Below, in pieces: positions 1-64,000 of a stretch of 64,000 nucleotides of DNA. The notes below the pieces were generated by a model. It was not told the origin of the DNA. It was given only the letters and a program-made list of their open reading frames with translations, and searched no databases. Within the stretch, counting starts at the first letter, position 1, and the number at the start of each line of letters is the position of its first letter. Position numbers and translations under genes: made by a program. This DNA comes from Gonapodya prolifera JEL478 (taxonomy: Eukaryota > Monoblepharomycota > Monoblepharidomycetes > Monoblepharidales > Gonapodyaceae). The DNA is taken from contig KQ965786.1 in assembly GCA_001574975.1 (NCBI GenBank), forward strand, positions 230,825 through 294,824, given 5' to 3'.

Positions 1-62
1 TCTCCATCCCCGTTCCGTGTCCGCCGGGGCTCGTCCTCCCAAAACACTTCCGCAACGACCAG

Positions 63-3000
63 TCCAACCCGCTCCTCGAATCATTCGGTAACGCCAAAAC
101 CCTCCGCAACAACAACTCCAGTCGGTTCGGAAAGTACTTTGAAATCGCCTTTGCCCGCGGCGGCCAGCCCGTCGGAGGTACAATCAGCAACTTCTTGCTG
201 GAGAAGACGCGTGTCGTCGGGCCGGGTCAGGGTACGTGGTGTTGTTGACACTGTTTCTGTACCGACCGGCTCAGTCACGTCGTATTCTGACCGATTAATG
301 ATCACATCCCACCTTCGATGCTATGAATCGTCCTCCTCCAAAACGTCCCAAACCTCGTGTAACAGGGGAACGCAACTTCCACGTCTTCTACCAGCTCACC
401 AAGGCCGCGTCCGCGCAAGAAAAGAGGGACCTCGGTCTCACGTCGGGCCCGCAGTACTTCAACTATCTCAAGTACGCCACCACCCCTGTTCACCCACATT
501 TCATAGTCGTATTTAAACACACACCCGTTTGCAGCTGCTCAAAGGCCTACGACGCCGACGGGATCGACGACGCGGAGGAGTACCAGGCGATGCGGAACGC
601 CATGACCGTGTGCAAGATCTCGGACGAAGACCAGAACAATATTCTCTCTGTACGTCGAGCCGAGCCCTCGTCGCCGCAGCGTCCGTCGCTTACCTCCTCC
701 TACCACAACCGCCTTTCCCCTTCCCCCTTTCCTCTCAGATCCTTGCCGGCGTGCTGCACCTCGGCAACGTGGACTTTGACGAGGAAAACAACCAGGCTCA
801 ACTTGCCGACCAGCGGTCCCTGGCCTACCCCGCCGTCCTGCTGGGGATCCAGGAGTCGGACATCCAGCTAAAGCTGACGTCGCGGTACATCGAGACGGGC
901 CGGCGGGGCGAGTCGTACAACGTTCCACTCAATGCGCAGCAGGCACGATCCACGCGGGACGCTCTGGCCAAGGCCCTGTATTCGAGTGAGCGCCCTCGCC
1001 CCACGTTTGTCGTCGGCGTGTGTGCTGTGGTGCTCACCGCGCGTTTGTTTGCGTTGGCAGGAATGTTCGATTGGATTGTCGGCGCGGTTAATAACGCCAT
1101 GCTGTACCCCGGTGCGGCCAAGGCGGTCGTGTTGGGTGTTTTGGACATTTATGGTAGGTAGTTCAGCTCGTATTCTTTGTCGTTTTATTGCGCTTGAGTG
1201 CCGTGTTAATCCCAATTCGTCGCGCAGGGTTCGAAAGTGGGTGTTTTGCGAGAACTCGACGAGTCCTCGGACTATTTTGATTCATATTTCGTCGTGCCAA
1301 GTCTTCCAAAAGAACGGATACCAGCAGTTCTCCATTAACTATGTCAACGAGCGTCTGCAACAAAGTAGGTTGAACCTGTTGTTTTATCTCAACGATTGAG
1401 ATGAGTTCGCTTTGACGTGTGAATGTCGTCCCCAGTTTTCATCGAGCTCACACTCAAAAACGAGCAGGAAGAGTACGGTTCGTATCTGGAGCCCATACGA
1501 AACATACCTGCGAGACTTCGTTTACATTTTCTTTGTCTGTGTAGCGGCGGAGGGTATCAAGTGGGAACCAATCCCGTACTTCAACAATCGGTGAGTTTAT
1601 TCTACTATATTCATGTACGCATCGTGGTCCCTCATCGTGTGTCTTCGAAGCGTCGTTGTGGACTTGATCGAGGCGAAACGACCTCCTGGTATTTTCTCAG
1701 TTCTCGACGACGTGTGTGCGACAATGCATGCTGTAACAGGTTCGTTCTCTGGTGATGTTTTATCCAATTTGGACACGTTTCCAACCATTGCGTTCCAGAT
1801 GGAGCGGATGGGAAATTTGTTGAAAAGATGGGTTCGACCATCGGGAGTCACAAACACCTTAACACTGCGGGCTCGCACTTTACTGTCCACCACTACGCTG
1901 GATCAGTGGACTACGACTCAGATGGCTTCGTCGAATCGAACAAGGATACTCTGTACCGCGATTTGATTATCTTGTGAGTTGACGACAAGATCACAAGATC
2001 ACCGAAATCACATCTGATTTGTTTCGAAACCCAGAATGCAGGGAACTTCCAAGTGAGATGCGCTTTGATGTCGAGCTGCGTGGCTTTAAAACGACGCCCA
2101 ACAGTGGCTTCATTCGCGACCTGTTCCCCGAGTCCGTCGATTCTGACGACAAGAAACGCCCAACGACTGGTGAGGTTCAGTTGAGCGGAGCATGCACAAC
2201 AGTTGCATTAACGTGCTCTTTTGATTAGCTGGAATGAAGATCCGAGATCAAAGTCAAAAGCTGGTTACAACGGTTCGCATTTGTGGCAGCATTTGTGGTT
2301 AGAAGTGATAATGACGAAAGCGCGTTGAATTGATCCACAGCTTATGAAGTGCGTTCCATCCTATATCCGTTGTATAAAGCCAAACGAGAACAAGCAACCT
2401 CGAGACTGGGACAATTCACGGTAAGGACGGCGTTTGCGTGGTACTTGTCCCGGCGTGGCATGGTGATGAGCCGACCATCTACGCCAGAGTTGATCATCAA
2501 GTCCGCTACCTCAACTGTGGGTGATCGGAGGCGGTTTTCCTGGAGGAATCACGAACGTGAAGGCTGTCTCTAATTTGTGATTGACTCTATTGGCAGTGAA
2601 AGAGAACATCAAAGTTCGGCGAGCAGGATTCTGCTACAGGGCCCCATTCGGTAGGTGTCTGATGAATGTTCTTTAAACCCACTACTGTGAGCCTTTCGAG
2701 TTCAGAGAAGTTCTTGCGACGCTACGCGATTTTGACGAAGGAGACCTATCCTTCTTGGCACGGAGAACCCAAAGCAGTAAGCCATTCAAAAATCGAAAGC
2801 AACCACCAAATCCAACCTAAGGATCTCGTTCTTTCTGAAAGGGCGTCAAAGTGATTATGGATGCTGCGAACCTGGGTCAGGACCAATGGCAACTTGGTAA
2901 AACTAAGGTACGCTTTGCAGAGCGACAATAACCAGCTTTCAGTGACCCACAAGGGAGATTCAATTCACAGGTATTTGTGAAGGCTCCCGAGTCACTCTTC

Positions 3001-4902
3001 CTCCTGGAAGAATTGCGGGAGCGCAAGTTCGATTCTTACGCCAAAGTCATTCAACGACAATGGAGAAAAGCTAAAGCACGAAAGCATTTCGTAGAGCTGC
3101 GAAAGAAAGTATGTGGAATTTGACTGAGTGCGATTTATGGTTGACTCAATTTACGCAAGTTTCGTTCAGGCCGTCGACATTCTTTACAAGCAAAAAGAGC
3201 GCAGACGCGAGTCGTTGGACGCGGAGTTTATTGGAGATCATCTCGGCAACGTCAACGACAATGCTACGTTGAAGTCCTTGGTGGTTTGTGTTGTTATTTC
3301 TGGTTCCATTGCTTGACCCCCTTAATTAACGAACGTTGTTTGGTATCTCTCGTTCTTTTAAGGGCAAGAATGAGCTCATTGGTTTTGCTGCGATCGTTCA
3401 GAAGTACGATCGACGGTACAAGGTTTGTTTCTCTTTGGATTGCTTAAGGCGCATTCTGATGTCCATCTCCGGTCAGACTGTGAATCGCGAGCTGCTCATA
3501 ACGGACCAACACGTCTTCATTATCGGCACTGGTTGGTGGAGCATTTCATGTCCATTCGAACTTTTTCTCTCTTTTTTTGATTAACAACACAATACAGAGC
3601 CTGACCCCAAAAACAAAAATGTTTTGATGAAAGTAGTCAAGAGGAAAATAAGTTTGAGCGAAATCTCCGGAGTAATGCTGAGGTTAGTGCTGTCTTCCGC
3701 CAAGTTTAGCGGTACTATGTGACATTGTCTGGCTTAGTCGACATGCAGACAATTTTGTTGTTATACACGCTGCAGACTACTCCACAGTGTGCGAATGCCC
3801 TTTTAAAACTGAGCTGATCACCATTCTGAGTGAGAATTATCAGAGACTGACCAAGAAAAGTGAGCTCTAAAATGGACCAACCGCCAATTAGGACGCCGTG
3901 CTGACCCCCTGATATCTGATCTGCGTATCGAGGCCTCTTTTTAAATTTCAGCGATACGTGAGCAATTCTCCGATGATTCGTTCTATTATTACAAGGACTC
4001 ACTATTGGTACAGATTGCAATATACAACAAAAAAGACCGGGATGTTCCAGGGATCCAGCCAACAGACGATGAACTTTGTCTCGGACCCTAGCGCCCAGAA
4101 ACCGATTGTCAAAGTACCGAGATTTTGTTCCATTCGCTTGTAGCGTCATCTAACTAACCCTCCCATCTAGCCTGGTAAAGTCGCCGAAATCCGCGTTGCG
4201 CCAGGACTCCCTCCCACCACTCAACCTGTACGGCGAGAGGGTGTGAGTTTCGCTGACGTGGTGGCATTAGTCATGCGGAAGTCGCGGAGCGGACGGACAG
4301 GATCCGTTCGCAAACCACAATCGCATGCGCTGGCGCAAGCGAAGGTGCCTCCGCAAGTAAAACAGGAAGACGAACAGCATACGAGCGTCCCCAACTCCAA
4401 CTCCAACTCCCGGTCCAATCTCAACCTTAACTTGACGTCACAACTAAATCAAAAGTTTGGCGGAAGCGGATCCGTTGGAAACCTTAAAAATAATGTCGCT
4501 ACTTCCCTTTCAAATCCAAGACTTAACCAGGTGGCGCCAATCGGAAGCGCATCGGGCTCAAACTCAAGGATCAATCAGAATGGAACCTTGGAGTCCGCCG
4601 CGGCCGCGAAGGCAAAAGCGAAGCCCCCGCCACCCCCGCCCAAAAAGCTTCCGCGGGCGAAAGCATTGTATGCATATCAGGTTCGTTTTCCATGTCAAAT
4701 CGGCTTGTGCACGCACTTCTCAACCGCCGTTGCGTGACTCCATACATCGCCACAGGCGCAAGAAGCTGACGAGCTAACATTTGAGCCTGGTGATATCATC
4801 TTGATCGCATCCCGAGACGACCCAGGTTGGTGGACAGGTACAAAAGTTGGAACAACGAAAAAGGGTTTGCTGCCCGCCAACTATGTGGAGTTAGTGGACT
4901 AA
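63..4902 (+). CDS. class I (long-tailed) myosin heavy chain, 5'-truncated
   Basis: Actin-based motor of endocytic and cortical actin. The window opens in the motor domain at switch I ([20 protein letters not shown]). It continues through LDIYGFEIF, the actin-binding region (FIRDLFPES), the [10 protein letters not shown] segment, one IQ-type neck ([15 protein letters not shown]), a TH1 tail, a Pro/Gln/Asn-rich linker and a C-terminal SH3 domain (ALYAYQ, then GWWTG, then LLPANYVE). I resolve 29 exons: 63-231, 366-471, 535-649, 739-985, 1061-1153, 1228-1236, 1302-1364, 1436-1477, 1545-1590, 1651-1739, 1799-1973, 2035-2052, 2105-2169, 2229-2272, 2341-2420, 2488-2516, 2597-2650, 2706-2776, 2842-2907, 2971-3108, 3170-3283, 3363-3422, 3477-3531, 3598-3682, 3738-3859, 3952-4007, 4066-4113, 4171-4680, 4756-4902. 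Phases agree throughout. The TEDS position is Glu, and the protein stops right after SH3 with no acidic Arp2/3-binding tail. The N-terminal motor including the P-loop lies outside the window. Confidence 0.95.
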
Positions 4903-5094
4903 ATTAGGATAGCCACTTTTGTGCGACCGTTTATATGTATGTACATGTGAAGTAGGTGGGTGGGTTGACCGTGATCGGCCGCCCTTTCTTCCAAAGATCA
5001 ACTTGCGATGTTTGATGGTAAGAACAGCAAGCTTCACCGAAAGAATGATTTCATGAATGAACACGTGACTACACTTGTGTGATTCGTCCGTTGG

Positions 5095-7539
5095 ATGGAG
5101 CAAGTGTATCCGCCTGACAGGAACGAAGAGAAGTCGAAACGGCAAGATGAAGCCAGACACACTCTGCACGATTTGCAGGTCTGTGTCTTGTAGCTGCGTG
5201 CATAACGATCTACGCATCCTCATCTTCCGCTCATAGGTAGCTGGTCTCGATCACATCACCCACGTGAAAGTTGTGGCCACATCTCGTGAGGCGACACGTC
5301 GATCAAACGCAATAAAGCAAGCAACTGCACGGGAACAGAAGAAAATAGAGGAGGAAGTTGTTTCTCAGGAAATTTCTCGTAGAATGGAGGAGGAGTGGAA
5401 GCAAGTCTTTGACAGCGCGCATGCATCTCGAAATCCTCACGAGCTCGCTGATGTAAGGATGATTGAACACTCATTCGTGTATATTTTCTCAATGTGCCTT
5501 CAAAACGCCATGCACCTATTCGAAATCAGCTCCTCCTTTCCCAGAAAAGGTCTTACGATGAGATTGTCTCATCGAAACAAACTTTAATCCAACATCTGAC
5601 AGAGGAGTTGAAGTCCCTTGATGACGAATATGTGCGAGGTCTAAAGCGAAAGGGAGAGGAGATTGGTGAGTGTGGAGGAGGTAGCGAGTTGCTGGTCACT
5701 GTTCCACTACGCCCTACTAATGTTGGATCGTAGATCTACTCCTTGAGCGTATGCAAGAGCAGCATGATAATTATATGACGACTGCAAAGCAAGAGCTGCA
5801 GGAAATCGAGAAGGCACTCCTTACAGAAAGAGCAACATTGGTTGAAAAGTCGAACTCGGAATTGAACAACATTTTGGAAAAGCGACGAGCTCATGAGAAG
5901 TTGAGGAGGTATCTTTCTAGTCGCATCAAACTTTCTAAATGTTTGTCAATCCTAGACAAACTGCTATCGAACGCGAGGAACGTGTTGAGCATGACATTAT
6001 CGAGCTGGAAAATCAAAGAATCAAGGATGCTGAGGAGTACAACCTTCAAAAAATAAAACTTGAAAATGATATTCAACATTTGGAACAACAATTGCAGCAG
6101 GTACTGTGAATTGGGTTTTGCCTTAGAACTATCGATGACTCATTCCCTATGAAGACGAAGGCCACGCACCAACTGAACGCTGAAAAGCTGGAGTACAACT
6201 ATCAAAGTATGGTTATAGTTGAAGTTGACCACACGCCAGCTTAACGAAAGCATTTCCTCTTCTAGTTTTGACAAAGCGCGAGGAAGAGAACATGACCCTG
6301 CTAAATGCAAACAAGCGAAAGCTCACACGCCTCCAAGATATAGTGAATGGACTCAAGACGAAACTGCAAAAGCAAGAGAGGCATCACGCCGTTGATTTTG
6401 CCGCCGCTGATGAAGATCATATCAGGTTGCTTGAGCAGCACGAAGAACTGCAAAAGAAGTATCAGCGATTTGACGCAGCTGATCGTAAAAAGATGAATGA
6501 AATAGGAAAACTCAATGAAGATGTTGCTCTTGAGCTTGTGAGGAAAGTGCTCTTGGTAAGTACAGGAATTTGAGTTAAACAGATTGACTCCAATTTCAAC
6601 TCCAACATCAGGCAGACAAGATTATCCATGAACAACAACTGGGACTACCATGGAAGAATCCCACTCTAGATATTGGAATGAAGGGAACTCCACTACAAAC
6701 TAGTTTGGCAATTCCAGAAAATGGGAAGCATGTTTCAGCGGAGTCTCTTGCAGCACTCGTCAGAAAACAAAGCGACAACAATGCAATCCGCCAAATAATG
6801 GACCTGTTATGTGAAGAAGCTGGATTCCTAGTGCGTTGAGGCTGTCTCGTTTGTTCATTTTAGTGTTTCACGTTGATTGTTTTAGGTGGACACAAAACTG
6901 CACATCCTCCTGAACACTCTTCCCAAAGAAGAGCAGTCGCTTTTGAAGTTGGACTGCATTTTCAAAGCTCTTGGTGTGGAGACAGTGTCTGATATACATC
7001 AATTGGTCCATTGCTTCTCAACAGCATCAAGATATCAAAGACACGAGCAAAAAATTGAGCTCATTAGCCCAAATGATGTTATAAAAGCTATTCATCAATT
7101 CATGGAATTGGACAAAACAAGGGAACAACAGAAAGGTGTGTACGGTAGAGGATATTTTGCACAGGTGTTTAACCTGGCTTCTAGGTGAGGATGCCTCCCA
7201 TCACGCAGGGTACAGTGGTGACATGCGTAAGTCTTGGGATTCTTTGAGTGAAATATTGTCAGATAATGAGTATCAACTGTGGCAAGTGAGTGCAAGTGAG
7301 GTCAATGGAAAGAAATTGTTGAAAGCAACATAACATCACAGGCAACATACAAGGAAATGCAAAAATACAACAAAATTTTGACTGAGCGATGGAATCTCTG
7401 GCAGGATATCACAACCTTTGAGCGACAAAACAAAGATCTCAAGCAACTTTTGCGGCACCATTTCACTGCTATTATCAATGAGGAGCTTGAGATCCCACCA
7501 ACAGCAGTCCTTTTAGAACGTTTACATGGCTCAACATAG
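5095..7539 (+). CDS. DRC1: dynein regulatory complex subunit 1 (nexin-DRC, axoneme)
   Basis: Structural coiled-coil subunit of the nexin-dynein regulatory complex that links outer doublets and controls dynein in motile flagella. The spliced protein is 621 residues, almost all heptad-rich helix. Family landmarks are HVKVVATSREA near the N-terminus, DLLLERMQEQ, a KLEYNYQILTKREEENMTLL-type segment, QQLGLPWKNP, and a C-terminal domain ending INEELEIPPT, which is typical of the DRC1 C-terminal family. Exons: 5095-5178, 5237-5452, 5530-5665, 5734-5908, 5956-6100, 6155-6206, 6266-6555, 6612-6830, 6886-7135, 7185-7285, 7342-7539. The lengths sum to 622 codons. The start ATG follows an in-frame stop-rich leader and gives 28 residues before the first intron. 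It follows the myosin gene after 192 bp on the same strand. Its presence implies a motile flagellated stage. Confidence 0.93.
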
Positions 7540-8805
7540 ATTTGTCCTTTGTAATTGTGCTGTATGATGGTATTAATGTAATAGTATGCAACATTCACGT
7601 GCACATATTGGAGTTAGGATCTACTTTGTTGTCAGGTTCCAATATGATAAAATAAAATGCAGTATTGGGGTGCCTCATCCTGTCAAATTGACCAATGGTC
7701 AGGTGTCGCTTTGAAGCTGCATTGCTGCAACATTGAAGTCAAATTTAATGAAACTGCTTTTGTGGTATTTGCAACTAATAATGGATGCTCAGTTGGACAC
7801 CAATTAACAATCTCTTGTCAGCTTAAACTTGGGAGCAAAATCCTGTTAAGACAATCTTCCATTGTGTGTTGGTTAGAGGGCTTCATATGAGGCTGCAATG
7901 CTAGTTGCTATTGAGCCTAGTTGTCTTTGCTTTTTAACTTAGTATTCTTTTCTTTTTGTATATTTGTAGCTGCTCTGGGGTTGAAGATTGGTGGCCATAG
8001 CATACTGGGGGTCTGTCAGCACCACCTGCTTCAGAGTGCACAATAACTGATTGTTTTACACTGGTGGCCATGTCAACTGAGGCAAAGTCACACCAAGACA
8101 AAAAAAAGTTTATTGTCATCTAAGATTGCTGCAATTTTTCCCATTTCCCAGATAGGGGATGTGTAAATGCAGTGTCAGAAAAAATGAGGCCAATTCTGCC
8201 AATCTTTCAAGACACCCAAGATGTTGGCATCACAAAACATTTGTTTGTCCCAGACCCTGGGCTCCATTACTCTCCAAAAATTGCAGATGCATTGTTTGAG
8301 GCAGTTAGACCATCAGGAAAACAGCTCAATTTCATCCAAGTTTCCAAGAATGTGGACTGAAGACCTTGCACCAACAACAACTTCAAAAGGTAAGTAAGAG
8401 AAATCAGGAGTGGCATTGTCAGAAAATATTGAGTGTGATGGTTGTTTATTGCAATGGACATGCTCAACTGCCAGCTAAACTCAGACTGACACTGTTACAT
8501 AATAGTCCCAGTGTCACCACCCCACAGAAACCTTGATAACTTTGGAAATAATAGCAATTGCAATATGTCCCAATTGCATTCTGATACCACTTTTTTAAAG
8601 ACTATTTAATGACACTACTCTTGTTCCAGTAGCTCTTTTGATTATCTCACAAATTGTATTAAGAGTCCTAGATTTCAACTTCCTACCAAATCTCAATGTC
8701 TATGTCAGCTGGATTTGGAGTCACCCTGTTACGGTTTTTGATAGCTCATAGAGTATAGAAGTTTAGGCAAAAAAAATCAAACTCTCCTCTTTGGATGGGT
8801 GGGCT
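7540..8805. other. AT-rich intergenic sequence, no gene seen
   Basis: No reading frame here matches a family I know, and no exon chain with conserved motifs can be built on either strand. The sequence is the 3' flank of the DRC1 gene and enters a repeat-rich block. I see nothing else supportable in it. Confidence 0.5.
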
Positions 8806-9020
8806 GCTACACAACCTAGGTGAGCTGCACGAGCCTGTAAACTGCAGGAACGTGAATATATGATTAGATGTACATAGCAAGACGTAATGTGCATAAAACT
8901 CACCTGCAGGAATGTGATGCCAAACTTAGGGCACGTCCTGCAGGTGTGCACATCTAAACCCGCGGCCACAGTAGTGGCACAGCAGCTAATACCCAACACT
9001 CATACTACACTATATACTCC
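8806..9020 (-). repeat. dispersed hairpin repeat, copy A
   Basis: About 200 bp that recurs, in the opposite orientation and with scattered substitutions, at 63399-63580. The core is a hairpin: a left arm at 8901-8916 starting CACCTGCAGGA and a right arm at 8932-8946 ending TCCTGCAGGTG. They are separated by a short loop containing GCCAAACTTAGGG. A third CTGCAG-containing block lies near 8848. The flanking portion containing CCACAGTAGTGGCACAGCAG is also shared between the copies. It has no coding capacity. It could be a MITE, a SINE fragment or a solo terminal repeat; the family is not recognised. Confidence 0.75.
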
Positions 9021-9699
9021 ACGTTAGTGGATGTCAGTGTGACATGGGCAGTATGCTTTGGGGTGTTGTGTTTGTTATGGGAGGTCAACCATAACATCAG
9101 ATTGGTGGTCCAGTGAGGCATTAGGGTTGTAGGGGAGTAGGTTTTGTGAGTGTGTTGGTCTGAGTTGGTGTTCATATGGTGACATGCTGTCACTGAAGTT
9201 GACTGCAGCTTTTGAGATGTATCCAAGGCCCTTAGCAAATACTGGGTCACTCTGTTGGTGCAGGAGGTTTGCTAGGTCTGATTAGTGTACTGGTGGTTTG
9301 ATGAGCTCGCTGGCAGTGTGTATAGAGGCTTCTTTAGTGAGGATTTATTCTAGATATTGGCATGCAGTGGCAAGTGTGGGGGGGGGGGGAGGGGGGCAAT
9401 CAGACAGACATAGACTCTGTTTGACTATTTTTTGAGGTTGTTGCAGTGACAGCACTGTCATTCTTGTCTTGTGGTAAGGAGGAGTTCTTGGTTTGGAAGT
9501 GGCAAGCTTGGATGCCAAAGTCATGTGTTGATGAGATGACTCCGATGAGTGATATGAAGTATTAGGGGTGCAAGATTTGAAGATAGATAGTTTTAAAGGT
9601 ATGATGTTTCCATGTATTAGGAGGGTAAGCCAGGGGGTCACACACACCCTGAAACCAAAACTTTAGTGGAAGGTTCCACTAAAATGTTTTAAGAATGTC
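9021..9699. other. intergenic low-complexity sequence with a G-run
   Basis: No recognisable gene. The plus strand is rich in GT and TTGGT motifs, and 9378-9396 is an almost pure G tract broken by a single A. The minus-strand open frames here are Thr/His-rich by composition and match nothing I know. Confidence 0.5.
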
Positions 9700-12420
9700 T
9701 GACACTCCCATGGCTTCTTTGTATCTCTCAGAGATTTGTTTTGAAGTTGGCTTGATCATAATATCTACCACATTTTCTGTGTTGGGCAGTACAACAAGGA
9801 AAGTGTCCCCTTCTCAACTTCTTACTGATAAAATGGAAAGCTTGTAATGCACAGAATTTCTTGCCAAGCTCTCCTACTCTGATTTTCTCCAATTACTTTT
9901 GGAATGCCTCTATCATAATTTTTCACAGTCCTTGTTGGACATATATCAACTTCTGATAGAACTTGGTTGATCCATAAAATTTCCCTTGTTGTATGATCTT
10001 GGGCAAGTTATTCTGCATGTGTTGTAGGCAATGCAACCCAATCTTGTTTTCCACTGAACCAGCTGATAGCTCCCCTTCCTAATAGGAAGACATATCTGCA
10101 TTGTGATTTTCTGACGTGAACATTCCTTGCAAAAGTGGCATCATAGTATTCATGATGCTCCACATACACTTAAAGGATCATTTCAGCCATAATAAATTAT
10201 TTCCATGTTTAGGATTCCAGCCAAATATCTCAAGAGCCAATTGAGTGCAGCCACATATTTGTGACTTGGATTATCTAATGCTTCAGTAAGCATTTTTACT
10301 GCAATACAAATATCTGGTCTAGTCATGACCATGATATGTAGCAAACTTCCCACTACATTTCAGTATTTTTTTGGGTCAATTCCAATTTTCTCTTCTGGAG
10401 TTTTGGGGCAGTCTGCTCTGGATAATTCAATATTTGGCTGAAGTGGTGTGTATACAATGTTGTTGCTGAGCAACCCATTGTCCTCTAATAATTCCTCAAT
10501 TTTTCTCTTGCAGTTGGTTGTGATTGTAAATGTTTTCAGGTTCTGCTTTGCTTCAACTCCAAGAATATTGCCAGCATGCCATCTTTGTTTTTAAAATATC
10601 TCAGCAATTTTGAAAGGCATGTAAGAGCTCCTGACTTCTTGCTCCAGCCAATATATACATGGCCTCCAAAAATAATATATCTTTATCTCTTTTGATAAAA
10701 ACAACATCTAATTGTCTTGAGTTGTGTAAATCCCATTTTCAACAGTGCAGCTTTGAGCTCCTTGAACCAAGTATATGCTGATTGCTTCAAACCATAAAAT
10801 AATTTATTGAGTTGCAAAACTTTGCTTCCATTATTGAAACCAGGTGGGAGCTTTAAATATACAGTCTCTTGCAATTTTCTATATGTGAAAGCATTTGATA
10901 TGTCATATTGCCTAGTCACCATTCTATTGGCAGGAGCTATTTGAAGGATAATATGCCAACACTTTGGATTCATCACAGGTGCCAATCCCAAATTCCTGAG
11001 AAAATCCTTTTGCACACTGTCAGGCCTTAGACCAACTTCCACCAAAGTATGACAGGTCCACTTTCTGCCCAGAAACCAATTCCCAAAAAAGAGAGTTCTT
11101 TTGAATTTCCAGACCTCTCATGTCAGCCTCAAAATCCCCCTGTCACCAGCAATTGTCCCAAAATGTGCCATAAGCCTTTCCCTGGGGACTGTCAGTGATC
11201 CTCATGTTCCTCAACCACCCAGAGTGAACAACAGTGGACTTAATGCATTGCAGAGCTTCTCTCAAGAAAAGGTGAATGGAATCTGTCCTTTTCATCCTCA
11301 TTTTTAGAGTACATTGTATGTAATGGGCCTACTGAGGTGTATACCAGCATAGGGGATGTAGACAGCAACCAGCAAATGTATTTGTAATGCAAGAACAAGT
11401 TTTGGAGGGTGTGCAATTTGTGGAGCATGTTGGCTCCCCATTTTGTCAAGTAATTGGTGTGCTTGATAGGTTTGCTGACACACAAAAGTGTTGAGCAGAG
11501 AACTGAAAATTGCAATTTTAATATCAATAATGGCAATTAGCATCTTGTGTGTTTTGTGATGATTTCTTGGTGTATTTGGTTTCATGAAAAGTGTTACCAT
11601 TTTGGGTATGTGTTGGGCTGTGAAAGTGGGGCTTAAATCTGACCACATTGCCTGTTAGTTGTTTCAAGTCAAACACCCCCTCTCCAAGTTAAAAGTGTTT
11701 ACCGAATGAGGGATGAACCTCATTCTATGTACCCTGATCTTGAAGCTTGTCAATTTCCTCTTTCATGACGAACTACCATTTTTCTCAGAGGTCTCCATGG
11801 TGATAAGAAGTACTCATGGATCAGGAGAACTGATATTGGCAATGCTACCACTGTCACCATGCCCCCTTGGTTGTCTCCCAGGTGTTCCTGGATTATCTAA
11901 GCTGGATCAATTCTGGGATCAAGTGAGTCTGCCCTCTCAATGCAAGGGGGTGGAAGACTCCTTCTCTTTAAAATTTTAAGAGATCCCTTTGGCTGTGGGA
12001 TTTGTGATGGTTTTGGTCCCAATGGATGCAATGTAACTTTATGTTCCTCCTCATTAGGAACTTCAAAATCATGACACTCTCCATCATCATCAGAATTGGA
12101 ATCTTTGTCATTGTCATCTCCACTATGCCCATATCTACCATGGTCATGGTGTAAAATATCATGGTCAGAATTATTTCCACCACCACCAGAATTCTCTGCT
12201 AGTAAATCAAAATGACATTATCCTTTCCTTCATCTTGAGCACCAAAATAATACTTTTCTGACATAGCCATCTTGATTAAACTTCACATCTCTGGAAATTA
12301 TATCTTTCTTGATTATCTGTAAGTTGTGCTATCTGTGCCATGTTTGATCACAGTGCCAGAGCCTGCTTTTGGACCAAGTTTATTTCCTCCCTTCTACCTT
12401 TTCAGAAAATAATCATCACA
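9700..12420 (-). mobile_element. decayed Ty1/copia-type retrotransposon pol remnant
   Basis: Reading the minus strand from 12420 downward, the pieces follow Ty1/copia pol order. A C-terminal integrase-like segment with IISRDVKFNQDG lies near 12240-12340. An acidic linker (NSDDDGECHDFEVPNEEE) lies near 12020-12110. Reverse transcriptase lies at 10683-11045. A VGSLLHIMVMTRPDICIAV-like segment, typical of the copia RT/RNase H connection, lies near 10270-10370. RNase H-like debris runs down to about 9700. Stops and frame changes interrupt it throughout. No LTR pair was identified. It is a fossil rather than an active element. Confidence 0.8.
10683..11045 (-). pseudogene. reverse transcriptase fragment of the copia-type remnant
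   Basis: A 120-codon open stretch carries RT landmarks: QYDISNAFTYRKLQETVYLK (the D-x-x-x-A-F motif of the first catalytic block), LPPGFNNGS, and KLFYGLKQSAYTWFKEL (the LYGLKQ block). Just downstream, where the family carries a tyrosine-x-Asp-Asp catalytic motif, the translation reads LEAMYILAGA, so both catalytic aspartates are gone. The frame is also interrupted soon after. I infer it encodes no functional enzyme. Confidence 0.8.
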
Positions 12421-13049
12421 ACGTACACTCTGAGATGTGATATACCTGCAGTCTTCTTGGTCAGTAGCTTAATTTGAATAGCACGATTCACTGCTTGGCA
12501 TGGAAGAAGGTTCTTCACATGCACAACACAATACTGACAGATATTTTGCAATGCACTCAGGAGGCTAACATGACGCCCTGTCACAAAGAGGTTGCATTGT
12601 GGACATCAAGCAGTAGCAGGAAGCACGGTTGGGTGGGCCAATGTGAAGCAAGTGGTTTCATGATGCTGGCACAGTATTATGGTGATAGAACAAGTGCTTA
12701 GAGGAGAATAGATTATCAAGAAGAGGAAGAGTACCATGAACTATGTGCATTGCTTTGAGGGAGCAGGGGTTGTGCACATTTGGAGCGCTGATGCATTATC
12801 TTGGACCATTCTTTTCTCTTTTGGCCTTGGCAAGTGACCTCTGGGTCACACTCAAAGATCTGTCATGACCCAAAGGGAGTGTGTTGGTGCATCACTGCAA
12901 ATTTGGTACTCCCAAATACTCAATACCACCACAACATCCAATTCACAATATCCTTTGCACGAACCATTTTTCTGCAAAAAAAAGTGATGGCCATACTGAT
13001 GCAGTTTAAAGTAGATATTCCCTGGTTGAGGTAACTCACGTCAGAACTG
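12421..13049. other. intergenic sequence, no gene seen
   Basis: It holds short open frames on both strands with no recognisable family and no convincing splice chain. It may be further upstream pol or gag debris of the adjacent copia remnant, too decayed to assign. Confidence 0.4.
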
Positions 13050-13745
13050 TCCCATGGCTGACATACCCCCACTGTAGTGACATACGCCCACCTTGGAGGG
13101 AAGTACCCCCACTTAATCTAAACCAGGTTTGAGAACTTGTGAACTCTGTTATCATGACATTGATTTCTGCTTATGGAAAATCGAAAAATGAAAAATCAAA
13201 ATTTTATTTTATATATTTGAAAGAACAATTGAAATAAATATATGTGCAAGTAAAATAATAATTTCTTGAACATGGAGTGGTAAATAGAGTATTGATTTCT
13301 TAATTTAATTTTGTAAGTATTATAATGGATATTAAAAATTAGTTTGCTGGAGTTTTAAATCTGGTGCAGATGGAAATGTGTCCGCTACATGTAGACTGTT
13401 CCCAAGTTCAATTCCTATTCCTGGGTCCCGAATTTTTTCGAATCTCAGAGCATTTTCAAGCACCCTTCTCCAAAGGGGGAGTTCAGACCAAACTACTATT
13501 TTTGAGAAGGGTGCTTAGAAAAGGGAGTTCGGTCCGAACTCCTGTTTGGAGAGGTGTGCCAACACATTTCTACAACGTGATCACTTTGGATTTGGAGGAT
13601 TTCAGATTATAAATATCAAGTCACCATTTTGAATTGTGCAAAAATAAAATTGGTCTACTCTGTAAACCAAAAATCAAATTTGCAAAACTGGGGGTATCTC
13701 TCTACAATGTGGGGGTAACTGTCTAGGTGGGGGTATGTAAAAAAC
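13050..13745. mobile_element. foldback (MITE-like) element with inverted TACCCCCA arrays
   Basis: The left end (13061-13112) carries three spaced copies of TACCCCCA or a near variant (TACGCCCA). The right end (13689-13739) carries three copies of the reverse complement, TGGGGGTA. The outermost pair reads ACATACCCCCAC on the left and GTGGGGGTATGT on the right. The interior is very AT-rich. A central region holds a 13-bp inverted repeat (AAGCACCCTTCTC at 13458-13470 against GAGAAGGGTGCTT at 13504-13516) and a 19-bp palindrome at 13524-13542 with arms GGAGTTCGG/CCGAACTCC. It has no coding capacity. I infer a non-autonomous DNA element; no target-site duplication was confirmed. Confidence 0.55.
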
Positions 13746-13964
13746 GTGACAAGAACAGCATAGGGGAGAAATAAAAAGGGGATGTGCATTGCTAAGAAGT
13801 TGTGTGGTTGTGTGAGCAGGGTTAAAAATGTTAGGTGAGCCATAAGTACATAGTAACCTTAGGGAATTGGGCAGCTTACTCCTTTATAGTATAGCATGGT
13901 ATTTACAGAAAGTTAATATGTCACTCTACAAACTCAAACAAGAGATCCACTACCAAAGATTCAG

Positions 13965-16900
13965 CTATGTAACACTTGCCAACATTTCCTGCAACGACTG
14001 AAATCCATGCAAATCTGCCAAGCCTCTCAGGACTTGCAGCCTCCTAGCCACATCTACAGCGCCCCTTGCCGTTGCAAAGCCACCTCCACACTGAGAACAA
14101 ACAGCAGCCAAACTATCACCTCTGACACTGTGACATTTTTGACATGTCACATCCTGTAGCTGCCACGCTAACAACCTCCTTCCAATAGTCCCCACAAGTT
14201 CTTCCTCAATATCTTGCTTGTTATATTCCATACCACATCCCTTACAATGCCAAGGTTGCAATTTTGCAGAACCCACTTTTGCGTCAGGCAGCAAATCAGG
14301 ATCCCGACATAAATCCAAATCACTGCAGAGATTGCAGTAGCCGCATATGATACGGGAAAGCTTTATAGTCTCGCATGGGTTCATAAACTGCGCTTTTTCA
14401 GAGAAATCGGAAATACCAATCAGAGTGAGTAGGCTCTTTTTTAATCTGCGTACTTCTGCATGTACGAAGGTATCAAGCTCCAGTACTGCACACACTGACT
14501 TAATAAACTCAAGAGCCACATTGTTCATGGGAAGGTATGAACCTGGAAGTCTCGGAAATGACGCAGCGATTTGGTCGTCTTCCGTTTCGGCATGACTGAG
14601 CGAGATGTTCCTATCAATGTCTTTCACCATCGTGAGAAGCTGTCGTCCAAGAACACTCTCAATCAAGCGGCGTTTGAACTGTATATCTTCCATTCTATAA
14701 TCAACTCGGTGCTGGTTTTCCTGGTTTTCGACTTCATCCACATCGTCGAAATTAAGATTATCTTGATGCGAAGGTTCCTCCGTTTGTAAATTTTTTTGAC
14801 GGGAGGCAGGTATGATACCAAGAGGATTCTTATTGAGCCATTCCACCTTTTGCAAATGGAGACTGTGGAGGAGCTCCGCCACAATTTTCAAAAACTGCGG
14901 CTGTACTGCAGGTGGTAAGTACTCCTTGATATTCCACTTCATGATGATTGAGGGAGCCTTGGTCGACTCTCCGATATTGTTGAAGCCATTTACTCCTCCG
15001 TAATTAGCATAATCCATCCATAGAAAATGCTCCCAGAACTGTGTTGCATTGATGTCAAGCACGTCAAACAACGAATGCTGTGTAATTGCCTTCAGGATGT
15101 ACTTCACGTATGTTTTCGCTGTTGTCATTGCTGGTTTCGGAGTTACCAAGATTAACTTCGTAAAGCTGGCAAACACAGGCTGAGCCCCTAATCGCCTGAA
15201 CTCCGCGACTAGTTGCGCAAATACTTTATGCATCATTCCGTGTATGAGGGAATACATCGCTGGATCATAGAACTTCGAACTAGGACTTGTAATCCATCTC
15301 AGGCAGTGCTCAACCATCATTTCAGACCATTGACATTGTGTCTGAAACAAATCAGCCGTCCATGATGTTACCAAGCTCTTAATTATGTTGAAGTGTTGCC
15401 ATGACACTGCTTGATCATCAATATCGGCTGGCATAACAACGCCAAGTTCCCCGCCCCCACCATTAAGGTCACTGCCACTATCTAGCTGACTTGTCGCTCT
15501 TGCCAAATGACCGTTCATGGCATGGAGATTCGCGTCGAGTCCAATAGTAGATGATGTCCCCTCAATGTCATTGATGAACGACGATCGCAGTAAAGTATTC
15601 ACCGCGAGTTGATTCACTTCCAGCTCGACACAAATATTGCGATAGGAGCCGGGGTTGTTAATCTCTGGGTTCAATAGTTCCATTGCAACGAACTGATTCT
15701 CATCAGCTTCTCTTCCACCTAGATCTGGTTGCCCTGAGAGTGAAAGCCAGAGTATCATGTTTTGTTGCTGCAATCTTCGAGCAAAAGCCAAGTCGGCAGA
15801 GAAAATTGGAAAGTCCGCATCGATGTTGCAGATTGGCGCATCAATGTACTTTGCGAGTCTGATTTTGTCCTTGAGGTACTCATCCACATTCAACAAATGA
15901 GCCACCATTTGGCGCGCTGCGGGACGTTGCCAATCCAGTGCAGTAAACTGATTATCAGATTTGTGAGAGGGAATCGTCACAATTGGGAAATCATTGAGAT
16001 TGATTATCCTTTCCGAAAGATATCGTATGGAACGCTGAGATTGCACCAAAAGGAGAGAAGGGCCATGTCTCTCTTCATTGTACTGCACAAGAGTACGCTG
16101 AATCGCTTTCCACGCCTCCCCTTCACTTCCACAAATTGCGACCTGGAAGTCCAAGGAGTTATGATAGGAGAAAATTGATTGTTGGCCTTTGGCGTTTCCT
16201 GTCCTTAATTGCGAGGATGACGAATGCTGAATGTTGGCCTGAGCGGTCATTAAATCGGAATACGCCTTTGAAAGGTTTGGAAGTTGGTTCGAGCGATCCA
16301 CAACAAAAACGTGAGACCGATTGACGGCAGTGGAAAATAGTCCAACCAAGTGGCGGGAGTCCGAGCTTGAGTGGTACAAAAATATGAAATTGAGTCGTCC
16401 TGCTGCATTTTCTAAATATTGACCAAGATTCGACTGGGTGGGAACAAGGTCTCCAAGCTCAAAGCCTCCCTCAATACCAGACTTCCAGATCTTATTTCGC
16501 TTCGACGGCGTCACTCCAATCGAGGCACCTGCAAATCTTGCGTCAAGCGTGAAAACGAGAGCATGAAATTGATCCTCACCGAGACTAATCAGTGCACGGT
16601 ACATCAGAGGAACGTTCAGCTCATAAACTCCCTCAATATTTGGGTGACTCGTAAAAGATGAAATGGCCTCCGTGTTGTCCCGAAAAGTTTGCTCTGTCAT
16701 CTGCATCTCATACAAATAGTGACACTTATGTGACCGTGGAAGGGTTCTGACACACTGTCGAATTACAACGCCTGAGGTTGCACTCAGTTGTGTGAAGGTA
16801 TTTGGGGTCTTGCTGTTGACATAAAATACTCGTGGAACGTGGAGTTTGAGCGAATGCAAGTTTCTGTTGACCAGAGCCCATATGCGAAATTCTCCCGGTG

Positions 16901-19900
16901 TATCACCTTCTGCTATTTGCAGTACCTCCCACGAATGATTTACCAGAGAGTCCGCTTGTTTCCGCAGGAAGGACGTCATACCACCAATGTTGCCGGAACC
17001 AAATATAGTCCCCTTTGATCTACCGTCCCTTCTTCCATGCATGTTCTGGAGATTGGGACCATGTTGTTTCCGCAAAATGTCCTGCTCGAGTATCTGCGCC
17101 CTCCACTTCTGCTTCTGGATTATTAGCCATGCGCCATAACTTCGACCCATAGAAGCACCTCCACCAAAAGAATGAACAGATAAGGGTTCATCAGAGAGTA
17201 TAACGGCTTTCTCCCTCGGCGAAATGACTACACGGCTTTGCGGAGAGACCCCTTCAGATGATACTCCACGAAGATCTTCAGCGCTTTGGACATGTGACGC
17301 AGCATCGACATCCATCGTTGTTCCACCAATATCATGCAGGGAACGATCCGGTTGAGTCATTAACGCATTGGCGGACTTGGGTATGTAGTTGGTTATCCGG
17401 ATCTGCTTGAACGTTTCCTCTCGCTCCGCAACTCTTTTACCGAGCCAATCAGGGTGCTTCACTCTTGGCACTGGATTCGAAACTTTTTGCATTGCAGCGG
17501 GAATAGTTATCAATTTCTGAATCACAGATCCAAATCGCTCCAGATAATAGTTCCAATCAACAATGTTTCTGATATCAAAGTTTGAAAGAGCAGGATCTTT
17601 CAGCCATGCCCGAAGATGGTACTTCTTCACTGAAGATTCAGCTTGAAATATAGCAACAGGTATGGACCGTTCCGATACAGGGACCCCAGAAGGTTTCGAT
17701 GAAATTATGAACTTGCAGTTAAGCCCCTTATCCTTAACCATTTGATCTCCAAGAAACTCTGCGAGGCGTTTGGCAGTTGAAATAGACGTCGATTTTTGTG
17801 CACCATACTCTTCAAGAGACTTCGACATGCTCCTGTTCTCGGAAATCAGCTCGATCAACTCGTCATCTTCGAGGTCTGCTCCTTTGGAGTACCTTTAAAA
17901 AGAAAGCTCGGTTGGTAACCTTCAAAGTGACAAAAGCTTCCACATACAATATATCGAGCCATCGATTGGCTATTTCCGCAACAGCGCCGTAGCAGGTTTC
18001 AAGGGTGTCGCCTTTTAAGAACACCTGTAAATAAATTGCAGTCTCAATTTTTCGATTGAACAATGCCATGAAACACACACCTTGAAGATTTCACTCTGGA
18101 AAATCTTAATAATTTTAAGTTCCCCGCGGCGTTTCACTTCAAAACCCTTTAACTCTGCAAGTGAACCATCTTCATTGAACACAGCGTATCGCTAGAGAAA
18201 AGTAGAAAAGCAGTTGTTAGTCACATTCTTTTGAGGATCATAGCAGGTTGTACCTTCTTGAGGAGCTTATCCTCTTCTGTTGACGCCGGGAGAATCATGG
18301 CTTTGTACGGACCATCGACTTCAAAAAAGATCGAGTTCTCGGAATGCTTCTTGTACCGGTAAGTTTCCGCATCATCAAGATCCTGGTATTGGTGATTAGT
18401 GAACTTTTCGTGCACAAGGTGATTTAGCATTGCGCATGGATAAGAAACTGGAAGCGTTTTCCCTCCCTTGAACTTAAATGTATAGTTTTCGGGGAATGTT
18501 TGCGGAAGAATACACCAAATTCCGTCCGTATCAAGTTCAAGGGGACGTCCGACTCTCTCAACAAGTTGTCTCGCCATCTGAATGATTTTCGCTCCAGTCA
18601 AACAGACAATGCCAGCCATTTCCATTGAGAACCAACGTGACCCTTTTCTCATGACGTATCCATAAAACGAGTTCAGAATACACTAAAGCACATGGAAACC
18701 CGACAGGTCATCATTTCGAAAAAACCAGCTCGAATGATGTGATGCGATCGTACCTTGTGCGCAAGTTGCAGCGAGTCGTATAATACAACCATCTTTTTGC
18801 ACCGATCAATCTCGGATGCTATCCCGTTGTGCAAAGCATCGTCGAGCTTCTTCTTCCATTGTTTATGCTGGGCTTTGTACTCATAGCGACGATCTCGAAA
18901 GAGTCTCACAGTATCAACGTAGAATGGATTTTCTCTCTGGCAAACTGGGTTTATTGCACGTTGAGTTCTTTGCCTCGAAAGTGCATCTGGTCACAGCTTA
19001 CCAATAGCTTTGCTGGGAACTATCTTGTTTTCGTACTTTTTGTTGTAAACTTTGACGCTATAGTCACCAACACGCTTCTCCAAGGCCTTTGTCTGTTCGG
19101 AGTGTGAAAGTTCGTTCCAATTTCGCGAAGGGTCTGAGGGAAACCTCCCCTGAAAGCAGAGATGTGATGTAAGGATTCCGCAGTTCGAAAAAGCCATTCA
19201 CTGACACTCGCTTTAAACTTTTCATTTTCAAGCACACTCCGAAGCATGTTGACCTCATTTCGCTTTGCTGGGAAGAATTCCGCTCGCCGCGACCAGGTCA
19301 TCTCCCGTTGACAATCTGATTCAGGACAATTGAAATCGCATGTGGCGCAAGTTCGCTCATCGACCATTGAATCCGGCTGCAGTCGATTTGTTAACATTAT
19401 ATTCGGATCTAGAAAACGTGTTGGTATGATCGCAAGTTGCTTGACGGAAACAATTTCAGGCTGCATACACATAGCTGCAACATCCAAATGGTAGATTAGC
19501 GGACGTTCAGATCGTAAAGGGCGATCCCGCAAGTCTAAAAGTCGAGAGGCGATTGCCGATCGAACCTAAAAGTGTAACGTAAATAGCCAAACATTATCGT
19601 GTGCGACTTGAAACGTTCATACCTCATCATAGTTTTCCACATCTTGCACTTTTGATTTCCCCTCAACTTCAATGGTATGCTTCAGAGCGCCATCCAACTG
19701 ATCAAGCAACTGGAAAACAAAGGGACATTGATCATTTGAGAGTAACGACAAACAAGGTTGCAACTGACCCCTTGTACTGCTTCTGGTACAATTCTGAACT
19801 TTGTCGGAAGGTCACTTCGAAAAACCCCAGCTTCCAAAGCTTCAACATGACCCCCAACATATGTCTCAGAGAATACAAGATGACCCTCAAACGTTTTCCC

Positions 19901-22221
19901 ACGTTTTTCCACATATTTGTTTGGCATGAGAATGTTGTTTTCAAATGCCTGAACCTGCAGAAGCCGTGTTTCATTAAACTGGATCTGTAACTGCTGGTAT
20001 AATCATTCCCAAAAAGTTGGAGACTCACCATCAACAACATTTCACACATGGTTCCACTCCCTTTTCGGAGAACATCATCTGCACAACCAGGAATAACCGT
20101 GCAAAGAGAGAATACGAAAGGATTCACGTATTTCATGAACAAATAGTAAGTTGCAACTGCGTCGGAAACGGAGTACTGTGCAAGTGTTTGCGGTCTCTCA
20201 ATCGCAAATCTTTCAGAAAGAAAGAAAATAATTAATTGTGATAAGGTCGTAAAGAGACTGCACCTTCTTACCGAGTCATATCTTCGGGATCCAGCTCTAG
20301 AGGATTATAGCCCAGTTTGGCAGAAGTTACAGCCTGACGAGAGATGTTCAAGAGTTTGGAAAAAACTACTTTGGGAAGCAATTTACAATACCTTCAGGCC
20401 CTGTGAACCTTGTGGGAGGTACGAGTCACGCTTTACCCAAGCAAAGCAGTCCATGTGAATGCCATAAGAGCTTTGGTATATATCTCCACCTCCTGGGCTT
20501 GAGTCTTTCTTCCAACCAATCTCTTTGTACATGTCCATTCCACAAGCTCTGGCTCGGGCCTCAACGAAGGGGAAGTCAAAAAAGTCTCCGTTATATGTGG
20601 CTATGATTGATGGACGCGCAGAAAGAATATGAGCGAAGAAGCGCCGAAGAACAGACGCCTTAACATGGAGTGAGAATGAGATAATCCAAAGCATTCGTAA
20701 AATTTGATAACCAACCTCGTCGCTTTCGTTAAACACTGTAAAAGGACCCTCATACTCCGGCTTTGGGGTGTATTCGAAGTCCTCCACATCTTCACTGACA
20801 ACCTCTCGATTTGTGATGAGATAACCTTGCCCATCAACCATATAAGATATCATCATGATTGCGTCCAGTTGCTGGTCTGGGAACTTTAGAGGCTGCTTTG
20901 TAGTTTCAATGTCAAAAGCTAGAACAACTGGTTCCGCACGGTGAAGAAGATCCGATCGCCGACTGAGGGTGACAGAATGAGATGTTGCGTCAGCGGTGAC
21001 AGCAAACCAGTGGCCAACGCGGAAGCCTACAAAAGAAAAGGGTGAATAGAAGTCGAAAGAAGAGGATGGGTTGACATCACCATTGTCAATGGCTACCCGA
21101 ATGTAATAGGGAACATCGTATTCCCGAATATCATCGATCAAGTCAAGAGGGTCCTTCAAGCCTTTCGATTGCTGAAGCTCATCTTCATAACCTACAATAC
21201 TGCGAAGATATGGTCCCACATGATAGGTAGTATACGTCACAAGAAAACAGAGATACATACTTCCAATTGTTCTCGTACACCTCTGCAGCTTGCTTGCCTT
21301 CACGGTTTGCTTGAACCGTTTGAAGTAGCACTTTTCTAACGGAAAGAAGGTCTCGGACATTCCGAAAGGCCAACTTGACGACTGTACGCTTGGCCCCAAT
21401 TAAATGATTTGGCTGCCAAACAATGGGAATATGTACATAGCACCGCCATTCCGTCCTCGAGCTTATAAAAGACAAAAGCTCACCAAGTCGAGATCCTCCT
21501 TTTCTATCCGTTGAATCTGGTGTACTTGACGGTCAAACAATCGTCGTAAGTGTTCCTCCACCTCTGCAGCACATCCTTCCTAGCAAGTTAGTCTAGTCAG
21601 CCCCACCACAAGGCGTAACAATATTTAGTGAAAAGGACGACTCGCCTTTGGACAGACCAAGAAGTATGGTTCGTATTGGAGAGTGACCTTAAATCGCCCA
21701 CCATCATCTTCCAGGAAATATAGATCCACCGCGCTCTTCCCTCCGGGCCAGTCGGAGTTCCTCACGAGTGTCTACAGATGATGTGCTGTTATGTTCACCT
21801 GGTGGTCAATTGACGGGCTACAGCTTACCGGCCTCATATTAACTAACCACCCAATACGCTCTGGCCCTTCCTCATATCTCCAAAAGCCCATTTTCTCGTC
21901 AATTTCATCAACAAATAGCAGATCTTGTAACTCGTCATTTGGAGATGTGAATCCAGTAACCGTAGAGCTTGCATCCTTCAATTCTTTAAAGCCATCGAAC
22001 GCAGTGTCTGCGTCCAGATCAGCCCCGAAGTCCTCTAAATCGTCGCGCGATGCCGGCCCTGTCGGTCGGGATCCGAATCTACTTGTTGGCACGTTTCGAA
22101 GTTGCCCTCGATGACCAGAAGAGCCCCTCCCAACACTTCGAGGGGCGATATTCTCAGCATTTTCCCAGCGATCTCCTCGTGCTTTCCCTTTCGCTCCCCT
22201 CCCAGGGGGTATCCCGAACAT
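13965..22221 (-). CDS. POL2: DNA polymerase epsilon catalytic subunit A
   Basis: Leading-strand replicative B-family polymerase. The N-terminus begins [16 protein letters not shown] and leads to [19 protein letters not shown]. The 3'-5' exonuclease motifs are intact: FDIETTK (Exo I), [12 protein letters not shown] (Exo II) and [20 protein letters not shown] (Exo III). Polymerase motifs are [19 protein letters not shown] (A), [20 protein letters not shown] (B) and ELDTDGIW (C). The C-terminal inactive polymerase half ends in two Cys clusters (CGYCNLC/CKGC and CQKC/CSQC) that bind the second subunit Dpb2. The first exon is 22221-21829 and the second 21771-21646, followed by a GC-AG intron (21645-21580). 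Many short introns follow, then one 3.9 kb 3'-terminal exon covering most of the C-terminal half. The exonuclease residues suggest normal proofreading. I checked several but not all middle junctions. Confidence 0.95.
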
Positions 22222-22536
22222 TTTTCGGTCGAATCAATTCCGTTAGGCGGTTTGGTGGAAGCGAAGCTTCTGGCCTCATGCATATTCACGGTCCAATAAG
22301 TGCAACCAAACTTTGAAATTTCTCTCTTGTTAATTTTCAAGTCTGTAGATTGTGGAGTGTGCAAGGTTTGATGAGGTCAATTCAAAACGCTCTCGGAACA
22401 GTTCAGGCCGTAGCAGCGCTGAAATTTGTTAGTTAGTGCGATAGCATAAAGTAATGAAGGAAGAAGAGGACAACGGAGCGAAAGGAACTGTGTATGAACT
22501 TCGACTTGACCACAGCGGCCACCATATTCTTCCCTA
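22222..22536. promoter_or_regulatory. divergent promoter region between POL2 and the SWI3 homologue
   Basis: 315 bp separate the two head-to-head start codons. No clear TATA box or repeat is visible, and the small open frames are unremarkable. It must hold both 5' leaders and any shared promoter elements. Confidence 0.5.
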
Positions 22537-24610
<2,074 letters not shown>

Positions 24611-24625
<15 letters not shown>

Positions 24626-25836
24626 TTGCAGATGAAGAATATATTGCATAATATTTGGGTTGATTGACACATTCGATTTATATGGTCGGTCGGTCTCCTC
24701 GTGTTCTTCCACGGAATGATTCAGATTCAGATTGCCTATTGAAGGTGCTATGGGGCGACGAAAAGACCAAGCACAATTCAACTTGACATCCTCCCACCTT
24801 TTCAACAGGCTGTCCTTGAGACTCTTTTGTAATGCCTCGTGAATCTCAAGTGAACGCCAAGTGGCGACTTTGGCGCATCTGAGTAATGCGTCGATGGGCA
24901 AAGCGGCACCTCCTGATTTGGCGACCGCACAAACTTCTCGGTGGGCGTTCATCGAAAAGGTTACATCACCACATCGACAGTCCTCCTCCAAAGAAGTCGG
25001 ATCCAGGACCATTAACTGGCTGTTGATCAAAATGAGACAGATTAACGGTGTAGCAAGGATATGCACAAAGTCGACATGGGAATAAACCTACCCTTCGTCC
25101 AAAATCGCAAAAGTAACACAAATCGGAACATGATGAACACTTAACGGAACAGGATTGCGCTCATCCAGTGAATGCTACACATCATTCGAGCGAATAATAC
25201 AAAATTGAGAAAGTGAGAAAACTACCCGCAAAATTCACCAGAAACAGTGCACGTTCTCCATTTCAAAATCTGGTGGAGGGGACCCCGCACTCATGAAGCT
25301 CAATCGCAACTCACAACTTTCACTTCATCACCAACCACAGTAACATCAGGCCTCCGAAAGTGAAGGAGTGCGGCAGCAGCTGCAATGCATGCAGCGTCAA
25401 CCGCATTACCATCCAAATCAATCAGACGGACGTCCACGCTAATTGCCCACACTTTCTCGCCACTGACGATGCACAGGTTTTCGGTGTCAATTGCGCGGGA
25501 GCGCCGAAAGGTTCGCTCCAATAGCCGACTGATGAGCACTTCTTCATCTGAAAGAGAACCAGATTCAAAGCGAGGACTCGCCATCGGCGAGCATTCAGTT
25601 GTAAATCTGAGAAATCCCTCGTTCGGATCACTGTCCTGAGGTCTGACTACTTCAGCGTGAACGTGAGCGATGACTCTCGTTGTTCCCAATCGAACATCAG
25701 CATGTCCGAGTGCAGGACCGAGAGAGATCGATAGTTTCCGCAAATCATAAGCTCCACGAAGATCAACGCGTAATCCAGAACGGATTGTATTAAGAACGAA
25801 GGCCTTCTCAGCACTGGATGGTGGGGTTTCGCGCAT
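24611..25836 (-). CDS. RRP45: exosome complex subunit RRP45 (EXOSC9, RNase PH-like)
   Basis: One of the six RNase PH-like subunits of the eukaryotic exosome ring, used in 3'-5' RNA processing and decay in nucleus and cytoplasm. The start MRETPPSSAEKAFVLNTIRS aligns with the family N-terminus and is preferred over an upstream in-frame ATG at 25899. RNase PH fold segments include DLRKLSISLGPALGHADVRL, LLERTFRRSRAIDTENLCIV and VWAISVDVRLIDLDGNAVDA. The second exon contains ERNPVPLSVHHVPICVTFA, strongly diagnostic of this subunit. Exons: 25836-25315, 25174-25092, 25019-24611, giving 337 residues. The last exon runs 15 bp past the opposing SWI3-homologue stop, so the two coding ends overlap antisense. 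Confidence 0.92.
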
Positions 25837-26754
25837 ATTGCCAATAGTGGGCGGGAGCCGACCAAAGCTTTTTTGTGGTTCTTGATTCCCTACACTCACC
25901 CATCACCATGAGCTTGGCACGTGAGTTCAAGCAGCGCAAAGGACCAGGAGTACCCTGTTTCTGTGGTGTACTGACATCGGACGTGCTCCATCCTTGGCTC
26001 CATATGTTTCCTTCACCTCTTTCACAATAACCCTTCTCACTGCCACCTTCCAAGGGAACCTTTACAACGCTGTTTTGCGAAGAAATAGTAAGCTCTGCAT
26101 TGTCTCGTTTCTAGGATGGTTTCGGGAGACATAATTGAACTGCCCCAGCGACATTCTTTGGTCTCGTTTTCGCGAGCGCCTTTGCTCTAGAAATCGTCTT
26201 CGATGAGTCCTCAAACGCCATTTGGGATCGTATAAATGCTGGAGTGAGTGCGAGAAAGCGGCTGTCTTCATTTTCCTTCCCTCTTACGCACCCTTCCACC
26301 AAACTTCCTCGCTTAAATCTACAGCGTCAATGGAAAGACATCCGTGGCAGATACATCCAGGAATAGGGAGGGAATGTATTCAGTAACAACGGCAATGTAG
26401 AAGGGCGGGTTGTATAAGTATAGAGTGAAATGATCTATCATTGGAATGGGAAGTTGTACCCCCCACCAGCTAAACAATTTCAAACCGAATATTTGGGGCG
26501 TAATGCCTACCGTTGAACGGGGGAAGGGGGAGAGCAGGACGGGAAGGGAGGAAAGAGAGCAAGCGAATCCAAATGAGTTTTCGGGTAAACCTGCCCTTCC
26601 GAGATTTCCCCCGCTTCATCCTCACACTTCTTGATTTGGCTCGTATCACTGCGATGGCGCCACAGATAGACGTAGAGAATGGATGCATTCCAGTCAAGTT
26701 GGTTGCTTGATGATAAAGCTCACTTCGGACAATTCGATCGTTTCCATTTCCAGG
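25837..26754. other. divergent intergenic region; possible small minus-strand ORF
   Basis: This 918 bp separates head-to-head RRP45 and the ARHGAP39-like gene and holds both leaders. On the minus strand, about 26302 down to 25895, two open segments could be joined by a short intron: MAFEDSSKTISRAKALAKTR, and a second segment containing VVKVPLEGGSEKGYC, then STPQKQGTPGPLRCLNSRAK before a strong gtgagt donor. No family is recognised and no clear terminal exon follows. It could be a short lineage-specific gene, a 5' leader with an intron, or chance. The rest shows nothing. Confidence 0.3.
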
Positions 26755-29285
26755 ATGGAGCAACACCAGTCCTTTGATTGGGTTGAGCTGGCGGACCCTT
26801 CCACTAAAACTCCATTCTGGGCAAATGTTCGGACGGGCCAATGTATCTGGGTAGCACCGAATCCTCCGGAGAGAATGTGAGTGTGACTTCGAAGTCAAGT
26901 GCAGTCGATAATTTTGTGAACTCTCGCTCATTACCTCTTCTTCATCATCTGGCAGTCGAGTATCAAATCCTGATGATTTTTGGGAGCTGTGGGACTCGAG
27001 GCGATCACGCCCGTATTACTACAGTGTGAATTCCGGAAAGTCGGATTGGACGAGGCCAAAGGATGGTTGGTGTGGCGGCGCGCTCTTCATTTTGAGCGGT
27101 CTTAACTTGCCTCCAGAGCACTGCATACTTCCTCTTATTGCAATCCAACAGAGCTCATTGGGGGAGAGACTTTCCACTTCAATGGCACCAGAACAGGCAA
27201 TTCCCGTAAAGTCCAAAGAGAATTCTCCCCGTAACATTTTTCGACCAGCCCCCCTGCCTGGGTCCGAACCACCATTACCACCTCCGGCGTCCCCACGCCT
27301 TCCTGCAAAATTGGTGGACCGAGCGTCTTCGACCTCATCAAGGTTCACACGAAATGGCACGACAACTACTACCTCATCAGATGCTCATCATTTAAACACA
27401 GATGGAGGCAATGGATTGCATGGGACTTTGAGTGTTGAAGTCTCTTCCCAAATGCCTTCTCCCAAGTCTCCAAGACGGCCTGGTAACTTGGATAACTTAG
27501 CCGTCCCGAAGACAGTAGAGCCTTTATTACTGCCAGTTTCCCCAGCATCCCCGAGGCCCAAAGGTAGTCAAGACAATCTGCTGGTGCCATACAAGAGAGA
27601 TGCCGACATTGCTGCGAAGGCCAGAGCTGGCGGAATTGGCGCACCGGTGCTGAACGAATGTGAGCTGCAAGGTTTCCCCCAATCTCTCTGTAGCGCTTAA
27701 CCCTTTGTGCGAAACTTAAGCCGCAGCAAAGCTCCTGAACCCTCTCAATCAAAGATCGCCATCTCAGCTTTCGTCTGCCTCCGACAAACCACATTCATAC
27801 CGCTCGTTGCCACAGGATTTGTCTCGCGACATAACCCAATTCCGGATTGAGGGCTTTGCGAAACAGTACTTTTCCGAACATCGAAAGGGTTTATTGCGGA
27901 GACGTGTCCCTCCAGAGAAGATGCTTGAGTGGTCCAAAGATACAATGAAGTCTCCACTTCTTATTCTGAACAAGAGCGTTCACAAAGATGCAATGAAATC
28001 GTTCAAATCAGTACAGCAAGTCATGGGAGATCGTGGGGGGAAACCCCTGGATGCTGCAGCTACGGTAGAAGAAATGCAGCGACTCTTAGAAATGGGGATA
28101 AACAAGGGTGTCTTGCGAGACGAAATTTTGGTACAAGTATGCAAGCAGCTCACGCGTAATCCACATAAAGAATCAGAGTACAAGGGCTGGGAACTTATGG
28201 GCGTTTTGCTCATTGGATTTCCTCCCTCGAAGAATTTCGAACATTATCTGGAGTCATTCATTGCAGCTGGGACTCGAAGCGAAGAACCTAGGATATCAGC
28301 TCTCGCGTTCAATTGCCAGAAGAAGCTTGTTCGAATAGGAAAATCGGGGCCTCGTGGAAAGGTTCCTGCAGCAGCAGAAGTGGAAAGAGCAAGAGTACGT
28401 TTTTTACGACGTTATCCTCAGACTTACCTCAAAATACTGGTTTAGGTTGCAGCGTACTCGCCGTCTGTTTTCGGTGAAACTCTGGAGGAGGTCATGACCA
28501 TCCAGGCAAAAGATTTTCCGGAGGACGAGATCCCCCGAGTTATGGTGTTTCTTGCACGAGCAGTGCTAAAACTTGGAGGCTGCAAAACGGAGGGCATTTT
28601 CCGAGTGCCTGGTGACGCAGATTCGGTCGCCGAACTCAAGTGTCGAATCGAAAATCGAAATTGTAAGTTAGAGGGGGAATGAGCACAGTTACCGTTGTTT
28701 TCGTTTTTATCAACATTATCCATGAAGATGATGTTTCTGGTATTTTTGGTGAGATACCTTCGACTACACTTCCCTCAAACGTTATGTTTAATCCAATCGC
28801 TAGACCCTTCCGTTCCCGCCTCTCTTCTGAAGCTTTGGATGAGGGAACTTGCAGATCCTATCATACCAGTGGAACTCTATGATCAATGCATAGGCGTGGG
28901 TCGGAAGGAGATGGAAAAACGAAATGAAGCGACAGAAAACGCTTGGGACATTGTAAAACAACTTCCGCCTCTTAGTCGTGCAGTCGCGAACTACATGGTT
29001 CAATTCCTGAGAGTGAGTGGGGTAGTTTTCTGCGCGTTCATAGATCCCCAAGAAAGAATCGTCGCTCAGATCGTCGCTGACCCCGAGCACCAAAAAATCA
29101 CCAAAATGACTCTCAACAATCTCGCAATGGTGTTCGCCCCAAACTTCTTACGTTGTCCCTCCGACAACCCTACACTTATATTCGAAAACACGAAATTCGA
29201 ACAATCATTCTTGAAACTGCTGATAATGTCGGGAGGCGACGATGATTACGCCCACCTGGCAGAAACACATCAGATTGCAATGTAA
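26755..29285 (+). CDS. WW-WW-MyTH4-RhoGAP protein (ARHGAP39/Vilse-like)
   Basis: Predicted GTPase-activating protein for Rho-family GTPases. The 701-residue spliced protein has two N-terminal WW-type modules (WVELADPSTKTPFWANVRTG, and DDFWELWDSRRSRPYYYSVN ending SDWTRP) and a long Ser/Pro-rich linker. A MyTH4 domain follows (SKDTMKSPLLILNKSVHKDA, LRDEILVQVCKQLTRNPHKE, GWELMGVLLIGFPPSKNFEH). A RhoGAP domain ends the protein, with the arginine-finger region GGCKTEGIFRVPGDADSV and the core KMTLNNLAMVFAPNFLR. Exons: 26755-26876, 26956-27065, 27117-27659, 27727-28394, 28446-28662, 28728-28748 (21 nt), 28804-29012, 29070-29285, summing to 702 codons. The architecture matches animal ARHGAP39/Vilse; the substrate GTPase cannot be inferred. 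Confidence 0.9.
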
Positions 29286-29591
29286 AAAAGGCGTTCGATT
29301 GGATTAGATATATAATTAATAGGGACCTTGCGCAAAATATCATTCGGCACTTTTCACTGATGCAAACAATTTGCCAAGACACAAGGTGAGAAATTTGGGT
29401 ATGAGGATAAATTCGAATATGTTTTAATTAATAGTTTAGAGTATACTTGATGAAGCTGCTCCTTCAATGGAGGAGAATAACAATTTTTTACATGAGTCAA
29501 AATTGCTGAAGGAAATTCTGCGCAAGGTCCCTAATATGATAATATACAATTGCTGTAATTCAAGTACAAGCTTGTCACGTAGAGCGCCTCG
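29286..29591. other. intergenic, AT-rich
   Basis: It contains the RhoGAP 3' flank and the HSBP1 leader. No gene, repeat or promoter motif stands out. Confidence 0.4.
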
Positions 29592-29981
29592 ATGTCAGAT
29601 CAATCGCGCGAATTGACGCAAGTAGTTGATCATCTCATAGAAACGTTGGTGAGTTGTGGGCCATCAAGGTCAAGCTTTCGAGAATCACCGTCAACGGATG
29701 TCCATATTCGGAGATATTGTTACAATTTGATCGAATGAACTATCGATTGGTTTCGCAGTGGCGGCTCGTGGAAGGATTATGTTTTTGCGGTGCGTTCCTG
29801 AAGTTCATGGCGTTTGATCCACAATTTCAACTCGGTGCAGCAAACGAAGTTCGAAGACATGAGCAAGCAAATCGTGGAGAAAATGGATCGCATGTCCACT
29901 CGAATTGACAATTTAGAAAATGTATTGCGACAACTGGAGCAACAAGGTGCTCCCGCGGGGTCAAATGATCCATCGAAGTAA
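29592..29981 (+). CDS. heat shock factor-binding protein 1-like small coiled-coil protein
   Basis: HSBP1 family proteins are short trimeric coiled coils that bind trimeric heat shock factor in animals and also help WASH complex assembly. Splicing 29592-29648 to 29841-29981 gives 65 residues, the family's size. The join reads VVDHLIETLQTKFEDMSKQI, which aligns without gaps to the conserved V-V-x-x-L-L-x-x-M-Q-x-K-F core, followed by RMSTRIDNLENVLRQLEQQG. The single 192 bp intron is long for this window. The start is the first ATG before the helix. Function in this organism is inferred from the family only. Confidence 0.88.
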
Positions 29982-30055
29982 CGCTCACGCTGTACATACA
30001 AACGCTCTATAATACGGCCCTACGCATGCCATTTTCTTCACATACACCGTATCGT

Positions 30056-32220
<2,165 letters not shown>

Positions 32221-32563
32221 ACCTCCAGCCCCCTCCGCAATTGTGACGTCACTTCAATCATTAAAAAAGTCCATTCTATCACCTATTCATCGAGTTTGGT
32301 GGTTAGTACAAGGGATATTTTGTCTCCTCGAGCGAGTCTCACCTTTTGAATCTTAGCGCTATGCTCCGGCATAATTTAATATGAAATCATTTAGTGTGGT
32401 CATTTGCATTCTTCTTCAGTTACGTCTCTAGAGAAGAGAGAAGGGGGAAAGCGCACTCGCCTTCAAGACCCGCGCCACTTTGGTCACCTGCTTCGGCCAC
32501 TTGCGGGATATAAATAAAGAGAAATCTCCTTGTTGGTCAAAGTTTCCCATCACGTAAAGCGCC
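32221..32563. promoter_or_regulatory. divergent promoter between HOG1 and eIF6
   Basis: 343 bp separate the two opposed starts. A TATA-like box, TATAAATA at 32509-32516, lies about 48 bp before the eIF6 ATG, in a position that fits the plus-strand gene. No comparable element is obvious on the HOG1 side. Confidence 0.5.
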
Positions 32564-33750
32564 ATGGCTGTCCGTGAGTAAAGAAAACTGCGAATCAGCG
32601 ATCACTGCGGTGGAATAGGTTGGTAATGAATCCCGCTGGACATAACTTGTTCAGGTGCCCAATTTGAAAACTCCAATGACATTGGCGTGTTCGCATCCCT
32701 TACCAACGCTTACTGCCTGGTCGCTATCGGAGGATCTGAGAACTTCTATTCTGCATTTGAGGGCGAGGTTGGCGATGCGATTCCCGTCGTTCACGCTTCC
32801 ATCGGGGGAACTCGGATAGTGGGCCGGCTGACCGTTGGTAAGTGAATTGCGCGTCATTGGGTATCTTCATGTCAGCTTAGTCGGAATCATGCTCAGGGAA
32901 TCGCAACGGTCTGCTTGTTCCCAACACCACCACTGACCAAGAGTTACAACACCTACGAAATTCCCTCCCTGACAAAGTAGCCATACAGCGCATCGAGGAA
33001 AGACTCTCAGCCTTAGGCAATGTCGTCGCCTGCAACGACTATGTCGCGCTTGTGCATCCTGACATCGATCGAGTGAGCTCACGACTGACATATGTCATCA
33101 TTCTGATTATCTTTAATGAACGTGATTCAGGAAACGGAAGAAATCATTGCGGATGTTCTACAAGTGGAGGTGTTCCGTCAAACAATTGCGGGAAATGTTT
33201 TGGTTGGCAGTTACTGCGCGCTAAGCAACCGTGGCGGGTTGGTGAGTTGTTCAGTTCTTTTTGGAGTATTGAGCGCTGCCCTTCATAACATTGAACGACC
33301 AGGTACATCCGCGAACCAGCATTGCGGATCAGGACGAGTTGTCGTCCCTGTTACAGATACCTCTAGTGGTCAGTTCCATGATGACACTTTGCTTCGTCCT
33401 CCTCGTCATTGAATCTATTATGATGTCATATTTTAGGCTGGTACAGTCAACAGAGGCTCACCCAACATCGGCGGGGGGCTTGTTGTGAATGATTTTGCAG
33501 CGGTATGTTCCCCGTGACTGTCTCTATAATCGCTTGAGTTTGACTTTACTTGAAACAGTTTGCGGGCGTTGATACAACTTCGACAGAGCTCTCTGTAATA
33601 GAGAGTATCTTTAAGCTACAACAAGCCGGGCCGAGCTATGTTGTGAATGATTTGCGAAATCAACTTATCGACTCAATGAGTGAGTCCACTGGTTTCATTT
33701 GGCTATGATTATATGATTTACCACCTGCATTTTTGTCCTGATAAGCATGA
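32564..33750 (+). CDS. TIF6: eukaryotic translation initiation factor 6 (60S anti-association factor)
   Basis: Binds nascent 60S subunits, prevents premature joining with 40S, and is needed for 60S biogenesis in nucleolus and cytoplasm. Signature segments are [100 protein letters not shown] and [20 protein letters not shown]. Exons: 32564-32573, 32655-32837, 32897-33072, 33131-33241, 33303-33368, 33437-33502, 33559-33679, 33746-33750. The total is 246 codons, i.e. 245 residues, the usual length of human and yeast eIF6. The first coding exon is 10 nt and the last only 5 nt (CA plus TGA), giving the C-terminus LIDSMT, close to the family ending DSLT. Confidence 0.95.
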
Positions 33751-34193
33751 CCGCTTTCTTTTATAAACCGACGGAGTCTGTTCAGAGGTTAAACATGTAA
33801 TGCCTGCGTCTTTCTCTAGAAGGAGAGGGGGGGGAGGTGGGGGAGGTTGGAAGAGAGTCGTTTCAGAAGTTTGTAAATACAAATCGGCAGACCTGTCTTC
33901 GCAACCCCGATCACCAATCTTTTGGAAGCTTAGGACATTGAGAGACAGCTATTGTGGCCCTGGCGGAGCGATTGCGCTTTGAGCGCAGGACACTGATAAT
34001 TTGGGACAAGAGTTCGGACAGCATCTTCTCAAGACCCAAGTCCATCCCGCAACAATCCATTGCTCTACAACTGCGCTTGTACAACCGCGTACTGTGCAAC
34101 TTATTGCTGAACAACCATCCTGGGAAATCGCCCACTCGAAGACCCGGACCAGTCGGGAACAATTGCAGAATCCTCACGAAGTCCTCCTTCCCC
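33751..34193. other. intergenic region with a G-rich purine tract
   Basis: 443 bp between eIF6 and the G-alpha gene. From 33818 to 33857 the plus strand is almost all purine with several runs of three or more G, which could form a G-quadruplex. No gene is seen. Confidence 0.5.
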
Positions 34194-35727
34194 ATGGGCA
34201 TATGCGCGAGCAAAGAAAACCAAGAGGAGCGAAAAGTCTCACTCGGCATCGACAGAATGATGGAAGATGAGGCGAAGAAGATCAAGAAGGAGGTCAAAAT
34301 ACTTCTTTTGGGTGGGCATAAAGTAGTTTGCATTCGGGTGAGGAAGACACAAACCAACCATTCTGGGGTTCTCTGAATTAGGGAGCGGCGAATCTGGCAA
34401 GTCCACGATCGTAAAACAGATGAAAATTTTGCACCAGAACGGATATTCGAAAGAAGAGTTGCTTCAGTTTCGAGCAACAGTCCATAAGAACACCATTGAC
34501 TCAGTCGTCCAACTGGTTGTCGCCATCAGAAAGTTTGAATTGAAGTTTTATTTGCGGGAGAACGAGGTACACTGCCGCTCTGACTCGCGTGCCGTTTGAT
34601 ACTCATTTGTGGACCATCAGATCTTTGCGGAACGAATGTTGGTCATGTCACCCGACCCGGACTTTCGCCTTACACCGGAAGTGGCGGATGGCATCGATTT
34701 ATTATGGCGGGACCCAACCACAAGTGCAGCTTTTGAGCGATCGAGTGAAGCATACATTCTGGATTCTGCCCCATAGTGAGCTCAAATGAATGCGTTCGTA
34801 CATGCTACTCCATAACGAACACCAACACCCCGTCGCTGTACAAACGAAAGCTTCTTCGAGAATGTGAAACGATTCGGGGAGCCTGACTACATACCAACAG
34901 AACAGGATGTTCTCCGGTCCCGAGTGAAAACGACTGGCATAACGGATACACGATTCGTTATGGGGCAGCTCCAAATACAGTAAGCGCACCTCTGTCGCTG
35001 CGAGTATTGATGTTTTTCATGGAACTTTCCTCAGTATGTTTGACGTGGGAGGACAGAGGTCTGAGCGACGAAAATGGATCCATTGCTTCGAGAACGTTAC
35101 GTCCATAATCTTTTGCGTTGCGCTGAGTGAATATGATCAACATTTGATTGAAGATGAGAATATGGTATGAGCATGAAAATGTTCGGATTTCTGTATGTTA
35201 AGACTGTTTTGTTTTACAGAACCGAATGTCTGAGAGTCTCAGCCTCTTCTCATCAGTCGTCAATAGCAGATGGTTCCTTAGGACTTCCATTATCCTATTC
35301 TTGAACAAAATCGACCTTTTCAAGGCTAAGCTTTCGAAAGTACCACTGGAGCGATACTTTCCAGAGTACGGTGGTGAGTGGGATCAATATGCAAGCTCTT
35401 GTGTACATTGTCTGAGTTTCGAATGTGATTAAGGTGGTGCGGATTTCAGCAAAGCTGCGAAGTTTCTACTGTGGAAATTCTCCCAAGAGAACCGTCAAAA
35501 ACTCAACATGTTCGTCATACTTTCTCTGACAAAATCAAGCTGCATTCTAATGTCCCAGCTCAGTTATCCTCACCTCACCCAAGCCACTGACACCTCCAAC
35601 ATCCGCCTCGTTTTCGCTGCAGTGAAGGTAACCATATTGCAAAATGCACTGAAAGATTCGGTGAGAGCACGTCTAATCAACTTCGAAATAACTTCGACAT
35701 AAATAAATTTCCTAGGGCATTATGTAA
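34194..35727 (+). CDS. heterotrimeric G-protein alpha subunit
   Basis: Membrane-anchored GTPase switch for receptor signalling. The 351-residue protein starts [14 protein letters not shown], with Gly2 and Cys4 placed for N-myristoylation and palmitoylation. Guanine-nucleotide motifs are [14 protein letters not shown] (P-loop), RSRVKTTGI (switch I Arg), [20 protein letters not shown] (switch II), LFLNKIDLF (NKxD) and TQATDTSNI, where the usual TCAT reads TQAT. The end is LKDSGIM. Exons: 34194-34311, 34382-34566, 34621-34775, 34851-34979, 35035-35164, 35220-35373, 35434-35509, 35564-35660, 35716-35727, summing to 352 codons. The 12 nt final exon supplies GIM and the stop, so without it the C-terminus would not match the family. 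The fungal G-alpha subgroup cannot be assigned by eye. Confidence 0.95.
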
Positions 35728-35926
35728 TTCCGGTTTTCTCAGATGCTTTTACCTGTTGAATGAGAGGGGTCGCATGACTTCCAACCATTGTGTTTTATGT
35801 CTATTTCAACGACTGCAGATGTATTGATGCTGGTTCAAAGTTCATGATCAAAGGGGACGTTACAGTCCCTGCTTGGTTGATGCGGGTCAGAAACAAAGCA
35901 ACCTCAATATGAATATGTAAAGGTTC

Positions 35927-38900
35927 ATGTCGTTTTTGAACCGATTTCTCCTCCCTCAACTAGCAAAGTCGGACCAATCGCCTGTTGACGTAGCTCTTGA
36001 CCGTAATCGGTCGGCATCACCCGTCTCCTCCTCGGTACCATCTATAACAGTCACGGTCGACGAACAGAGTGAGGACGAGGATGGCGGCGAAGATACTGGT
36101 GCCAGCAATCGTGCGATTGCTACGAGTAAGAACCTCCTTTCGCCTTCTGGACATCAGCGGAAGGGAGGATCGAACTGGACAATGTCCACCACAACGCGTA
36201 TTGCGAAGAAAAGCAAGAGCTGGAGCTATCTCTCAGCGACATCGTTCATTGATCTCACGGCGACCTCTGCGAGGATGGGAGGTTCCAATGGTTTTATCGT
36301 CGATCTAAAGAAATTAAACTCACTCCACCGGGCGACATATGAGGGTGATGCCGAACGAATTCTGGGAATGCTTATCAAGGGAAAGAAGGATGTCAACAAA
36401 CTTGACAGATTCCACCTATGCACTGCTACAGCAATCGCTGCGACGATGGGAAGCATGGTAAATAACTTCTAGGACCCAGGTATCATTTACTTCTACTAGT
36501 GACCTTTCCCTTTCAGGCAGCGCTCGAAGTGCTTTTGGCCAAACGTCCGAACATCAATTTGGTTGATTCGGCTGGGCGAACGCCACTCATTTTGGCATCA
36601 ATCGAAGGGCACCACGCGGTTGTGAAACTTCTCATGTGAAACTGTGTTCTTCACCAGATTATTCGAGTGATAGTTAATGGTTTTCTTGATACAGAAAGCA
36701 TGGAGCTAATCTCAACGTTGCAGATCATCTTGGTGCAACAGCACTTCACTACTCGATTTTGGGGAACTCCCAGGCAGTGTTGAGGTCCCTGCTCGAAGCC
36801 TGTGCTGATTTCTCGGTTGTTGACAAGGCAAGTATCGAAGGATCGGGGTAGCGGCGATGGTATCTAAGTGAGGCCGGGTTCCTACAGAGTGGCAACACGT
36901 TGTTGCATCATGCAGTCCGGCTCGATCAGATCGAAAGCGCAGCTCAATTGATCAACCAAGGCCATGCAGTCGACGTTCTTGACCCTATGGGAAAGTAAGT
37001 GTGTCGTCTGCGTTTCGTGTTCACGTGCGCGTGTGGAACGCATATTGTTTTGTCAGAACTCCGTTACACCTTGCGGTCGAAATCGACTCGGTGAGAAGAC
37101 CCGAATGTTTTCTCTGCAAGAATTTCAACGCCAGATATTTTGTGCCACCAGGAGCCACTAGTTTGCCTCCTGCTTCGAAGTAATGCAGCTCCCACATTAT
37201 CGGATGCAACTGGCAAGACACCTCTAGAGTATGCTCGGCGATCAGTCGTGTTAGATGTGTTAACACAGAGCTTGAGTGAGTACTGTATTAATCCATCTTG
37301 TCAAGTGTACTGTGAAACTGGCAACCGTTTCGCCAGTAACGCAAGAATCTGTTGCCCAAATGACATCCGCCAATACGTCGGGGTTCTTGCCACATGTTCA
37401 TCGCCAATCGAATCCCGAGGTTTCACGACGGCCATCGGTAACGTTGCCCAACCCTCTAACGTTATCTAATACCACGGGAAAATCACAGTCGGAATCACAT
37501 ATCGAAGGCTCGATTTCTTCCAGTAGTCTTCCTGCCGATTCCAGTCGCCAAATTCCTCCATCAAGGATCTCGGCTCCTTACGACCCGTCGTCTTTTTCGC
37601 CGGTCGCTAGTGTGTCGGCTGGTAATACGGATTTCAATGAAGCCATCACGCGGGGACGGTTTGGTGGCAGCCTTTCGGCCATTGGAACTTCACTTAATGG
37701 TAGGACAGCTCCAAGTCTTCCTTGGACGCAAGGTAGCAATGTCGGTGAACCAGCTCTGATAGGAGCTGCTCGTGCAATCACTTCAAGCAGCCCCTCTGGA
37801 ATTTTGGATAACAAAAGTCATGTTGGTTTACTTCTAAATGGGAGGCCATACGGCATCTTATGAGCATTAACCCGTCCAGATATTAATTCCTAAGCCTCCA
37901 TCCACACTGAATCTCTCCACGGTGGCTCGTTCGCCCATCATCCTTAGTCGGCATAAGCATGCAAGATCATACTCGACTGATCAGCCATCAAACCCGCAGG
38001 GAACTTATACGCAAGATTGTGACAAACCTCCCCAAACAACTGAAAGCATCCAACTCAGTCAGCAATTAAATGAGGAGCTTAGGCAGTTGGACAAGGCAAA
38101 CATAACAAACCCAGTTATCCACCAGGTTTGAGTCATACACTCTAGCAGAATCGTACGGCTTGCTTGTTTAAACTAATCACCAACGTAGGAACCCTCACAT
38201 ACACCCGAGTCACAGACCCCTACCTGTGATACGTCATCCCCTACCACAGTGTTGAATTTGGTGAGCGCTGCTCCACGATCGTCGGAGCATCTTCCCACCA
38301 CAGTTTTGGATGATCTCGAAGAGCCTTGTCAGCTCAAAAGCCCGGGTGAATTCCGACATGTGGGAAGTGAAAAGGTTACCAAACGTCGTTGGTCTTCACT
38401 GTCAGTGCTTTACAATGGGGGCGAATCGAAGCAATCGTCTCCCAGCGACCCTCGCTGGGCTTCCCAAACACTCGGTGGAAAGGGCGGGAAATTCGATGCA
38501 GGCAATGTTCTGCCCGAGTTCCATCCAACTGCGAACGGCTCTCGTGACATTGTTGGCTCGGAAGTCTTCAGTCCCATGATCACACGAGTGCCTCTTAAAG
38601 GCTCCAGCGAGAAATCCCCTCCAGATTCAGATACACTTCCGTCAACGTCAAAACGGGCGGTTGCCGATAGTACCTTCATCGGCTCTTCGGTTGATCAGCT
38701 ATCTGAGAAAGATCAACTCTTGAGGTATAAAGAAGCGTATTCGGCCCAATTCGCGGAGCTCACGACGACCATTTCACAATTGTTGGATGATGTTGGGGTA
38801 TCGCGCCAAGAGTGGCTATCTCTTGGCTCTTCTCCAACAGATCCGTTGTGTTGTGATGGTTCCGTGGATATCCCCGGGTTTCTGAGGATGAAGAATTCAA

Positions 38901-41282
38901 TTCATCGACTCAAGGAACATTTTATAGCAATGAGAGAAGAGCGAGATTCTGTCGTTGCTGCTTTGAAAGATCGAGAGCAGCAGATTGAAAATGTGCATGC
39001 TAGCTATCGCGAAATTTTGATTAGCGCCGAATCAGAAAGACACGCACTCATTGCAGAGTATGAATCGCGCTTGAAACATGCTCTTGAAGAATCGCAAATG
39101 AAATCCGACGAACTCACAAGCAAAACGGTGGAATACCAGGACACGTTGGAACAATTGAAAGACCAAGCTACCCACTTCCAGTCAGCACTCTCAGATCTTA
39201 GAGCTGAAGTCGCAGATCGAACATCGCACGTTATGGTGTTGGAAGGAACTTTGACCAATGAAGGAAGAAGACTGGCTGCTGCAGAACTCCGAAGAGTTCA
39301 TCTCGAAGACCAGATTGTTGCGCTTACTGCTGAGCTTCGTGATGCGCAGAAAATTGCGAGTGAAACAGCCGCCAGTAATCACGAAATGAAAACCCACATT
39401 GCTTCACTGAAAGCGATGAATGCAGATCTTCAAAATCGTCTCAGGGAAAAGGACACGACCACCGAACGAGCACGCCTCCTAACCGTCGACATGGAAGCAC
39501 GCCATCATACAAAAATTTTAGAATTAATGGCTCATGTTGAAGCTAAAGATCACATGCTGGCATCAATGGATGATCGGATTGAAGATCTGAGACGTCAATT
39601 AATAAGAGCGTCCGTTGATCGAGGTGAAATAATTCAACCTCAATCAATTCGTGCGCCACTTCAATCAGATACAAGCTCTGAGGTTATAAAGGTGAGAGTT
39701 ATTGTACCGTGCGCCAGGTTCCAATCCTTTTAACATTAGATGACCCAAATACAAGCAATATTCTTACGATCTGGACCAGCTTCGTTCACAGTTGGCGGCT
39801 CAAAGGGCTTCTCTTTTTGAAAAAGAAAACCAGCACAGGGAAGACATTTCTTCGCTTGAATCCGAGATCTTCGGGTTGCGTCAAGACCGAGAAAATCTCC
39901 AACATAATGTCAACGAGTTATGTGTCTCTCTTCAAGAAGCTAAAATGGAAGCCGTATTGAAGGCATCACAACTCGATGAAACTAAGTCAACACTGGTTGG
40001 TGCTCTGACCGAACTTGAGAAGTCTTCCGTCACCGTTAAAGGGCATCAGATCAAAGTCCTTGAACTGAATGAGAGCCTTAAAGAAGTGCAAAACAAACAT
40101 GAAATTTTATTACAGCAATCCGAAGTCACCAAGTCTACCCTTGTCAAAAGTGTTGGGGAACTTAACAATGCTCTCTGTCTTCAGACTGCGGAAATGAACG
40201 AGCTCAGGGATAAATTGACGGAAGCTCATGACATCTCTGATGCATGGTCAAGAAAATATCAATTCTGTGAGGCCGACGTCGTCCAGCTTTCGAAGCAAGT
40301 GGAAACGTTCAAAGAAGCGCTCTCACTGGAACGTGAGAAAAGAGATAGCGTACAACTTGAATTGAACCGGCTGGGACTTCACACGTCCAATCTTGAGCGC
40401 CAGCTGGCACTCAATGGTGATGAGCTCTCATCGCAGCTAGGCTCTGCTCGAAAAGAATTGGAGCGTCTTGGTTTCATCGAGGTGAAATCGATGGAGCTTG
40501 CTCGACAACTCGAGGAAATTCATTTTCGGGATGCAGAGTTGAGGAAACAGTATGAGACAATGGAAAAATATGATAACGAGGTGCTCCTTTTGATTCAAGA
40601 TTGCAGTAATCTTTTTAATTCGATGATCCCGACAAAGAGTTCTAGACCAGTGACATCTGTGGACCTTTGGTACACGTCTGCGATTGCCAGTCCAGGAGCA
40701 ATGACGTTGACACCAGTTCAACTTTTCAGAGCTGCGGATTTTGGCGAACAGATTGGACATTTAGGAAATTGCCTACTGAACCTTCGTCACATGTTACAAA
40801 TAGCACCAGAAGAAGAATCTCTTGATAAATTATTGGAGGGAATGAAGCGACGGGTAAATGTCATGCCGGATGAGAAGCCTCTATACAAAGGTCTCCGCGG
40901 TCTTATGGTTGCAGTGACGTCAGCAACACAGCAAAAAGTTGTTCAAATTGATCGAGAAACGAGGCAAGCAATAGATATCCTCTCGAATCTAGATGCTGCC
41001 GTCAGAAAACTGCTCGAACAAGCGGATTCGACAGCTAGACTTGAGCAGTCATCTGACCTTATGGAGAAGAAAGCTTTATTGGAGAAAAACAATCTTCTTG
41101 CGGATCTCATAGGATTACTAAAGACAGATGTTAACAAGCATGTGTCGATAATAAAGCGACAAGAAGGAAGAATCCGAACATTGGAGGATAGCAGGCTTCG
41201 AATGCTGGATATGATTGCTAAGCTTCGGAAAGCCAGCGTGCCAATTCAAATGCAGGAACATTTAATGGGTGAGGATGACTGA
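35927..41282 (+). CDS. large ankyrin-repeat plus coiled-coil protein of unknown function
   Basis: The 1602-residue protein has a basic/Ser-rich N-terminus (about 1-130). About six ankyrin repeats follow (about 135-350), for example SAGRTPLILASIEGHHAVVK, KHGANLNVADHLGATALHYS, DKSGNTLLHHAVRLDQ and TGKTPLEYARRS. A disordered Ser/Pro-rich stretch covers about 360-750, and a very long coiled coil (about 760 to the end, e.g. ENVHASYREILISAESERHA) completes it. Exons: 35927-36457, 36517-36635, 36695-36827, 36888-36994, 37057-37090, 37152-37275, 37337-37821, 37880-38125, 38189-39691, 39756-41282, summing to 1603 codons. Intron 3 is GC-AG. The layout recalls animal ANKRD26/UACA-type proteins, but this is architectural resemblance, not demonstrated orthology. 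It may be a cytoskeletal or centrosome/basal-body scaffold. It converges tail-to-tail with CTF4. Confidence 0.85.
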
Positions 41283-41293
41283 GTTAAATGGTA

Positions 41294-44200
41294 TCAAATG
41301 AATTTGAAGAAATATTTATGTACAGAAGTATGAGGCAGTCTAGTTTTCTTTATCCTGTGATATAATATTAGTTTGGGACGGGTAGTCTTCACACACAAAA
41401 GTACGAACCTCGACGCAATTTTCTCCTCCGGAAGTCTTATATCCAAAAATTGAAAGAAGGTTTCCCTTCGGCTTTTTTGCTTTAACCTACCACACAAAGT
41501 TCGCACAGTGGGCTTGTGACAAAAGAACTGGAACAAGGAGCTCACATCACCATCCTCCGAGTCGGGCTTTCTCTTTTTCACGTCACTCGTCGGCACGAAC
41601 TTATCTTTTCGATTGTCTTGCTTGTGGGCTACTTAAAATGACGGCATTAAAAGGTGAACACTTTGTGTGTGGCGATGTGTTACCTTGCGTTTTCAATGTA
41701 TTCCCTTCCTTCGCTTTCTTCGCGTCTTCTTTACGGCTTCCTTCAGACTTTGGCGCAAAAGGATTGAGCATTTTTGGTCGGGCGGGCTCAATCGCAACGG
41801 GTTCAGATTTGATGGCTTCGACTATGGAAGGTGAATATAAGATTATTTCACTCTCCAAGATTTAAATACACATACCTTTCATTACAGATTTCGATCTCGA
41901 GTCAAATTTATCTTGACGTGCGCCTGTGAGATCTTGGAGAGACCGCAAAGGTGCCTTTGATCCAGGCGCGAGTTGGTCACTGGTTCCTTCATCCCCCACC
42001 AGGAATTGATGGTCAGGCGATTTCATCGAGGCCCGCTCTATTGTTCGCCTTGCATTTATTAAAGGCGTTGTTGTATCCAATGCCCGCGCCCTCAACGCTT
42101 TTGCCTTTGATGATCACGCTTTCACATCAATTACAACGAAAAGAACAGTGAGTTGTACGTACCTCTTTCACAATATTGATCCTCTCGGCTAATCCGGGGA
42201 GGTGATGGTGAACAGCAAGTTTCACAGCACCATCGAGTGACTGGGAGAGGTACAAATGTGTGGATAGATCCAATGCACGTTGCGCCTTTTCAGCTTTGCA
42301 AGCATTCTACACACACACAAAACAAAAAAAAAAAATTAAGGCAACGTAGGTTGACCTCCGTTTGCACGCTTGGATCTTACTTGGATGAGCTGAAGTGCGA
42401 CTTTGTCAGATTCAATTTTTCGGCGCAAAAGATCACGTTCATCAGCAGAAGCTTGGTTTTCGAGGTGTGTGAGAATGATCTTGAGCCGATACAACCTTTC
42501 AAACAGTACTTTGTAAGCACGATAAAATGTGCGGGAAATCAATCAGCTCACTTTTCTTCCATTGCTCCTAAGGAGCTTTCATCTAATGCCAAGAAGGGCG
42601 CTTTAAGATCCAATTCACTGATAAGGCGATTGGGATATTGTGGCGATTTTTGGCCCCCCTTCGTGATCACAAACATAAGTTTGCTATCAGTGACACCAAT
42701 CGGCCAATACCATTCCTGAAACACACGTGTCATCGAGCATGAAATTGCGAGAAAGGATTTGAGTTCCTTACTTGCTTTCCCTGTCTCAATATGCGTGTAT
42801 CACATAGCGGAGCCCATGCATAGTTTGAGTGCAGCAACAGCCCTCGCAAGACACCTTCTGAATCGTATGTTACCGGAATCTGAGAGCGTACAGTGGGTTT
42901 TACGAAAATGTGAATGCGAATCCAAGCCAAACAAGCCTCACATTGTTCTCGCTGAAACCAATCCACGTCAGCTCTGAAGACGGTGATATTGGTAAGGAAT
43001 CTTTTTTTATGACTTCCATTGTTTCTACATTGTAAAGGCAGTACGAGAGGTTTTGGTCCCCTACCCAGCGAGTCGCATGTTAACACTCCCGTTGTTTCGT
43101 GTACTGCAGGAGAACAACTCACCGTGGAATGCGGCACCAGAATGCGTCACTACCATAAAATGATCCTCAAAACTTGTCATTGAGACAAGCGGTCCTGACA
43201 GACTCAGAATGTTGGTTTGAACCCCGCTGGTACTGAAGAATCGTAGGTATCGTTGGTCCGTCCCCACCACGGCCCCGCTCGTCGTCAAACAAATGGCTTA
43301 TAGTGATTCCGACGCTTACAAGACCACTTCGCGTGTAGTTGAATGTAAACGACGTAACTCACCGACCACATTTTCATTAGAGTTCAATTGGATCGTCCAA
43401 TCGCCCTTAGAGGCCCAAGTATCAAACGGCCGGTACACTACAGTACTAGGATTACCTTGAATTGATGGGCATGCGAATAAAGCCCCGCGGTCACCTTCGG
43501 ACAGTGAACAGTTGTAGCGTGATTAATCTTTGCTTATCGAAGCAGAACCAGACAAGAGCAGTTTGGCTTGACATCTTCAACATACCTAAGGTGCCCAATG
43601 TGAAGTTGTAGTGGTCTGTGAAGGAGAACGGACGCATCGCCGATCGATCTGCACGAGGGCAATGAGTAACTGTGACATGTAAAAGTACCACATATATATG
43701 CACCGTGAAATTCGACATGCACGGTCGATTGCGAGTGCTGATCCACGGTATAAATAAATCCTGTCATATTAAAGGCGAGATACCGAGGGCCACGCGAAAG
43801 ATCCTTTGCAATCGGTGTGCTTCCGGGTTGGAATGGCTTTTGGCATTCTGTGCGATCTTGATCTTCCAAAGGAGGATGTGATATGATTGTTGAGGAGTAA
43901 ATCATCTGGAATCACCCATCCTCACCATCTTCCACACTCGGTCGCGAACTGAACCTATCCAGGTCTTTTGCTGGACGATGTCTCTGGGGTTTTGCTGGCT
44001 CAAAACCGTATTCTGCATACCCTGCTCCATCGTCGTCTTCAACAAATTCGTCATTCAGTCCATCGTCGTCATCATCCGAAGCGGAAACGGTGCTCCCTGC
44101 ATCATCAGGTAGCTTCTCCTTTTCACCTGAAGCTTCCCTTCCGTTTGTCTTCTTTTTTTCCGCCGCTTCGTCATCAAACAACGCCTTTGCAAGATAATTT

Positions 44201-45534
44201 GTCTCCTCCTTTGCAGCTTCAGTTGCTTTGCTTTCGTCCGCCGGATTGCGAGACAACACTGGCGCCCACACACTTAGAGTACCCTGAACGTCTCCAAATA
44301 TCACGTTGCGACCATCACTCGTCCACGATACTGCTGTTACTCGACATGAGTGTTTATGGCGCCCGAGTGCAACCTTAGCTCGCACATCCCACACAGTTAC
44401 CTGTGAATCGAGACCAACGGATGCTAAATGTGTCCCAGAAGAGGAGAACGCAAGAAGAGAGACATGCTTGGAACGTAGGTATTCCAAGTGCAATTAGTAT
44501 CATACCACGAAGGATATTTTGGGGTCCCATACTTACTGCAACGTGACCACCCGAAAGATGAAAAAGAGTCGCCCATGTTTCGTTCTCAACAAACGCAATG
44601 TCGTTGAGTGACCCCGGGACAGCAAAATACTTTCCCGTGTGATGCCAGCATATCTGGAGACGCTCGAGGTTTCTTGAGTGATAATCAGTCAGAAGAATGG
44701 CGCAGAAAGCGAGCTCCCGAACGTACTCAGGTCCGACTTTCGGTACAATGCTTGAAATTGTTTCTACACAAACCGGGGGGTCTTCCCGACAGTCCCACAC
44801 CCGCACAGTACCGTCTCCGGCGGAAGACACCTGGATAAAGACATCGTTAAAAGATCAAGAGAGTCAATGACATAAAAAATAATGAGGCTTACCAAGTAGT
44901 CGCCGGCTGGATCCCATGCCACACAACGTGGATTCTTAGTGTGACCCTTCACGGAGCGAATCTGCGTGATATCCTTGATATTGACAATTCGAATCTCCAA
45001 TGCCCTTGGGTGATAATGTTACATTTCGGGCCACCGCAGGGAGCTCTATTTCGCCCTTACTCTGTTGCAATAGCCACCCGTGAACCGTCCGGGGAAACTG
45101 AGACCCATTGTACCGGGAGAGTAGTATGGAGGAGCTGTTTCTCGAATGTAATGCCACTTTTCACGTCAAAAGCAGCCACGGTCCAGTCACTAGATGCGGA
45201 CACCAGTTGTGGGGACTGTAGTGGGAACCAGCGGGGGTGACACGGCGCCTTGAATTCTCAACAAGTACGGATACGCACGTGGAGGCTCAGGCAGTTGATG
45301 GGACCTTTGTGGTGTTCCACTGAAGCGAGCTCCGTGAAAGTGGGTAGGGACAAGGACTTGATGGTCCGGTCGGCAGCTGCGACGAAAATTCGACTGCAAG
45401 GAGAGACCGTTAAGTCCCGTAAGCCATGCAGATGCAGAAAAACATCGAATCACGCACTTTTCACCAGAGCATACGACTGAATGAATAGCGCTCGCCCCAA
45501 TCTGATGGGAAGCGATTCGCGATCTCGCAGCCAT
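41294..45534 (-). CDS. CTF4: replisome adaptor Ctf4/And-1/WDHD1
   Basis: Hub that links the CMG helicase to polymerase alpha and cohesion factors at the fork. The start gives MAARSRIASHQIGASAIHSV, leading into N-terminal WD40 repeats (FVAAADRTIKSLSLPTFTEL, LVSASSDWTVAAFDV, NPRCVAWDPAGDYLVS, SAGDGTVRVWDCRED, HLASVGLDSQVTVWDVRAKV). An acidic linker follows (ASDDDDDGLNDEFVEDDDGA). The central Ctf4/SepB beta-propeller includes GPRYLAFNMTGFIYTVDQHS and AVVGTDQRYLRFFSTSGVQT. A helical segment contains QEWYWPIGVTDSKLMFVI and ACKAEKAQRALDLSTHLYLS. A basic C-terminus contains NPFAPKSEGSRKEDAKKA. About 15 exons are separated by short introns. The 3' end is uncertain: the last exon, entered after 41650, may terminate at 41294 or splice again. 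Confidence 0.88.
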
Positions 45535-45742
45535 TTGAAGGATACCCTTCCTTCGATCGAGGTCGCTGAAAGTGCTTTTGAAAGTTTCGCCGGGTTCCGA
45601 GGTGCGGTTCCTTCAAATCAAGCAAGTAACTTCGTGAAGGTGTTGCAACGTTACTGTGGTCACCGAACAACAGTCCTTTAGCTGAACCTTTCCTCATCCT
45701 CGGTGGAGCATCTGCTAATTTAGAGTTCTGTGTTAGGCAGTG
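45535..45742. promoter_or_regulatory. divergent promoter between CTF4 and DHX35 genes
   Basis: Only 208 bp separate the two head-to-head starts, so core promoter elements are probably shared. No TATA box stands out. Confidence 0.45.
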
Positions 45743-48506
45743 ATGGCATTCTGGAAGGTGGGTTTGGCTTCCGCGATGTTCGTAACGAAACCAATCACCC
45801 TTCATTTTCCCCTTATGTAGCCAGGTACTATCGCTCCCGGCAGTGTTGTGGAGCGTGATGCACAGAACGAATTGGATTCGTCGATACTCACGACCTACAA
45901 CAGTTTCTCGAGACTCTCGCTTCAGGATCAACGCCAACAGCTTCCTATTTTCGCAAATAGTATGTCCCCCTCGTGCTGTACCATATGCAAGATCTTCTGT
46001 ACGATGACAAACGTTGATATGTCCAACTCGGACATGGCACTGGTCGTCGTGGTCTCCAGGAAACCATATTCTCCACCTCGTTGAAACGAAACGTCTGCTA
46101 ATTTTAGTAGGCCAGACTGGAAGTGGAAAAACAACACGTGGGTCTATTCAAAGGGTGGCCATTTTTGTTTTTTAGGGTCTCAATGCCGGCATCAACACAG
46201 AGATTCCGCAATACTTACACGAAGCAGGTTGGGCAAATGCGGGACGTATCGTGGCTTGCACACAACCTCGGAGAGTCGCAGCTACCACCGTAGCAGCTCG
46301 CGTGGCGCAGGAGATGGCGGTCACTCTCGGTGAGCAAGTCGGATACTCGGTCCGATTTGACGAGAAATGGGATCCGATTCGAACGAGGATCAAATATCTC
46401 ACGGACGGAATGCTGTTGCGAGAAATGATGGTCGAGCCACTGCTGCAACAGTATTCAGTGGTTATGGTTGACGAGGCCCACGAGCGATCGTTGAACGTGA
46501 GTGTTGTGTCTACTACGACCCCGTATTCACATGTCACCTATTGTGTTTCGCTCCTCGCATAGACAGATATCGTCGTAGGTCTTCTCAAGAAGGTCATGCG
46601 AAAGCGGCAAGACCTTCGTGTAATAGTTTCGTCAGCCACCCTCGACGCTCAACAATTTCGAGACTTCTTCATCTCAGGGGAGACGATCGCCGAAGAAGAG
46701 ACGGCAATTCTAACTCTTGATGGTCGAGTGTTCCCAGTCGATGTGCACTTTCGTCTGGAACCCTGCTCCGACTATCTCCTAGCCACTGTGGATGCTGTTG
46801 TCAAGATTCACACGCTCGAAGAAGTGGGAGACATTCTGGTTTTTCTTACTGGTCGGGAGGAGATTGAACGTGCTGTGGAACTTATTGAACAGGAGGCAAA
46901 GAAGTGAGCCTCCAAGTCGACCACAAGGGCCAAACCTCTGACCCTCGTTCCCGCCTCACCTTAGTGTCCGCAACATTCCTCTTCAACTGCTAGCCCTCCC
47001 TCTCCACGGAGGGATGTCGATGGAATCTCAATTGAGGGTATTCGAACCAACACCAAGGAATACCCGCAAAGTCGTTCTGGCGACCAATATCGCGGAGGCT
47101 TCGGTGACCATCGACGGTATTGTCTACGTAGTGGATAGTGGATTCGTAAAAGTGAGGCTCGAATTCGTGCACCTCGTTTGATATCGGGGCTCATGTCTAT
47201 CAAAGCTCCGATCCTACAATCCCCAAACGTGCACGTCCTCCCTTGTGGTCCACCCCATCTCAAAAGCTGCCGCCCAACAGCGCGCCGGTCGCGCCGGTCG
47301 AACGCGCGCGGGGAAGTGCTTTCGCCTGTACACGGAGGCCGGTTACGACACACTCCGTAGCACAAACGTTCCAGAAATGCAGAGGAGCGACCTCGTGCCT
47401 GTTGCTTTGCAACTCAAAGCGCTGGGTGTGTGGAACGTGCTCAGATTTGAGTTCCTATCGCCGCCACCGGCGGAAATGCTTGCGAGAGCATTTGAGGTAG
47501 GTGTTGAAGATTGGTTTGTCTCAGACGCGTACGACAGAATCATTGGCTATATTCCGACAACGGCGCAGATTTTGTATTCACTGAATGCGGTGGACGATTA
47601 TGGTCGGCTCACGATACCGTACGGTATGCGACTTGCGGAGCTCCCGATCGAACCCATGATGGGTGCTATGGTACGATTCCCGATCATCTTTTCCGTGAGA
47701 ACGTTTTTTGACCACACCTCGCGCCAGCTTTTCAACAGTGTTCGTTTCCAATGTTCGGAGGAGATTATCACGATCGCGGCGATGCTCTCCGTGGAGGTAA
47801 GAATGAATGCACAAGACAACTACTCGGCGGCCGGATGACTATATTTCGGTTTTAGAATATTTTCGTGACGCAGAGCGGGCGGCGGAAGGAAGCGGATTTT
47901 GAAAAGAGAAAGTTCTCTGTTGAAGAGGGGGACCACATATCATATTTAAACGGTGAGCAGCATCCAACGCGATACCCGCATACTCTCATATCACTAAAAT
48001 TGCTTTCGATTAGTGTACAAAACCTTTTTACGGCAGAATCAGAGCCCGTCTTTTTGTCGCAAACATTTTCTGAACTACAAAGCCTTGCAAAAGGTTGGTC
48101 GCCGTCACTTCGATTGTTCGCCTTACTGCTCATGATACTATCAACGCTTCCGTGAACCCCACATTAGGCGGTCTCCGTACGCAACCAGCTCCTTCGCTAC
48201 ATCCGCCAATTTAGCCTCTCTCTCACGTCGTCGCACGACGCTACCACGATCCGCAAATGCATCGCCAGCGCCTACTTCTCGCATGCTGCGATGCTCCAGT
48301 CTGACGGAACGTGGCGTACGCTTCGCGGGGCGGGCATGTCGCCCGTGCTGCACATACATCCAAACTCGGTTCTACTCAAGATGTCCCCCGCGTGTGTCGT
48401 GTATCATGAAGTCGTCGAGACCACGAAGAGCTTCATGAGGGATGTCACCGTCATCGAGCCTCAGTGGTTGCCGGAATTGGCGCCGCACTTTTACACGAAG
48501 GCGTGA
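45743..48506 (+). CDS. DHX35: DEAH-box RNA helicase, DHX35 type
   Basis: ATP-dependent RNA helicase found with late spliceosomal complexes. The N-terminus [20 protein letters not shown] matches DHX35 (FW-x-PGT-x-x-PG). Helicase motifs are [18 protein letters not shown] (I), [19 protein letters not shown] (Ia), [25 protein letters not shown] (II, DEAH), [15 protein letters not shown] (III), [10 protein letters not shown] (IV), [14 protein letters not shown] (V) and [20 protein letters not shown] (VI). The HA2 and OB-fold C-terminus includes [20 protein letters not shown] and [10 protein letters not shown]. Exons: 45743-45757 (15 nt), 45821-45959, 46060-46137, 46201-46496, 46563-46903, 46965-47151, 47206-47496, 47569-47670, 47728-47796, 47856-47952, 48014-48093, 48168-48506, giving 677 residues. 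This helicase is absent from budding yeast but common in animals and many fungi. Confidence 0.92.
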
Positions 48507-48924
48507 TGTGAGAGTCTTGGTTTGGGTTCTCATGTTCTGAGACGGCTCTCTTGGGAATGAAATAATCACGTACACTTGGACTTTTGAAGGACGAAGTCTG
48601 TTGTTAGACGGGGGTGACGTAATAGACGTTATCAAATTTTTGGGGGAGGTCACCCTTTGAAACATATACCAGTATATCTCATTTGCACATGTATGTACTA
48701 CCAAGCCAATGCGGAAATCAAATCCTTGTCGAGAATGAGGACAGCAATGTCGAGTCGCTTTGGCTTGGGGGAAGGGGGCCTTTGGTTGGTAAGAAGGGTG
48801 CCGCGAGCGTTCAGGTACATATCCATTCTCGCTCACGCACCGTTGCTAAAGTACATATATACAACTGATATCACCAAGCCCCGCGCTCCATTTCCCACAG
48901 TGCAGAAAGAGCCCTCCCTCCCTG
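48507..48924. other. convergent intergenic region between DHX35 and RAD1
   Basis: 418 bp hold both 3' flanks. No gene or repeat is seen. Confidence 0.4.
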
Positions 48925-51505
48925 CTACTCATCCAAAAGCGGTGCGACCGTGAAGCTGACAAAGGATTGTTTGGTCTCGGAGACCTGGACGAGATGCTGA
49001 ACGGGTGCGGGCGTGTTAAGCGGGGGTGTTATTGTCAGGGCGGGCAAGGCACAGTACGGAACAAATATACGAAAAGGGATGCAACACACCTGCATTGACA
49101 CGAAACCCCTCGAGTTGGTCTTGATCTGGATCCGGGATGACATCGCCAGGGCCTTGAGCGAGGGTTGGAGGAGGGAGAGCTTGTAACTAGCGCCGGGTGT
49201 GCGGGGAGGATGGAAGGGGTTGGTACGTGGTGGGAGGGATAGGCGTGACGACCCAGAAATACCAAGCATGGCAAATGCGGTAGATCACGCACCTGAACAG
49301 ACTCCGCTCCTGGCACGAAAAGGACTCCATAATATCCGTGTTTTTTGGGTACTCGATCTAAACCACATCAGGGCCGAATGAACGATTGAACGTTTGTCGC
49401 CCTGTTCATCTCCACACCTCCAATGCACCAAGACCCCACCTCAGCACTCCCCGACATCCCGCTGGAGCTTATTTGGAAGTAAGGCTGCTCGGGGGACACA
49501 AGCACGGTGACACGGTCCGAGGAGGCGTCCAGCTCTTGGAAGGCTTCTTTGAGCCATTCGGACTTGAGTGATGGGGACGGGGTGGAGAATGGATGGTGGA
49601 CCGTGGAGGAGGGGGGGCTGTCAGCGATAGTGGAGGAGTGGCGTGCGACGCGAATATGGAGACGGAAAAGGTCGCCTCTCCGTCCGTATACCACCCATCC
49701 CTTCCTCCTGGTACTTCAGGTACACGTCCCCCACGATTTCCAACATATGTAAACCCTCCAGGTGAGCAACATTAACCCTCACAATCGTCACAATCGGCAT
49801 GGTACACAGTAGACCCTCCAACCGCCCCTGCCACCCCCGCGCCCACACACCCATACCCACTTTGATCACAAACCGACTAATCTCGGGGTCCTCTCGAAAC
49901 GTCTCCTCGAGCTCGTCGTCGTCCGCGTCGTCTGCGTCGTAGGTGGACAGCACAGCGCGGATCGTGCAGTCGGAGGAGGAGAGTCTGCGGAGGTGGTGGG
50001 GCGAGGTGGGGTGTAGGGGTCGGTGAGTGGGTGCGTGGGTGCGTGGATGGGTCCGTGATGAGAAACGAAAGGAATGGTAACATGAGTGGAATGGAAAAAG
50101 GGAAAAAGAAGACGAAAATAAAGACCAAAAGTGAAAATAATTGCAAAAGGCGCAAGCAGTAGCAAGAGGAAGCACAAAAACACCCTCATCTTGCACTCTT
50201 TCTTTGCACCGCTTCGCTTCGCGCCCGGCCCCCTCCCCCCCGGGGCAAAGAAAGACGAAGAAAACGCACTCAACAACGACCTCGGACGCAGCCTCGTCGT
50301 ACGAGAGAAGGAGCTTCGAGTGGGTTTGGGCGGACTTGGAGATGGATGGGGTTGTGGGTGCCTGGGTGGGTTGGGCGGGTGTGTCATTGGACGTGCCGTG
50401 CAAATGTGCCATGTACAACAATCGACAATCATGGTCATATGCAGTGGTGTATCCAGCAATCCGCGATAGTAGCCATATTGATGGCATTTCTGACATTCTT
50501 CCAAATCAGTTGATATTCGGCGTTCCCTGCAACCCGCCCATACGGCCACATGCAATGGCATATCCGGTAAACCGCGACAGTAGCCATATGCAAAATGCAG
50601 TCGTCCGCCAAAAAAAAAAAAAAAAAAGTGCCCATGATATTTGTTGCCATGATATTCCGACATATCCGGCAATCCTCGATAGCAGTCATATGCAAAATGC
50701 TGTTGTCGGCCAAAAAGTCCCCATGATATTTGTTGCCATGATCTTCCGACATATCGGGCAACCCTCTCCACGCGACCACATGAAAATGGACCATCCCCAG
50801 ACCACTTACGTTGCTGGACCAGGACGGCTTTTCCGATTGCGTTGGTGTAATGTCACCAAACATGTTGAGGCAGTCGAGAAAGACGGCGAGCGAGACGACA
50901 AATGAGGAGGGGGACACAGTTACTGCTGCAGCAGCTACCGCGTCCGGGTCTTGGTGTGGTTGTGGGGCGTGGGGGCCGTGCTCGTTGTCACCATTGGCAT
51001 TTCCACCGTTGGCATTGGGAAGGATGCGGCTCTGGATGTGCTGCGGCACGGAACCGCCGAGGATAGTGAACTCGTCAAAGAGCTCTGCGGAGTAGAACGC
51101 GTGGCCAACGACTGATTTTGAGTCCGAGATGATTGCTTCGAAGCCTGCGAGGGAGAGGCGGAAGAGGGCTTTCTGGATGTGAGTGGGTGGATGGGATGGG
51201 ATGGGATGGGGGTTGAGCGGGGGCAGTGGGCGAGCGAAGCGGGTTGGAAGGTGGGGAGTGGGTGAAGGTGAGAGGGAAGCGAGGGCGGAGAAAGAAAAGC
51301 GAGAGAACCGACATCTCTGAACGCGACACACTTGAGCAAGTTGTAGAAAGGTCTGAAGTTTGCGAGTCTGATCTGCGAATGCGAAGACGGGAGTGCAGGT
51401 GAGCGTGGCAGGAGAAGAGCGTGGCGAGAGAGCGAGCGCAGCACGCACGATTGCGGAGAATGGCGCAGGCTCGTCGTGTGCGCGCGTGTCGTCGTCGCGT
51501 GCCAT
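48925..51505 (-). CDS. RAD1: 9-1-1 checkpoint clamp subunit Rad1
   Basis: PCNA-like subunit of the Rad9-Hus1-Rad1 clamp loaded at damaged or stalled DNA to activate ATR-type signalling. The protein is 346 residues, somewhat longer than human RAD1. Matching segments are IRLANFRPFYNLLKCVAFRD, ALFRLSLAGFEAIISDSKSV, FVVSLAVFLDCLNMFGD, SEWLKEAFQELDASSDRVTV, VSPEQPYFQISSSG, IEYPKNTDIMESFSCQ and YKLSLLQPSLKALAMSSRIQ followed by IKTNSRGFVSMQ. Exons: 51505-51449, 51372-51313, 51172-50810, 50361-50270, 49984-49861, 49562-49440, 49357-49293, 49186-49090, 48984-48925, totalling 347 codons. An Asn/Gly/His-rich loop in exon 3 adds length. Intron 3 (448 bp) carries a minisatellite. It shares a very short promoter with NOB1. 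Confidence 0.9.
50440..50770. repeat. minisatellite of about 95-100 bp units inside RAD1 intron 3
   Basis: Roughly three and a half imperfect copies lie in tandem. Recurring blocks are TATCCGGCAATCCTCGATAG or variants, CAGTCATATGCAAAATGC, a CGGCCAAAAA run (one copy expanded to an 18-A tract near 50612), and CCATGATATTTGTTGCCATG followed by TTCCGACATATC. The last two copies are the most alike. The repeats account for most of the length of this unusually long intron. Confidence 0.8.
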
Positions 51506-51600
51506 CGGATGACTGTGTGTGTGCAGTTGGGCTGCGGTCGGGTGGCCGCAGGAAATCTTCACCTTTGGAAAGAGAAAGTAGAAGCACACCGCGCACAATA
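51506..51600. promoter_or_regulatory. 95 bp bidirectional promoter between RAD1 and NOB1
   Basis: The two start codons are separated by only 95 bp of GC- and GT-rich sequence. Both 5' leaders must be very short or overlap. No TATA box is visible. Confidence 0.5.
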
Positions 51601-54161
51601 ATGACGACAGACTCGCCCGCGCCGCAACCCGCGCCCGCACGCACCGTTGTGCTCGACGCCGGCCCGCTCCTCAGGCTGCCGTCGTCTGCACTCGCGGCGC
51701 TGGACGCTCGCCTAGTCACAACCCCCGACGTGCTCGCAGAGGTCAGAGACAAGAGGGCTAAGCAGAGTCTTGCCGCGCTGGCAGTCGATGTCCTCACACG
51801 GAATCCGTCAGAGGAGGCGTTCGATGCAGGTGCGTCTCGCTGTTCTCCCTCTCTCCTTGCAATCTCGCCCCGGTTTCAACTCCCATCAAACACCCCCCTC
51901 CTTCTCCAGTAACTTCCTTCGCAAAGAAAACCGGCGACTTCTCAGTCCTCTCAGTCACTGACTTGAAGGTCCTCGCCCTCACATGGATGCTCGAAAAGGA
52001 AGCCCGTGGGTCCGCTCACCTCAGACTCGCTCCCAGACCCCCCACAGTCGTCGTGCCCGGCGCCGATTCCAACGGGACAGTGCAAAAGGAGTCAGTGCAG
52101 GGGTCAGTAGAGGCGCCAGCGGTAGTAGAGGAAGAACACAAGGAGGAGCAAGGTCGGAAGGAAGGGGAGGAGGTCATTGCCAGACAGTCAGACTCGGACT
52201 CTGACTCTGAAGATGACGACGAGAATGAGGACGAGGAGGGCGAGGGCGAGGGTGAGGAGGGTGGGGGTGAGGGTGAGGGCGAAGAGCAGAGACAGAATGG
52301 GGAGACGAAGGAGACAGAGGCCCAAGACGAAGACGTCAACACCACCAAGGACCAACCAGACTCCCAGCCGATCCCAGCGCCCGTCGATTCCCGACCCGCT
52401 GATGCCTCTTCTCCTGCGGCTCCCTCTACCTCCCACGCTCCTTCCACCACCCCTGCTCCCTCCACCTCCACCTCACATCCCGCTCCATCCGCATCCACAT
52501 CCACCCTCACCACCAACCCCGCACAACCAGCCACCGCCGACAACGACGACGAAGGGTGGATCACTCCCGCAAACGTCCACCTGCACAAGGCCAAGGCCGC
52601 GCACAAGGGCAAGGCGCAGGACGAGGTGTGGAGTGTCGGGTGCATGACGGGCGATTTCGCAATGCAGGTGCGTGACGCGAGCGCAGCGAGCCCGAAGCCT
52701 AAGCGCCGCTAGGCGCTGACCGAGGAGTCCGCCGGAGGCGAGTGATCTGCGTGAAGCGAGAATGATGCAGCGCGGAGCGGATAATTGGGTTGGTCGGGGG
52801 TTGGTTGGGNGACACGAGGACTTGAGATGGGGAGACTACCTGCGGGAGTCTCAATGGGCACATGTGCAGGGCTTGGATATTGAGACAAGGAGTCGTGTGG
52901 AATGGAGAGACTTGAGGAGGCGGATCTCGGTGGGAGCTCAAGACATAGCAACCGCACCACGCTCCTCTCCATCAAACCGCTGCACGCTCCCACTCACGAT
53001 CGCTCCCCCTCCCCCACGCTCACAGAACGTCCTCCTCCAAATGAACCTCCGCCTGCTCTCCCTGGACGGCATGCTCATCAAGAAGGTCAAGACGTACGTG
53101 TTGAGGTGTCATGGGTGTTTCAAGTGAGTTTTTTATTGGGCGGGTGGTTGGTGGCTTGGCTCGGGGATGGGGATGGGTGGTGGAGGAGTGGGCGCCATGG
53201 GTATTGTTTCAGGACGGTGGGGAACGGCGACAGAGATGTGAGGCAGGAGAGTGGGTGAAGGGTAGCGTAGAGTAGAAGGATGGGCTGGGAGCACAAGGTG
53301 GTGTGTGGTACGTGGATGCGAAGTGTCAAAGTGGAACATGGAATGTAGAGCTGGCACGAAACTTCGCGGGCTCACCGGCACCGTCATGGTCTGAAATCGG
53401 ATCCCTGCACGCGACTCTGTCTCTGTCGGGAGCCACGACCGTCGATTCTCCGTCCTCACCGCGACTGACACAACAACCCTCCCCCCCGCGCAGAATCACA
53501 ACGGACATGTCCAAGAAGTTCTGCCCCTCGTGCGGAGGAAACACGCTCATGCGCGTCTCGGCGCGCGTTGATGCGGACGGCGGGATCAGGGTGTTTTTGA
53601 AGAAGAACTTCCAGTATAATTTGAGGGGGTCTAAGGTTCGTTGGGGCCAGGGGTGGAGTGGGTGGGAGTTGAAATGTTTAGGGATTTGGGCAAGCCAGAG
53701 TGAGGAAAGGGGGACTGGAGAGAAGGGGTCGGCGTTGCTTTGCGGATCATTTTAATCGAACTGCCATCTCACACACTCGACACTCTCCCCCTATCCGCAC
53801 CGCTGTATCCTCCCCCACCCCGATCCACGCTCGCCGTACCGCACCCACACCTTACGCACAGTACAACGTTCCCCCGCCCCAATTCGGTCGCAAAGCGCAG
53901 AACCTGATTCGGGCCGAAGACCAGCCCGAGTACGTCAAGGCGCTCAAGACGCAAGAGTGGGCGGTACGCAAGGACTTGCAAACGCGCGCGCACTTTTTCG
54001 ACCCGGACTGGGCTCCCGACATGCTCGTCCAGGACGACGCCGACCGTCGGCGGGCGCTCAAGTCGGCCCGACAGAGAGGAGTTGCGGGACCTGTTGTAGG
54101 GTATGGAAAGAAGAACCCCAATGAGGCCCGTAGGGGGGGTGGAGGGAAGAAGAAGAGATGA
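51601..54161 (+). CDS. NOB1: 20S pre-rRNA endonuclease NOB1 (PIN domain and zinc ribbon)
   Basis: Cleaves the 3' end of 18S rRNA at site D during final 40S maturation. The 508-residue protein opens with a PIN domain (TVVLDAGPLLRLPSS with the catalytic Asp, VTTPDVLAEVRDKRAKQSL, VLSVTDLKVLALTWMLE). A long low-complexity insert follows: polyacidic Glu/Asp/Gly, then Pro/Ser/Thr-rich. The sequence returns with DDEGWITPANVHLHKAKA and VGCMTGDFAMQNVLLQMNLR. The zinc ribbon has CHGCFK and CPSCGG, followed by QYNLRGSKYNVPPPQFGRK and a Gly/Lys-rich end. Exons: 51601-51829, 51910-52667, 53026-53123, 53494-53635, 53862-54161, totalling 509 codons. Intron 2 contains the single N at 52810. Confidence 0.94.
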
Positions 54162-54234
54162 GGTGGGGGGTGGTAGGGTGGTAGGGGAAGGGAAGGGCGG
54201 TTGTGGGCAGTGTGAGGGCAATCGATTCGCGTGT

Positions 54235-57200
54235 ATGGATTTGAGTTACGAATTGGTATCATTGAACATGGAGGCCACAGCCGATCTTCCACCATTCATG
54301 GAGCTTCAACTGGAGCGACCCAAGGCGAAGAAAAAGACCAAAAGCAAACCCAAAGTGGAGCGCGTCGTATCGGATACGCGGGAGGAGGCGTCCCAGCGAG
54401 TGGGCGAGAGTCCACGTGACCAACCGGCTCAACCTACCGCGGCGATCGACGCCCCAAAGCAGGTCACGGAGGTAGAGGCAGTGGGCGTGGATGATGCGAG
54501 CTTAGTGCAGTTGCTGGAGCAGGCGAGGGAGGAGGTGGACGATGTCCGGCTTTCGGAGCTTACGCACATCGTGGGGGACAGGGACACGCAAGACGAAGTG
54601 AGTGTTGTTTTTCACCGGGTAGAGGCCCAAGGGCTGTTTTCTGAACTTTCTGGGGGTTCTGCAGGTTCACTACCCTTCCGCGCCGACACTTGACGAACTA
54701 GATGATGCATTCCTCACAGACTTCACGGGTGATCCTGCCCAGCAGTACCCGGAGCTGTACTCCACCGTCGTTTTCGAGCGTGAGCACCTGTACCCCGTCG
54801 CTGCGGACGATCAGTACCACGCCGTGTTGTCGGACGTGGTGGAGCCCTCCGCACCCCCCCTGGACATGTCGGTGACGGACACATTACCCTGTGAGCCCAT
54901 CACGTCGGTGCCGCTTTCGGAACTACACGCGCACTATGACCTTACGCAGCGGTCTTCTTGGCTGCGCACGCGGATGGAGGAGATTGCGACAGGTCACGCC
55001 GATTTGGAGATGACGCCGTTTTTCGCGTTGGTGTTACAGTATCGTACCGCGACCGAGGCGTTACAGACGGCGCGTCTGCGCGCGCAGGCGGTGATTGTTG
55101 AGTCAAGAAACCTGGCTGGGCGGGCTTGGCGCGTGGTGCGGGAGACCAAGGTCGAGAAGGGGTTGTGCAAGGACGGGCGGGAGTGTTCGATCAAGTACCA
55201 GAACACGCGGGCAGAGCTGGACGAAGATGTGGTTGCGAAGCTTGAGGCAACGCTGGCGGACTTGCGGGAGGTGGCGTACGGGGAGGTGGCGAAGCAGACA
55301 TTCGAGACCAAGCTGGCAAAGTTGAGAATTCAGGAGGAGATAAACCAGACACTGGTGTCTTATGCGGAGCTGCAAAAATATCAAGCACAGTCTCAGAAGT
55401 CCGATACTGCTGCCGAGCAGGCATCTCGATCGAATGCTCCTGCCGTGGCCCTGATGGAATCCTCTGGGGTCGGAGCCATTTTACCCATGCTGGCGGTACT
55501 GTTCCACTTCGCACGAACACCTGACCACAACCAAGTCTCTCTTCTACCAAAGATGTCGCTTCCCTCCACGGGGACTTCTGCTTCGTCTTTACCCTCCTCT
55601 CCTTTCATGCGGGATATACGTGGCTGGACGTGCCACCTCGTCAACGCGACATTGAGGCTCAACCAAGGAGCTACAAGTCAATATCTACTTTGGGAAGTCT
55701 TGAGGACACCGGGAATTGGTGATTGGTGAGGAATTGGTGACTTGAGAGGTGCATTCGGGATTGTTAACATGACAACCGCCACTGCAGGGGGGCATGGTTT
55801 CTTCAATTCTCCCCACCATCCATACTCTCAGACGGATGGATTGACAACTACCTGACTTCTCTATGGTGCATGATGAAAGACGCTTTAAATTCCAAGGAAG
55901 TTGAATCAGCGGAACGGCAACAGGAGCCTGTGGACGACGACGAACTTGAATGGGTAGTGATACAGGACACTGAACTCTCTGAGATCCGAAGACCGCAGGG
56001 TGGTGTCTTGTGAGTGTGGTTACTTATTCGACCTCCAATCGTGGGACATTCAAATAATGATTTCTTAATACTAAGATGGGACTCCGACTATGCCGTACTC
56101 CTCGATCAATTCTCCCCTCCTCATGTAATGTACACTGTTGGGAGCCAGCTCTTGTCCTCCTATTCGCTAGAGAAGAACGGCAACTTCAAGTTGGGGTTCG
56201 CAATCATGACAAAATTTTTTGCCGTCGCAGAAGCGGTCGTCAAGGCTCTTTCTTCGGCGTTGGATGGTGCTTTGGCGAAAAGGACAGATTTAAAAATGAT
56301 TGTCAAGCGTGCGGCACAGGATGCGGTTCATGTCGTCAACCTTGTTGCCCACCTTTTGGCGCAGCATCAAACCATGGACGATACATTCTATCCAAACACA
56401 CTCTCCGCCGTGACAACGTGTCGGAACGAAATCGACGCGCTTGCAATCCGGACACTCTGTCGTCTCCATGGATGTTGGGTGCCTGGGGTTTGGCAGGTGT
56501 CCAGTGACATCAACTTTAAGTTTCTATCTGTGGATGCTCTTTGGAAGTGTGCACTAGAGACTGTAGCAGGCCGCTCTGGTGATTCCTCAGCTTTAACAAA
56601 TGGTGAAACGGCACTTACAATATCGTTTGATTGGAAAGAAGTGAAAGGAGAACCGCTGAAGCGCCTTAAACGTTGTAATCCGGAGAGCTTGGTTTATATG
56701 ATGAATTTTTGGGGTTCTATAGCGTCAGAGGCGGTCGCAAGGTTACAAACGGCTCACCATGACTGGACGGAACAGAGGAAAGCCAGAAACGTGTTGCAAC
56801 TGGCACTGTATCTGTTGTGGAAAGCGAGGTAACTAGAACTTTCTCAGGAAAAGCACTGCATGACCGGCTCACGTAACTTGCTATGATCGCACAGCTTTCG
56901 TGATGAGGATTCACAAGAGCACCTTTCCAGAAATGGGAAGGATATTTTGAGTTCAGTTGTTTCTAGATCACCCCAATTGATTTCACTGCTAGTTTCGTGG
57001 ACAGCAGAGCAGGCCTCCGAAGTTACTTGGGAAACTGTAAAATACTTGTTCCAAGGACTGCCACTAAAGAGATGGCACCCTGATGAAAGAGATCTTGATG
57101 TTTTCCACGACCTCATATTACAGGACGAAAGCTCTGCGAAATTCGTATTACATGTCATGGACAAGATGGAGTGGGGATCGGTTACCGTGAATGATGGCAG

Positions 57201-60200
57201 TGGTTGGAGGCAAGTCTTGATTGGTTCAACATACCTATCTTGATTTATGATAGCATGTCACTCCATGCAGCAAAACGCGACTATTTTTACCGCAGGCAAC
57301 ACATTATAGAGTTGCGGTGTCGCTCTTGCAATTTGCTCAACGATATCTTGGGGGACAAGTATCGAAGGGTGGACCGAGTGACGATTCAAACGTTTCTCAG
57401 CAGATTTGGAACATTCTAGAGCAGCTCGAATTGATCGGTGTGCCTTCTTCACCTGCCTACTCACTTGAATTGTCACCATTTAATGATATGAAAATTGTCA
57501 ACGATCAATTCATCTCAAGGCTGGATCCAATGGTTTTATTTGTTGAATTAGCATCGCCCGTTGTATCTAAGGATTGGCTGATGTTCACTGAAAGAGGGTG
57601 GTCCTGGCTGCAGAGATTGCAAGAAATTGCTCCACCCAAGGCATTTGTCAGAGCAACAGATGTCGTCGCAGCTCTTGCCTTCAGTCATGGTCCACAGGTT
57701 TTTGATGATGAGGGCTTCAAGCAGGTGTGACGAAGTTGTTTTCTTTTGTTGACCCACATTTGACACTGTGCGCGTCCAGCTGTTTGTCGGTGTTTTCGCT
57801 TCGCCAAAGTCATACGTGCAGCTAGCTTCGCAAGTTGTTGAAACAACATTGCGAAGCAGACAGTTGGTCAGCCCAATTCCAGCGGCTGCAAGGATCCATT
57901 TGTCAAGATTTTTGCATACCCCTCGCACATTGAACGAATACTTTCCCCTGTCACTGCACTTGTGGCTACGAGCTGTACTGCTGAACAGTGATTGGATATA
58001 CAACATAGAGGCTGTTCAAACCGTTGATCTCTTATTTCATGTGGCTGCAGTAACGTTGAGGTCATGGGCATCAATCACGCCAATGCTTGTGGAAGTCTGT
58101 CAGAAGTTGCTTATTCATAAGGCAGATGACTCCATACTTAGACGAATGGCAAGCCGTCTTCCAACGTCTTACATGCCCAAGGGAGATGCAATCAGTGCAT
58201 TTGCACTATCGGCGTATCAGACAGGAACAATTGTTGGGCATTGTCCACAGACGTGGTCTGACGTACCTCAGATATGGTTGGGACTGCCTGGTATCAACGT
58301 CAACTATTTTTGGTTTGCTGTAGCAGGGCTTCAAGCAGAAGCAATTGCAGAGACTGCGTTAAGGAAGACAATAGGTGCCTTGTTGCTCCAGAATGGAACA
58401 GAATCTGTTGAAGATATATTCCGACAGCTAAAATTGCCACCTAAGCCACTTCAATACTTTTCAATCATTCGTATTGCTGAGCATATCATCGCCTCCTCGC
58501 CAAACAGCACTCAGCTTCCGTTGCTTTGGGATATGTTCTTACATCTTTATTTTGAGAGACTGGATGATCTCAATTTGGATATGGCTCAATGTTTTGGATA
58601 TCGATTTATAAACACTCCAACAAACGCAGGTTTGATGCAAAAACTTTTCGAACGATTAAATGAGGCAACAGAGCTTTCAGACAAGTCAAATTTATCTACT
58701 ATTCAAAATATGGGAGGCTACTATCGCAGCGTCTTCTTGTGGCTCTCTAACAAGGGCTTAGTAACTGGGAAAGAGTACATAGGCAATCTCGGCCCCGAGT
58801 ATTCTTTCGCTGGCCACATTCAGACTGTTTTGTGCACGTCAATTTCGAGTCTGCAGTCACCGTGGTTCTCTGTAATTGAAGCATCGAGTGGAAACAACGG
58901 TCCACAACGTGAGGAGCAGCATGAAGCCGCGACAGTTTACAAATCTTCACATCAGGAGAGTTCAATGCCAGAGTCAAACGCACAGCAAAGCCCCGACTTG
59001 CTTTTGGGGACACCAATTGTAAAAAGCGCAAATGTCCAGGTGCATTCGGAGCTCTCTTACCTTGTTGACAAGGCAATGGAGTTTGAGAAAATGCGGGACC
59101 GACAATGTGGAGCTGATGCAAACTATGTCGAAATGTTGCGCATTCTTTATAAGCCACATCAGACTGCTAGTAATGGCAAAGCCGATTGCCGTTTCTTACT
59201 CCGGACATCATGTGCTGGTGCCGCAGAAATATGCTATCTGCAAGTGACTGCAGCCATTGTCGATGATGTTAAAAATAGCATGGAGGACAACAGAAGCAAA
59301 TCGGAGATGAACATTTTTGTGGACAACATGAGCCTTCCCGTCGTTGCGTCATTGTTGCGCTGCCTAAAGGGATTAAATACTGATATCAGTATACTTAATC
59401 CTTCAGTCGCAATGCAATCATCCGGGGACCTGTTTATGACACTTGTCAACGCAGTCAACGTTAAACTCAGGAAATATCCTCCATTGAGAGTGCTTTTCGA
59501 TCAAGCTCTTCCCAGTCTTGCAAAAAAATTCCTAACTGATGGCAGTCAAATTATGCCCAAGATATTCAACGCGCTGATCCAACAGACTGATGATGAGGAA
59601 AAGTTCAGCAATCTTCTGGCGTCGTTTCATCCAACTCTGGTACCACTTGAGTTTGTTTCAATGTTTAGCCGAGTACTTCAAACGTCGCACATGGACCATT
59701 CTCGTTGTGGTTTGATTCTTCTGAGGTTCAATGTTAATGAATGGCTTCACCTCATACCAGAGCCATCCGGAGAGCTACGGCTTTCACTACTCAAGGTCAT
59801 ATCAAGCTTTTTGACCAATATCGAACCTTCCTTGGACAAAACCCCAAACGATGTGTTGAGAAACAATTGCCGTTCTATCTTAGAACATGCAGTGTCGAGG
59901 GATGATGACATAAAATGTATTCGATACGCACTTGAGCATCGCCAGAGTGTGTTACTGGAAGGGCTATGTGATGTACTGGAGGGTACAGAATCTGGACCTC
60001 AGATGCAGCGATCGTATATGTTTTTCAAAGCAATTATTCAAGATGTTGCGTCTGTTTTCGCAATAGCCCAAGCATCAGCACAGACGCTAGCATTACATGA
60101 TCAATTTGGTGGTGTCTTGAGCCATATAAGTAAAATTCTCATTCTTGCGTTCACAGCCCTAAAGCGGCAATACCCCGCAAAAGAGACGTGGCTGCTTTTG

Positions 60201-61943
60201 ACATGGGTTTATACACCATGGCTTGTTGCCCAATCGTCTTTGTCTCCTGCGATTATACCAAAAGCTGCGTGGACTCCGCAAAACTCTGACAGTGTCAAAA
60301 CATTTTTGGAGGTATTTGGGAAGGTTGCGAAATGCCTTTCAGATGACGACACTGCAGTAATGGAGACATTATGGGAGTTTTATGCACGTGTTGTGAGGTC
60401 TCAAGCTCCTGATTTTGTGCTGGATATTTTTCATGGAGTTCTGATTTCAAGCCACTTTTCCTGGGAATGTGTTGTCTCGACGAAATTTTTTAGCATGACT
60501 CTCCTTGATATGATGACTAATGGAAGTTTGAAAGCAACATCTGAGTACTTTGTGGCAAGAATCCTGGTGGAAGCGAGGCTACTTCCTGGTAGTGAATACA
60601 ACTTACCCTCTTTGAAAATTATTGCAATGCTGTTCCAGAACTTCAATTCTACGACTCCTAAGAATGAAGAACTTTTTAGGACCTATGAGAAGCTGGAAAA
60701 TATTGTGGACAATAACATGAGAAACATAAGCCGTGAGGAGCTTTCTGAAGTGTTCTCCATTTTCAAAACTTCTTGGGAGGAACCAGTCACTTCCATTACG
60801 AATCCTTCAGAACTGTGTTCGTTAGCGCTCTCACTGAGGTTTCTTATCAAGCTTTGTAATGCTGGTGATGATTATTCACCGGGGCTTGCAAACTATGCGC
60901 AGTTCTGTGTCATGCTCCTAGCTGCACAAGTTGCAGATTTCTACAACCCTGTTCCACGAGTTCGTAATTTTCAAAATGATTCAATTAGCGTGGTTACACA
61001 GGAAATTTTCAGGATGCTGGATAACGAATTGGCCAATGCCTCTGTCGACAATTACAAAACCTCATCTTTGTCTAAAGAAGCGTGGGAATGCTTTCAACAG
61101 TTGCTGTCTATTTTGAATAAAGTTGTTCCAGGGGAAATGCATGAAAGTATTTTGGACGGTCTTCTTAAAGGAATTTCTGTCTGTCAGCAACCATTAGCTG
61201 TTCTCCAACGATGCTGTGATACTTTGGCATCTTTTGAAGTACTCACGACAATGACTGAACATGCAATTATCCGTGCACGTGTCCGTGGGGTAACATGGGA
61301 CTCCATTTCAGAGCACTTTTTTGTTCCTAGTATATCATCAGACAGTTATTTTGCTGTCTGCACTAAGAGGTACTGCCCACTGACGCTGTACTGCTCTACT
61401 TTGAAGGGCATTGCATTGTGTCATTCAATATCAGAGGAGTTGATTTGGGACGCAAGGATAAGAAGCTGGATAGTTGAATTGAAACCTGAGGCAGGCAGGG
61501 AACTTCATGTTGCAGAGCTTGTGAGGCATTTTGCAAAGAGACTGTCAGATATAAGAATAGTACAAGGAACACCTTCCTGTGATCTTCAACTTGTTGGTGC
61601 TGCTCTTTTAAATTGGGGGCAAGACAAAGACCATTCTGGCTTTCTGGGATCAATTGGAATGGGCTCAAAGTCGCCCTTTCAAGTTGAATTTCGTCTTTTC
61701 TGCAAAATCATTGGGACATTCCTGATCACAACTGGCACATCAGTTGAAGGTGTTGATGGGGTAATGAAGTCTACCAAAATGATTGGGGCACTTGGTGCTC
61801 TGCCACATCAGCATGCAGATTATTCTCATCACAAAGATACCATCCTGCATAGTGTTGCATTTATGGAAAACAGGCAGAAGGGGGTACCTGATATGGTGGA
61901 CCTTGTGAACTACTTAGTATTGAATTTACCACTGATACTGTGA
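54235..61943 (+). CDS. EPG5-like autophagy tether (very large helical protein)
   Basis: EPG5 in animals is a Rab7 effector that tethers autophagosomes to late endosomes/lysosomes. The model here is 2436 residues, close to the roughly 2,580 of human EPG5. Support is family-like order: a Lys-rich start (ERPKAKKKTKSKPK), a YPELYSTVVFEREHLYPVA segment, a conserved helical block with AWRVVRETKVEKG and ELDEDVVAKLEATLADLREV, an acidic ELEWVVIQDTELSE hinge, then long helical-repeat sequence. Exons: 54235-54597, 54665-55725, 55788-56009, 56076-56828, 56895-57213, 57296-57724, 57780-61943, summing to 2437 codons. The acceptor at 57296 is chosen over an in-frame alternative near 57252. The last exon is 4.16 kb. 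The call rests on recognition of weakly conserved sequence; another giant scaffold is possible. Confidence 0.65.
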
Positions 61944-63398
61944 TAGAAGTTTTGCTTTTTGATACCCAATAGGACCTTGTTTTTGTAGATATAAGTACAA
62001 ATTTAAAGTTAGTGCCTGTCACCACCCAATGGAGATTATTAATGAATATTGATTTGAATCACTGACTTGGTTTGAGATTGTGTGGCTCAGACCATTAACT
62101 CCATGATGCCAGAGAATTATACATTTGTTAGGCAGTGATGCCAAACACAGATGCTGACGGCAGGTGGACTGAGGCAGTCGTAGCAAATGATGTACTAGGT
62201 ACTAAAGCAAATAACACATTGCTGTAGAAACTCACCTGAGGCAGTGGTAGCAAATGATTTCTTCCTGCCCCTAGTTGACAAAAACGCTGCCAAGTGCAAA
62301 TGTGCATGGACCACATGACTGCGGCAACACAAATTGGTGTGATAAAATTTGCCATATCTGTTATATAATTCAGTGCAATTTTTAAGATTACAATAAATTT
62401 AGGTGTGGCAGGGCACTGATGAGAAAAACATCAGTGACAGCACATGCCAGTAGGTTGTCTAGTAACAGTTTGAGGTCTATTGCAGACCAAATAAATGTGT
62501 AATCCACCCCCAGTACAAATTACCTGGCACAACATTCTGTAGAACACATTGCTGCTTCACAGTACCTGGAAGCAGGTACTCTAGCAGAACTTTGCATATT
62601 CAACACAAAGGGTAGCCAACTGTGGAAATGTGTATTGCTTGAGCTGGCCACATCTCACACATTGATGTTGGGTTGCTGTTGAAGTTCTTTGGCAGGTGAA
62701 TGATCTAATACCTCAGGTTCTTGGACAATGGCTCTTTGAACTCAACAAGACCTATGTTTGAAACCACTGTGCACAGATGGTTTGTGGTGATGCCTGGCAT
62801 GGATGCTTGGGCATGAAGGCAAAGCAATGATTTCTAAAAGACAACTGCACAACATAAGATTCCACCAAAGCAGATGCACAAAGAGATTTACACACTGAAT
62901 TGGTTAAAAAAGATCACTGAGTACCTCTGCCTACTGGCCACAGCTACCTGAATCACACATTATGATTCTCTTTTGTTCCTGCAGGGCTGGCATCTCTTGG
63001 TTGTCCCTGCCTCAGAAGTGGGCCCAATAATAGCACCCCCAAGTGATCCATGGATTTTCCAGCTGAGGAAAGGGTGACACATGGTGACACATACCCAAGT
63101 AAGCTAGGTTACCACCCAAAAAATGGTAGCACAGAGCAACATGCAAACCAACTGTTGGTTCAAAGGTGTAAAATTTCTTCATGTTCTTTGCAATATCCAT
63201 ATTGTATTTATTCAATATTTTATCTATACCCATACTTGGCAGGAATTGTTTCAGATCTTTTGAAAAATTATGTGGCAAGCTGTCTTGAGGGCACAATGAA
63301 AAATTGGAATTCGACCCCTGAGGCCACTGTTTACTATTTTTAATCATGGTTTTTGTCACCATAGCTTCAAGTGACATCCATTGACATGGTATATATAG
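61944..63398. other. intergenic repeat-rich sequence, no gene seen
   Basis: No coding gene is recognised. A short direct duplication occurs at 62169-62191 and 62236-62258 (CTGAGGCAGT-C/G-GTAGCAAATGAT). The minus-strand open frame at 63012-63497 matches no family I know and has no supporting context. Confidence 0.45.
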
Positions 63399-63580
63399 TG
63401 TTAGGTGCTGCGCCACTACTGTGGTCACGAGATTAGATGTGTGCACCTGCAGGACGTGCCCTAAGTTTGGCGTCACGATCCTGCAGGTGAGTTCCATGTA
63501 TAAACCAACTCATCATGTACTTCTAATGATATAAGCACGATCCTGCAGTTTACAAGCTCGTGCAGCTCAGCTGGGTTGTG
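63399..63580 (+). repeat. dispersed hairpin repeat, copy B (inverted relative to copy A)
   Basis: Reverse-complement match to 8806-9020. The shared parts are GCCACTACTGTGG, the hairpin arms (left 63444-63458, CACCTGCAGGACGTG; right 63474-63489, CACGATCCTGCAGGTG), the loop GCCCTAAGTTTGGCGT, and the distal block CGATCCTGCAGTTTACAAGC through GCTCGTGCAGCTCA and GGTTGTGTAGCA. Arm sequences differ slightly between copies but the hairpin is kept in both. Confidence 0.75.
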
Positions 63581-64000
63581 TAGCATTACGCCAAACTTCC
63601 ACGCCCCGTTTTTAGCTTATTGCAAGGCACAGAAGGTTTACTGGGACACNATTTTTTGCACAGACATACTCTCTTATCATATCTATCAGCACAACTCGTC
63701 ATCGTTGGATTTATTTTCCTCAGTGAGCCGTAATCTTGACTGGCGTAATTCCGACTGTGGAATCGCGGACGAAGAACCAAGCGCTATATCATATTGTTCT
63801 CAACGGCCGTACGCGTCTTATAAATTAAGTATTTCAACTTCAAAGTTTCATCAGAATTGAACTATTCCTCGTTGAGTTATCAGCAGTTTTGTGAGCAAAG
63901 TGCAGCCATCATCAAATCTGCACCCATTATTGTTACACAAACTACTCAAATGGACTCATCTAGCAATTATCACACTCCTGATACACCTATTGATCAAAGT
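63581..64000 (+). other. right-edge sequence; possible start of an ORF at 63951
   Basis: An ATG at 63951 opens a frame (MDSSSNYHTPDTPIDQS) that runs off the window. Its Ser/Thr/Pro-rich start resembles the opening of some retrotransposon gag proteins, but 17 residues are too few to identify anything. An N is present at 63650. Confidence 0.2.

Follow-up and report, generated by a model that had tools for sequence, protein, structure and literature searches.

The window analysed here, the whole 64,000-nucleotide stretch of DNA, carries a gene that, on grounds of homology and of analogy with the animal protein, very likely encodes an EPG5 ortholog of a zoosporic fungus, which would act as a tether between Atg8-coated autophagosomes and either the vacuole or the late endosome. 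The gene is present in single copy, its product is collinear with human EPG5 and carries a LIR (LC3/Atg8-interacting) motif at the position of human LIR1, and both Atg8 and ATG101 are encoded in the same genome. The EPG5 family is known; what is new is a fungal member, in a kingdom from which the family has been said to be absent, a 2021 paper placing EPG5 among metazoan-specific factors (PMC7935953). Among the papers covered by full-text searches, none reports EPG5 in fungi. Uncurated database annotations may already include fungal EPG5 homologs.

Collinear similarity to human EPG5

BLASTP aligns residues 219–1742 of the spliced fungal protein with residues 267–1806 of human EPG5 at 162 bits (E 4e-43), and a second segment (E 3e-8; residues 2195–2435, human 2306–2568) extends the collinear match to the C-terminus; phmmer returns E 2e-43 for the same pair. 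It is this collinear similarity over the two segments that carries the identification as EPG5, which is confirmed at the level of protein sequence; the EPG5 identity put forward in the earlier note is supported across most of the protein. The two proteins are of similar size, share a central block (containing LPLLWDMFLHLYFER) and a C-terminal block (containing SGFLGSIGMGSKSP; Table 1), and have in common the position of LIR1. They differ in that identity is low, at ~20% across the longer BLAST segment and 23% when a global alignment is forced, in that the W567 LIR of the human protein is not kept, and in the fungal host. The first ~210 residues of the fungal protein are unalignable, and neither they nor residues ~1745–2190 show significant similarity to human EPG5 on their own.

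The match is also seen with no splicing assumed: five exon ORFs, each taken by itself, align to human EPG5 in collinear order. In the reverse direction, a phmmer search of all 453 window ORFs of at least 60 codons with human EPG5 (E 0.01) passes only ORFs of the EPG5-like gene, and a search of the entire 47.6-Mb assembly with human EPG5 yields five collinear matches, none of them outside this gene.

The low identity, together with the capacity of helical repeats to yield spurious similarity, could be taken to indicate a different giant helical-repeat protein (another tether, a nucleoporin or a HEAT-repeat family) that resembles EPG5 by composition only. The score without composition correction is, however, 182 bits, whereas the best of 200 composition-preserving shuffles (made locally, inside 20-residue blocks) yields 31 bits, and reversing the protein yields 22 bits. 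Collinearity holds from residue 214 to the C-terminus and takes in non-repetitive motifs such as SGFLGSIGMGSKSP, and no other family was matched in Pfam or the PDB. By score, collinearity and the lack of a rival match, a compositional look-alike is refuted for practical purposes, and we accord it next to no probability.

Neither Pfam nor NCBIfam returned a meaningful match for the exons or for the whole protein, and a sequence search of the PDB gave chance matches only; no competing family was offered by any of the three. This silence is uninformative on the EPG5 assignment, because pieces of human EPG5 itself likewise found no EPG5 entry (two pieces against Pfam yielded no EPG5 model, and one against the PDB no EPG5 chain). 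As the libraries seemingly hold no EPG5 model, the comparison was made directly with human EPG5. The outcomes named beforehand as counting against the assignment, namely that EPG5 would not be matched at all or that some other giant helical family would fit better, are both absent: human EPG5 was matched, and Pfam and the PDB gave no rival. No relatives were found among viral and prokaryotic contigs, as is expected for a eukaryotic gene.

The human EPG5 reference is not a database download but a written-out sequence that was authenticated against published data. All 49 published residue/position pairs that were checked, drawn from PMC4766378, PMC12577676 and PMC7935953 and spanning Q46 to R2483, agree with it, against a chance expectation of 2.9. 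The checked motifs WTLV, WILL and FIKI lie at positions 550, 567 and 794, respectively, and its length of 2579 residues equals the published length (construct 1770–2579 in PMC7935953).

Gene model

The gene lies on the forward strand, from an ATG at 54235 to the end of the stop codon at 61943, in agreement with the location first given for it. It comprises seven exons and six introns of 55–67 nt, of which five are GT-AG and one, with the donor GCAAGT at 57210 after exon 5, is GC-AG (Table 1). The spliced product is in frame, has no internal stops and is 2443 residues long, a size that fits the EPG5 range of ~1600–2600 residues in one chain. The earlier note had given 2436 residues; the seven missing from that figure probably lie at intron 5, where the GC donor makes the exon join easy to miss. 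Judged from the large last exon, exon 7, the gene is single copy in the assembly. The lysine-rich start that was also cited as an EPG5 trait is present (KAKKKTKSKPK, residues 30–40), but its evidential weight is weak, because the first ~210 residues align poorly with human EPG5.

Table 1. Features of the EPG5-like gene, in window coordinates, with the evidence for each.
Feature	Position	Strand	Evidence
Exon 1; start codon, Lys-rich N-terminus	54235..54597	+	open frame, GTGAGT donor
Exon 2; helical region near the N-terminus, alignment with human EPG5 267–493	54665..55725	+	gene model; ORF alone BLASTP E 9e-10 vs human EPG5
Exon 3; has the LIR motif	55788..56009	+	gene model; alignment
Candidate LC3/Atg8-interacting motif W530-V-V-I, after DDDELE	55951..55962	+	column of human LIR1 W550-T-L-V; pairwise MAFFT and BLASTP, same register
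Exon 4	56076..56828	+	gene model; ORF alone E 1e-4 vs human EPG5 610–722
Exon 5; GC donor (GCAAGT) at end	56895..57209	+	gene model; ORF alone E 4e-10 vs human EPG5 806–902
Exon 6	57271..57724	+	gene model; ORF alone E 0.001 vs human EPG5 909–990
Exon 7; 1387 codons + stop, helical body and C-terminus	57780..61943	+	gene model; ORF alone E 5e-20 (human 1233–1806), 2e-8 (human 2306–2568)
Best conserved central block, QLKLPPKP...LPLLWDMFLHLYFER...GYRFINTPTNAGLMQKLFERL, residues 1273–1355	58428..58676	+	33% identity to human EPG5 1231–1363 in assembly search
C-terminal conserved block SGFLGSIGMGSKSPFQVEFR, residues 2342–2361; human SGILGAIGFGRKSPLSNRFR	61635..61694	+	BLASTP and MAFFT alignments

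A NOB1-like rRNA-processing nuclease gene (51762–54161, forward strand), called from a PIN_6 match and, by eye, from the Zn-ribbon FCPSCGG at its C-terminus, precedes the EPG5 start on the same strand, with 73 bp between them. Downstream, on the opposite strand, lies a 165-codon stop-to-stop frame (63012–63509).

LIR motif and proposed tethering function

Human EPG5 binds GABARAP through two LIR motifs, the dominant W550-T-L-V and W567-I-L-L (PMC7935953). The first of these has its counterpart in the fungal protein, where the position of human LIR1 is conserved as a predicted motif. No other W-type LIR in the 2443 residues has three acidic residues directly upstream, as the W530 motif does, and since strict LIR candidates number only three over that length, the likelihood that one is placed by chance within five columns of human LIR1 is ~1%. 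At the place aligned by MAFFT to the second human LIR there is no W-x-x-L/I/V, whilst Y554-A-V-L close by is a weak candidate for it; we do not hold the second LIR to be family-defining, because its mapping was done on human EPG5.

Rab7 recruits animal EPG5 to late endosomes and lysosomes; EPG5 also binds autophagosomal LC3/GABARAP and lends stability to the STX17-SNAP29-VAMP7/8 complex (PMC7935953). Atg8-autophagosome tethering is the most likely function of the fungal protein, given its homology and the retained LIR1. By analogy with the animal work (PMC7935953), it would form a long, mostly helical rod with the 'shepherd's staff' shape ascribed to EPG5, in which the LIR at residue 530 would bind lipidated Atg8 on autophagosomes and other parts would hold the vacuole or late endosome, a contact made in animals via Rab7; the protein may then promote SNARE pairing, leading to fusion of the autophagosome with the right compartment.

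Alternatively, the gene could encode a true EPG5 homolog that is no longer an autophagosome tether and acts in general late-endosome/vacuole traffic, its LIR-like motif being incidental. Of the two human LIRs just one is retained, and a single-sequence, exon-wise search of the assembly, which is weak and cannot show absence, did not find STX17; the sole match to the STX17 query is a syntaxin whose readable frame looks Sso1-type and has no STX17 glycine-zipper hairpin. Yeasts, moreover, achieve autophagosome fusion without EPG5. Against this reading, the best W-type LIR of the whole protein sits exactly on human LIR1, a coincidence with the low chance probability given above, and we consider loss of the tethering role unlikely. 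On the preferred reading, an Atg8-autophagosome tether, metazoan-type tethering would survive in zoosporic fungi, as the earlier note suggested.

Two other tethers may be set beside the fungal protein. C. elegans EPG-5 (1599 aa; PMC7935953), compared here by description, is the founding family member and a proposed Rab7/LGG-1 tether, but is much shorter. The HOPS complex (Vps39/Vps41) resembles EPG5 in function, since it tethers at the late endosome/vacuole together with Rab7 and SNAREs; it is, however, multi-subunit and present in yeast, no sequence match to it was found here, and it belongs to a separate family from fungal EPG5.

Host genome and evolutionary setting

The assembly contains several Chitin_synth_1 loci, at least 63 Zn2Cys6 matches and the flagellar marker IFT57, and so derives from a fungus with a flagellar gene, consistent with a chytrid-like zoosporic fungus. 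To our knowledge ATG101, found here together with Atg8, is absent from budding yeast.

As EPG5 has been described as metazoan-specific (PMC7935953), its presence here might reflect horizontal transfer from an animal, or animal contamination as the source of the contig. The contig, however, also has ordinary eukaryotic genes, among them DNA polymerase epsilon and the NOB1-like gene; fungal chitin synthases and Zn2Cys6 clusters occur in the assembly; and an identity of ~23% to human EPG5 indicates deep divergence. Given this gene content, these fungal markers and this divergence, we judge transfer and contamination alike to be very improbable.

We know of no EPG5 counterpart in the yeast model. 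With a homolog now identified in a fungus, the ancestral opisthokont probably had EPG5, which would then have been lost in budding and fission yeasts. A full-length fungal EPG5 with its LIR in place would date the tether to before the animal-fungal split, and the lack of EPG5 in yeast would thereby become a loss. More tentatively, EPG5 tethering itself could be an ancestral opisthokont or still older trait that was lost in yeasts and that works in flagellated fungi through Atg8 in place of LC3/GABARAP, without STX17 and with another SNARE set; this fuller scenario is possible, though we would not favour it. EPG5 is the human Vici syndrome gene, and the fungal protein provides a relative for asking which residues of the disease protein are ancient.

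Several further loci were noted. Two VTT-domain genes (Tvp38/TMEM41B/VMP1 superfamily) are present in the assembly (L004, G000 C74:54819; L005, C1:836893), neither of which was identified as VMP1. Within the window, the catalytic subunit of DNA polymerase epsilon occupies several exons at 13968–21399 on the reverse strand, and is nearer to the human protein than to yeast POL2 (805 vs 542 bits). Long coiled-coil ORFs at 38189–41279 (forward strand) give an ATG16 match of 22 bits, below the cut-off, which is probably mere coiled-coil similarity. At 26912–28442 (forward strand), adjoining frames encode a clear MyTH4 domain and a possible WW domain, the latter below the Pfam cut-off; RhoGAP-type proteins of animals and amoebozoans are known to pair WW with MyTH4.
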